A stretch of 64,000 nt of DNA, taken from assembly GCF_005239225.2 (NCBI RefSeq), contig NC_133301.1, forward strand, positions 6,783,157-6,847,156, in the 5' to 3' direction. The DNA comes from Populus alba (Eukaryota; Streptophyta; Magnoliopsida; Malpighiales; Salicaceae). Each line of letters starts with the position of its first letter. The stretch's first letter is position 1. The notes under the pieces were generated by a model that had not been told where the DNA came from, ran no database searches, and was given only the letters and a program-made list of their open reading frames with translations. The position numbers were made by a program, and so were the translations under genes. This document shows positions 1 to 64,000 of the stretch, piece by piece.

Positions 1-39
1 AGATTTTCTATATAAGTGAACATCTAGCCATATACAAGA

Positions 40-42
<3 letters not shown>

Positions 43-83
<41 letters not shown>
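43..83. repeat. AT/AG microsatellite
   Basis: A run of about 15 AT units is followed directly by about five AG units. It is a simple repeat. The sequence from here to about 335 is AT-rich with no gene I can support. Confidence 0.9.
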
Positions 84-335
84 TTGTTTTCTATAACCAA
101 CACCAACAAATCCTATATATATAGTATTTTTACATTACAATGATTATTTTCCATAACAAGCAAGAATCAAATCATATATCTATGGTATTTTATATTGTAG
201 TAATTATATATGATTAAGTAATTATCTCCTTGACATATTGCTTCATTAACCCTGGTGCTTTATGTTATCGCCACATGTAAACCCTTATTTTTTATTTTTT
301 ATCAAATAAAAAAACATGGGTCAAAAATTGGGTAG

Positions 336-669
336 CAATAATCATGTTAATAATTTATAATGAATTATTAATGATAAATCATCTTATTGGAATCTCCTTT
401 GTGTATGGTTTCTAGTTGACTAATAAAAAGAGTTTTAAACTATATTTATTCAAGATACGATTAGTGAATCTTCTAACCTTGATAATTGCTTTATTCTTGT
501 TTAATCTTTAAATTAATATCACATCTCAAAGTTATCTTCAACTCTATTTATTTTATTATCTGTTGTTTATATAGTTGACCTTCCAATGGATCGACTCGGT
601 CTTGCCGAGTTATTTATTACTTTGACACTTCTGCACTTGGGAGAAGACATCAAGTATTTGAGCATGTCA
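336..669 (+). mobile_element. Decayed Athila-A-type LTR, 3' part
   Basis: This stretch matches the downstream end of the A-family LTR seen intact elsewhere: the block around the AATCATGTTAATAATTTATAA motif, the 'gagttatttattact' segment, and the end ATGTCA at 669 (family end GTGTCA). The next 20 bases are a mutated copy of the tRNA-Asp primer site (seen intact at 43291-43307), then a gag relic. It is the remnant of an old plus-strand element; its 5' limit is unclear. Confidence 0.7.
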
Positions 670-827
670 AGTTTTTTGTGCCATTACCAAAGAGGTAAGT
701 TACTGTATAGATTATATATTTTACTTTATTTTATTTTTCTTTTAACTTTTTTTTTCTACACTTGCATAAACGATCACACATATTAAGTGGTAGACTTTGT
801 AAGAAATCTTTATCCTTTTCAGAAAAC

Positions 828-1335
828 ATGGCAGAAGAGGATATCCAGACACTTCATAATGAGAATAACCGTGTTAGAACATTTAGAGACCACATGAATT
901 TAACAAGAACAAGTGCACCATCATATATAGTTTTCTCTCCCGATGCATCTTACTTCAATTTTAAATCAGGTATTATTCAACTTTTACCTATTTTTCATGG
1001 CTTAGACCTAGAAAATCCAAACTTACGTTTGAGAGAATTTGAAGAAGTTTGAAGAAGTTTGTAACACTTATAATGACTCAACTTATAGCATGAATACCAT
1101 TAGACTAAAGCTTTCTCCTTTTTCTTTAAAAGATAAAGTTAAAACCTGTCTGCAAAATCTTAGGTCGGAATCCATTCGTGCTTGGGATGAAATGCAACAA
1201 TAGTTTTTGAAGTTTTTTCCTTTTCATATAATAAACTCTTTCAAAAGAAAAATCACCACATTCACTCAAAAATCAAGAGAAATATTTTACCAATGTTAGG
1301 ATAAGTATAGAGACTTGCTTAGAATTTGTTGTTAG
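828..1335 (+). pseudogene. Athila gag relic
   Basis: Starting at the ATG at 828, the translation begins MAEEDIQTLHNENN and continues through HGLDLENP and LREFEEV, the same N-terminal gag order as in the long minus-strand Athila frame at 37819-43100. A short duplication of the GAAGAAGTTT motif near 1040-1062 creates a stop. Further recognisable gag pieces follow with several nonsense codons, up to a break near 1335 where LTR sequence resumes. It is a dead gag fragment whose pol has been deleted. Confidence 0.8.
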
Positions 1336-1339
1336 CACC

Positions 1340-1724
1340 ATGAATACATGACAACATTAACAAGTATTGATGTTACTCAAATAAGATAATGAATATGATC
1401 ATGTTAATAATTTATAATGAGCCATTAATGATAAATCTTCCGATTGGAACCTCGTTTGTTTATAGTTTCCATTTGATTAATAAAAATAGTTTGAATTATA
1501 CTTATTCGAAATACCATTAGTGGATCTTCTAACCTTGACAATTGTTTTATCCTTTCTTAATTTTTACATTAATATCACATATCAAAAATCTCTTAACTTT
1601 GTTTGTTTATTTTATTATCCGTGGTTTATATAGTTAACCTCCCTATGGATCGACCTAGGTCTTACTAGGTTATTTATTACATCAACACTCCTATACTTGG
1701 AAGAAGACTTCAAGTATTTGAGCG
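1340..1724 (+). mobile_element. Second decayed Athila-A-type LTR fragment
   Basis: The sequence repeats the same LTR 3' segment seen at 336-669 (AACAAGTATT, ATCATGTTAATAATTTATAA, 'ggttatttattac', 'aagacttcaagtatttgagc'). It directly abuts the gag relic, so most of the gag, pol and LTR start between them is gone. The terminal GTGTCA is mutated. It is probably the 3' LTR of the same old deletion derivative. Confidence 0.65.
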
Positions 1725-1730
1725 TTTTAA

Positions 1731-2051
1731 GAGCCTCACCATGAAGTCGAGCATTCCTCTCCTTCCACATGTAATAAACTGCAAAAGCTAACATCAAATG
1801 GATTATCACTGATTGAATAGAGTTACATGTACCCAAGAGAGATATCCAAGAAATGATACTAGTCCATGACCCACTTTTACAAGGGATGAGATTTTTGGTG
1901 CATAGATCATACCAAATGTGATGAGAGAAAAGGCAATTAAAAAAAATATCAATATCTTCCTTACCATCCACACAAAGAAAGCATTGAATAGTACCATAAG
2001 CCATTAGTTTATCATGCGTCAAAAAAGCCTCACGAATTGCAAGCTATAAGA
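1731..2051 (-). pseudogene. LINE (L1-type) 3' fragment, zinc-binding RT tail
   Basis: The minus-strand translation contains FLCVDGKEDIDIFFNC, HHIWYDLC and YYMWKERNARLH. This is the pattern of the zinc-binding domain that follows reverse transcriptase in plant LINE-type elements (zf-RVT). The fragment lacks everything upstream, and a C-type LTR begins at its right edge. The open frame runs on into Athila LTR sequence to 1615, so that part is chance. It is an old truncated LINE. Confidence 0.7.
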
Positions 2052-2306
2052 TGATGCGAACCTCATGATCACGTGGTCATGCAACCCACATGCAAAGACA
2101 CCAATTCTCGAAAAGCCAAGTAAATTAGGTTTAATAGGAGTGTGACACAAAGATAACTTATACCTAGGCACCAACACTATTGGAAATAGAAAAACCCCAC
2201 CCAACGAATATTGATTCACGAACGAGAAGTATAAGGATGACGCCACGAAGATAGTTGTTTTTTGATAAGTCATTTTTCAATTCTTTAGAGGACCATGGAA
2301 GGCAGA
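2052..2306 (-). mobile_element. C-type LTR, left part, split by nested insertions
   Basis: It begins TGATGCGAACCTC, the end of the C-family LTR read backwards, and follows the intact C LTR (3011-3985) to the 'gagaccaaggaaggnaga' region at 2306. The rest resumes at 12561. The split is caused by a B'-type LTR. The flanking pentamers GCAGA (2302-2306) and CGAGA (12561-12565) are a plausible but degraded target duplication. This is the outermost, oldest shell of the nest. Confidence 0.75.
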
Positions 2307-3010
2307 TAATGTGAACCTCGTGATCACATGGTCACACAACCCACAATCAAGATTGAGATCTTATCCCAAAAAGCTGAAAGAGGTCTGATAAGAGTGTGAC
2401 AAAATGGAAACCTGCCCCAAGGCACCAACACTATTGGAATGAGTAGAATGATGCCACGAAAGCAGTTAATCTTTGATAAGTCAGATTTAGTTCATTCAAG
2501 AACTGAAGAATGCAAGAATCACTCTCACATATTAAAACTAAAAAAATTCAGAATAATATTCATCAAAGCTACCAAAATTTTGGCTTACATGAGTTTAAAT
2601 AGTTCTTGAAAAATTAATCCTAATGGACCCCTTATGTGGACTTATATGAGGTCCACTCAAAACTGCCCCAAGACCCTAAACTGAAAAGCCCATAACTTAA
2701 TCCAAACAAGCCTTGCATCCTAGCTGAAAATGAAATATTAATTAAGCCCAAACAAGCCTTGGGCCGTAGCTATCAAAATAAAAATAAAACCCCTAATATT
2801 AAATCCTTGTTCTGTCATAAGAAGAAGAGAATGAAGTAAAATATTAGAGAACTTATTCAACATTTATTTATAGCCTTCCATGCAGCCCTTTAATCCTAGA
2901 AACAAAAGGAAAAGGTGGCACCCATGTTGTTTCCAAGTTGTAGTAGGATTATTTTGTTTCCTTTGCTGTCCTCACTTCATGGCCCAAATAAAGTTGTATT
3001 GGACCCCTAT
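2307..3010 (-). mobile_element. B'-type solo LTR, left part
   Basis: This is the reverse complement of an LTR related to that of element B: GTGAACCTCGTGATCACATGG, the GGAAACCTGCCCC block, and the 'acttataatgag' to 'cttgggccgtagc' blocks. It stops at 3010 inside the segment reading GTATTGGACCCC, and the same segment resumes at 12367 as CCTCTTGCACATGG. Element C inserted there. The remaining part runs 12367-12560 and ends CCACATCA. No internal region is attached, so it is a solo LTR. Confidence 0.75.
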
Positions 3011-3985
3011 TGATGCGAACCTCGTGATCACGTGGTCATGCAACCCACATGCAAAGACACCAATTCCCAGAAAGCCAAGTAAATCAGGTTTGATAGGAGT
3101 GTGACACAAAGATAACTTGTACCTAGGCACCAGCACTATTGGAAACGAAAAACCCCCACCCAACGAATATAGATTCGCGAACGAGAAGTATAAGGATGAC
3201 GCCACGAAGCCAGTTGTTCTTCGATAAGTCGTTTTCAATTCTTTAGAGAACCAAGGAAGGGAGATTATCCCACCAACACACAAGTGCTGTAAAGAAGTTT
3301 ATTGATCTAAAAATTACGTAACCTTACATGTTTGGTTATGCCTCTATTTATACTGACTCTAGACTTAAAGAAATCCTAATGGACCTCCCTTAGGTGGACT
3401 TATATGAAGCCCACTTACAATTGACCCAAATAAGTAATAATAACCCAAAAACTAAGAAGAAAATAATAAAAATCCAAAAATTACCATCCTAAATATGCTA
3501 GAATCAATTTTGTGTTGCTGCCCCCTTTCCTTTGATGTCCTTGATTAGCTTGGATAAATGTCCTTCTTTGTTGCTGATTTAATTACTTTCCTTCCTATGT
3601 TAGGAAAAGCATTAAATAGTCCTCCCTCTTTAGGAATAAGATATGGCCAACTTCCTTAATTAGGAGAATAAATTGCTGGCTTTTTATCCTTGTAGCATTA
3701 GGAAATAAAACAAGCCTAACAAGGCTGGTATTGGGCCGGACATATCAACCCCTTGTTCCACATGAATTGGGCTCTTCTTGGACATGAACTAGATGAATTC
3801 AAGGTTGTTCTTCATGCTCCTTAAATGTCCCAAGCCCTTCTAGGTCCATCTTGCTCCATAAGTTCTGAACAAGACCATTCAATGCTTCTTTAAGCTTCTT
3901 TGCCCTAGCTCTTGTGATTGGCCCAATTGGCACCTCCAATGGATCGTTGGCATGATTACGCTTGGTGTTGGGCTGATCCGCATCA
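3011..3985 (-). repeat. 3' LTR of element C
   Basis: On the minus strand it starts TGATGCGGATCAG and ends GGTTCGCATCA. Its first roughly 190 bases also encode the last residues of Pol (GPITRARAKKLKEAL and following). The end carries the CACGTGATCA palindromic block shared by all chromovirus LTRs here. It is 975 bp against 989 bp for the other copy. The length difference includes small indels such as one in an AATAAT run. Confidence 0.85.
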
Positions 3986-6900
3986 TCCCCTCTCTCTTCA
4001 AAAGGATTCGACCTCGAATCATCACCTACATCAAACAAAGTAAGATCAGAAACATTAAAGGTAGCACTAACACCATACTCACCTGGCAAATCAACTTTAT
4101 AAGCATTGTCATTGATCCTCTCAAGGATCTGAAATGGCCCATCTACTCGTGGTTGTAGCTTTGATTTCCTATGGGCCAGAAATCTCTCCTTGCGCATATG
4201 TACCTAAACCCAATTGCCGGGCTGAAAGACAACATGTTTGCGCCCCTTATTGGCTTTGGTCGCATACACACGATTCCTCCTTTCAATCTATTGCCGCACA
4301 CTCTCATGGAGTGTCTTCACCACCTGTGCTTTACGATTACCATCCAAACTAACCCTTTCATCAATAGGCAAAGGAATCAAATCCATTGGAGTTAAAGGGT
4401 TAAACCCATACACAATTTCAAATGGTGAAAATTCAGTAGTAGAGTGCACACTACGATTATATGCAAACTCTATAAATGGCAAACAATCTTCCCAATTCTT
4501 TAAGTTCTTTTGAATGACAGCACGCAAAAGTTGTGTTAAGGTCCTATTAACTACTTCGGTTTGTCCATCTGTTTGGGGGTGACAAGTAGTTGAAAACATC
4601 AGTTTAGTACCCAATTTTCCCCATAACACCTTCCAAAAATAGCTAAGGAACTTAACATCTCTATCAGAAACAATGCTCTTAGGGACCTCGTGAAGTCGTA
4701 TTATCTCCCTAAAGAACAAATCAGCAATGTTAGTGGCATCATTGGTTTTATGACATGGAATAAAGTGTGCCATCTTTGAAAACCTATCAACAACTACAAA
4801 GATTGAATCCCTACCCCGTTTTGACCTAGGTAAACCTAAGACGAAATCCATCGAAATGTCTACCCATGGCTCCTTAGGTACAGGTAAAGGGGTGTACAAG
4901 CCATGTGGTTGAGTCCTAGACTTTGCTTTCCTACAAGTTATGCATTTATCACATATGCGCTGCACATCCCTTTTCATTTTAGGCCAATAAAAATGCTCAT
5001 GCAACACATCCAAAGTCTTAACAACACCAAAATGCCCCATCAAACCGCCCCCGTGTGCTTCACGTACAAGCAATTCACGCATAGAACTTAATGGAACACA
5101 CAATCGACTCTCTTTAAACAAATATCCATCAAGTCTATAAAACTTCCCAAAAGCCGAAGTTTTGCAAGCATTGTAAACATTAGCAAAATCACTATCATCC
5201 TTGTACAATTCTTTTGTGTGTTCAAATCCTAGAAATCTAGCATCCAAAGTAGATAAAAGAACATGCCTGCGCGAAAGTGCATCAGCCACAATGTTTTCTT
5301 TTCCTTGCTTATACTTGATCACATACGGAAATGTTTCAATAAATTCCACCCATTTGGCATGTCTCCTACTCAACTTACCTTGCCCTTTCAAGTGCTTCAA
5401 TGATTCATGATCAGAATGTATCACAAACTCCTTGGGCCATAGGTAATGCTGCCACGTCTCTAGAGTTCTTACCAAGGCATAGAGCTCCTTGTCATATGTA
5501 GGGTAATTCAAAGCTGCCCTATTAAGTTTTTCGCTGAAATACGCAATGGGCCTTTTATCCTGCATTAACACAGCTCCTATACCAATACCTGACGCATCAC
5601 ATTCAACTTTAAAAGCTCTCGTAAAGTCTGGCAAAGCTAAAACAAGTGCCGAACAAAGTTTATCTTTCAACAAATTAAAAGCCTTATCCTGTTCATCATT
5701 CCATTTGAATCCAACAGACTTTTTAACAATTTCAGTTAAAGGTGCAGCAATAGTACTAAAATCCTTCACAAACCTTCTATAAAAACTCGCAAGTCCATGA
5801 AAACTCCTTACCTCACTTACCGATTTTGGTGTAGGCCAATCCTGGATGGCCTTAACTTTCTCCTTGTCCATCTCGATACCCTGCGCAGTTACGACATAGC
5901 CAAGAAACACAATTTTTCCCATACAAAAGGTACACTTCTTAAGATTAGCATATAATTGCTCACTACGCAACACACTAACTACATTACGCAAATGATCAAG
6001 ATGCTCATTTAAGTTTTTGCTATAGATCAAAATGTCATCAAAATACACAACAACAAACTTACCTATAAACGCACGCAATACATGATTCATTAAACGCATA
6101 AACGTGCTAGGCGCGTTCGTAAGTCCAAACGGCATGACTAACCATTCATACAACCCATTCTTAGTCTTAAATGCAGTTTTCCACTCATCATCCTCTTTCA
6201 TCCTAATATGATGGTACCCACTTTTTAGATCAATCTTAGAGAAAATACATGATCCATGTAACTCATCTAGCATGTCATCAAGCCTAGGAATAGGATGTCG
6301 ATACTTTACCGTTATGTTATTGACAGCACGACAATCAACACACATCCTCCATGTTCCATCGTTTTTAGGCACAAGTAGCACTGGCACAGCACAAGGACTC
6401 ATACTCTCACGAATGTAACCCTTCATCATCAACTCATCTACTTGCTTTTGAAGCTCCTTTGTCTCCTCGGGGTTGCTTTTATAGGCTGGACGGTTAGGAA
6501 TCGAAGGTCCGGGCACAAGGTCAATTTGATGTTCAATCCCCCTTAATGGTGGTAATCCATTAGGGATGTCTTCAGGAAATACATCATCAAACTCCTGCAT
6601 CAAAGAAACAGCCACACTAGGAATAGCAGAATCAAGATCGTTAGTGTTAAAATAAGCCTCCTTATACACAAGTAAGATCATTGGCTTATTAGTGAAAAAT
6701 GCAGATCTGATTTGAGATCCTTTTGCATAAAAATTAGGTTGTTTCTTTAATTTTTCCACACTACTATCATCACACAAGCTTACTTTCTTCACTCCTCGGT
6801 TTTTACCTCCACTCTCAACCGGTTTAATTAATGATTTAGGTTTAGTCGAATCTGATGGTTTTCTCTCACCATTGTCCTCACGTGAATTTTCACTCTTCCC

Positions 6901-8634
6901 ATCCTCACATTCTTTTTTTAATTTGATTTGATCATCATACACTTGTTTTGGAGAAAGAGGTACAAGAGTGATGGTTTTACCATCCTTTACAATAGTGAAC
7001 CTATTTCTAAACCCATCATGAATCGCCTTCCGATCAAACTGCCATGGACGCCCCAAAAGTAAGTGACTAGCATGCATTGGGACTACATCACACAAAATCT
7101 CATCAGAATACTTCCCAATAGCAAACGCAATCAAAACCTGCTTAGTAACCCTCACTTCACCACATTCATTCAATCATTGCAATCTATAAGACCTCGTATG
7201 CTTAATACAACTCAGATTCAATTTCTTCACAAGGGTATCACTAGCAACATTAGCACAACTACCTCCATCAATTATCATGCTACATACCTTGTTTTGGATA
7301 TGACATCGAGTGTGAAATATATTTTCCCGTTGCTGATCTACATCATCTTCTTTGATTTGCATGTTCAGCGCACGCCTTATAACCAAGGCCTCTCCCTCAA
7401 CAGGATATGCAATCTCCTCATCACTAAAATCAACCAAAAGTGGCATCTCTTCACTTTCAGATTTGTCACTTTCAGATTCAACCTCCCCATTGTCTCTTGT
7501 AAGCATAACTCTTCGGTTTGGACACTGAGATGCAATGTGCCCCTTCCCTAAACACTTAAAGCATTTAATATCTCTATCACGATTAGGTTGATATTCAGAT
7601 TTACCTTTCCCATCCGTATGAGTATCCTTTTTGGCCTTAGGTGGTTCGGCCCTTGCATAAGGCTTTGGTTGGGCAGCCCCCTCTGTCTTAAAATTTGGCC
7701 TCCATATTGAGGAAGATGATGCCGAATTGGTCTGAAAACATGTACTGACCCTTCTCTTTATTTGCCTCTCCACCTTCGTTGCCATATGGACCATGTCCTC
7801 CAATTCCACACAATGTTGTAATTCTACAACATTCGCAATGTCTCTATTCAACCCATTTAGAAATCTAGCCATAGTAGCTTCCCGATCCTCAATCACATTG
7901 GCCCGAATCATGGCGATCTCCATCTCCTTGAAATACTCATCCATAGACCTAGAACCCTGATTCAAACCCTGCAATTTCATATACAAATCTCTATAATAGT
8001 GGTTAGGCACAAATCGCCTTCTCATCAACACTTTCATCTCCTCCCACGACACTCCGACCTCTCTCTCCACTCCTCCTACTAATAACATTCTGATCCACCA
8101 AATCAGTGCATAATCCGTGAATTCGATGACAACCAATTTCACTTTCTTTGCCTCCGAATAGTTATGGCAATCAAAAATCCAATCCACCTTTTTCTCCCAC
8201 TCCAAATATGCCTCGGGATCGTTTTTACCTTGAAAAGAAGGTATTTTCAGTTTGATAGTATCCAAATCACCATCTAAATCAGCATGTCCCCCAACACCAC
8301 AGAAATTTTCCCTTTGGCCGAATTGGCCCCTAGTTCTATTCTCAAAACCCCTTCAGTTTCTAGGCTGCCGAAAACCTTTCCGATGGCCTATGGCCTCATC
8401 CTCAAAACCACCATCACCAATATCATCAACGGCCTCCTCAAAATCCTCATAATCAGCCCACCGTGGCCTTTCGGCCCTACTGCCACTATTTTCTTTCGGT
8501 TCAGCCCCAAGCTTCCTCACATTTTGGGTGTTTGTACCAGCCTCGTTACCACGTTTCTCAACCCTATCAAGTCTGTCACACACGTTTCCCATCATAAAAT
8601 TAATCCTCTCAATCATTTGTGTCATGGCTTGCAT
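3799..8634 (-). pseudogene. Element C gag-pol polyprotein, four premature stops
   Basis: This is a single reading frame with no frameshift, from an ATG at 8634 (possibly starting further upstream, before the inserted LTR) to 3799. In order: gag with LKIPSFQGKNDPEAYLEWE and ALIWW; a zinc knuckle CFKCLGKGHIASQC (CX2CX4HX4C); a protease whose active site reads DGG instead of the usual D-S/T-G; reverse transcriptase with VYFDD; RNase H; integrase with HHCC and DDE regions; and a C-terminus GPITRARAKKL encoded partly in the LTR. Stops fall at 8353-8355 (TGA), 7174-7176 (TGA replacing Trp), 4288-4290 (TAG) and 4204-4206 (TAG replacing Trp). All four are explained by single C-to-T or G-to-A changes. 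The element cannot make Pol today. Confidence 0.9.
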
Positions 8635-11363
8635 TTGGAACGTAAGTTCTCCCTCGGGATGGTAATACCTGCAAAAATTGGTCAGTGATTAGTACTTAAA
8701 AGTGCATGTTTATCAAGGTTTTATATCATCATTTTGCACTTGAAGTATCAATAACTCCTTAACTAAAACATGTTTTATAATAACAAGTTTGATACTATAA
8801 GATACCTTAATTTATGGTAAATGCTCATCTTAAATGCAGGCCTATCACATAAATAAAAGGATTGATTGATGAGTTTAAGTATTGAAAGTGAAAGGACAAA
8901 GAGATGGCCAAACTTAGAAAAGAGATGTCGGTGCAGTCCAAACTGGAACATTGCTCGGTAATTGGATCATATCTGGAGCTCTAGATCTCAGATTTAGGTC
9001 CATTTTATATGGATGGAAAGGTAAGACAAAGGCCTACAACTTTTATGAGGAGCCCAAGATTTAAAAAGGCCGTTTTGAAGTCCAAACTGAATGAACAACG
9101 AAGAAGTCCGAAGCTGTCCTGCAGCCCATACACTATTTAGTGTTCAACCCATATCTTGAATTCTAGAAATCCAAATGACCTCTTCTTTTTTTTTTGTTGG
9201 AAAGCTGAGACAATTTCCTAGAACATTTCCTGAGGATTCTGGGCAAATTATGATGTTAGCAATGAACGTCTTGTTCAGACAAGAAGATAAGGATTGTCAC
9301 ACAAAATCAAGATGTGGCCACCCACTCATCAATTAATGAACAAATCAATGGTTCCAAATTTTGGCCTATAAAAGGAGGCACTTACCATGTATTGAGGCAT
9401 CTTGGTTTTGCAGATCAAGATCATGCTCTTGCTTTCTCTATTTGTATTGCTTATGTTTTGCTTCATTAATATCAAGTTTATGCACTTCATTTCTTTCCTT
9501 TACTTAGTTAACTTCTTTCTCATTTTATGTTCTTATCTTGTTCATTTATGTTTCTTTCTTTCATTATGTTTAGCTAAGTTAATTATGTCAAGGTGAAAAG
9601 GGTACACTAATGGTGTAAGAATAAGTATAATATAAACTTAACATGGACCTTAACGTTGGATACTAACATGTTTTTATATTTGTTATCTTGTTTCACTTTT
9701 TAATACTTTGCTTGTTAAATGGTTTAATCTAGATTTATGTTGTATAACACTTTGGTACAACAAATACTTTGGTACTTTCATAGCCCATACTGTATGGTAT
9801 AACCGACACCTGAGCTATGAAAGGAACTTGATTTGTTGATAACATAAGTTATAATCATGAATGCCTGCCAACATTTACAAGTATTAGCTTTTATTCGAAT
9901 AAGATAACTAATGTAATTCATGTTAACAATTTATAATCTGATTGGAACCTCCTTTATGTGTGGTTTCCAATTGAGTAATAAGAGTTTATACTATACTTGT
10001 TTGAAGTACCATTAGTGGATCCTCTAACCTTGACATTTATTTTTATCGTTGTTTTAATCCTTACATTAATCTTTCAACTCAAAGTTCTCATTAATTTCTT
10101 CCTTCTCTTCTTTATTATTGTTGTTGTTATTATTATTATTGTTATTATTATTATTATTATTATTATCTGTTCAAAACTCAGTACATAGGCTGGAAACCTG
10201 TGACCCGATCTTTTAGATCATTCTATGGTATAACAACGCCACGTACTGAGTATTATTATTACTATTACTCATTATAGTACTACTATTGTTATTATTATCA
10301 TTATTATTGTTATTGTTTGTTGTTGTTGTTGTTGTTATTGTTGCGTTGTTATTTATAATCTATACAATTAACCTTTTCTGTGGTTCGACCCCGGTCTTGC
10401 CGGGGTTATTTATTTACTTCGACACTCCTGCACTTGGGAGAAGACATCAAGCTTTTGGTCGTGTCAGTCAGTGGTAAAAAAAAATATCCTCACGTCGCTC
10501 GTGTTTCGCTCAAACACTCTGAATGTCCTCACACGCTCACACCTCTCGTCTCACCTTCTTATGGTTCTTGCGAAACTGAAACCAACACCAAATAAAACCA
10601 ACTCGGCAGCACAATCCATATATATATATATATATGACTCAAGAAGCAATAAAAACCAGAAAACAAGCAAAACAAAACTGCGATGATAGTCTATCCAAAA
10701 TATGAACGAAACTGAAGACTCGAATAAAAAAAAAACAGAAACAAAATATGAAAAAATGATGAAACAACACCTAGATATGTTGGATATGATGAAAAATAAA
10801 CTGTAAGAAACGAAAGCAACAGAAAGAAAAGCGAATTTCAAAAGTTGACGCCAAAACAGACTCGTTTTACGACAAGTTAAGTCCGGATCTGGAACCTAAA
10901 GTCAATGATGTCCAATTGAGCTAAAATTTCAGATATAGTTCTCTACCAACCCAAATAGACAGAATATAAAATTTTAGCAACTTACGATAAGGTTTGATAG
11001 ACTGACGCAAAAACGTTATGAATCAGACCTAATTAGACCCGAATTTGAAACCCAAAGTAAACGATATCCAACTGACCCAAAAATCAATATGTGGTGCGAT
11101 TAGTGTCCCAGTAATAAGAGAATCAAATTTGAGCTCATTCTGAGTTGATTTGGTCAAATTTTTCTTTGTTTAGTTTTTTGCGGCAGAACCAAACGAATGA
11201 CTTTTTTTTTGTTTTCCTTTTTTTTTTCTTTTTTTCATGCCATTAATATATTTTGGTCAGGAACAAAACGAAATAACTTTTTTTTTTGTTTTCCTTTTTT
11301 TTTTTTGCGGAAACAACAAGAAACGAAAATCTCAGAAGGATATAACCTGATTAATGGAGCCAA
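8635..11363 (-). other. Element C leader, interrupted by a solo LTR
   Basis: This is untranslated leader between primer site and gag. It is split by the Athila-A LTR at 8686-10466, so the original leader is about 950 bp. The part at 10472-11363 contains long T and A runs, an ATATAT microsatellite near 10620-10635 and no credible gene. Confidence 0.6.
8686..10466 (-). mobile_element. Athila-A solo LTR in the leader of element C
   Basis: Read on the plus strand it starts TGATTAGTACTT and ends GGTCGTGTCA, opposite in orientation to the LTRs of element A at 33224. A perfect 5-bp target duplication GTCAG flanks it (8681-8685 and 10467-10471). It contains the LTR TATA region GGCCTATAAAAGGAGG near 9362 and TTA/TTG microsatellites near 10100-10340. 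No internal region remains, so it arose by LTR-LTR recombination of a full insertion. The strand is relative to element A's LTR as written on plus. Confidence 0.93.
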
Positions 11364-11375
11364 GCTCTGATACCA
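11364..11375 (-). other. Primer-binding site, initiator tRNA-Met type
   Basis: The minus strand reads TGGTATCAGAGC, complementary to the 3' end of initiator tRNA-Met, two bases inside the 5' LTR (which starts at 11378). The same motif occurs in elements B (15542) and D (62348). Confidence 0.9.
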
Positions 11376-11377
11376 AA

Positions 11378-12366
11378 TGATGCGAACCTCGTGATCACGT
11401 GGTCACGCAACCCACACGCAAAGACACCAATTCCCGAAAAGCCAAGTAAATCAGGTTTGATAGGATTGTGACACAAAGATAACTTGTACCTAGGCACCAG
11501 CACTATTGGAAACGAAAAACCCCCACCCAACGAATATAGATTCGCGAACAAGAAGCATAAGGATGACGCCACGAAGCCAGTTGCTCTTCGATAAGTCGTT
11601 TTCAATTCTTTAGAGAACCAAGGAAGGGAGATTATCCCACCAACACACAAGTGCTGCAAAGAAGTTTATTGATCTAAAAATTGCGTAACCTTACATGTTT
11701 GGTTATGCCTCTATTTATACTGACTCTAGACTTAAAGAAACCCTAATGGACCCCCCTTAGGTGGACTTATATGAAGCCCACTTACAATTGACCCAAATAA
11801 GTAATAATAACCCAAAAACTAAGAAGAAAATAATAAAAATAATAAAAATCCGAAAATTACCATCCTAAATATGCTAGAATCAAATTTGTGTTGCTGCCCC
11901 CTTTCCTTTGATGTCCTTGATTAGCTTGGATAAATGTCTTTCTTTGTTGCTGATTTAATTACTTTCCTTCCTATGTTAGGAAAAGCATTAAATAGTCCTC
12001 CCCTCTTTAGGAATAAGATATGGCCAACTTCCTTACTTAATTAGGAGAATAAATTGTTGGCTTTTTATCCTTGTAGCATTAGGAAATAAAACAAGCCTAA
12101 CAAGGCTGGTATTGGGTCAAACATATCAACCCCTTGTTCCACATGAATTGGGCTCTTCTTGGACATGAACTAGATGAATTAAAGGCTGTTCTTTATGCTT
12201 CTTAAATGTCCCAAGCCCTTCTAGGTCCATCTTGCTCCATAAGTTCTGAACAAGACCATTCAATGCTTCTTTAAGCTTCTTTGCCCTAGCTCTTGTGATT
12301 GGCCCAATTGGCACCTCCAATGGATCGTTGGCATGATTACGTTTGGTGTTGGGCTGATCCGCATCA
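11378..12366 (-). repeat. 5' LTR of element C
   Basis: It is the counterpart of 3011-3985 with the same ends and very similar sequence throughout. The first (minus-strand) part again carries the coding segment GPITRARAKKL as a copy of the Pol C-terminus. It drives nothing functional that I can identify today. Confidence 0.85.
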
Positions 12367-12560
12367 CCTCTTGCACATGGATAAGATGTACTAGGGTCTC
12401 CTCTTGATACTCCAATGGGCCTTTCAATTCTAACTTGGTGGAAACCTTCAAAACCAATGCATTCAATGCCTCTTTCAATGTCTTTGTCTTGGACCGAGTT
12501 ATTAGACCATTTGGAACATGTAATGGGTCCTTGCTGGTGTTCCTGGGCTTGTCCACATCA
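12367..12560 (-). mobile_element. B'-type solo LTR, right part
   Basis: This continues the LTR interrupted at 3010. The minus-strand translation contains the chromovirus Pol tail (LITRSKTKTLKEALNALV), as in the start of the element B LTR. It ends CCACATCA at 12560. Confidence 0.75.
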
Positions 12561-12816
12561 CGAGATTATCTCACCAACACACATACACAAAGACTAAGAA
12601 GTTTTATTAATCTGAATTGTCTAATTTACATATCTAGTTATGCCTTTATTTATACTCACTCTAGACTTAAATAAACCCTAATGGACCCCCCTTAAGTGGA
12701 CTTATATGAAGCCCACTTACAATTGATCCAAATAAGTAATAATAATCCAAAGACTAAGAAGAAAATAATACAAATTCAAAAATTACTATCCTAAATATGC
12801 TAGAATCAGATTTGTC
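12561..12816 (-). mobile_element. C-type LTR, right part
   Basis: This continues the fragment left at 2306: GAGATTATCTCACCAACACAC, the 'tatgcctttatttatactcactctagac' region and the block ending GCTAGAATCAGATTTGT. The remainder of the LTR is missing. About 80 bases of unassigned sequence follow. Confidence 0.7.
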
Positions 12817-12897
12817 ACCATTAAAAAGTTCCAAATGGACTAGGAAATATGATTTGAAGGTAGAATTTATTCTGAAGTCTTCTTTCTTTTTTTAGCA

Positions 12898-13190
12898 AGG
12901 ATGAATAAGGAATCCTTGTAAGAAAAAGATTTTGAAATATTTATGAAACCTTTCCACACGTGGAAACTATGTTGCAGGCCATTAAAGATCTTTAGAGAAT
13001 TAAGAGATTCCCAAAATAAGCTGCTACATCCTTTTAGGAAAAGAATCCTAGCCAAATAGGAAGTCCACAAGTCAAAAGGAAGTAAATAACAAAATTCATA
13101 CAACCTTTATTGACCTATATTGCAATGCTTTCCCGAACTCCGATTGATCTGAAATTGTAACCCAAGGTAGGAAAACATGTCAGGAGACTC
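12898..13190 (-). mobile_element. Antisense D-type LTR fragment
   Basis: The reverse complement matches part of the D LTR: the segment with 'gacttgtggacttcctatttgg', 'gctgcaatata' and the 'ggttacaatttcagatcaatcgg' block. Both ends are truncated, and LINE sequence follows at 13191. The 12817-12897 stretch to the left has no assignment. Confidence 0.6.
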
Positions 13191-13766
13191 CTACCCATCA
13201 ATAATGCAGCCTAATCCCGAGTCAATAATAATCCTATCACCAAAAATCTTCATTAAGGAGCCAATTAGGTGCCAATTATCAAACCAAAGAGAAGTTGATT
13301 CATCATCACCTACTTCATGAGAAATGAGGTGGTGAACACAACTACGAAGACCAATAATCTTCCTCTAACTCTAAGAAAAATGTTTCGGACAAGGCACCTC
13401 CCAAAAATTACAAGCACACAATAAGCAAGAATGAAGCCAAGATGACCAAATAAAATTGCCTAATTTAGTACAAATAACCCATAAATGTTTAACTTTAGCA
13501 ACCTGAGTCCAAACTTCTAGATTCTTAACACCTAAACCACCTTGTTTCTTTGGCAAACAAATTTTCTTTCGAACAACTTTGGCACCACTTAAAGCAAGCT
13601 GACCACCTTTCCACAAGAATGATTTAACAAATAATTGATTTTAACAATGATAGCCTTTAGAAGAACAAAGATATAAGACCAATACACTTGAATAGAGAAA
13701 ATGATGGATTTGATGAGCTCAAGATGACCTTGCATATGAGAGTGTGTGATTCATCTAGCTCCTAGC
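13191..13766 (-). pseudogene. LINE ORF2 relic, part 2
   Basis: The minus strand encodes a piece like the region after reverse transcriptase in plant LINEs: WKGGQLALSGAKVV, KKICLPKKQGGLGVKNLEVW and KHLWVICTK (13371-13616). The upstream part lies at 14688-14827 beyond an inserted D solo LTR. Frameshifts and stops are present throughout. It is inactive. Confidence 0.75.
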
Positions 13767-14687
13767 TAATACGATTCAGCCCTATGATATGACCCAAGTA
13801 AGGTCAAATTCAGATTTTGGAGTAAAAAACGCAACGATCCAGGTTTACGGCAACAATCATAATTCTCAATCTGACCGTTGGATCGGGCTAATATTTTATG
13901 TGGACTCTTCAAACATGTTTTACTACCTTAGGTTAAAAATTCAGGTTAATCAGAGTTTGGGAAGGAACCTCAATACTAGTCAACGTAGGCTGTATGAATT
14001 TTGTTATTTACTTCCATTTGACTTGTGGACTTCCTATTTGGTTAGGATTCTTTTCCTATAAGGATGTGGTAGCTGGTTTTGGGAATTTCCTAGTTCCACA
14101 AGGATCTTTAATGAGCTACAATATAATTTACAAGTGTGGCATTGATTCATTAATGTTTCAAAATCCTTTTCTTACAAGGATTCCTTATTCAACCTAGCTA
14201 CACAAGGAAAGAAGGGCTGATGGTATTTTTATTATTTTCTTTAATGTTTGGGCTTCATTAAAACTTTGTTTTGAGCTATGGTCCAAGGCTTGTTTGGATC
14301 AGGTTATGGGCTTTTCAGTTTAGGGTTTTGGGCCAGTTTTGAGTAGACCTCATATAAGTCCACATAAGGGGTCCATTAAGGTTAACTTTTCAAGAACTAT
14401 TTAAACTCATGTAAGCAAAAATTTCGGAGCTTTGATGATTATTATTCTGGAATTTTTCAGTTTTAACGTGAGAGTGATTCTTGCATTTTCAGTTCTTGAA
14501 CGAACTGAATCTGACTTATCAAAGATTAACTGGTTTCGTGGCGTCATTCTACTCATTCCAATAGTGTTGGTACCTTGGGGCAGGTTTCCATTGTGTAACA
14601 CTCATCTCAGACCTATTTTGGCTTTCTAGGATCAGATCTCAATCTTGATTGTGGGTTGCGGACCATGTGATCACAAGGTTCACATCA
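13767..14687 (+). mobile_element. D-type solo LTR in a LINE
   Basis: It begins TAATACGATTCAGCCC (mutated from TGATACGGTTCAGCCC) and ends GGTTCACATCA at 14687. The flanks CTAGC (13762-13766) and CTAAC (14688-14692) are a target duplication with one difference, and LINE coding sequence is continuous across the two flanks. The first roughly 290 bases keep an open frame also found in other D LTRs (FGVKNATIQVYG, SDRWIGLIFYVD). Confidence 0.85.
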
Positions 14688-14827
14688 CTAACCGTAGCCA
14701 TGATAAAACAATTTGATGATGTGAGCTTTGAAGTAATGAAGGGAACACCAAGATACCTAACCGATAATCTCCCTACCTTGTAATTGAGAACATTCATAAG
14801 TTTCCCTTTCACATTAAAGTCAACACT
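14688..14827 (-). pseudogene. LINE ORF2 relic, part 1
   Basis: The minus-strand translation gives GKLMNVLNYKVGRLSVRYLG and VPFITSKL, the typical 'LP-x-RYLGVPL' region downstream of LINE reverse transcriptase. Element B starts directly at 14828, so the LINE is interrupted there too. Confidence 0.75.
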
Positions 14828-15539
14828 TGATGCGGACCAGCCCAGAAACACCAGCAAGGACCCATTACATGTTCCAAATGGACCAATGACTCGGTCCAAG
14901 ACAAAGACATTGAAAGACGCATTGAATGAATTGGTTTTAAAGGTTTCCACCAAGTCAAAATTGGAAGGTCCATTGGAGTATCAAGAGGAGATCCTAGTAC
15001 ATCTTATCCATGTGCAAGAGGGGTCCAATACAACCTTATTTGGGCCATGAGATAAGGGCTTTATTTTATTTTGTTAGCTACAGCCCAAGGCTTGTTTGGG
15101 CTTAATTCATACTTTGTTTTAAGCTAGGATCCAAGGCTTGTTTGGATTAAGTTATGGGCTTTTCATTTTAGGGTTTTGGGCCAGTTTTGAGTGGACCTCA
15201 TATAAGTCCACATAAAGGGTCCATTAGGGTTAACTTTTCAAGAACTATTTAAACTCATGTAGGCCAAAATTTCGGCAGCTTTGATGATTATTATTCTGAA
15301 TTTTTCAGTTTTAACGTGTGAGAGTGATTCTTGCATTCTTCAGTTCTTGAACGAACTGAATCTGACTTATCGAAGATTAACTGGCTTCGTGGCGTCATTC
15401 TACTCATTCCAATAGTGTTGGTGCCTTGGGGCAGGTTTCCATTGTGTCGCACTCATATCAGACCTATTTCGGCTTTCCGGGATCAGATCTCAATCTTAAT
15501 TGTGGGTTGCGTGACCACGTGATCACGAGGTTTGCATCA
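14828..15539 (+). repeat. 5' LTR of element B
   Basis: It starts TGATGCGGACCAGCCC and ends GGTTTGCATCA. The opening segment is open for about 220 bases and encodes a duplicate of the Pol C-terminus (GPMTRSKTKTLKDALNELV). The second half, including the CACGTGATCA block, is shared with the D LTRs. A TATA-like 'ctatttaaac' lies near 15245. Confidence 0.88.
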
Positions 15540-15541
15540 GT

Positions 15542-15553
15542 TGGTATCAGAGC
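15542..15553 (+). other. Primer-binding site of element B
   Basis: TGGTATCAGAGC, two bases after the LTR end, is complementary to the initiator tRNA-Met 3' end. The following CTAGGCTCCGAAACAAGG is identical to that of element D at 62360. Confidence 0.92.
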
Positions 15554-15721
15554 TAGGCTCCGAAACAAGGTCATATCATTCTGTTATTTTCGTTTTTTTT
15601 TAGTGTCCCTTAAGTTTATATTTCATCTTGTTACTGTCTCTAATCATATCAGTTTGTTAAAAAGAAAAAAAAATCAGAAAGAAATAGAGAAAAGAGTGAT
15701 TAGTTGAAATTTGAAGGATCA

Positions 15722-16060
15722 TTCAATTTTTGCCGCAGAAACACAAATCTTGGTGAACCATAAGCAAACCACCTCGGAATCAATTTAAACTTCATATTCA
15801 GTCTATTGGGGGTGGGATCGCATGATATATCAAAGTTGGGCTTATTCTGATATTATTTGCTTGAGGTTTTAATTCGAGTTTCAATTCTACCGCAAAACAC
15901 TACTCTTAGTGAACCCTAGGTAAAACACCTTGGAATCTATTGAAACTTCATATTATGAGTATTGGGTATACGATTGCACCACATATTAAATTTGGGATTA
16001 TTTTGATATCAGTTTCTGGAGGTTTTAATTGGAGGTTCAATTCTGCCGCAAATTGATAAT
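15722..16060 (+). repeat. 157-bp tandem repeats in the leader of B
   Basis: Units start at 15722, 15879 and 16036 with TTCAATTNTNCCGCA, so the period is 157 bp. Each full unit continues with a 'gtgaacc' to 'aaaccacct(c/t)ggaatc' block and ends with 'ggttttaatt'. Two full units and one partial unit are present. The same array in element D has three full units. Confidence 0.85.
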
Positions 16061-18871
16061 ACAAGGGGTTTAGGTACCTAGACATAAGAGAACGACCTAT
16101 AAATTGAGTATTAGTGTTTTCATAGTCTTGTATTACCAAATATTGAATTTGAGGTCATTTCGAGATCGTTTGGTCTGGGTTTCAATTCTGTTACGTAAAA
16201 ATTGCGTAATAGGATAGATTTGCGTCAAGTTTGAGAACATGATCTATACTATTTAGGTTTGTCTTAATCTTTTTATTTCTATTATATTTGGGTTATCTAG
16301 GAGTCAAGTAATTGTTTTCGCTAATATTCGCTTTTGTTTTATTTCGTGTCTTCGTTTCGTCCGCAATTCGCACGAATTTGCATTGCTACTCGCAAAATCG
16401 TAATCGTAGTTTCGTTTTGGTTTGTTTTCAGTATATTGTTTTGCTTCTTGAGTCTGAAAATTATAATTAGAGCGCGCCGCGAAAGCTAATGACTTTGATT
16501 TGTTGATTTCAGTTCCTAAAGAACCAAAAGAAAGCAAGTTGTGAGGTAAAAGGCGTAGAGAGCTTAATAGAGTGAAAAGCCTTGATTTTATTTTGTGTGT
16601 GATACACAAGAGGTGTGAGGATATATTTGTGCTACTAACCAAATTTTACAGATTCAAAAAATGTCTGAAAACAACGAATCAGCAACACAAAACATTGACG
16701 TAGCTTTCCAATTGCGATCCATAGGCCAGCAACTTGAGCTGTTGTCTAGGACATACAAGGATTTGAAAGATGAGGTGAATTCAATAAAGCAACAGAATAG
16801 TGGGGCTGATCGTTGGGGAAATACGGTCCGTATGGTGGCACAGAATGTCAGATCTGATTTTGAAGAGTTTGTTGATGAAAACGTAGATGGGGATGAAGAT
16901 GACTATGATTTTGCATCAGCTGACCAAGGAATCAGGTCTGGACCGAACAGAGCTAGGAGGAATGTGAATTTTCGTGGCATGAGCACTTATGAAGATATGG
17001 ATGGGGACTTGGACACCATTAAACTGAAAATTCCTAGCTTTCAAGGTAAAAACGATCCGGAGGCTTATTTGGAGTGGGAGAAAAAGGTGGATTGGATTTT
17101 TGATTGCCATAGCTATTCTGAACATAAAAAGGTGAAATTGGTGATAATTGAGTTTACGGAGTATGCATTGATTTGGTGGGATCAGATTGTGATCAGTAGG
17201 AGGAGGAATGGCGAGCGACCCGTTCAGACTTGGGGGGAGATGAAAGTCTTAATGAGGAGACGATTTGTGCCAAACCACTATTATAGAGACTTATATCTGA
17301 AGCTCCAAGGTCTAAATCAAGGTTATAAGACAGTAGATGAATATCACAAAGAGATGGAGATAGCAATGATTCGGGCTAATGTTGTTGAGGATAGAGAAGC
17401 CACTATGGCTAGATTTCTTAATGGGTTGAATCGAGACATTGCTAATGTGGTTGAGCTACAACACTATGTGGAGCTAGAGGACATGGTTCACATGGCGACG
17501 AAGGTGGAGAGACAACTTAGGAGGGGGCATGCTTGGCCAGCGTTTAATTCGGGTTCGTCATCATCTTGGAAGCCGAATCTAAAGAGAGAGGGCACTGTCC
17601 GCCCAAGATCCTTTGGTCCTTCTAGAACTGAACCACCAAAGGCTAAAGTTGATGTCCCTACTGATGCCAAAGGTAAATCTGAAACTCAACCTAAACGTAC
17701 TCGTGATGTTAAATGTTTCAGGTGTCAGGGACATGGACATTATGCTTCAGAGTGTCCAAACAAGAGAATCATGATGATTAGAGATAATGGTGATGTGGAA
17801 TCTAAAAGTGACAGTTCTGATTGTGAAGGCATGCCACCATTGGAGGATAGTGATAGGGATGAGTTAGCATTACCGGTTGAGGAGTCCTTGGTTATAAGGC
17901 GAACACTTCAGGTTCAGGTCAAAGAAGATGATACTAATGAACAAAGGGAGAACATCTTCCATACGCGTTGTTACATACAAAGAAAGGTGTGTGGTTTAAT
18001 TATAGATAGTGGAAGCTGTGTTAATGTTTGCAGTGCCACCCTTGTTAGTAAACTGAATTTGTGTACTGCTAAGCATGCTAAACCATATAGATTGCAATGG
18101 CTGAATGATAGTGGTGAAGTGAAAGTGACTAAACAGGTTATGGTTCCATTTTCGATTGAGAAATATGTTGATAAAGTTCTGTGCAACGTGGTACCAATGC
18201 AAGCAAGTCACATCTTGTTGGGGAGACCATGGCAATATGATAGGAAGGCAATTCATGATGGGGTTAAAAATAGGTATACCATTGTAAAATATGGTAAAAC
18301 CATCACTCTTGTACCTCTTACACCCAAACAGGTGTATGATGATCAAATAAAGCTAAAAAGTGAGCATGAGGTGATGGGGAGAGAAAATCAAGGTGAGGAA
18401 CAAGGGGAGAGAAGACCATAAGATTCGGCTAGAACCCAAACCACTACAACCCATTCGGCCACCCATCCAAACACAAGCAAATATTCGGCCAACACTCCAA
18501 ACAAATCAAACCATTCGACCACAACTCAAAAACACCCAAATTTGGCCGAGAGTGGAGGTAAGACAAGAGGAGTGAAGAAAGTCAGCAAGTGTGATGAGAA
18601 TTGTGTGGAAAAACTAAAGAAACAACCCAATTTTTATGCTAGAGAGGGTGAGGTCAGATCTGCATTTTTCACTAACAAGTCAATGATCTTACTTGTGTAC
18701 AAAGAGGCTTACTTTAATACTAATGATCTTGATCATATTGTGCCTAGTGTTGCTATTTCTTTGTTGCAGGGATTTGATGATTTGTTCCCTGACGATACTC
18801 CTAGCGGATTACCACCATTGAGGGGGATAGAGCATCAGATTGATTTCGTACCCGGAGCTTCAATTCCTAAC

Positions 18872-20628
18872 TGACACGACCAAAAGCTTGATGTCTTCTC
18901 CCAAGTGCAGGAGTGTCGAAGTAATAAATAACCCGGCAAGACCGGGGTCGAACCACATAAAGGTTAATTGTATAGATTATAAATAACAACGCAACAATAA
19001 CAACAACAACAACAACAATAACAATAATAATGATAATAATAACAATAGTAGTACTAGTAATAGTAATAGTAATAATAATACTCAGTACGTGGCGTTGTTA
19101 TACCTGAGAATGATCTAAAAGATCGGGTCACAGGTTTCCAGCCTATGTACTGAGTTTTTGAACAGATAATAATAATAATAATAATAATAACAATAATAAT
19201 AATAACAACAACAATAATAAAGAAGAGAAGGAAGAAATTAATGAGAACTTTGAGTTGAAAGATTAATGTAAGGATTAAACAACGATAAAAATAAATGTCA
19301 AGGTTAGAGGATCCACTAATGGTACTTCAAACAAGTATAGTATAAACTCTTATTACTCAATTGGAAACCACACATAAAGGAGGTTCCAATCAGATTATAA
19401 ATTGTTAACATGATTACATTAGTTATCTTATTCGAATAAAGCTAATACTTGTAAATGTTGGCAGGCATTCATGATTATAACTTATGTTATCAACAAATCA
19501 AGTTCCTTTCATAGCTCAGGTGTCGGTTATACCATACAGTATGGGCTATGAAAGTACCAAGTATTTGTTGTACCAAGTGTTATACAACATAAATCTAGAT
19601 TAACCATTTAACAAGCAAAGTATTAAAAGTGAACAAGATAACAAATATAAAACATGTTAGTATCCAACGTTAAGGTCCATTTTAAGTTTATATTATACTT
19701 ATTCTTACACCATTAGTGTACCCTTTTCACCTTGACATAATTAACTTAGCTAAACATAATGAAAGAAAGAAACATAAATGAACAAGATAAGAACATAAAT
19801 GAGAAAGAAGTTAACTAAGTAAAGGAAAGGAAATGAAGTGCATAAACTTGATATTAATGAAAGCAAAACATAAACAATACAAAGAGAGAAAGCAAGAGCA
19901 TGATCTTGATCTGCAAACCAAGATGCCTCAATACATGGTAAGTGCCTCCTTTTATAGGCCAAAATTTGGAACCATTGATTTGTTCATTAATTGATGAGTG
20001 GGTGGCCACATCTTGATTTGGTGACAATCTTTATCTTCTTGTCTAAACAAGACGTCATTGCTAACATCATAATTTGCCCAGAATCCTCAGGAATGTTCTA
20101 GGAAATTGTCTCAGCTTTCCAACAAAAAAAAGAAGAGGTCATTTGGATTTCTAGAACTCAAGATATGGGTTGAACACTAAATAGTGTATGGGTTGCAGGA
20201 CAGCTTCGGACTTCTTCGTTGTTCCTTCAGTTTGGACTTCAAAACGGCCTTTTTAAATCTTGGGCTCCCCATGAAAGTTGTAGGCCTTTGTCTTACCTTT
20301 CCATCCATATAAAATGGACCTAAATCTGAGATCTAGAGCTCCAGATATGATCCAATTACCGAGCAATGTTCCGGTTTGGACTGCACCGACATCTCTTTTC
20401 TAAGTTTGGCCATCTCTTTGTCCTTTCACTTTCAATACTTAAACTCATCAATCAATCCTTTTATTTATGTGATAAGCCTGCATTTAAGATGAGCATTTAC
20501 CATAAATTAAGGTATCTTATAGTATCAAACTTGTTATTATAAAACATGCTTTAGTTGAGTTATTGATACTTTAAGTGCAAAATGATGATATAAAACCTTG
20601 ATAAACATGCACTTTTAAGTACTAATCA
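18872..20628 (+). mobile_element. Athila-A solo LTR inside pol of element B
   Basis: It starts TGACACGACC and ends GTACTAATCA, in the same orientation as the LTRs of element A. The 5-bp duplication CTAAC is perfect (18867-18871 and 20629-20633), and the pol frame of B reads on across it. Microsatellites of AAC, AAT and AGT lie at 18990-19210. Short open frames inside it are without coding support. Confidence 0.95.
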
Positions 20629-23129
20629 CTAACCAACCAGCTTAGAGAAGCAATCCCGAGGAGACGAAGGAGCTTGAAAGGCAAGTTGATAAGCTGATGG
20701 AAAAGGGCTACATTCGTGAGAGTATGAGCCCGTGTGCTGTACCCGTGCTACTTGTGCCAAGGAAGGATGGAACATGGAGGATATGTGTTGATTGTCGGGC
20801 CATCAACAACATAATGGTAAAATATAGACATCCCATTCCTAGGCTTGATGACATGTTAGATGAGTTACATGGATCCTGTATTTTCTCTAAAATTGACTTG
20901 AAAAGTGGGTACCATCAAATTAGGATGAAAGAAGGTGATGGGTGGAAAACAACATTTAAGACTAAACATGGTTTGTATGAATGGTTAGTAATGCCGTTTG
21001 GACTTACAAATGCACCTAGTACATTTATGCGCTTAATGAATCATGTTTTGCGTGCATTTATAGGTAAGTTTGTGGTTGTGTATTTTGATGACATTTTGAT
21101 ATATAGCAAGAACTTAACTGAGCATCTTGATCATTTGCGTAATGTACTTAGTGTGTTGCGTAGTGAGAAATTATATGCTAATTTTACAAAGTGTGCCTTT
21201 TGCATGGAAAAAATTGTGTTTCTTGGCTATGTTGTAACTGCACAGGGTATCGAGATGGATGAGGAGAAAGTTAAGGCCATCCGAGATTGGCCTACACCCA
21301 AATCGGTAAGTGAGGTAAGGAGTTTTCATGGGTTAGCTAGTTTTTACAGGCGTTTTGTGAAAGATTTCAGTAAAATAACCGCCCCTTTAAATGAAGTTGT
21401 TAAAAAATCAGTTGGGTTTAAATGGGGGGAGGAACAAGAATTGGCATTTGTTCTTTTGAAAGAGAAATTATGTTCTACACCTGTTTTGGGTTTACCTGAC
21501 TTTACGAAAGCATTTGAAATAGAATGTGATGTGTCTGGAATAGGAATAGGTGTTGTTTTGATGCAGGATTGGAGACCTATTGCGTATTTCAGTGAGAAGT
21601 TAAGTGGAGCGACCTTGAACTATCCAACTTACGATAAAGAACTCTATGCATTGGTAAGAGCACTTGAGACATGGCAGCATTACTTGTGGCCAAAAGAGTT
21701 CGTAATCCATTCGGATCATGAGTCCTTGAAACATCTGAAAGGACAAGGTAAGTTGAATAGGAGGCATGCAAAATAGGTTGAATTCATTGAAACTTTCCCT
21801 TACGTAATCAAGTATAAGCAAGGGAAAGAGAACATCGTAGCTGATGCACTCTCGCGCAGGTATGTTCTTTTACACACCATGAATACTAGATTGTTAGGTT
21901 TTGAATATGTGAAGGAATTGTATGATAATGACTCTGACTTTGCTGAGATTTATAATGCATGTGGACATTCGGCTTTCGGTAAGTTTTATTTGATGGATGG
22001 TTATTTGTTCAAAGAGAATAGATTGTGTGTTCCTGCTAGTTCTTTACGTGAATTGCTTATTCGTGAAGCACATGGGGGTGGTTTAATGGGTCACTTTGGG
22101 GTTGCGAAAACCTTGGATGTATTGCATGAGCATTATTTCTATTGGCCAAAGATGAAAAGAGATGTGTAACAAATTTGTGAACAGTGCATTGCTTGTAGAA
22201 AGGCAAAATCTAGAGTACAACCGCATGGACTATATACACCACTACCTGTGCCTACTGAACCTTGGGTAGATATCTCTATGGACTTTGTTTTAGGTTTACC
22301 TAGGTCAAAGAAAGGTAGAGACTCTATCTTTGTTGTGGTTGATAGGTTTTCTAAAATGGTGCATTTCATTGCATGCCATAAAACAGATGATGCATCTCAT
22401 ATCGCAGACTTGTTCTTTAGAGAGATTGTACGTTTGCATGGCATTTCTAAGAGTATAGTGTCAGATCGTGATGTTAAGTTCCTTAGTTACTTTTGGAAGA
22501 CCTTATAGGGAAAGTTGGGAACTAAACTCTTATTTTCGACAACATGCCATCCTCAAACAGATGGACAAATTGAGGTAGTGAATAGAACATTATCCCAACT
22601 TTTACGTGCTGTAATTCAAAAGAATTTGAAAAGTTAGGAAGATTGTTTGCCTTTTGTTGAGTTTGCTTATAATAGAACTGTGCATTCAACTACTACTTTT
22701 TCTCCTTTTGAAATTGTTTATGGTTTTAATCCACTAACTCCTATGGACTTAATTCCTTTACCTTTTGAAGAAAGGGTAAGTTTAGATGGTGAAAAGAAGG
22801 CAAAGATGGTGAGAGAACTCCATGAGGGAGTTCGACTACAAATAGAGAAAAAGAACAGACTTTACGCTTCTAAAGCAAATAAAGGACGTAAACTGGTTGT
22901 TTTCCAACCCGGTGATTGGGTATGGGTGCACATGCGTAAGGAATGATTTCCTAACCAAAGGAAATCAAAATTACAGCCTCGTGGTGATGGTCCTTTTCAG
23001 GTTTTAGAGAGAATCAATGACAACGCATACAAAATTGACCTTCCAGGTGAGTATAGTGTTAGTGCTACCTTTAATGTTGCTGATCTTACTTTGTTTGACA
23101 CAGATTTTGATTCGAGGTCGAATCCTTTC

Positions 23130-23156
23130 GAGGAGAGATTTCGAGGAGAGAGGGGA
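23130..23156 (+). other. Polypurine tract of B with 13-bp duplication
   Basis: The motif TTTCGAGGAGAGA occurs twice in tandem before GGGGA and the LTR start. The purine run directly before the LTR is the plus-strand primer site. The duplication is not a multiple of three and takes Pol out of frame with its LTR-encoded tail. Confidence 0.8.
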
Positions 23157-23912
23157 TGATGCGGACCAGCCCAGAAACACTAGCAAGGACCCATTACATG
23201 TTCCAAATGGACCAATGGCTCGGTCCAAGACAAAGACATTGAAAGACGCATTGAATGCATTGGTTTTGAAGGTTTCCACCAAGTCAGAATTGGAAGGTCC
23301 ATTGGAGTATCAAGAGGAGATCCTAGTACATCTTATCCATGTGCAAGAGGGGTCCAATACAACCTTATTTAGGCCATGAGATAAGGGCTTTATTTTATTT
23401 TGTTAGCTACAGCCCAAGGCTTGTTTGGGCTTAATTCATACTTTGTTTTAAGCTAGGATCCAAGGCTTGTTTGGGCTTAATTCATACTTTGTTTTAAGCT
23501 AGGATCCAAGGCTTGTTTGGATTAAGTTATGAGCTTTTCATTTTAGGGTTTTGGGCCAGTTTCGAGTGGACCTCATATAAGTCCACATAAATGGTCCATT
23601 AGGGTTAACTTTTCAAGAACTATTTAAACTCATGTAGGCTAAAATTTCGGCAGCTTTGATGATTATTATTCTGAATTTTTCAGTTTTAACGTGTGAGAGT
23701 GATTCTTGCATTCTTCAGTTCTTGAACGAACTGAATCTGACTTATCAAAGATTAACTGGCTTCGTGGCGTCATTCTACTCATTCCAATAGTGTTGGTGCC
23801 TTGGGGTAGGTTTCCATTGTGTCGCACTCATATCAGACCTATTTCGGCTTTCCGGGATCAGATCTCAATCTTGATTGTGGGTTGCGTGACCACGTGATCG
23901 CGAGGTTTGCAT
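23157..23912 (+). repeat. 3' LTR of element B, with 46-bp duplication
   Basis: It matches 14828-15539 closely, but a 46-bp unit (23415-23460) is repeated at once (23461-23506); the 5' LTR has a single copy. The last two bases are missing, and D-type antisense LTR sequence begins at 23913. Confidence 0.88.
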
Positions 23913-24121
23913 AGTATTGCGGTTCCTTCCTGAACTCCGATTGACCTGAAGTTTTAACCCAATATAGTAAAACATGTTTGGAGAGTCCACATAAAATATT
24001 AGCCCGATCCAACGGTCGGATTGAGAATTATGATTGTTGCCGTAAACCTGGATTGTTGCACTTTTTACGCCAAAATCTGAATCTGACCTTGCTTGGGTCG
24101 TATCATAGGGCTAAACCATAT
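23913..24121 (-). mobile_element. Antisense D-type LTR fragment next to B
   Basis: The reverse complement matches the first roughly 210 bases of the D LTR: the family start is present as mutated 'gggctaaaccatatta' at its right edge, then TTTACGCCAAAATCTGA, GATCCAACGGTCGGATTGAG and the 'attgcggttcctt' block. It joins the B 3' LTR abruptly, so it is a rearrangement junction. Confidence 0.75.
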
Positions 24122-24514
24122 TAATCGCACTTATGATAAAGAACTCTATACAATGGTAAGAGCACTTGAGCCAAGGTAGCATTACTTGTGGCCAAAAGAG
24201 TTTGTAATCCATTGGGATCATGAGTCGTAGAAACATCTAAAATGACAAGGTAAGTTGAATAGGAGACATGCAAAATGGGTTGAATTCATTGAAACTTTTC
24301 CTTCCACAATCAAGTATAAGCAAGGCAAAGAGAACAACATGTTGTAATTCAAAAGAATTTGAAAAGTTAGGAAGAATCTTTTCCTTTTGTTGACTTTGCT
24401 TATACTAGAAATGTGCATTCGACTCACTGGTTTTTCTCCTTTTGAAATTGTTTATGGTTGTAATCCACTAACTCCTATGGACTTAATTCCTTTACCTTTT
24501 GAAGAAAGGGTAAG
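24122..24514 (+). pseudogene. Chromovirus pol remnants (RNase H and integrase)
   Basis: Two pieces of B-like pol are fused. 24122-24335 corresponds to RNase H ([18 protein letters not shown]). From about 24340 to 24510 it matches integrase (a [12 protein letters not shown] segment through SPFEIVYG and [17 protein letters not shown]). About 800 bp of pol between them is deleted. Stops are present. It ends straight into a D-type LTR, so it is a deletion derivative that carried D-type LTRs. Confidence 0.8.
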
Positions 24515-25474
24515 TGATATGGTTTAGCACTGTGCTACAACCCAAGTAAGGTCAGATTCAGATTTTGGCGTAAAAAGCGCATCAGTCCAGGTTTACGGCA
24601 ATAGTCATAATTTTTAATCTGACCGTTGGATCTTGCTAATAATTTATGTGGACTCTCCAGAAATGTTTTCCTACCTTGGGTTAAAAATTCAAGTCAATCG
24701 GAGTTCGGGAAGGCACCGAAATACTGGTCAACAGAGGTTGTATGAATTTTTTTTATTTACTTCCATTTGACTTGTGGACTTCCTATTTGGTTAAGATTCT
24801 TTTCCTACAAGGATGTAGCAGCTGGTTTTGGGAATTTCCTAGTTCCACAAGGATCTTTAATGAGTTGCAATATAATCTACAAGTGTGGCAATGATTCATT
24901 AATGTTTCAGAATCCTTTTCTTAAAAGGATTCGTTATTCATCCTAGCTACACAAGGAAAGAAGGGTTGATGGTATTTAATGACATATTAGTTATTTTTGT
25001 TATTTTCTTTCATGTTTGGGCTTAATTAAAACTTTGTTTTGAGCTAGGGTCCAAGGCTTGTTTTGATCAAATTATGGGCTTTTCAGTTTAGGGTTTTTGG
25101 GTCAGTTTTGTTTGGGGGTCAGTTTTGTTTGGGGGTCAGTTCGGCCCATAAGGGTAGATCCATTAGGGTTACTTTTAAGAACTATTTAAACATGTGTAAC
25201 CTAAATTTCAGCAGCTTTGATGATTATTATTCTGAATTTTTCAATTTTAACATGTGAGAGTGATTCTTGCATTCCTTAGTTCTTAAATAAACTGAATCTA
25301 ACTTATCGAAGATTAACTGGCTTCCTGGTGCCATTCTACTCATTCCAATAGTGTTGGTGCCTTGGGGTAGGTTTCCATTGTGTCACACTACTATCAAACC
25401 TATTTCGGCTTTCCAAGATCAAATCTTAATCTTGATTGTGGGTTGCGTGACCATGTGATCACAAGGTTCGCATC
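24515..25474 (+). mobile_element. D-type LTR after pol remnants
   Basis: It starts TGATATGGTTTAGC and runs through the D-specific first half and the shared second half to GGTTCGCATC at 25474, losing the last A. The purine-rich pol end GAAGAAAGGGTAAG directly precedes it. A short GGGGGTCAGTTTTGTTT unit is duplicated near 25096-25130. C-type gag sequence follows at once. Confidence 0.8.
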
Positions 25475-26085
25475 GCGACTTCTCTGCACTTTTTCTCCCT
25501 ACTAATCATATTTTGATCCTACCAAATCATTATGTAATCTAGCAACTCAATGACTACCAATTTACCTTCTTCACCTCTGAATAATTATGGCGATAAAAAA
25601 TCCAATTCACCTTTTTTTCTCTCCAAATACACCTTGAGATCGTTTTTACCTTGAAAAGAAGGTATTTTCAAATTGATAGCATCCAAATCATAATCTAAAT
25701 CATCATGTTCCCCAACACTATGAAAATTTCCTCTTTGGAAGAATTGGCCCCTGGTTTTACTCTCAAAATCCCTTCGGTTTCTAGGCTGCCAAAAACCTTC
25801 TCAATGGCTTATGGTCTCATCCTCAAAACCACCATTACCAATATCATCAACGTCCTCCTCAAAATCCTCACAATCAACCCACCTTGGCTTTTCAGCTTTA
25901 TTGCCACTGTTTGCTTTTAGTTCAGCCCCAACCTTCCTCATGTCATGGGTGCTTGTACCAGTCTCGTTACCATATTTGTCCACCCTATCATCATAAAATT
26001 CATCCTCTCCATCATTTGCGTCATGGCTTGCATTTGGAACTTAAGTTCTCCCTCGAAAAGGGGTGGTGTGTTGTTTTGATCTAAC
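25475..26085 (-). pseudogene. C-type gag N-terminal relic
   Basis: The minus-strand sequence matches the gag start of element C: residues like EDFEE-VDDIG-GGFEDE and the AELKANSGNKAEKPRW block (25801-25983), with a GRENF-like segment and the start of the gag core further left. It is full of frame breaks and inactive. Confidence 0.75.
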
Positions 26086-26802
26086 ATGATAGTACCTGTA
26101 AAAAGTGCTTAGTGGTAAAACAATAATCTCACGTCACTCGTATTTCGCTTAAACACTCTTAATATCTTCACATGCTCATACCTCTCATCTCACCTTCTTA
26201 CGGTTCTTGCTGAAGTAAAACCAATACCAAATAGAACCAACTTAACAACGCAATCCAAATATATATGACTCAAGAAGCAATAAAAACCAGAAAAAAGAAG
26301 CAAAATGAAACTACAATGATAATCTCGCTAGTAGCAAACGAATCTATCCGAAATATGAACAAAACTAAAGACTCGAATAAAAAAAAAATTGAAATATGCA
26401 AAACAATGAAACAATATATGTTAGATATGTTGAAAATATATTGCAAGAAATGAAAACAACAAAAATAGAGTGAATTTCAAAAGATGACGCAAAAGAGACC
26501 CATTTACAACGAGTTAAGACTGAATTTTGAATCCAAAGTAAATGATGTACAATTGAGCTTACATTTTAGATATAGTGTGATTTCAACCCAAATGGACAAA
26601 ATATAAAATTTGAACAATTTACAATAAGGTTTGATATGCTGACGCAAAAACGTTATGAATCAGATCTAATGAGATCGAAAATTGAAAAGCAAAGCACATG
26701 ATATCCAATGGACCCCAAAATTAATCTATGGTGCGATTAGGACCCCAGTAATTAGAGTGTCAAATTTGAGCTAATTCCATGTGGATTTGATCTAATTTTC
26801 CG
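26086..26802 (-). other. C-type leader relic
   Basis: It corresponds to the leader of element C at 10472-11160 (blocks TCTCACGTC-CTCGTATTTCGCT, ATGACTCAAGAAGCAATAAAA, GACGCAAAAACGTTATGAATC), without an Athila insertion at the gag-proximal site. There is no gene here. Confidence 0.7.
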
Positions 26803-27493
26803 TTACATGTCTGGTTATGCCTTTATTTATATTGACTCTAGACTGAAACAAACCCTAACAAACCCCTTATATGGACTCATATAATGCCCACTTATAATTA
26901 AACCCAAATAATATAAATAAGACCTTAAATTAAGAAGAAAATAATAATAACAATAATAAATACAAATTTAATATCCTAAATATGATAGAATCAAATTTGC
27001 TGCCCTATAGAAGTAAGCTATGAGAAATCTTATTTGAAAAATTTGTGATGCTGCCACCTTTAGGTCCTCGATTAGCTTGGATTTCTTTGTTTAACTTGGA
27101 CAAATAAGAAAACAAATTTCCCCTTTTGTTGCTGATTTAATTACTTTCCTTCCTAGGCTAGGAAAAGCATTAAATAATCCTTCCTAGGCTAGGCTCGAAT
27201 CAAATTGCTAACTTTCTATCCTTATATCATTAGGAAAAACAAGCTTAACAAGGCTGATGTAGGCCCAAACACATCAACCCTTGTTTCACAGGAATTGGGC
27301 TCTTCTTGGACCTAAATTAGAGGTTGTCCTTCATGCTTCTTAGATGTCCCAACCATCTCTAGGTCCATCTTGCTCTATATGTTCTGTACAAGCCCATTCA
27401 ATGCTTTTTTTCCCTGTCTCTTGTAATTGGCTTAATTGGCACCTCCAATAGGTCGTTGGCATGATTAAACTTGGTGTTTGACTGATCCTCATT
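26803..27493 (-). mobile_element. Truncated C-type LTR
   Basis: This is the C LTR interior and start (minus orientation): 'tgtctggttatgcctttatttatattgactctagac', the 'gctgatttaattactttccttcctagg' block and the LTR-encoded Pol tail region. It lacks the LTR end and the primer site. It stops at the mutated LTR start near 27493, where Athila pol sequence begins. Confidence 0.7.
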
Positions 27494-28560
27494 AGTACCA
27501 AAGAGGCAAGTAAAAGTAGTCTTTTCTTGATCTTCGAGTGTAATAACAATTTGGTTATAACCACTATATTCATTAAGTAATATTAAGACTTACTTGCTTT
27601 ATCTCTCAAGACTTTGATCCATGAAAGATAAATGCCACTTTTGATGCATATAGAAACAAGTTCAACATCTTTATTTTGCATCAAAATAATCCTTATTTTC
27701 TTAGAAACTTTATGGATTGGACTAGTTATCCAAAATAGGATAGATTACTCCAGCATCCAAAAGCTTTCATATTTCAACCTTCACCACCTTTATCATAAGC
27801 AAATTCAAACTCTTTAGCATCTCTTTTATTGGCTTTAAGTTATCTTCCAAAAGTATATGATGCATACAAATGAAAGGGCTAATTCTTTTAATGCCAGCCA
27901 AGGTCCATCCAATTAGGGTTTTATGGTCACGAAGCACATGAACAAGTCTCTTCTTTTGTATATTTGTTCAGTTCTTTGCAATAATAACAGGTAACATCTA
28001 ATTGTTACCTAAAAATATATACTTTAAGTGATAGGGTAAAGGTTTATATTCAAGTTTAGGTGCCTGCAAAATAAAAGGTAAAAACCTCTTATAGGAGATA
28101 AGTATATCATAAAATACCTCATTATACCTGTGTGACAGCTTGAAAAGTTTGAAATACCATAACCGAATGAACCAAATCATTATCAATATAGCTAGCTCTC
28201 TTTATTTTACAAGTCAAATCTAGACTTTGGCTTATTGCCACTATCAATTTATCATCATTACTCAAATCAAATATTTGTTGTACAAAAGAATCTATAATAT
28301 TCAAGCACATAACAAAATATACATCACTAGGAAATCACATGGCATTGAAAATATTTAATTCAATTATTTCACCATCAAACTCTATAGTTAATATTCCCAC
28401 ATGCATATCAATTTTAGTTCTGATTGTTATAAGTAATGGTCTTCCTAAAAGAATGGGTGATGAATTAGGTAAGTTGTCATCTTTCATATCAATAATGTAA
28501 AAATCAATAGGAAATACCAAACCTCTAACTTGCACAAACACATCCTCAAGCATACCAATA
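27494..28560 (-). pseudogene. Old Athila element E: RT and protease relic
   Basis: The minus strand matches Athila reverse transcriptase (compare 40094-40230) next to the break at 27494. Further right is a clear protease domain at 28335-28560, with EDVFVQVRG, FPIDFYIIDM and ILLGRPLL. Many frame breaks show age. Everything downstream of RT (integrase, 3' LTR) is missing on the left. Confidence 0.75.
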
Positions 28561-30683
28561 GAATATTAGGTATGTCCTTGGTTACCACCTTGATTTTATG
28601 ATGCAAAACCACCTTCTTGATTTTTATATCTCAAGTTGGGATGATCCCTCCATCCAGAAGTATTAGAATACGAATCATGCTTGTGTTGTGAATATGGGTT
28701 CATTTCCATAATGTTAACTTGATTTGTTGAGTCATCTTAAAGTGTTAGGCAAGAATCAATATCATGTCTTTGCATCACATAAATTCCACAAGTCTTAACT
28801 TGTGAGTGACAGTCACCAAACAACACACCAAAGAGATAAGAGTATCTAATCTTTGCTTAAAATTAGAAGCATTTACCTCATTAACATTTTAATAGATTTG
28901 TTTAAAGGCCTATTAAACAGATTGTTGATTATTGGCAATCATTTTGGATATCAATTTTCTAGTGGCTTGAGGAGTTTTTTCCATAAAAGCCCCTCCACTA
29001 GTTATATCTATCATGCTCTTATCATGGAAATTAAGTTCCTTATAAGAGTATTGAATGATAAGTTGCTCTGAAATTTGGGCCATGTTTGTTTCCCGGAAAG
29101 TAGTTTCCGGGAAACCATTTTCCAAACTTTCTTGTGTTTGTTTGTCATTAGGAAAGTTGGTCAACGGAAAACACTTTCCGGTCAACGGAAAACATTTTCT
29201 AGTCAACGAAAAACACTTTCCAGTCAATTTCAGACAAAGAAAAATTTGACTTGGTTTTCAGGAAAGTGTTTTCCCTTTAGTTGTGTTTGTTTTCAGGAAA
29301 GTGGTTTCCGAAAAATCACTTTCTGAACTTTCTTGTGTTTGTTTGCTAGTAGGAAAGTTGGTCAATGGAAAACACTTTCCCGTAAAAGGAAAATTTGGCT
29401 TCGTTTTCAGGAAAGTGTTTTTCTGAAAAATTTAGGGGGAAAACACTTTCCGGAAGTTGTGAAAAATTTAGAAATGTCATTATTTGCTGATTATATCAAA
29501 TTTGATCCTTAAACTTTTGATTGCTATATATATTTTGTTTTGAATATTTATTTTTCAATTTCATCTTTTAAAATTTTATTTTTATATTAACTTTGGTCCT
29601 TATTTTTATAATTGCTATTTGCTTTTTCCTTATCATATTTTTATTGAAATTTTTTATCTATCAAATTTGGTCCTCATTCTTTTGATTGTTACTTATTTTA
29701 TTTGAAATAATTTATGCAATGTTGATTATTATTATTTTAATTTCTTCATCTTTCATTTTTTTTAATTTTTTTTAGATTTGATCTTTATTATTTTGATTAT
29801 TATTTATTTTATTTGAGGTAATTTATGAAATTATATTTTTTTTTTCAATTTCATTCTCATTCAACTTTTTAATTTGTAAGATTTGTTCCTCATTATTTTA
29901 ATAAACTTGAGAAAAATAAAATATTAATAAGTTATTTTCCAACTCATTTTCCATGACATAACCAAACACTGGAAAGTGTTTTCCAACTCATTTCCCATTA
30001 CACTACCAAACATTGGAAAATACTTTCTCGGAATTCACTTTTCCCAGAATTTACTTTCCAAAAGGAAACTACTTTCCAGCAAACAAACGGAGCCTTGATG
30101 TTAATAGCAATTAAGCTCATAGTTTATGAAACCTTTCATAATACTCATGCAAGTATTCCCCATTCATTTGCCTTATTCCATAAATTTCTTTTCTTATACT
30201 TCTAAACCCTAGATGCAGGAAGGTATTTTTCAAGGAAATATCTTTGCATCTCTTCCCATAAGGTAATGGATCCAAGTGGTAGATAATACAACCAATCATT
30301 TACCAATTTCTTAAAAAAAAAAAAGGAAAGGCTATCAATTTTAGTTGTTCCTCCATGATCCTTAGCAGGTTTGATACTTGAACAACATGAAATCCCTTAA
30401 TATTCTTATGGGGATCATCATCTGCAAAGCCACAAGAAGTAAATGAATAAGACTAGACTTAAGTTAAAAAAACATCAATTTGAAAAAATTTAATGCAAAG
30501 TGGTTATTGGTCGTTATTGGTTCAAGTTTGGAGCAGTAAGCTCCTTAAGAGAGTGAGGATGTTGGATGGTCATATTAGAGTTTTTGTTGATGGAATTTGT
30601 TGGTGGTACTTTTTTGAAAATATGTGGTATGAAGTCTTCTTACTAATTTACGTTCTTTTTTAGCCCACTTTCCAAATGATACA
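28561..30683 (-). pseudogene. Old Athila element E: gag relic, interrupted
   Basis: Low-quality minus-strand gag remains lie at 28561-29070 (Gly- and Tyr-rich C-terminal part). A second part near 30117-30299 reads IRKEIYGIRQMNGEYLHEYYERF, the gag core of an Athila subfamily distinct from element A. A TIR element separates them at 29078-30094. The rest of 30300-30683 has no clear coding sense. Confidence 0.7.
29078..30094. mobile_element. TIR DNA element (MITE-like), about 1 kb
   Basis: The ends are imperfect inverted repeats: GGCCATGTTTGTTT at the left and, read backwards, GGCTCCGTTTGTTT at the right. Both continue into 'ggaaagtagtttcc'. A TTG triplet flanks each end (29075-29077 and 30095-30097), a possible 3-bp duplication. 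The interior has many self-complementary GGAAAACACTTTCC-type units, several linked by GTCAACGG, and no transposase. The class is uncertain (PIF/Harbinger-like or hAT-like). Confidence 0.65.
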
Positions 30684-32212
30684 TGATTAGTACTTAAAAG
30701 TGTATTTTTATTAAGGTTTTATATCATTATTTTGCACTTGAAGTATCAATAACTCCTCAACTAAAGCATGTTTTATAATAACAAGTCTGATACTATAAGA
30801 TACCTTTAATTTATGATAAATGTCCATCTTAAATGCAAGCCTATCACATAAATCAAAGGATTGATTGATGAGTTTAACTACTAAAATTGAGAAAACAAAG
30901 AGAGGGCTAAGCATAGAAAAGAGATGTTGATTTGGTTCAAATTGGAACACTGTTCAGTCATAAGATCATAACCGGAGCTGTAGAACTTGGATTTAGGTCT
31001 GCTCTATATAGATGGAAATCTAAGACATAAGCCTAAAACATTCATGAGAGTGTAAGACCCAATTCTACTGTTTGGAAGTCCAAATCTTAGCAACAACGAA
31101 GAAGTCTGAATCCTGCGGCCCAGACACTGTTCAGTGTTCTACCCATATCTCGAGTTCTAGAAGTCCAAGCGCACTTATTCTTTTTATGTTGGAAAGCTGA
31201 GATAATTTCCTAGAACTTTCATGATTTAAGTCTTTTTAAATTCTGACGTTAGCAATGACGTTTTGTTCAGACAAGAAGATAAGGATTGTCACCAAATCAA
31301 GATGTGGCCACCCACTCAACAATTAGTCGTCAAATCAATAGTTTTAAATTTTGGCCTATAAAAGAATGCATTTGCCATGCATTTAGATATCTTGGTGTTC
31401 AGATCAAGATCATGCTCTTGCTCTCTTTCTTTGTATTTTGTAATGTTCAAGTTTTATTTTATGTTATATTAATCTCTTGTTTATGCTTTTCATTTTCTTT
31501 ACTATACTTATATTATTATGTTCTTATCTTGTTTATTTATGTTTCTCTCTTTTATTATGTTTAGCTAAATTTATTATGTCAAGGTGAAAAGGTTACATTA
31601 ATGGTATAAGAATAAGTATAGTATAAACTCAACATGGACTTTAATGTTTGATACTAACATGTTTTGTATTTGTTATCTTGTTCACTTTTAATACTTAGCT
31701 TATTAAATGGTTAATCTAGATTTATGTTGTATAACCCTTGGTACAACAAATACTTGGCATTTTTATAGCCCAACTGTATGGTATAATCGACACCGGTGCT
31801 ATGAAAGGAACTTGATTTGTTGTTAACATAAGTTATGATCATGAATACTTGACAACATTTACAAGTATTAGCATTATTCGAATAAGATAATTAATGTAAT
31901 CATGTTAACAATTTATAATCCGATTGGAACCTCCTTTATGTGTGGTTTCCAGTTGGATAATAAGAGTTTATACTATACTTGTTTGAAATACCATTAGTGG
32001 ATCCTTTAACCTTGACAATTATTTTTATTATTATTTAATCCTTATATCAATACCACATCTCAAAGCTCTTTTCAACTTATTATTGTTGTTGCTGTTGTTG
32101 TTTATAATTTATATAGTTAACCTCCTTGTGATTCGACCCCGATCTTGTCGGGTTATTTATTACTTTAACACTCCTACACTTGGGAGAAAACATCAACTCT
32201 TTGGTCGTGTCA
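30684..32212 (-). mobile_element. Older Athila-A solo LTR
   Basis: On plus it starts TGATTAGTACTT and ends GGTCGTGTCA, 1529 bp. The flanks ATACA (30679-30683) and ATGCA (32213-32217) differ at one base, a likely aged target duplication. It is more diverged and shorter than the other A LTRs, lacking part of the microsatellite region. It sits in the gag-leader region of old element E. Confidence 0.85.
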
Positions 32213-32499
32213 ATGCATATTTGGTGATGCAAAAGTTATACTTGTAATGGACTTGATCTAATCCCTCGCAATATTTATCATATCATTTTCTTTGATCAAA
32301 TAATTGTCAAAAGAGATTGATTTAATGCCTCTACTCGTGCTTGGTAAAAATCTCTCTTAACTCTTCCTTGCTAGGTAGTCTTTCTTCTTCAAAATTACAA
32401 TTAGACATACAACCAACAACGATAAGCTAAACTAAATAAGAACATAAGCTTGATTCAAGCAAAAACTGATTAGTTTCCCTGACAATAATGCCAAAATTT
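32213..32499 (-). other. Leader and decayed tRNA-Asp primer site of element E
   Basis: The minus-strand leader of the old Athila ends in a mutated primer site at 32474-32492 (plus strand TTCCCTGACAATAATGCCA, against the family's CCCCGGCAACGGCGCCA). The LTR follows at 32500. Confidence 0.65.
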
Positions 32500-32940
32500 T
32501 GATGTGTCAAAGTTGTGAAAATTTAAACCTTTAAAATTAATGATATGTAGTATAAAAAGTAAGAGTATGTCTTTTAGAGATACATATGTTAGAACTTAAT
32601 ACTCGATCAAAATAAGCTATTTAAGTTTAGATAAAAGTAAACCAAGTACTAATGCACTAAATATACTAATATGATAAAATTAACTAATATACAATTTAAA
32701 TAATTTAAATGATCTAATCTAACTAAAAACAATTTATAAAGCTAATAATTAAAGAAATCAGTTTTAAAAAATAAGAGGCAAATTGACAGAATGTAAGAAA
32801 TAGAAAGAAAAATGTTTTTAACTTCAATTATATGAAGTATTTCTCAATGATAATAAAATATCAATCATTGAATTTAGATATATTTTCTAATATAAGTTAT
32901 GATAATAAATAAATAAACAATGAAAAAAAACATTTTTTTC
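32500..32940 (-). mobile_element. LTR of old Athila element E, part
   Basis: It starts TGATGTGTCAAAGTTGTG next to the primer site, a typical Athila LTR end. It is AT-rich with no ORF. Its right part is probably at 45858-46500, beyond later insertions. The limits are uncertain. Confidence 0.5.
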
Positions 32941-32950
32941 AAGTTCAACC

Positions 32951-33223
32951 TTGGATTTTTATAGTAAGCATTTAGTTATGTGTTTGAAAGTGGTTTTTGA
33001 TATGGTTCAAACTTGGGTTTTTCATGATGGAGTTTTACCTAGGGATGCATTCGGTCAAATTGAGGTTCTTATGAAAAATGGGTTGAACCCTATTTTTTTG
33101 GTGAGTAGTTCGATCAAATTAGGACAGGCTATGCATGGGATGTTTTTGTACAGCAAAAAAAGTTTTTTTGAAGGGTATTTTGGATCTGATTTAGTCTCTA
33201 TTAATGAATATAAATTTAGGTCA
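32951..33223 (+). other. Unassigned open frame truncated by element A
   Basis: An open frame without a clear start (first ATG at 32979) encodes DGVLPRDAFGQIEVLMKNGL and AMHGMFLYSKK. Element A inserted at 33224; across its target duplication the frame would end four codons later at 45048. I recognise no family. It may be chance or part of an old repeat. Confidence 0.25.
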
Positions 33224-34940
33224 TGACACGACCAAAAGCTTGATGTCTTCTCCCAAGTGCAGGAGTGTCGAAGTAATAAATAACCCGGCAAGACCGGGGT
33301 CGAACCACAGAGAGGTTAATTGTATAAATTATAAATAACAAGACAACAACAACAACAACAACAATAATAATACTCAGTACGTGGCGTTGTTATACCTGAG
33401 AATGATCTAAAGATCGGGTCACAGGTTTCCAGCCTATATACTGACTTTATGAAAAGATCAAAGATATATATTATATAATATAAACAGAATGTAAATAATA
33501 ATAATAATAACAATGATAATAATAATAATAACAGAAGATGAAGAAATTAATGAGAACTTTGAGATAAAAGATTAACGTAAGGATTAAACAATGATAAAAA
33601 CAAATGTCAAGGTTAGAGGATCCACTAATGGTACTTCAAACAAGTATAATATAAACTCTTATTACTCAATTGGAAACCACACATAAAGGAGGTTCCAATC
33701 AGATTATAAATTGTTAACATGATTACATTAGTTATCTTATTCGAATAAAGCTAATACTTGTAAATGTTGGCAGGCATTCATGATTATAACTTATGTTAAC
33801 AACAAATCAAGTCCCTTTCATAGCTCAGGTGTCGGTTATACCATACAGTATGGGCTATGAAAGTACCAAGTATTTGTTGTACCAAGTGTTATACAACATA
33901 AATCTAGATTAACCATTTAACAAGCAAAGTATTAAAAGTGAACAAGATAACAAATATAAAACATGTTAGTATCCAACGTTAAGGTCCATGTTAAGTTTAT
34001 ATTATACTTATTCTTACACCATTAGTGTACCCTTTTCACCTTGACATAATTAACTTAATTAAACATAATGAAAGAAAGAAACATAAATAAACAAGATAAG
34101 AACATAAATGAGAAAGAAGTTAACTAAGTAAAAGAAAGGAAATGAAGTGCATAAACTTGATATTAATGAAAGCAAGACATAAGCAATACAAAGAGAGAAA
34201 GCAAGAGCATGATCTTGATCTGGAAACCAAGATGCCTCAATACATGGTAAGTGCCTCCTTTTATAGGCCAAAATTTGGAACTATTGATTTGTTGACTAAT
34301 TGATGAGTGGGTGGCCACATCTTGACTAGATAACAATCCTTATCTTCTTGTCTGATCAAGACGTCATTGCTAACATCATAATTTGCCCAGAATCCTCAAG
34401 AATGTTCTAGGAAATTGTCTCAGCTTTCCAACAAAAAAAAGATGAGGTCATTTGGACTTCTAGAACTCAAGATATGGGCTGAACACTAAATAGTGTTTGG
34501 GCTGCAGGACAGCTTCGGACTTCTTCGTTGTTCCTTCAATTTGGACTTCAAAACGACCTTTTCAAATCTTGGGCTCCTCATGAAAGTTGTAGGCTTTTGT
34601 CTTACCTTTCCATCCATATAAAGTGGACCTAAATCCGAAATCTAGAGCTCCAGATATGATCCAATTACCGAGCAATGTTCCGGTTTGGACTGCACCGACA
34701 TCTCTTTTCTAAGTTTGGCCATCTCTTTGTCCTTTAACTTTCAATGCTTAAACTCATCAATCAATCCTTTTATTTATGTGATAGTCCTGCATTTAAAATG
34801 AGCATTTACCATAAATTAAGATATCTTATAATATCAAACTTGTTATTATAAAACATGCTTTAGTTAAGGAGTTATTGATACTTCAAGTGCAAAATGATGA
34901 TATAAAACCTTGATAAACATGCACTTTTAAGTACTAATCA
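33224..34940 (-). repeat. 3' LTR of element A
   Basis: On plus it starts TGACACGACC and ends GTACTAATCA. It is almost identical to 43314-45035. It has AAC and AAT microsatellites near 33345-33530 and a TATA region (minus strand GGCCTATAAAAGGAGG) near 34256-34271. Confidence 0.95.
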
Positions 34941-34954
34941 CACCCCCAACCAGC
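34941..34954 (-). other. Polypurine tract next to 3' LTR of A
   Basis: The minus strand reads GCTGGTTGGGGGTG immediately before the LTR start TGATTAG. It is the plus-strand primer region; its GGTTGGGGG core is repeated at 35982-35990. Confidence 0.75.
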
Positions 34955-35970
34955 TTATTACTAGTCCCTAGTAATCTAAAGCGTTAAAATAGAGAAACAA
35001 TTTGCAAGTTCCACAAAGCAAGGCATTCATCATTGAACTTCCATTAATCTATCCAGATAAACAAACTCTAATTAAATTTATATTCCTGCTTCATACTTCG
35101 TAAACAAGATATTAATAAACCTTCTTTTTGTGTACTCAATGAAAACATAGATGATGGGGCTTTTGTTGGAAGAAAACAATATTATGTTCAAATGTTTAAG
35201 GTGAACTTCCTTGGGTTGGGATTTTTTTTCTTCTTTTTTTCTTCTTTTTTTTTCTTTTTTTATTTATATACACATACAACTTAAAACACAATGTATCTTT
35301 AACCCATGTAACGAGTTTTAGGCTAATGACTCCCAGACCAGTTGGTCTTAGGGCATTAGGTGTTGAGACACCCCTACGAGCTTAACAACTCGGGTTGCAG
35401 ATACTGATACGTAGATAGTGCAATGTTTGATTCCCTTAAGCTTTTCTCCTTAACCCATGTAACAAGCTTTGGGCCAATAGCTCCCAAGTCAGTTGACTTT
35501 AGGGTATTAGGTGTTAAAAACACCCTTCGGGCTTAATTGCTTAGGTTAGTGAGGCTACGAAACCAAACTTATCCACGTTTTATTATCATCAATACTATCT
35601 TTTTTTTTTTCTTTGCAAATTATATACTATCCTTTTCCCTTAGTTGTTACCTTCAACAAAAGAACATAATTAATGTAATAATCCAATGTGCAACCCACAA
35701 TCATATGTTAAAGTGTGTGTGTGAAAATGAAGGTTTAATAATACTTGTTAAATGAGTATAGGAGCAGAATCAAGTGATAACAATGTGAGAGTTTGTAAAC
35801 CTGAATATTTCAAGAAGTATTATAATAGACCTTGGTAATAAAACTTACTAAGATGCGTCTCTAGAGTCAATAAAATTGATTCCATACTCTGCCATCCTAA
35901 TAACAATTTTGTCAAATGGTTTTAATAATAGCAAAAACAGTTAGCAAGTTAGTATTTTTTTTTTTTAAAC
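34955..35970 (-). other. 3' non-coding region of element A with direct repeat
   Basis: There is no credible ORF. A block of about 97 bp starting TAACCCATGTAAC occurs at about 35300-35397 and again at 35452-35548, clearly diverged. Long T/C runs lie at 35222-35265. Confidence 0.65.
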
Positions 35971-35975
35971 TACTA

Positions 35976-36015
35976 CCCTCTCCCCCCAACCAAAACGAGA
36001 CATTGTCCTCAATGT
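35976..36015 (-). other. Internal purine tract and ACATTG stem-loop
   Basis: The minus strand carries the inverted repeat ACATTGAGGACAATGT (36000-36015), then TTTTGGTTGGGGGG and a GAGAGGG run (35976-35987). I recall the same pairing 3' of the coding region in other plant Athila/Tat elements. It may be a second plus-strand primer or a packaging signal. Confidence 0.6.
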
Positions 36016-36152
36016 TCGAAGGTAGAAAGATAGAGTATAGAAGACATCATCTGAAACAGCGAACAATGACAAACCTGAAACACACTTAAACAAACATAAG
36101 AAGTAACAAAACAAAATAATATGCTATTAATAAAACCAAAAGACACAAGGTT

Positions 36153-36806
36153 TCACAGATGAAGGCTCAAATCTAATCTAAGCTTTTTACGGCTTTCCTT
36201 AGTTGACCAATCTAGACGACTCATGCAGGGATCAATGACAGGGATGAAAGATTGTAGTTGGTCAATCAATTGTTCAGCAGTAGCAGCAGAGATTATGATT
36301 CGTCGTGCCGAAGATGTTAGAAATTCCTGTTCCACAGCTTGATCAAGGAAAGACAGCAACTTATCATAAAAACCATTAACATTTAACAAACCTATAGGTT
36401 TATGGTGAATGTGCAGTTGGGCCCAAGATGAAATATGAAAGATCTCTTCCAATGTGCCCAGACCACCTGGTAAGGCAATGAAGGCATCAGCATGGTTAAA
36501 CATGGTATTCAGTCGGTCAGACATTGTTGGGACCTGTAGTTCCTCTCCAATTGTTTTTCCAATGATGTCCCCAGTTGCTAAAGCTTTGGGGACAACCCCC
36601 AAAACTTGACTGCCTCCTAAAAATGCAGCCATTGACACACCTCCCATTAACCCAAGGCTGCCTCCCCCATACACTAAATGAATCTTTCTCTCAGCTAGTA
36701 CCCGACCAAGATGATTTGCTGATTCTAAAAACTCTTTTTCTTTCCCAGAACTGGATCCACCGAAAACACAAATATTTCTTATATGATGACTTGAGGAACC
36801 TGCCAT
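36153..36806 (-). CDS. LOG-like cytokinin riboside 5'-monophosphate phosphoribohydrolase, intronless
   Basis: A complete 217-residue frame. LOG enzymes release active cytokinin bases from their riboside monophosphates in the cytosol. Visible signatures: N-terminal nucleotide-binding start NICVFGGSSSG (11-21), YGGGSLGLMGG (46-56), then ADAFIALPGGLGTLEE with the family motif PGGxGTxxE at 113-121, WAQLHIHHKPIGLLN (128-142) and GFYDKLLSFLD. The length fits plant LOGs (about 210-230). The Arg before the motif is kept (MSDRLNTM, 95-102), but the Lys that usually follows it is Leu, so activity is uncertain. Plant LOG genes normally have several introns; none is here. It lies between pol and the 3' LTR of element A, on the same strand. 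A TATA-like box is at 36871-36880 and a (GA)n run further upstream. Capture from a host LOG is the simplest reading. Confidence 0.88.
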   Translation of the reverse strand: MAGSSSHHIRNICVFGGSSSGKEKEFLESANHLGRVLAERKIHLVYGGGSLGLMGGVSMAAFLGGSQVLGVVPKALATGDIIGKTIGEELQVPTMSDRLNTMFNHADAFIALPGGLGTLEEIFHISSWAQLHIHHKPIGLLNVNGFYDKLLSFLDQAVEQEFLTSSARRIIISAATAEQLIDQLQSFIPVIDPCMSRLDWSTKESRKKLRLDLSLHL

Positions 36807-36870
36807 TTCTACACACTTCTATATTTGATGAATGTATGGGATGAGTAGAAATGAAGGGAAGGAAGAGAAG

Positions 36871-36880
36871 AATTTATAGA
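36871..36880 (-). promoter_or_regulatory. TATA-like box upstream of LOG-like ORF
   Basis: The minus strand reads TCTATAAATT, 65-74 bp before the ATG. A pyrimidine-rich leader (TTCTTCTCTTCCTTCCCTTC) follows. A (GA)n run of about 19 bases (36939-36957) lies 60-80 bp further upstream. This looks like a compact plant promoter; function is inferred only. Confidence 0.45.
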
Positions 36881-37086
36881 TGAAAATTGAAAATGAAATC
36901 ATACCACCTATATGTAGGCCAGCTGTAGTCTCACAAACTCTCTCTCTCTCTCTCTCTTTATTAATTATTTATTTTGAAAAAGCATGTGTATGTACAGGTA
37001 GTTGTGATTGTGGCTCACATCTTCCTTTGGTTTTACTTCCAAGAACGACTTAAACGCCCTCTATGGGTCGGGGATAGGCTTCCCAT

Positions 37087-37106
37087 CCAGTTTTCTTAAA
37101 AACTGG
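37087..37106. other. Hairpin between the two extra ORFs of element A
   Basis: A perfect 8-bp stem CCAGTTTT / AAAACTGG with a 4-base loop lies between the stop of the Cys-cluster ORF and the LOG promoter-like region. Its role is unknown; it could mark an mRNA end or a junction. Confidence 0.35.
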
Positions 37107-37165
37107 CAAACAGGGTCTTTTTTAGTCAGATTCCCAAGACTAAGTCGATCATGTTCTTTATGGAA

Positions 37166-37678
37166 TTATGGCCATAAATCATGAATTACACGATGCACAT
37201 CTCCACTAGGATGCGTCTCAAGGGTCAATAAAAGATTATCTAAAGACCCCTTACTCAGGCCATCCTTAATGAATTGTATTTTATCTTCACGGTTTACAGA
37301 TACCATTCCTAAAGAACGACATGTCGCATTACAAGTCCATCTGGCACATCGATGACAGACTTTCAGTCGTTTTGCACGACGTTTCTTTGCAAAAGTGCTT
37401 TTACCTGTTCCAGGCATGTGTGAAATGAATGAATTGGAGGACTCACCTGATAATCGGACCTTTGCTTCAATTAGCCAGCGAATATCTTCAGGAATTCCAT
37501 GATTCATTAACAACCTCAATCTTGCACACCTAGCACGGTAAATTTTTGTAATCGCATTCTGAGGCAGAGCGGGAAAATACCTTTTCAACTTTTCAAGAGT
37601 GGTGTCCATTTTAAAATTAGAATTGGGGAAAATATTCAAAGAAGAAGAAAGAGCAGAGAATTGCACAATTATATACAC
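37166..37678 (-). CDS. Small basic Cys-cluster protein, viral NABP-like, in element A
   Basis: The frame has 170 codons. The better start is the ATG at 37607-37609 (147 residues), because it follows a TATA-like box and short leader. The N-terminal half is helical and basic (YRARCARLRLL). The middle has GKSTFAKKRRAKRLK directly followed by CHRCARWTCNATC, a basic patch plus Cys cluster that could bind zinc and nucleic acid. The tail (DKIQFIKDGL, VHRVIHDLW) has no motif I know. Patch-then-cluster is the layout of the small cysteine-rich nucleic-acid-binding proteins of carlaviruses and relatives, some of which act in RNA-silencing suppression. The link rests on layout and recalled family features, not a search. 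It sits 140 bp after pol, same strand, before the LOG-like ORF. It is not an Athila env. Confidence 0.7.
   Translation of the reverse strand: MYIIVQFSALSSSLNIFPNSNFKMDTTLEKLKRYFPALPQNAITKIYRARCARLRLLMNHGIPEDIRWLIEAKVRLSGESSNSFISHMPGTGKSTFAKKRRAKRLKVCHRCARWTCNATCRSLGMVSVNREDKIQFIKDGLSKGSLDNLLLTLETHPSGDVHRVIHDLWP
37668..37676 (-). promoter_or_regulatory. TATA-like box upstream of Cys-cluster ORF
   Basis: The minus strand reads GTATATAATTG about 60 bp before the ATG at 37609, followed by a CT-rich leader (CTCTGCTCTTTCTTCTTC). The spacing and leader type mirror those of the LOG-like ORF. Confidence 0.4.
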
Positions 37679-37818
37679 AGATATCAGTTATCATGGGAAA
37701 CTGAAAGAACCGACTTAAGAGTCACGGAGTACCGTTATCCGCCATTTGACCGGGGTGAGAGAAACTAGCAAAACAAAAGATACACCAAAACAAACACAAA
37801 ACAATGTGAGAAAAAGAA

Positions 37819-40800
37819 TCAATCTTTATATACAGGATCACTCAATTCAGTAGAGTCATTTTCAACTGAAAAATTGTCAAAATAAACTTTCAACCGATGC
37901 CCATTTACCTTGAAAACATTGCCATTCTTTGGATTCTCGATATCACAGGCCCCATATGGATATACATGTTTCACAATAAAAGGACCGCTCCATCCTGATC
38001 TTAGTTTTCCAGGAAATAAATGGAGTCGAGAATTATAAAGCAAGACTTTTTGACCAACATTGAATGTTTTTCTCAGTATTTTCTTGTCATGAAACTCTTT
38101 GATTCTTGCTTTATGAATTCTTGAATTGTCATATGCATCATTTCTAATTTCCTCAAGCTCATTTATTTGTAATTTTCGCAGTTGACTAGCATCATCAAGG
38201 CTTGAATTGAAAGCTTTAATAGCCCAATAAGCTTTATGTTCAATTTCCACAGGCAAGTGACAAGGTTTTCCATAGACTAGTCTATAAGGTGACATACCTA
38301 ATGATGTTTTATAAGCAGTTCGATAAGCCCAAAGTGCATCATTAAGTCTTAAAGACCAGTCTTTCCTATTAGGGTTCACTGTTTTCTCCAAGATCTGTTT
38401 GATCTCCCTATTAGCAAGCTCTACTTGTCCACTTGTTTGAGGGTGATAAGGGGTGGCAACTTTATGTGTGATTCCATATTTCTTCATTAAAGACTCAAAT
38501 GGCTTGTTGCAAAAGTGTGTTCCACCGTCACTTATCATGGCTCGAGGGATTCCAAATCGACTTAAAATGTTTTCTTTCAAAAACTTTATCACTATTTTGT
38601 GATCATTGGTTCGACTTGGAATTGCCTCTATCCATTTTGAAACATAATCTACTGCGACCAATATGTACAAGAAACCAAATGATGGAGGAAATGGACCCAT
38701 GAAATCTATACCCCAACAATCAAAGATCTCAATGACAAGAATAGGATTTAAAGGCATCATGTGACGTTTCGAAATAGATCCCAACTTTTGACAATTTTCA
38801 CAAATCTTACAGAATGCATGTGAGTCTTTGAACATGGTGGGCCAATAGAATCCACTTTGTAAGATTTTTGCAGTTGTCTTTCTTGATGAGAAATGACCCC
38901 CACATGCCTCAGAATGACAAAATTTAATGACACTACTTACCTCATTGTCAGGAATGCATCTTCGAAATATTTGATCAGGACAATATTTGAATAAATAAGG
39001 GTCATCCCAATAAAAGTTCTTTACTTCGTTCAAGAACTTTCTTTTGTCTTGGGTACTCCAATGAGCTGGCAATTGTCCTGAAACAAGAAAATTAACAATA
39101 TTAGCAAACCAAGGCATCGTAGAGACAGAAAATAAAGATTCATCAGGAAAGTAGTCATCGATTGGTGTAATGTCAGATCTCGAATCGGTTGTCAATCTTG
39201 ACAAATGATCCGCGACAACATTTTCGATGCCTTTCTTGTCTTTGATTGTGATATCAAATTCTTGAAGTAACAAAATCCACCGCACCAATCTAGCCTTAGA
39301 ATCTTTCTTAGAAAGAAGATATTTCAATGCTGCATGATCACTAAAAACAACAACAGGTGAGCCAACAAGATAAGATCTGAATTTATCACAAGCAAATACT
39401 ACTGCAAGTAATTCTTTTTCAGTGGTGGTGTAATTCATTTGAGCACTATTTAAAGTTTTACTTGCATAGTAAATCACATAAGGTTTCTTATCTTTTCTTT
39501 GTCCTAAGACAGCACCCACGGCATAATCACTAGCGTCACACATTATTTCATAAGGTAATGACCAATCAGGAGGTTGAATGACAGGAGCAGAAGTAAGCAA
39601 GTTTTTAAGTTTAACAAAGGCTTCTTCACAATGTTCAGTCCATTCAAAAATATTATCCTTTGTTAGAAGGTTACTCAAGGGCTTAGATATTACACTAAAA
39701 TCTTTGATGAACCTTCTGTAAAAACCAGCATGTCCTAAGAATGATCTAACATCTTTAACAGATTTTGGTGGTGGTAAGTTGGCAATTAACTCGATTTTAG
39801 ATTTGTCAACCTCAATTCCTTTCGATGAAACAATGTGACCAAGTACAATGCCGTTTGTTACCATAAAGTGACATTTTTCCCAATTCAATACAAGATTCTT
39901 CTCTTCACACCTGCTCAAAACCTTTTCTAAGTTAGTCAAACAATCATCAAATGAATCACCAAAAACAGAAAAATCATCCATAAAAATTTCAAGAAAACGT
40001 TCAACCATATCACTGAATATGCTAAGCATGCATCTTTGAAACGTGGCTGGTGCATTACATAATCCAAAAGGCATCCTTCGATATGCAAAAGTACCAAATG
40101 GACATGTGAAAGTAGTCTTCTCTTGATCTTCCAATGCAATTTCAATTTGATTGTAACCTGAATAACCATCTAGGAAACAATAAAATTCATGACCTGCAAC
40201 TCTTTCTAGGATTTGGTCCATGAAAGGTAAAGGGAAATGATCTTTTCTAGTCATTGAATTAAGTTTCCTATAGTCAATGCACATGCGCCAACCAGTAACA
40301 GTCCTAGTTGGAATTAACTCATTTTTCTCATTCGTTATCACAGTGACTCCAGACTTTTTGGGTACAACTTGGGTAGGACTTACCCATTTGCTGTCAGAAA
40401 TAGGATAAATGATTCCATTATCTAGAAGCTTAATGACTTCATTTTTCACTACTTCTTTCATATTAGGATTAAGCCTTCGTTGCATTTCTCTAGAGGGTTT
40501 AGCATTTTCCTCCAAATAAATCCTATGTGTGCAAATCAAAGGGCTAATTCCTTTTATGTCAGCTATGGTCCATCCTAATGCATTTTTATGCATTTTCAGA
40601 GTCTGTAATAACTTACCTTCTTGATGTGCATTAAGTTTGGAAGAGATTATTACCGGAAAAGTTTCATTTTCTCCCAAAAATGAGTATTTGAGATTAAATG
40701 GTAACGGCTTCAATTCAGGTTTTGGTGGTTGAACACTTGAAGGTATGGGCTCAATTGATCGTGGTGGCAATTCTTCAATTTGTGGTCTCCAATTGCATGC

Positions 40801-43081
40801 CTTTGATTCCTGAAAGTAGACCATTTGCAAATCATCAGATTCATCAATCTCAGTTTCACTGGAAGTGGTTTGAAATTGATCATGAACTAATTTTTCAATA
40901 AAGTCCACTTCCTGTAAATCATTATCATCTTCAGGTTGCTTGTAAATGTTGAAAATATTCATCTCCAATGTCATGTTTCCAAATGATAGCTTCATCAGTC
41001 CATTCCTACAATTAATCAATGCATTAGAAGTGGCAAGAAATGGACGTCCTAAAATGACAGGAATTGAATTACATGCTTCAACAAGTTGTGTATCCAAGAC
41101 AACAAAATCTACAGGGTAAATGAATTTATCAACTTGTACTAACACATCTTCAATTATTCCTCTAGGCACTTTTACATATCTATCGGCGAGTAAAAGAGTT
41201 ACAGAGGTTGGTTTTAACTCACCTAGATTGAGACTCTGAAAAACTGAATATGGAAGTAAATTCACACTAGCTCCAAGATCAAGTAAGGCTCTTTCAATTT
41301 TATGTTCTCCAATAAAGCAAGAAATTGTAGGACAACCAGGGTCTTTATATTTCAAAGCATTATTGTTCTGAAGAATGGCACTTACTTGTTCGGCTAAAAA
41401 TGCTTTCTTTTTCACATTCAATTTTCTCTTCACAGTGCACAGATCTTTCAAAAATTTAGCATAGGAAGGAACCTGTTTAATAGCATCCAACAAAGGTATA
41501 TTGATCCTTACCTGTTTGAAAATTTCAAAGATTTCAGAGTTGTGACTAACTTTCCTTTGTTTGATCATGGCATGAGGAAATGGAAGTGCTGGCGGGGAAT
41601 CAGCCTTTTCTTTGCAATGTTCAGGTTCAACCCCTTCCTTACCCTCAGAGATAGACTCATCATCTTTCTCACAAGGTTCAAGAATAGGTTTTTCAATAAC
41701 CTTACCACTACGAAGAGTGATGACTGATTTGACTTGATCCATGTGTTGGCTTCCAGAACTACTTGCATTTGCATTGTATTGCCCTTTTGGATTTTGTTGT
41801 GGTTGAGAAGGAAACTTACCTTTCTCTTGGAAACTGAGAGCAGATGTTAATTTTGCAAGAGCATCTTTAAAATCTGTCATGCTTTGAGCAAGTTGAGTGT
41901 TGATTGTCTCCTGCTTTTCAATAAATGCATGCAATGTTTCCTCAAAATTTTTTCTAGGAGGTGGAGCATAAGGAGGTGCATATCCATGAGAATTTTGAAA
42001 ATTATGAGGTGCTTGAAACGGTGGCTGTGAAGTTTGTGCATTGTTTCTATCACTCTTCCAACTGAAATTTGGGTGATTTCTCCAACCAGGGTTGTATGTT
42101 TGGGAGTATGGGTTATGGTTGGGTCTTTGGAAACTGTTTAAAGCATGGGCTTGTTCATGGAGGCATTCCTTAAAAGAAGGCAAAGTTGGACAATCATTTG
42201 TTGAATGTTCATTGGTTTCACAGATTTGACACACAATATCTTGAACAGATTTTAATTGACCACTTTTTTTTAATTCTAGTGCCTCGACTTTTCTAGCTAA
42301 AGATGCAAACTTGGCTTGGAGGTCATGATCTTCCCTAAGGTTGTGCATACCCCCACTAGATGTATGAGGTTGAGTTTTACTTGGTGCCTCATAAGTACCT
42401 GTGGTGTCCCAATTTTGAGCATTTTCGGCTAGCAAGTCTAGGTACTCCATTGCTTCATTAGGGTCTTTATCTTCAAAGGTTCCATTGCACATCAATTCAA
42501 CCATTTGCCTATCTCTAGGTGTTAAACCTTCATAAAAATGTGAAACCAATCTCCATGTTTCAAAACCATGATGTGGGCAAGTATTAAGCAAATCTCGATA
42601 CCTATCCCAACATTGGTAAAATGTTTCTCCTGGTTTTTGAGTGAAAGTGATGATTTGTCTTTTGAAAGAGTTTGTTCTGTGAGATGGAAAAAACTTCTTT
42701 AAAAATTGTTGTTGCATTTCATCCCAAGCACGAATGGATCCCGGTCTCAAATTTTGTAGCCATGTTTTAGCTTTATCTTTTAATGAAAAAGGAAAAAGCT
42801 TTAATTGAATGGTGTTCATGCTACAATTTGAGTCATTATAGGTATTACAGACCTCCTCAAATTCCCTTAAATGCAAGTATGGATTTTCTAAGTCTAAGCC
42901 ATGAAAAGATGGTAAAAGTTGAATAATGCCTGGCTTAAAATTAAAATGAGATGCATCAGAAGGGAAAACTATGCATGAGGGTGCACTTGTTCTTGTGGAT
43001 TCATGTGGTCTCTAAGTGTTCTCATACGGTTATTCTTATTATTCTCATTATGAAGCGATTGATTATCTTCTTCGGCCATAT
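37819..43081 (-). CDS. Element A gag-pro-pol polyprotein (Athila), one frameshift near the start
   Basis: From 42876 the frame runs 1685 codons uninterrupted to 37819 and is open further upstream to about 43000. The gag start [14 protein letters not shown] begins near 43081 but is thrown out of frame by one missing base near 42999, relative to the gag relic at 828. Order (codons from 42876): gag core [19 protein letters not shown] near 25; zinc knuckle [14 protein letters not shown] near 214; aspartic protease with DLGAS near 530; reverse transcriptase with [10 protein letters not shown] near 966; RNase H; integrase HHCC (HSEACGGHF to CKICENC) near 1315; DDE core ([23 protein letters not shown]) from 1390 to 1485. 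Gag, protease and pol share one frame. The env-like gene usual for Athila is absent. If the frameshift is real, full Gag is not made. Confidence 0.93.
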
Positions 43082-43290
43082 TTTCTGAAAATGATGAAGA
43101 TACCCTACAAAGTCGACCACTTAATGTACGTGACCAAACTCTCATGCACGTGTTAAGAAGAGAATAAAAGGAAGAAAGGAGAAGAGAAGAAAAAGAAACA
43201 AAAGAAAACAAAAAAAAACAAAAGTTAAATAAAATGAAAAGTGAAAAGAGAAAATGAAATAAATATTATAATTTATACAAGAATTTACCT

Positions 43291-43307
43291 CCCCGGCAAC
43301 GGCGCCA
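43291..43307 (-). other. Primer-binding site, tRNA-Asp
   Basis: The plus strand CCCCGGCAACGGCGCCA equals the 3' end of plant tRNA-Asp(GUC). On the minus strand this is the primer site six bases inside the 5' LTR. tRNA-Asp priming is typical for Athila. Confidence 0.92.
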
Positions 43308-43313
43308 AAAACT

Positions 43314-45035
43314 TGACACGACCAAAAGCTTGATGTCTCTTCTCCCAAGTGCAGGAGTGTCGAAGTAATAAAATAACCCGGCAAGACCGGGGTCGAACCA
43401 CAGAGAGGTTAATTGTATAAATTATAAATAACAAGACAACAACAACAACAACAACAATAATAATACTCAGTACGTGGCGTTGTTATACCTGAGAATGATC
43501 TAAAGATCGGGTCACAGGTTTCCAGCCTATATACTGACTTTATGAAAAGATCAAAGATATATATTATATAATATAAACAGAATGTAAATAATAATAATAA
43601 TAACAATGATAATAATAATAATAACAGAAGATGAAGAAATTAATGAGAACTTTGAGATAAAAGATTAACGTAAGGATTAAACAATGATAAAAAACAAATG
43701 TCAAGGTTAGAGGATCCACTAATGGTACTTCAAACAAGTATAATATAAACTCTTATTACTCAATTGGAAACCACACATAAAGGAGGTTCCAATCAGATTA
43801 TAAATTGTTAACATGATTACATTAGTTATCTTATTCGAATAAAGCTAATACTTGTAAATGTTGGCAGGCATTCATGATTATAACTTATGTTAACAACAAA
43901 TCAAGTCCCTTTCATAGCTCAGGTGTCGGTTATACCATACAGTATGGGCTATGAAAGTACCAAGTATTTGTTGTACCAAGTGTTATACAACATAAATCTA
44001 GATTAACCATTTAACAAGCAAAGTATTAAAAGTGAACAAGATAACAAATATAAAACATGTTAGTATCCAACGTTAAGGTCCATGTTAAGTTTATATTATA
44101 CTTATTCTTACACCATTAGTGTACCCTTTTCACCTTGACATAATTAACTTAATTAAACATAATGAAAGAAAGAAACATAAATAAACAAGATAAGAACATA
44201 AATGAGAAAGAAGTTAACTAAGTAAAAGAAAGGAAATGAAGTGCATAAACTTGATATTAATGAAAGCAAGACATAAGCAATACAAAGAGAGAAAGCAAGA
44301 GCATGATCTTGATCTGGAAACCAAGATGCCTCAATACATGGTAAGTGCCTCCTTTTATAGGCCAAAATTTGGAACTATTGATTTGTTGACTAATTGATGA
44401 GTGGGTGGCCACATCTTGACTAGATAACAATCCTTATCTTCTTGTCTGATCAAGACGTCATTGCTAACATCATAATTTGCCCAGAATCCTCAAGAATGTT
44501 CTAGGAAATTGTCTCAGCTTTCCAACAAAAAAAAGATGAGGTCATTTGGACTTCTAGAACTCAAGATATGGGCTGAACACTAAATAGTGTTTGGGCTGCA
44601 GGACAGCTTCGGACTTCTTCGTTGTTCCTTCAATTTGGACTTCAAAACGACCTTTTCAAAATCTTGGGCTCCTCATGAAAGTTGTAGGCTTTTGTCTTAC
44701 CTTTCCATCCATATAAAGTGGACCTAAATCCGAAATCTAGAGCTCCAGATATGATCCAATTACCGAGCAATGTTCCGGTTTGGACTGCACCGACATCTCT
44801 TTTCTAAGTTTGGCCATCTCTTTGTCCTTTAACTTTCAATGCGTAAACTCATCAATCAATCCTTTTATTTATGTGATAGTCCTGCATTTAAAATGAGCAT
44901 TTACCATAAATTAAGATATCTTATAATATCAAACTTGTTATTATAAAACATGCTTTAGTTAAGGAGTTATTGATACTTCAAGTGCAAAATGATGATATAA
45001 AACCTTGATAAACATGCACTTTTAAGTACTAATCA
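43314..45035 (-). repeat. 5' LTR of element A, with promoter
   Basis: It is the promoter LTR for gag-pol. The minus-strand TATA motif GGCCTATAAAAGGAGG is at about 44350-44365, with the transcription start expected some 30 bp downstream. Differences from the 3' LTR: extra CT near 43340, extra A in three A-runs, and one T/G change near 44842. Confidence 0.93.
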
Positions 45036-45239
45036 GGTCACATGGGGTCTAAAGTTGGCATGGGTTAATTAATATGTTGGGATTAGATCATATATATTTG
45101 GGGTTGATTTTCTAATTCTACAAGGACTTAAATCAGCAAAATATTATTCTAAAATTCAAGAAAATTTCGTTCATTTCTTTTTCTATTATTTAGAAGAATA
45201 TTTATCAACAAAGGAGGAAGTTTTCTAGTCAACAAAGGA

Positions 45240-45857
45240 TGCTAGGGGGTTGCTATATTTGATTTCCTAAGTTAGGAAAGATTAATTAATAATTCTCCTA
45301 ATCTAAGAAGGAAACTAAATTGGCCGGTATAAAAGAGGGAGATTTTCTTCATTAATTGTCCATGTAAAACAATAAAACTAAGCACAATAAGGCAAGAAGA
45401 CTTCAGAATTAATTCCACATTCAGATCAGAGTTGGACTTCTTAGGGATGCAAATCTAATTCTAGCATTTCTAAGATATTAATTTTGGATTTTTATTATTT
45501 TCTTCTTAATCTTCGGTTTATTATTACTTACTTGGGTCAAATTTTTAAGTGGATTCAAATTAGCCCACATATGCGAATCCATTAGGGTTATTTGAAGAAT
45601 TATATAAGTGTTTTGCATGCTGAAAAAGCCCATGTATTTATAATATAAACTTGTGTTTTGGATGATACAACACGTAATCTTTGTTGGGATAGAGATTACA
45701 TCTGACTTTGTGACGTCATTCGATTTAATTCCAATAATGTTGGTGCCTTGGGACAGGTTTTCATTGTGTCACACTTCTCAAACTTGATTTTCGACTTTTT
45801 TGAGGAAGTATATCTTCGTTGAGGGTCGTTTGACCACATGATTAAGATATTCACATC
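45240..45857 (+). mobile_element. Diverged chromovirus-type LTR, 3' part
   Basis: It resembles the C and D LTRs: 'aaactaaattggccggtataaaagagg' (TATA), 'agcatttctaagatatta', 'ccattagggttatttgaagaat', 'ttgacgtcattc' and 'ttggtgccttggga' blocks, ending GATATTCACATCA at 45857. The start is not clear; it may lie left of element A. Confidence 0.55.
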
Positions 45858-46500
45858 AATATCCTTACTTTCTAGTTAACCTTACATTTGTGCATTAATC
45901 AACTTTAATCATATAATAACTTTCATTAAGCATGCAAGATTTAATTTAATGAGCATTTAGATTAAGATAGGTGTAATTGATTCATGATAATTAAAAATGC
46001 ATGCAGAGTTAATTTAATTAAGACTTTATTTTCCATGTAACAAATAATCAAACATGGGTTTGAAAATTAGATACTTTTACTACTTAAGTTAATTAGTCAT
46101 GCATCCTACATAAACTAATCAATAGCAATAAATTTAAAACCAAAAACATATGTTGCTAATCACATAGAATTCCAGTCATCAATCATCAAGTTTAATTATA
46201 TAAAAATATAAGATATTCCAATATCTCAATGAGATATAGAATAACTTAAAGCACAAATCCTTATGATATCTAAAATACAAGAGTACTGATCTCTTAAAAT
46301 TAAAAACTGAGCTTGTAACAAATTTAGACAAGAAAAAAGATAATTCTAAAAATAGTAGAATAATTTTTTTCTCTTCTCTTGCATTCTGAATGTGATTTCC
46401 CCCTTTTTTTAAGGCTAGGGTTGGTTACCTATGTGTGAGAAGGTGGAGAAGTTTCTAGTTAATAAATAATTTATAAACATATTACTTTAAGGTTTCCTGA
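45858..46500 (-). mobile_element. Probable remainder of the old Athila E LTR
   Basis: This AT-rich sequence with TTGTGCATTAATCAACTTTAATC, AACTTTCATTAAGCATGC and repeated 'taatttaatt' stretches is like other Athila LTRs. There is no gene. From 46500 to 47314 I see only AT-rich DNA; the open frame at 46621-46971 has no recognisable motif. Confidence 0.4.
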
Positions 46501-47314
46501 TACTAATATAATTCTAATGACTTATACACAGACTTTGACCTTCTAAAGAGGTTTTCTAGTCATGTGGGACCATTTTCATGTCATCAATAAGTTGTCATAT
46601 CATTATCCTAATATGGAAAGATGACTCGTACTTGCGCTAGTTTGCTGCTAGATTTCAAAACCGACTTCAAACATATTGTTTTCTCTCATCTATATGGGTT
46701 ATTAGGCCAACCATATACAATTCAAAGGGTACACGTGACTAGTTTGATAGATTTTCTTTCACCAATTCTAATCTCACTAGGATTCCTTGTGCAAGCTAGA
46801 TTCCTAATGCAATTCGAATTCACACTTCTTATCTCCAATTATTCATTCCAATATGTTCTTTCTAGTCTTTTTCCCTCTAAACATGGAGGGAAAATGTATA
46901 TTTTGGTTCATTTGGTTCACTTTGAGTTAGTTGATTTTTATTTTTTTTTAGTTAAACTAAGGTATTTTTGAGTCGGTAAATGATTTATAGAGATTTAAGG
47001 ATGTTTCTTAGGGTTTTTATTTGTTAAAATAGGTTGCAAAATGGATTTTTTAAGTCAAATCCCCTACCTCCACCTTGATTTTTTGGCCACTATGGTGATG
47101 TCCATATTCAGTAGGTGGCCTAATCTGTGAAAAGTTGCCATCATTGTTAGGTCACATGTTGCCCGCTTCTAAGGATAAAAAAATCTTACACAAAGGCCTA
47201 TTATTCAAAATCCAAGACTTGTATTATCACCTAGGCTTTCAAACCCGGCTTCTTTTTTTTTCACTAGATTTTTTTCTTAATTTTTTTTCTAATCTTATCA
47301 TTCAACATTAAGTT

Positions 47315-49835
47315 TGATACGGTTCAGTCCTATGATACGACCCAAGTAAGGTCAGATTCAGATTTTGGCGTAAAAATCGCGACAGTCCAGGTTTACGGCA
47401 ACAGTCATAATTCTCAATCTGACCGTTGGATCGGGCTAATATTTTATGTGGACTCTCCAAACATGTTTTACTACCTTGGGTTAAAAATTTAGGTCAATCG
47501 AAGGTCGAGAAGGAACGACAATACTAGTCAACAGAGGTTGTATGAATTTTGTTATTTAGTTCCATTTGACTTGTGGACTTTTTATTTGGTTAGGATTCTT
47601 TTCCTACAAGGATGTGGCAGCTGGTTTTGAGAATTTCCTAGTTCCACAAGGATCTTTAATGAGCTGCAATATAATCTACAACAAGTGTGGCAGTGATTCA
47701 TTAATATTTCAAAATCCTTATAAGGATTCCTTATTCATCCTAGCTACACAAGGAAAGAAGGGCTGGTGGTATTTTTATTATTTTCTTTAATGTTTGGGCT
47801 TAATTAAAACTTTGTTTTGAGCTAGGGTCCAAGGCTTATTTGGATCAGGTTATGGGCTTTTCATTTTAGGGTTTTGGGCTAGGTTTGAGTGGACCTCATA
47901 TAAGTCCACATAAAGGGTCCATTAGGGTTAACTTTTCAAGAATTATTTAAACTCATGTAAGCCAAAATTTTGGCAGCTTTGATGAATATTATTCTAAATT
48001 TTTCAGTTTTAACGTGTGAGAGTGATTCTTGCATTCTTTAGTTCTTGAACGAACTGAATCTGACTTATCGAAGATTAATTGGCTTCGTGGCATCATTCTA
48101 CTCATTCCAATAGTGTTGGTGCCTTGGGGCAGGTTTCCATTGTGTCACACTCTTATCAGACGTCTTTCGGCTTTTCTGGGATCAGATCTCAATCTTGATT
48201 GTGGGTTGCATGATGATTATTACTTAAAAATGCATATTTATCAAGGTTTTATATCATCATTTTGCACTTAAAGTATCAATAACTATTTAACTAAAGCATG
48301 TTTTATAATAACAAGTTTAATACTATAAAATGCCTTAATATATGGTAAATGTTCATCTTAAATGTAGGCCTATCACATAAATTAAAGGATTGATTGATGA
48401 GTTCAAGTATGGAAATTGAAAGGACAAAGAGAGGGCCAAACTTAGAAAAGAGATGTTGGTGCAGTCCAAACTGGAACACTGTTCGGTAATTGGGTCATAT
48501 ATCGAGTTCTAGATGTTCAGATGACCTTAAATTTTTACACAGATTCAGTAAGACATAGGCCTACAACTTTCATGTTTTCATCAAGATCCAAGAAGGCCGT
48601 TTTCAAGTCCAAATTATAGCAACAACAGAGAAGTCTGAATCTGTCCTGCAGCCCGAACACTGTTCAGTGTTTGACCCATATCTAGAGTTCTAGAAGTCCA
48701 AATGACCTCAAATTTTTACACAGATTTGTTAAGACAATTTTCTGCAACTTTCATGTTTTCAAGTGGACCCAGTTCTGATGCTAGCATTCTCGTTTTATTC
48801 AGACAAGAAGATAAGGATTTTCACAAAGTCAAGAGTTGGCCACCCACTCAACAATTAGTCATCAAATCAATAATTCTGAATTTTGGCCTATAAAAGGAGG
48901 TATTTGCCATGTATTTGGGGGCTTGGTTGTTCAGATCAAGTTCATGCTCTTTATTTCTCTCTTTATATTTTTTGTAATTCTTAAGTTTTGCTTTCATTAA
49001 TTTCTTGTTTATGCTTTTCATTTCCTTTCCTTTCCTTTCCTTAGTTAACTTGTATCTTATTTATGTTCTTGTTTTGTTTATTTATGTTTCTCTTATTCAT
49101 TATGTTTAGCTAAGTTTATTATATCAAGGTGAAAAGGTTACACTAATGGTGTAAAAATAAGTATAGTGTAAACTCAACATGGACCTTAATGTTTAATATT
49201 AACATGTCTTATCTTTTTATCTTACTAATTCTTAATACCTTGCTTGTTAAATGGTTAATCTAGATTTGTGTTGTATAACACTTGGTACAACAAATGCTTG
49301 GCACTCTCATAGCCCAACCGTATGGTATTACCTACACCTAGGCTATGAAAGGAACTTGATTTGTTGTTAACATCAGTTAACATCATGAATTCATGACAAT
49401 ATTTAAAGGTTTGGTGTTATGTAAATAAGATAATTAATATGATCATGTTAATAATTTATAATGAGCTATTAATGACAAATCATCGGATTGGAACCTCCTC
49501 CGTGTGTGGTTTCAAAATTGAATAATAAAAGTTTATACTATACTTGTTTGAAATACTATTGGCGGATCCTCTAACCTTAAGATTTGTTTTTATCATTGTT
49601 TAATCCTTACATTAATCTTCCATCTCAAAGTTCTCATTAATTTCTTCCTCCTCTTCTTTTTACTACTACTACCACCACCACCACCACCACCACCACCACC
49701 ACTATTATTATTATTTACATTCTGTTTATATTATATAATATATCTATTTGATCTTTTCATAAACTCAGTATATAGGCTGGAAACTTGTGACCCGATCTTT
49801 TAGATCATTCTCAGGTATAACAACGTCACGTACTG

Positions 49836-49889
<54 letters not shown>

Positions 49890-50085
49890 GTTATTGTTGT
49901 TTTTATTGTTGTTATTATTGTTTTTGTTGTTGTTCTATTGTTATTTATAATTTATACAATTAACCTCTCTCTAGTTTGACCCCGGTCTTGTCGGGTTATT
50001 TATTACTTCGACACTCCTGCACTTGGGAGAAGACATTAATCTTTTGACCGTGTCACATGACCACGTGATCACGAGGTTCGCATCA
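47315..50085 (+). mobile_element. D-type solo LTR split by an Athila-A solo LTR
   Basis: The D LTR starts TGATACGGTTCAG at 47315, breaks at 48213 and resumes at 50056 to end GGTTCGCATCA at 50085. The perfect target duplication AAGTT flanks it (47310-47314 and 50086-50090). Its first-half open frame carries a TAG, unlike the copies at 13767 and 61410. Confidence 0.92.
48214..50055 (-). mobile_element. Athila-A solo LTR with expanded microsatellites
   Basis: On plus it starts TGATTATTACTT and ends GACCGTGTCA, 1842 bp. The perfect duplication CATGA lies at 48209-48213 and 50056-50060. An ACC run (about 49665-49702) and a long ATT run (about 49838-49890) replace the shorter arrays of other copies. 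The TATA motif CCTATAAAAGGAGG is near 48888. Confidence 0.95.
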
Positions 50086-50090
50086 AAGTT

Positions 50091-53000
50091 TTTATTGGTT
50101 TTTTTTTTTAATTTCATCATTCAAATATTTTATTGATTTTGAATTGGTCTTCATAAAAGTTTTTTTATTTACTTTTTATGAGGTTATTACAATCTCAAAT
50201 AAACATTTTAGTATTTGATCAGTACTTAATTTTGGATGCATCTATTTTTGTTATTGTATAATTAAAAAAATAGTTAAAAAATTTATTAAACTTATTGAAA
50301 TCTATTACGTAGGTTGCGTGTTTGGCAAGTTAAATTGGATTAATTGAGAATTTAACTTCATAATTTATTTCAGTTTGCTATATATAGGGTAATTGAGGTC
50401 TTAAACAAACATCCAGATATTTGATCCATGCTCAATTTTGTGAGTGTCTATTTTTATCATTATGTAATTAAGTAAAAATAGCTTAAAAGAATAAAGTTAT
50501 TAAACTTAGTGAAGTCTATGACTATGGGCATGGGTTTGGCGAGTTGAGTTACGAAACTTGGATCGATTTAATATATCATAATCTCAATATTTAAAATAAA
50601 GATGTCACATTATTATTATTTTTTTAAGTCAAACCATGTTTTTTCTAGTCATCCAAATTGTCTTCGAACTCACCAAGTCAATTGGAACATGTCGAGGCAA
50701 CTCCCACACAATTTAATTTAAGAATTATGGTCAAGAGATTTCAAGTTTGACCTTTTGAGACAATGTCAAAGAGTTTCTCCTAGCCTGAAAAATATATTTT
50801 CACATAAATGTTTTTTTTTTATTTCGACCCGCAACTAGCTCAGGTCAATTATCTAGTATTAATTATTTTTTTAAATGAATTCAACCTACTTTTTTTTTTT
50901 TTTTTAAAAAAAGGGTTAATAATTAGGGATGACTATAGGTACTTATGGATCTGATTTTATACTATTCATACCTGAACCCAAACTCAAACCCAAATTACTA
51001 TCCAAAACCAACCCAAACCTAATTGGGTATTGATTTTTGATACTTAAACCCAATCCAATTGGGTTTTGGATATTCATCTAGTAATTCATAAGCTGAATTC
51101 GAACCCAAAACCCAAACCTGAATAAAGGTCAATAAAACATGTTATTCAAGAACTTTCAACTTTTTTTTTTATTGTTCTTGTAAATTGAAAATTTATAGAT
51201 TACTAAGCCTAGATCTTTGTAATACATTTATTGACTCAAAGCAAACTAGTATAAATATTGCACAAGAAAAAGATGTGCTCCCTCAAGCATTTTGTATTCA
51301 CATTAATACTTGTAGAGGAGTTGTAGACATATAAAAATCATACATCAACATAACTATAGTTGGAAATATTCAATATCTAGTTATATACCTTAGATTTGGC
51401 TAGAAATATATGTATGCTCTTCGTTTTAACTATCAATGTCACACATAATCAAATACTTATTATAAGGAATCCAGATTAAACCTGAACCATATCACGCAGA
51501 AATGGCATGTGCTAGAGTTATTGAGTTAATTTTTTTAGGGTTGTTAGCAAGATCATTTCAAGTGTTTTCTTATTGACATGAAGGCTTGGACGATGGCAAG
51601 TGGCTGCAACACAAAGGTTAAGTGGTCGTGGTAGGTGGTTTTTGACGGTGTCTAGCAAGTCACTCACCCTCTCAAGCCAAGATGTCAAATCTGAAGGTCA
51701 ATTGCCGAATAAAAGGGACATCAAAAGAATGGAAAATTTATATCCAACTCTAGCACCATCATCCTATACTAAACTGATGAGCAAGGCCCTCTTCGTCTCT
51801 TCTTCTTCACCTCTCTCGATTAAGGGTTTTGCTTTTTTAAAAAAAAATAAAAAATTGGGGTTTTCTACCAAAACAGCTGACAAAAAAGAAGGAAGACATA
51901 ATTAGGGACTGAGATGAAAAATGTTGGCTTAAGCTTTTGCCTTTTTAGAAAAAGAAGATGCTGAATTGAAAATTGTGCTTTTGGTGCAAAAATTTAAAAA
52001 AAAATGAGGAAATTTACGATGGGTAAGCAACCATATACTAAAAGAAAAGAAAGAAAAGTAAAGAGGCTTTTTGCTATTGCATTCCATAGTTAAATGTAAG
52101 TGGTGCAGCAATGGAATGAAAGAAAAAAAAAACCTAGAAAACTTAGTTTTTCTATTTGAAATATATTACTATTATTAAATGAGTTTTAATAGTTTGATTT
52201 TGTGTATTACTTTGTATGGTACATTTTGCTGTCATAATAATATAATTATACAGATAGATTAAAAGAAATTTGAAAAAAATATATCAAAAACAAATTTATG
52301 ACTACTTCTTATGTAATTATTACAGAGATTATGGATAAAAGACATCGACGAGGTTATGTTTGAATTGAAGTTATATCAATATTAAAACAAATATTAATAA
52401 TAATAATTTACTACTTCACTAATTTTAAAGGCAATGGATATATAAAGTTATGCACTACGAAAAACGTCTAAAGACAAACTCTATTTTCAAAAGGGAAAGA
52501 GTGGATGCTTATACACCAATTAGAATTTAAGGGCAAACTTTGTGTAGATTTGATTCTATTAAGGACTTTTTTTGTTGGATCAAAAGCTTTTTAGGATAAT
52601 ACATCATCATCATTATTATCATTATTATTATTATTATTATTATTATTAAAGACTTGCAATTTTATTTCTAAAAAGATGATATTGATTAAAGAATTTTACA
52701 AAATTTAAAGATAATGAGAGGAATTAAGTATGGTTATAGTATTAGTACATCAATATTAAATATTTTTTTTTTGTGATGTTTAACTTTTTTTTATAAAAAA
52801 ATTCAATTAAATACTTTCATTCACATTTCATCAACTTTTTTTTTTATTTGACGAATGTGTTATTTTTTCTTAACAAGATATTGATACTCCTTTTATCTTA
52901 ATCAATGGAGTACAAAATCTTTTTTTTCCTCTCATTTTGATATAGTAAATGTTTTTTATTGTTCCAATTAAGTAATGAGTTTTTTTAGTTAAAGTACCCT

Positions 53001-53560
53001 TCAAGATAGGAGTATATTTAATAAATGAAAATGTATTAAATTCAAAATAAAATATTTTAAAATGAAATCAAAATAAATCTTTTTAAGGTATAAACTCTTT
53101 TCATTATACTAAGTCATGCAAAAAAAAAAAAAACTAAAAACTATTCTATGATTAATTAAGAGTAGCAAATAGATTATTATTGCAATTAAAATATTTATTA
53201 TTTTAACAACATAAAAATATCATGTGATTACAATATTAAAAAAAAACTAATGGATTGTTTATAGAATTACTGGATTGGCAGAATTGAAAAGGTTAATATA
53301 CCATAAAATGAGAAAAAAAAAAGTTTATGTATTCAATGGAGAAAAACTAAAAGTTGTAGTACTAACAAAATTTCAATTTTCTTTAGTAAATGGATCAATT
53401 AATGAAATTTGGATAGAAGTAGTTGATTAAAATTATCAAAAAAAAATTAATGTACTTAAATGATTAAAAATTTATATACTATACTGAAAAAAAAAAAAAA
53501 CAAAGAAGTGAAATTGATGTGTTAATAGTGCAATTATCCCATGCCAATTAGGAATTGAAA
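50091..53560. other. Gene-poor AT-rich stretch
   Basis: I see no gene with support. The stretch has long T and A runs, an ACCCAAAC-rich block (about 50980-51125), an ATT microsatellite near 52610-52648 and scattered AT-rich repeats. The open frame at 51600-51905 (Ser/Lys-rich) and its neighbours show no motif and are probably chance. Confidence 0.6.
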
Positions 53561-53587
53561 CTGCATTGGGCACTTCCCTCACGAGCA

Positions 53588-53603
53588 AGCCCATCAAGGC
53601 CCA
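53588..53603. promoter_or_regulatory. Two site II elements (TGGGCY) of eIF4A promoter
   Basis: AGCCCA (53588-53593) and GGCCCA (53598-53603) are minus-strand TGGGCT and TGGGCC. Site II motifs are typical of plant genes for translation and growth. They lie about 220 bp before the telo-box. Confidence 0.6.
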
Positions 53604-53811
53604 CCGCCTTAAAAAAAGGGGAAAATAAAGGAGAAGGACAAGGATAAGGGCAAAGTAGTCAAAAGAAAAACACCCTCAAATTGGTACATAGTTAAGCAAG
53701 TCCATCTCTCTGGCCCCCACACAGTGCTCTATCTATCTATCTAAACAAACAGAGTTTTCCTTAAACTCCTCCAGCACAAACAACAAAAGATCCGAGGAGT
53801 TTAGGGATAAG

Positions 53812-53826
53812 AAACCCTAGCCCTAA
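53812..53826 (+). promoter_or_regulatory. Telo-box in the eIF4A leader
   Basis: AAACCCTAGCCCTAA sits about 45 bp before the leader intron. Telo-boxes near the transcription start, together with site II motifs, mark plant translation-apparatus genes expressed in dividing cells. Confidence 0.7.
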
Positions 53827-53871
53827 GTCAATCTATCTCTTTTCTCTCTAATCAAACGTCGTTATTTTCAG

Positions 53872-54436
53872 GTATTCATTCTTTTCAATATTTTTTCTTT
53901 ATCAGCTAACAATCTCATTTGTTTTTTTCTCCGTAACGTTTCGTGTTCTTTTTGTGCTTGTTCTTTTCTTTCTGTAATCAGATCCGTTGGTTTTTGTTCA
54001 TTTTTTCTTCTTTTAATACCTTGTTTTTTTGAATTATCCGTTAATTAATGATGGATTAATGTACAAAATCTGTTTTTGATTGAATGAACAGTTGCTGTTT
54101 ATCGTAATTTTATTACGATTCTGTGGGGGCTTAAGGGATATGGATTGATGATTATATTTATGTTTTTGTAAGTATATAGAGATGTTTTTATTGGGTTTAT
54201 TGGAGAATTTGATATGGTTTTATTTAGATTAGTGTGTATGTTTTCCGGTTTGATAGGGGTGTGGATTTAGTGCGAAAAAGTATTGACCTTTGCTTTTTTG
54301 TTTTTTATTTTTCTTAATACGGGAAAGATGGGCACGGAATATGTGGTGTTTTGGGTGAATAATTAATGGGGTTTTAGTCTCTTTGATGATTACGTTATTG
54401 GGTTATGGAGAGTAATATGTCGTTTACTGTTTGCAG
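53872..54436 (+). other. Leader intron of eIF4A
   Basis: Donor TTTCAG|GTATTC at 53871/53872 and acceptor TTTGCAG ending at 54436, two bases before the ATG. It is T-rich, 565 bp, without an ORF. Leader introns of this type often boost expression in plants. Confidence 0.75.
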
Positions 54437-54438
54437 TT

Positions 54439-56338
54439 ATGGCTGGTTTGGCACCTGAAGGATCCCAATTCGATGCTCGTCAATTTGATTCTAAGATGAA
54501 TGAGTTGTAAGTTTTTTTTTTTTTTTTTTTTTTTAATGATATGCTGATTGAATAGCATATGCGATTTATTAGCTTCTGCTTATCCTTAATCTCCTGGTGT
54601 TTTCAACATCTGAGATATTGAATTTTCTTAACTTGTTGTGTGCAGGCTCACAACTGATGGGCAAGATTTCTTTACTTCATACGATGAGGTGTATGACACT
54701 TTTGATGCAATGGGTTTGAAGGAGAACCTTCTGAGGGGTATTTATGCATATGGTAAGTTGCATTAAAACTGCAATCCTTTCATGTAAAATTACAATTTGG
54801 AAAATTTTCTGATTGCCTGAGTATCAGAAGCAAGCAGTGAAGCTATCCTGTGCATGATAAGATCAATTCAAATTGTTTTCATTGATTCATGGAACATATT
54901 CAGAATCCTGATGTTTGGCTTAATTGAGTTTATAGTTCCTCATACTCCCACCTATCAAGTTTTGGCTATAATTTGTTGTTATTTTTCTGAAATTTTATAT
55001 GATGAATAACATTTATTTTGAAGCTACTTTCTTGTCCTCAAAAATAATTTTTATATAGTATGAATCATGTCTGTGCTTGACAAATTTAAAATCTCATGGT
55101 GTGATCCAAATTTGTTTGAAGGTTTTGAGAAGCCTTCTGCAATTCAACAAAGGGGGATTGTCCCATTCTGCAAGGGACTTGATGTAATCCAGCAAGCACA
55201 ATCAGGAACTGGAAAAACAGCTACTTTTTGCTCTGGAATTTTGCAGCAGCTTGATTATGATGTAGTTGAATGCCAAGCACTGGTTCTTGCACCTACTCGA
55301 GAACTAGCACAACAGATTGAAAAGGTTATGAGAGCACTAGGTGATTATCTGGGTGTCAAGGTTCATGCTTGTGTTGGTGGAACTAGTGTTCGTGAGGACC
55401 AGCGCATTCTCTCAGCTGGGGTTCATGTTGTAGTTGGTACCCCTGGTCGTGTGTTCGACATGTTGCGGAGACAATCACTTCGGCCTGACTATATCAAGAT
55501 GTTTGTATTGGATGAAGCAGATGAAATGCTCTCACGAGGTTTCAAGGATCAGGTTCCAACTTTTAATTTGCACCTGCATTCTTTCTTAAAACTTTCTGTT
55601 ACTGTTTACATTATGCCATCATTTTGAAGATGCACAGGTGCATCTCTTGGAATCTTTTTGCTCTAATGATTGGACTTTTTTTTTTATTATTTATTATTAC
55701 AGATATATGATATTTTCCAGTTGCTGCCCCCAAAGATTCAGGTTGGGGTTTTCTCCGCTACTATGCCACCTGAGGCACTAGAAATTACAAGGAAGTTCAT
55801 GAATAAACCTGTGAGGATTTTAGTGAAGCGTGATGAGCTTACACTTGAGGGTATCAAGCAATTCTATGTTAATGTTGACAAGGAGGAATGGAAGCTTGAG
55901 ACGTTGTGTGATCTATATGAGACCTTGGCAATAACCCAAAGTGTTATCTTTGTGAACACTAGGCGCAAGGTAGATTGGCTTACAGACAAGATGCGCAGTC
56001 GTGATCACACAGTCTCTGCTACTCATGGAGATATGGACCAAAACACAAGGGACATTATTATGCGAGAATTTCGCTCTGGTTCCTCTCGTGTGCTGATCAC
56101 TACTGATCTGTTAGCCCGTGGTATTGATGTCCAGCAAGTCTCACTTGTGATCAATTATGATCTGCCAACACAGCCAGAGAACTACCTCCATCGTATTGGT
56201 CGTAGTGGACGTTTTGGAAGGAAGGGTGTTGCTATAAATTTTGTTACCAAGGATGATGAAAGAATGCTTTCTGACATCCAGAGATTTTATAATGTGACAG
56301 TTGAGGAGCTGCCGTCAAATGTTGCTGATCTTCTTTGA
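54439..56338 (+). CDS. eIF4A: Eukaryotic initiation factor 4A (DEAD-box RNA helicase)
   Basis: Four coding exons: 54439-54506, 54646-54752, 55122-55552 and 55703-56338, all with GT..AG introns; the joined frame is 413 codons, the usual plant eIF4A length. The protein is the ATP-dependent RNA helicase of the cytoplasmic eIF4F cap complex that unwinds mRNA leaders for 40S loading. Motifs in order: Q-motif [10 protein letters not shown] (59-68), Walker A AQSGTGKT (84-91), PTREL (116-120), TPGR (165-168), DEAD (189-192), SAT (220-222), [10 protein letters not shown] (335-344), HRIGRSGR (365-372); end VADLL. Close identity to known plant eIF4A and intact splice sites indicate a working gene. Telo-box, site II motifs and a leader intron fit high expression in growing tissue. 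It is the only clear ordinary host gene in the window. Confidence 0.97.
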
Positions 56339-57397
56339 AGCAATTTTGGTTCACGAAGTTAAAAGACTTTTGAGTTTGGAAGTTCAAATTATTATCCTCG
56401 TTGTAGGTTTGGGGCCTCTATTTAGCTTGGATTTTACTTACCCTGTAGACTTGGTTCTGTGCATTTTAGATTGGGGCGAATCCCATTGTGTGCAGAATAA
56501 TCCATTGTGTTAAATTTTTGCAAGTTTGTTTTCGCATTTTCCTTTGTGTCGGAGTAAAGTTTGCAGAAGTACTGTAGTGTCTGTCGTAGTATTTGGTTCC
56601 GCGCTTGGTTTTTTATTTTATGCAAGGGAGTTTCCTGTAGGTTAAAACAATTGATTAAGCTATTACTTCAGAATATTAGACTCTCCATTACTGTTCTTTT
56701 CGGCAATTTTAATTCGTGTTTCATGTTTCTTTCTCCTTTGACCGGTAAGTTATCCTTTCCTTCCCCCTACCTGCCTGAATGCATGTCACGTACCATAGAA
56801 AAACTAGATGGGAGGTATCGGATCCTTGTACAGGCATATCCCAACTGGTTTGGTGTTGCAACAGTGGTTTACTAAGTGCGTGGTCAAATTGTGGTTTTAA
56901 AAAATATGCCTGATAATTTTTGTAAGATGAATTTTTATTTATAAAATAAATTAAAAAATAGATAAAAATATAAATATATGCGAATCTAAGTGTAAAATTT
57001 AGTTTTTTAATCAGTTTTTTTTCTTAATAATTGAGTAAATTTTAGACCTTTGTCAATTTTTCAACAAGAGCCCTGCCCACACTTTGGTCGCCTTGAGCTG
57101 CTAGCAAGCATCCTTCTTTGCTTTCTTTGAAGCTTGCATTGGTCACGTAGATGACTTCGTTAAGGAAAGCTGCTTGAAAAGTGCTCATCTCTTCGCTCTC
57201 CTCCTTCTGCTAATGCGAATATCCCGTTCTTGGTTCTTAAAGATATGTCTCCTGCCCCTGCTATGTTAGCGTCTCTAATCTTGGTTGGAGCTCTCACTCG
57301 GCCTGATCCAGCAGCCTACCGCAATATCAACTCGGTAAAGCGAGGAATCCTATTCAGAGTGATATTAACAAAGCATGGACATGCCTGAATTGCGTGT
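56339..57397. other. eIF4A 3' UTR and intergenic DNA
   Basis: T-rich sequence to about 56650 is likely the 3' UTR. The frame at 56561-56875 has no motif. A denser, higher-GC patch at 57060-57350 could be a relic of a gene, but neither strand gives a recognisable product. Confidence 0.5.
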
Positions 57398-58092
57398 GTT
57401 TAGTATTGTGGTAGTTTTTATGATTATAGTTTGAAAAAAATTATTTTAGAAAAAATACTTTTAGTTGAGGTTAGTTTAGTATTTATATATGTTTTGTTAA
57501 AACTATGATTGAAATTGAGGTTGAACAAAAAAGTAATTTAATATGTTTGGTTAAAAATGCTTTTCAAATTGAGGTTGTAAAATAATTTCAAAAAATATAT
57601 ATTACTATTAATGGTTTTTAATTTAAATATAGTAGATTTAACTATTGCTATTACATCATGAAATAAATAATATTTTATATAAAAATATAAATTCCATTAA
57701 ACTATCTACAATTCCATCACATATGAAATACATTCAACAATGACTACAATTTTCTTGGTTTCTTAAGCGCGCAACATCAAATAAAATATCATCAGGAATA
57801 AATTTGAGATTGCGATCTCCGTCTAATTTATCATTAGTGTCATTGAATAATATTAAACGCTAATTTTTTAAATAAAACATAATTGAAAATTAAAAATTAA
57901 AAATTAAAAATTAAATTTTTTATTTTATTTTATTGTGTCGATAGGTTGGTAGTTATGTTTTAAAATATATTAAAATAATATTTTTTTATTTTATAAAATT
58001 TATTTTTGATAGTAATATATAAAAATTTAATTTAATTTTTATTCAAAAAATAGCAAAATAATGATAATTTAACCATAATCCAAACATGGCCT
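57398..58092. mobile_element. Probable MITE
   Basis: The left end 'gtgtttagtattgtggtag' and the right end read backwards 'catgtttggattatggtta' are rough inverted repeats around an AT-rich, non-coding core. The target duplication is unclear. Confidence 0.4.
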
Positions 58093-58511
58093 ATAATCAT
58101 CATTTATAAGAAAAAAGCAAGTGATGGCTTGGCATTAGCATATAGAGAAAAGAATCTCTATGATAATAGAGTATAATAAATTACTTTATTTGGGCATAAA
58201 TATCTGGCACCCCATTGATTTAATTTATTACAATGGGTAGAGCTTGCAAAGAATAAGAGCTCAATTATTTACTGAAACAAGTGAGAAGCATGTTCAGCAG
58301 CCTTGATTGCTTCTTCTAACGCTGCATTTGCAACGCAGCAAATAATGAGCCCTATGAATAGTAATTGCTGTTTTTTTCTTTACCAAACGCTTGGCTCCTA
58401 CGTTTTGTTTCAACCACAATGGCCATGGCATGTATGCATATGAAGTGCCAACAATATTAATTTACATTTTTTCGCTGGGTTATATATCTTTGGAAAGATA
58501 ACATTTTGGAA

Positions 58512-58513
<2 letters not shown>

Positions 58514-58559
<46 letters not shown>
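58514..58559. repeat. AT microsatellite
   Basis: About 23 uninterrupted AT units. Short frames crossing it are artefacts. Confidence 0.95.
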
Positions 58560-58562
<3 letters not shown>

Positions 58563-58989
58563 ATTTATCAGTCTTTCATAGAAATTTGTGTTTTATGGTG
58601 TGTGTACAACGGTGCGGAGCTAGGATTATTTGTTAGGAGGGGTAAAATTAATATAATAAAATATAATATATGTTTTAATTTATTATATGTGAGTTGTAAA
58701 ACAAAACCTGTATAATTTAGTTTTATTCAAATGACTTACTACAAACATATAATAACCTTTGTATAAGGTAAAAGGTTTAGAGTAATACCAAATTGAGTCA
58801 AAGTAATGAAATTAATTTCATTTTCATAATGTATTCATCACTTTAATGTTGTTGGTATTTATACCTATCAAATATAAACATACAAAGTTTATAAGAAACA
58901 TTAGCTAAAGTGAAGCATTATTTATGAAACTTTGAAATAAAGCAAAAAAATAATAAAAAATGATTCTTATATATTTATTTTAATTGTGC

Positions 58990-60170
58990 TTATCGTTCTT
59001 TCATAGAATAGAAATCATCGATTATCATATCAATTGTGAATCTTTCAACAATTTCTTTTTCTATATAGACAATCAAATAATCTGCAAGAAAATCATCCTT
59101 CATCCAATTGCGAAGTCTTGTTTTAACAATTCTCATCGCTGAAAAAGCTTGTTCAGTAGTGGCTGTCGAAACAAGAAGAGTCAAAATAAGTCGAATCAAT
59201 ATGTCAACTAGTGGATAAATTGTTGATTTTTCTGTTTCAACCAATCCTTGACATAAATCAGCAATCGACAACATGTTCTTTAACTTTGGATAATTGGGTA
59301 TATCAAGCTCATAATACTTCAATTGAAGTCTCAAATGAATTTTTTCTTGGTCAGAAAAATCTTCAGGATAGAACTTGTCAATAAGTAAGCATATATCTTC
59401 AACATTGAATAATTTATAGCTATTTCTAGGAACTAAAGTTGTGCTCAACTTAAAAAGCTTGATCGCTTGCTCATTGAATCTATTATTTAACTCATGCAAT
59501 TGTTGATAAATGATAGCTGTAAATATATCAACTCAGTAGTGATGTTCAACTATTACTGATTTTTTTTTTTACGACGAGAGCATCCCACACTAGAAAAACA
59601 AGCTTCTATATCAGGAACTTTAATGTCTTGATGCTTACAAAATGATGTTATTTCTTCTAAAAGAGTTTCCCAGCCATCATCTCTTAACTTCTGAATTAAA
59701 ATCTTTGTGGTAGTCACCAAATGCATTGCATTTAAAATGTTTTGAGATTTTTGTTGCAAGGCTTGACAAATCACATCAGTAATTCCCATAACATTCTTCA
59801 TTATATGTAAGATGAATGCAAAATCAAATGACATTAACAACTTAAATAAAAAGGCCGTATCACCACGTTGAAAATAAGTAGATCCATCTAAAGCAATGTT
59901 TTCAAGAACCAAGCAAGTCGCCCCATACATTTTATTAAACTGCAAATTGATTTGAAGTGAGAACTCCATTTGCTATCTCCAGGTTGTTGCAAACCACCTA
60001 CTTGATTAACTCCTTTTCCCGTTTCAATCTCATTAATATCAACTAAATGTTCAATTGTAACTGCTTGAAAAGCCAGTAATTCATCATTACGCTTACAAGA
60101 AGCACTAACAATATTAATAATCAAAATCAAGATCTGAAAGAAAGTGTGGACATCAGATATTTCTCAGGGA
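58990..60170 (-). pseudogene. hAT-type transposase relic (ZMYM1-like)
   Basis: Minus-strand pieces in order: VGGLQQPGDSKWSSHFKSIC (59888-60130), a middle piece with MSFDFAFILHIMKNVMGIT (59553-59969), and the C-terminal dimerisation domain with TLLVSTATTEQAFSAMRIVK and LRNWMKDDFLADYLIVYIE (58990-59499). The last is the classic hAT C-terminal signature of the ZMYM1-like group. Frameshifts and stops separate the pieces, and the N-terminal zinc finger and terminal inverted repeats are not visible. It is inactive. Confidence 0.85.
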
Positions 60171-60344
60171 TTAGAAATGATGTTGCACATTATCATTGAT
60201 TGTGCTAGGCACATGGATATCTTCTCAGGAATTAAAGATTGAATAGTCTCAAGACTTGTAGTAAAATGATTGGCCTATTGACCAGTTTGCAAAACAAGAT
60301 GGTTAGCACGTTATGTCTAGCCAACCACCACTGTTCACTTACAG

Positions 60345-60545
60345 GTCTATTTGGAAGTGTGGTTATGTTTGTTTTTTAAAGTGCTTTCTATTTAAAAATA
60401 TATCAAAATAATATTTTTTTTATTTTATAAAAATTATTTTTGAAATCAGTGCATCAAAATGATTTTAAAATACTAAAATATATATATAAAAAAATTTAAA
60501 TTTGTTCAAAAATATTTGTAAAATACAAAAATAAATAAAAATAAG
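60345..60545. mobile_element. MITE-like repeat, Salicaceae type
   Basis: 'ggaagtgtggttatgtttgtttttt', 'aaaatatatcaaaataat', 'tattttataaaaattatttttgaaatcag' is a pattern I associate with a very common repeat in poplar. It is truncated at the right. It supports, but does not prove, the host assignment. Confidence 0.45.
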
Positions 60546-60707
60546 CTAAAAAATCCTCTATTATGGTAGCTTATAACCCTCAGTCGCGTTGTTGTGAACA
60601 CTGAACACAACCTTGTCATTATTTCGAGCTTGTTGCTCTATGTGTAAGCAAAATATTATTATTTGGAGTCTTCTCGTAGTGTGTGTAGCTTTTACCTTAC
60701 CTCATAA

Positions 60708-60977
60708 ATGGCAATGGAAGATAACGCAGCGATACCTGTTTCGTCGATCGACATTCATCCTCTTTCTGAAATGAAAATGGATCGCGGTTCACAAATAGAC
60801 ACTTCCAACAAAAATTATGGGAGTAAATATGGTGCCTGGAAACTCTCGGCCCTGTTATGGCCGTTACGTGACATACAGAGTGGGTTCATACCAATGCTAG
60901 CATCATCACTACCAGCATTATGTGGATCATGTGATGTTGCTGAAAATGGTGAACATATTATTATTAGAACTGTCTGA
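60708..60977 (+). other. Unassigned 89-codon ORF
   Basis: The ATG context TAAATGGCAATGG is acceptable. The product starts MAMEDNAAIPVSSIDIHP and ends with a short Cys-containing stretch. I recognise no domain. It could be a relic of a gene's first exon or chance. Confidence 0.2.
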
Positions 60978-61409
60978 GCAAAACTTATGTATACGAACTT
61001 CTCTTTGGTTTTGAAAATAGTGAACATATATGCATACAGTTTCAATACTCCATCTAGCGAATCTATTACATCAAATTCTACGAAAATGGATTTTTTGAAC
61101 AAGAAGTCAGTAGTATAATATGGGGATATTTTGGATTTATCTCTGTATACAATCAGATACAAATAATACTAGTCCATTTTCCCGCGGCATAGGATTTGTT
61201 TTTTCAAACTAAAAAACAAAAAATCTAAGTGATACCGTGTTTTTCAAGAGAAAAAAAGTTAATCATAAATGTAAGATTTGAAAAAATGAGAGGACTTTTT
61301 TTTTTTTTCACACTGATATATTAAAATTTTATTTTTTAAAATATTAAAATGATTATATATTTCATCGACCTAAATTAATTTGAGTTAAATATTAAAACTT
61401 ATGACTCGA

Positions 61410-62345
61410 TGATACGGTTCAGCCCTGTGATACGACCCAAGTAAGGTTAGATTTGGATTTTGGCGTAAAAAACGCAACAATCCAGGTTTACGGCAACAGT
61501 CATAATTCTCAATCCGACCGTTGGATCGGACTAATATTTTATGTGGACTCTCCAAATATGTTTTACTACCTTGGGTTAAAAAGTCAGGTCAATCGGATTT
61601 CGGGAAGGAACCGCAATACCGGTCAATGGAGGCTGTACGGATACTTCCATTTGACTTGTGGACTTCCTATTTGGTTATGATTCTTTTCCTACAAGGATGT
61701 GGCAGCTTGTTTTGGGAATTTCCTAGTTTCGCAAGAATCTTTAATGAGCTGCAATATAATCTAGAAGTGTGGCAGTGATTCATTAATGTTTCAGAATCCT
61801 TTTCTTATAAGGATTCCTTATTCATCCTAGCCATACAAGGAAAGAAGGGCTGGTGGTATTTAATGACAGATTAATTATTTTTATTATTTTATTTAATGTT
61901 TGGGCCTAATTAAAACTTTGTTTTGAGCTAGGGTCCAAGGCTTGTTTGGATCAGGTTATGGGCTTTCCAGTTTAGGGTTTTGGGCCAGTTTTGAGTGGAC
62001 CTCATATAAGTCCACATAAGGGGTCCATTAGGGTTAACTTTTCAAGAACTATTTAAACTCATGTAGGCCAAAATTTCGGCAACTTTTGATGATTTATTAT
62101 TCTGAATTTTTCAGTTTTAACGTGTGAGAGTGATTCTTGCATTCTTCAGTTCTTGAACGAACTGAATCTGACTTATCGAAGATTAACTGGCTTCGTAGTG
62201 TCATTCTACTCATTCCAATAGTGTTGGTGCCTTGGGGCAGGTTTCCATTGTGTCACACTCCTATCAGACCTATTTCGGCTTTCCGGGATCAGATCTCAAT
62301 CTTGATTGTGGGTTGCTTGACCACGTGATCACGAGGTTCACATCA
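61410..62345 (+). repeat. 5' LTR of element D
   Basis: It starts TGATACGGTTCAGCCC and ends GGTTCACATCA. The first roughly 270 bases are one open frame (FGVKNATIQVYG, SDRWIGLIFYVD, FHLTCGLPIWL) in phase with the ORF that enters the 3' LTR. The second half is shared with the B LTR, including the CCACGTGATCACG block near 62320. Confidence 0.9.
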
Positions 62346-62347
62346 GT

Positions 62348-62359
62348 TGGTATCAGAGC
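62348..62359 (+). other. Primer-binding site of element D
   Basis: TGGTATCAGAGC, two bases after the LTR; identical to B and C. Confidence 0.92.
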
Positions 62360-62603
62360 TAGGCTCCGAAACAAGGTCATATCATTCTGTTATTTTTCTT
62401 TTTTTTTTCTTTTTTCTTTAGCGTTCCCTTAAGTTTTTTAGTGTTTGCGTCCATCTTCTTGTTCTTCGAGTCTGCGTCATCTAAACAAAAAAAAAATATA
62501 TATTTCTTTTGGTTACTGCCTCTAATCATATCAGTTTATTAAAAAGAAAAAAAAAATAGAAAGAAATAGAGAAAAGAGTGATTAGTTGAAATTTGAAGGA
62601 TCA

Positions 62604-63130
62604 TTCAATTTTTGCCGCAGAAACACAAATCTTGGTGAACCATAAGCAAACCACCTCGGAATCAATTTAAAATTTATATTCATTCTATTAGGGGTGGAAA
62701 CGCATCATATATCAAAGTTGGGCTTATTCTGATATTATTTGCTTGAGGTTTGAATTCGAGTTTCAATTCTGCCGCAGAAACACTACTCTTAGTGAACCCT
62801 AGGTAAAACACCTTGGAATCTATTGAAACTTCATATTCCGAGTACTGGGTATGCGATCGCACCACATATTAAATTTGAGATTATTTTGATATCCGTTTCT
62901 TGAGGTTTTAATTCGAGATTCAATTCTGCCGTAGAAACCCTATTTTAGTGAACCATAAGAAAACCACCTCAGAATCAATTTAAACTTCACATCATGTGTA
63001 CTGGGGATGAGTTTGCACCATATATTAAATTTGGGCATATTTTGATTCCGGCTTCTGGAGGTTTTAATTGGAGGTTCAATTCTGCCGCAAACTGATCATA
63101 CAAGGAGTTTGGGTACCTAGAAATAAGAGA
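62604..63130 (+). repeat. 157-bp tandem repeats in the leader of D
   Basis: Units start at 62604, 62762, 62919 and 63075 (periods 158, 157, 156) with TTCAATTNTGCCG. Three full units and one partial unit; element B has one unit fewer. Each carries 'gtgaacc' and 'catattaaattt' or 'catatatcaaa' blocks. Non-coding. Confidence 0.85.
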
Positions 63131-63506
63131 ACGACCTATAAATTAATTTTTGGTGATTTAATAGTATTTTAATACTAAATATTAAATTCGAGGTCATTTG
63201 GATGTCGGTTTCTTTAGGTTCCTAAACTAGGTCTTGTTTTGTCGTAATGGGTCTGTTTGGTGTTATCTTTCAAAACTTGTTTTGTTTCTGTTTATTTCGT
63301 TCCTTCCATTATACTATCATCATATTTTGATATTTGGCTATTGTTTGAGTCATTTTCATCACTTTTCGCATTTGTTTGTTTTTTTCCTATAAGTTCTGGT
63401 CCAAACAAAAGTCAGATTCGTAATCTCGAATCTAAATCAGTGTTCTTTCTATTATAAACTCTATTCTTTTCGTCGTCGTCTTGTTTTTTTTCCCCCTATC
63501 TGTGTC

Positions 63507-64000
63507 ATGTACTCACTAAGGGAGAGGGAACAGAGGAGGATTGTAGATCAACGATGCGAAATACTAAGCCATGGTTTGGGGGTTTTAGAACGAGAAGCTG
63601 ATAAGTGTAGAAGATTATTCTATGATCTTCAAGCTTCATGGGAAAAAGAGGTACAACACCAAAAGGATGAAAGACGAAGGAGAGTCGCTGTGGTTATCAT
63701 TCAAAAGTATGTACGCAAGTGGTTAGTACGGCGTGCTTATTTGAAATTCTTGTCAGTCACTGCTTCTATACAGTGTTGTTGGAGAAAGGTGTTAGCAATA
63801 AGGGGATTCCGAAGGCTTAAACAAGAGGCTACTGAAGTCACCATTAAAACTATTCAAGATTTGAGGGCGAATCTTCTTGAAGAGGGAGGGAATGATACGG
63901 TTCAGCCCTGTGATACGACCCAAGTAAGGTTAGATTCGGATTTTGGCGTAAAAAGCGCAACAGTCCAGGTTTACGACAACAATCATAATTCTCAATCCGA
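63507..64000 (+). CDS. IQ-motif ORF (myosin XI-like) inside element D, open at window end
   Basis: From the ATG at 63507 the frame stays open to the window edge (164 codons), so its stop is not seen. The first 60 residues are Glu/Arg-rich and probably helical (YSLREREQRRIVDQ, FYDLQASWEKEVQ). Then two IQ-type motifs follow: VVIIQKYVRKWLVRRAYLKF and SIQCCWRKVLAIRGFRRLKQ. The second, with FRRLKQEATE, is very like the last IQ repeat and neck end of plant class XI myosins, which bind calmodulin. After that the frame crosses the purine tract (EEGG) and continues into the 3' LTR. There is no motor domain. A spliced fragment of a myosin gene picked up by the element is the simplest reading; an unrelated IQ protein is possible. 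Confidence 0.6.
   Translation, partial: MYSLREREQRRIVDQRCEILSHGLGVLEREADKCRRLFYDLQASWEKEVQHQKDERRRRVAVVIIQKYVRKWLVRRAYLKFLSVTASIQCCWRKVLAIRGFRRLKQEATEVTIKTIQDLRANLLEEGGNDTVQPCDTTQVRLDSDFGVKSATVQVYDNNHNSQS
63880..63892 (+). other. Polypurine tract of element D
   Basis: GAAGAGGGAGGGAA runs directly into the LTR start TGATACGG. Confidence 0.85.
63893..64000 (+). repeat. 3' LTR of element D, start only
   Basis: 108 bases match 61410-61517 with only a few differences (for example TCGGATTTT for TTGGATTTT, and AGCGCA for AACGCA). The low divergence points to a fairly recent insertion. Confidence 0.9.

Follow-up and report, generated by a model that had tools for sequence, protein, structure and literature searches.

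A 64,000-nucleotide stretch of Populus alba DNA (the window; NC_133301.1, positions 6,783,157 to 6,847,156) contains an LTR retrotransposon in which an open, intronless frame for a LOG-like protein lies among the element's own genes. Host LOG genes contain introns. Is this frame a passenger of one young insertion or a regular gene of an element family, and what might its product do for the element?

Structure of the element and its extra genes

The element lies on the minus strand between two copies of the target site duplication GGTCA (33219-33223 on the left, 45036-45040 on the right) and reads in the order 5' LTR (43314-45035, 1722 bp), primer binding site (43290-43307), which we take to be of the tRNA-Asp type, gag-pol (37819-42876; a frame of 1685 codons with gag, protease-like, RT, RNase H and integrase regions), zinc-finger ORF (37166-37678; 170 codons, related to carlavirus NABP), LOG (36153-36806), a polypurine-rich tract as read from the sequence (34941-34953) and 3' LTR (33224-34940, 1717 bp). 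The LTRs are 99.65% identical, with one substitution and four small indels between them; the insertion in the window is young. An initial annotation had placed the LOG frame between pol and the 3' LTR, on the element's coding strand and inside LTRs flanked by GGTCA, and we confirmed the coordinates and both duplications. It had also called the ORF intact, which is right for the LOG frame, which is open, but not for the copy that bears it, since an N-terminal piece of gag (42969-43079, minus strand) is out of frame with the rest, so that gag is broken, and the zinc-finger ORF is short.

By domain order and structural features, this is an Athila-type Ty3/gypsy element. Athila elements are recognised by the Gypsy domain order without an additional (archaeal-type) RNase H (PMC6317226), and in the window RT, RT-RNase H and integrase follow one another in this order, with no further RNase H family detected by Pfam at E 0.001. 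No chromodomain was found, and this, the extra ORF between pol and the 3' LTR and the 5-bp target duplication all fit Athila while not being exclusive to it. A Pfam search gave no match in the element to the Athila ORF-1 domain, which is reported for 16% of Athila elements; in the superclade to which Athila belongs, most elements have extra ORFs (PMC6317226). Elsewhere in the window, Gypsy-like gag and pol frames that look alike by eye occur at 4288-8265 (minus strand) and 16661-21776 (plus strand), and a diverged direct repeat (30683-32212 and 48213-50055; pieces 73-89% identical, ~17.5 kb apart) flanks the element on both sides, possibly as an older LTR pair between which the element inserted.

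The LOG frame was borne out as a run of 217 codons with the motif PGGLGTLEE, read from 36806 to 36153, and its 217-aa product matches Pfam Lysine_decarbox (PF03641; E 1.6e-38, 132.3 bits, cut-off 27). Among proteins of solved structure, the best sequence match is Arabidopsis At2g37210 (chain 2a33_A; E 1.6e-60, 207.9 bits), named AtLOG3 in PMC4979012.

Its neighbour, the zinc-finger ORF, matches the Pfam profiles Viral_NABP (32.3 bits, cut-off 23) and Carla_C4 (25.9 bits, cut-off 20.9), and at E 0.01 these are also matched by 28 and 29, respectively, of 31 family members. At 170 codons, the ORF in the window is shorter than the form of 182 aa that is commonest among the 120 matches listed (27/120; 145 aa in 21/120). 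The C-terminal part of the gene of the longer relatives lies here behind the stop codon (37061-37165, minus strand), where the major-allele fraction across copies is 0.987-0.997. The whole NABP-like gene (37061-37678, minus strand) is a conserved and selected part of the family, and it adjoins LOG in an Acer gene model too. Scans of viral contigs with the LOG and zinc-finger ORFs found no relative of either.

Between these two genes, 73 nt 5' of the LOG start codon, is a TATA-box-like stretch, CTATAAATTC (36870-36879, minus strand), with a (GA)n tract before it (36938-36956, minus strand) and a pyrimidine-rich stretch after. Its four TATA columns are unchanged in all 52 copies that cover them (8 of the 60 do not), and the 20-nt bin with the TATA, at 0.989, exceeds in conservation every other bin between position 160 and the start codon (0.949-0.979); noncoding bins just past the NABP stop are equally conserved (0.987-0.991). 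LOG perhaps has a TATA promoter of its own, for which this pattern is suggestive only.

Copies, derivatives and relatives of LOG

In the P. alba genome the LOG active-site motif, allowing at most three mismatches, occurs at 964 places, and its reversed control at none. A search with the LOG protein gave 1782 first-look candidates. The best 150 of them went on to scoring; all have at least 95% identity and full or almost full length, and a stop is absent from 139. Among 20 copies with long flanks, taken from the upper part of this LOG-ranked list, 18 have the NABP-like ORF upstream of LOG. Median nucleotide identity to the window is 98.6% for pol (10 copies), 96.8% for the LTR (18), 96.4% for the noncoding stretch after LOG (14), 94.5% for the NABP-like ORF (18) and 99.7% for LOG (20), the last figure being inflated because the copies were picked by LOG. 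LOG is therefore a regular gene of this Athila-type family and not a lone capture. The initial annotation had reasoned that the ORF would be a passive passenger if sister copies lacked it and this copy were a lone retrocopy insertion; sister copies do have LOG at the same place.

Two kinds of derivative, neither of which is in the initial annotation, accompany these copies, as does the NABP-like neighbour, which it had likewise not mentioned. One lacks RT. Only 10 of the 20 LOG-picked copies have pol; eight (L009, L010, L012, L014, L015, L022, L027, L028) share a rearrangement in which RT, RNase H and the core of the integrase are lost, and the other two (L023, L024) have the same left junction and also miss most of NABP. 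The piece between the junctions of the pol deletion is a diverged integrase zinc-finger region with 87% identity to 39234-38782. LOG is without a stop in all ten, which were all picked by LOG.

The other kind lacks LOG. It was met in 20 copies ranked by NABP, a sample biased against LOG because places already fetched for LOG were left out: nine of these have a full-length LOG (three undamaged, four frameshifted and two with a stop), three a partial one, and eight (L049, L051, L055, L058, L060, L061, L064, L066) none, through one shared junction behind which the end of LOG is retained. In the top 60 NABP-ranked copies, 30 LOGs are open, 13 are absent, four have stops, four are frameshifted, three are partial and six are unclassified. 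The LOG-less subfamily is defined by a single shared deletion of 774 bp, equivalent to 36191-36964 (minus strand; limits blurred by a few nucleotides of microhomology), which also takes out the TATA-like stretch, and its junction occurs at 65 places (control, 0). The LOG end retained behind one junction in the eight copies read rules out that the LOG-less form is ancestral, and a spliced intron is ruled out by ends that are not GT-AG.

Since the LOG-less subfamily has spread, LOG is not needed in cis: it is usually present but dispensable. A role in cis for the LOG protein or its RNA stretch in replication or packaging could explain why LOG is open in the RT-less derivatives, including the two without most of NABP, in a set of 20 copies that were picked by LOG, but a deletion shared by 65 places and a constraint that acts on codons and not merely on nucleotides (see below) make such a role very unlikely.

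LOGs of the same type are found in other plants. In Sapindales, the LOG of four gene models, two from Xanthoceras (P0088, P0242) and two from Acer saccharum (P0289, P0305), is fused to Athila-type gag-pol stretches (51% identity to the element over 51 aa, 57% over 42, 76% over 187 and 63% over 179), and that of one Acer yangbiense model (P0261) to an NABP-like ORF (54% over 114 columns). Some of the listed LOG and NABP matches have a longest contig of equal length (8723, 4511, 66318), which suggests, without proving, linkage there too. We built a tree of 71 rows, namely the window, 67 of the 188 listed LOG matches, two Arabidopsis LOGs and one bacterial LOG. A branch of length 0.62, with support 100/100 in a bootstrap that is not fully settled, has on one side 53 rows, including Populus, Acer, Xanthoceras, Reevesia and Parasponia, and on the other 17 other LOGs (14 from named plants) and the bacterial row. 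We call the 53 element-type, by their place in the tree except in Populus, Acer and Xanthoceras, where linkage to an element is shown. The split persists without the four longest rows, a check that is not independent of the tree, from which the labels were taken.

The gag-LOG and NABP-LOG fusions in Acer and Xanthoceras and the single element-type clade make the capture of LOG by the Athila lineage look old. A host LOG subfamily picked up repeatedly by Athila, or passed horizontally between plants, would be an unlikely substitute for one old capture. It would account for an element-type subtree that does not strictly match host relationships (Reevesia stands apart from Acer and Xanthoceras), and it is helped by a tree composed without host LOGs of Populus; against it, the element-type rows all fall on one side of one branch, and NABP-like ORF and LOG occur together in both Populus and Acer yangbiense. 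The initial annotation had proposed that the element captured a LOG transcript or an intronless copy and kept it open. An open, intronless LOG does belong to the element, but its lone or recent capture by a single young element is ruled out by the 964 places, the sister copies and the one element-type clade. LOGL10 proteins of Populus trichocarpa and P. nigra (P0095, P0119, P0271) also fall inside this clade and are likely, from their position, to be products of transposon genes and not of host LOG genes.

Selection on LOG, the NABP-like ORF and pol

The pairwise dN/dS ratio (omega) between copies was 0.27 for LOG (45 rows, one from the window and the others from 44 of 60 loci, eight loci having no LOG and eight more a partial or shifted one), 0.20 for the NABP-like ORF (54 rows, compared from codon 21 of the ORF in the window) and 0.21 for the 3' half of pol (11 rows). 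Read in wrong frames, the same alignments gave 0.97 and 1.44 for LOG, 0.92 and 0.97 for NABP and 0.89 for pol (one wrong frame). Most of the LOG rows were drawn from lists ranked by LOG, in which conserved proteins are favoured, and NABP-ranked copies were used to lessen this picking by LOG: the ratio was 0.32 (bootstrap 0.20-0.51) for the nine full-length LOGs among the first 20 of these, and 0.27 (0.15-0.55) for 29 of the 38 full-length LOGs in the top 60, the four frameshifted ones included, a set not wholly free of the bias as its open LOGs were recognised via the LOG list.

A neutral null was drawn from the mutation spectrum of noncoding sequence, with 40 changes in each of 200 sets; its median ratio was 0.73 (95% 0.34-1.46) and its smallest 0.27. 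As this median is not 1 and the smallest value is that low, we did not rely on the plain ratio by itself but also fitted a codon model that includes a transition parameter, masking stops. It gave omega 0.41 for LOG (63 rows, 2dlnL 69.5), 0.31 for NABP (51 rows, 71.7) and 0.32 for pol (11 rows, 32.9), rejecting omega=1 for each. Moreover, the ratio of nonsynonymous to synonymous variants (N/S) was lower for variants found in several copies than for private ones in LOG (0.84 vs 1.88, p 0.004), NABP (0.50 vs 4.90, p 2e-8) and pol (0.50 vs 1.17, p 0.14), as expected if the proteins are constrained during replication and the copies drift after insertion. LOG is thus under purifying selection between element copies. 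Neutral evolution across copies, by which the initial annotation would have recognised a passive ORF, is not what we see.

A LOG retrocopy that is open merely because its copies are young would be in keeping with the youth of the copy in the window, the multiplication of LOG-less copies and the frequent damage to LOG among NABP-ranked copies. It is nevertheless extremely improbable given the rejection of omega=1, ratios of 0.27-0.29 set against the null distribution above (median 0.73, lowest set 0.27), and one clade that spans Acer, Xanthoceras and Populus.

Predicted activity and possible benefit to the element

In CgLOG, Arg99 and Glu122 are proposed to be catalytic, Met96, Lys100 and Glu121 form the adenine site, and activity is nearly eliminated by Ala substitution at the crucial residues other than Ser19 (PMC4979012). 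By alignment, the equivalents in the LOG of the window are Arg98 and Glu121 for the catalytic pair, and Met95, Leu99 and Glu120 for the adenine site. Arg98 is kept in 52 of the 53 element-type LOGs and Glu121 in all 53. That Leu stands where a Lys normally follows the conserved Arg had been noted in the initial annotation and is correct as regards Arg98-Leu99, but the change is family-wide: among the 120 LOG matches listed, position 99 is L in 76, M in 39, I in 2, K in 2 and H in 1, which rules out a private loss of Lys in this copy. Across the tree, the position is K in all 18 other rows and L in 14, K in 15, I in 15 and M in 9 of the 53 element-type ones. By subgroup, it is K in 13/13 rows of the Acer-Xanthoceras part, L in 14 and M in 4 (K in none) of the 18 Populus-type rows, and replaced in 20 of the 22 non-Populus rows outside Acer-Xanthoceras. 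The 17 other LOGs have 89 invariant columns; the LOG of the window keeps 68 of these and differs in 21.

The element LOG resembles plant and bacterial LOG enzymes (AtLOG3, AtLOG8, CgLOG) in its homologous sequence, with PGGxGTxxE and the catalytic Arg and Glu, and differs from them in being intronless and element-borne, in the replacement of the adenine-site Lys in Populus and in the 21 changed columns, counted against the 17 other LOGs. With the catalytic Arg and Glu kept and the Lys replaced, phosphoribohydrolase catalysis looks retained and base recognition may be altered. From its homology we infer that the protein activates cytokinin; the Leu at the position of CgLOG Lys100 and the 21 changed columns mean that its substrate may be something other than a cytokinin nucleotide.

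A somewhat unlikely alternative builds on the latter point: a retained phosphoribohydrolase with a shifted substrate would degrade another adenine-type nucleotide, for example a plant TIR defence signal, and so shield the element. This would agree with the adenine-contact Lys having given way to Leu, Ile or Met in 38 of the 53 element-type LOGs beside an intact catalytic pair, with the selection on the LOG protein seen in the codon model and with a neighbour related to a viral silencing suppressor. The Lys kept throughout the Acer-Xanthoceras rows speaks against it, and the TIR link is speculation from general knowledge.

We favour, with moderate confidence, an old, selected accessory gene that manipulates the host, LOG raising cytokinin and benefiting the element by way of dividing or undifferentiated cells that form the germ line. 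The usual gene set of the family would then be gag-pol, a basic carlavirus-NABP-like zinc-finger protein and a LOG-type phosphoribohydrolase, the last made as a separate protein from a putative internal promoter directly upstream. The enzyme would free bases, most likely cytokinins, from nucleoside 5'-monophosphates; the raised cytokinin would keep future germ-line cells dividing or undifferentiated, and such cells would allow more rounds of copying and transmission of the element. The p12 protein of the carlavirus CVB has two roles, activating transcription when nuclear and countering silencing when cytoplasmic (PMC7588395); by analogy, the NABP-like protein beside LOG might modulate transcription and suppress silencing. 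What the neighbour gene has in common with carlavirus NABP and CVB p12 (PMC7588395) is its matches to Viral_NABP and Carla_C4; in contrast to them, it is encoded by an LTR retrotransposon, and its silencing suppression is putative. We count against this reading the spread of the LOG-less copies, the damaged LOGs among NABP-ranked copies and an omega for LOG that exceeds those of pol and NABP. A benefit that arises at the level of the cell would, however, be common to all copies in it, so LOG-less derivatives could free-ride. More tentatively, and at a lower probability, a rosid Athila lineage may long have carried a virus-like cassette of two genes, a silencing suppressor and a hormone enzyme, that drives the division of the cells transmitting it, with the derivatives exploiting it.

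That plant Gypsy elements can contain a LOG-family domain is already known. The YgdH domain of LONELY GUY proteins has been reported from consensus sequences of Gypsy elements in two Citrus species and also, once a filter is switched off, in P. trichocarpa, in agreement with Steinbauerova 2011 as cited there (PMC9289625). As in our case, the domain lies inside Ty3/gypsy and in Populus, and these elements probably belong to the same lineage as that of P. alba; the relevant part of PMC9289625 is a short domain report, without anatomy, neighbour gene, selection, phylogeny or copy number. Orchid Gypsy elements with a functional AlkB m6A RNA demethylase (PMC9289625) similarly acquired an extra enzyme, which there is a different one with proven activity, whereas here it is of a hormone type and predicted from sequence. 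Our searches of the open-licence PMC literature turned up no account of the NABP-LOG cassette, of the selection on it or of its phylogeny, and within that literature these points appear new; a term search of PMC7264820 and PMC13317346, with LOG-, cytokinin- and Populus-related words included, gave no match.

The extra ORFs of plant Gypsy elements are mostly without known domains (PMC9289625); here the extra ORF encodes a recognisable enzyme of a hormone pathway, with 964 motif places, selection at the codon level and a gene related to those of RNA viruses beside it. The neighbour gene gives a clue to where carlavirus cysteine-rich proteins may have come from, and caution is called for with annotated poplar LOGL10 genes, which may be transposon genes. 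With LOG-bearing, LOG-less and RT-less subfamilies within one genome, the family provides a natural experiment, and it opens to test the idea that retrotransposons direct the development of their host so as to get copied.
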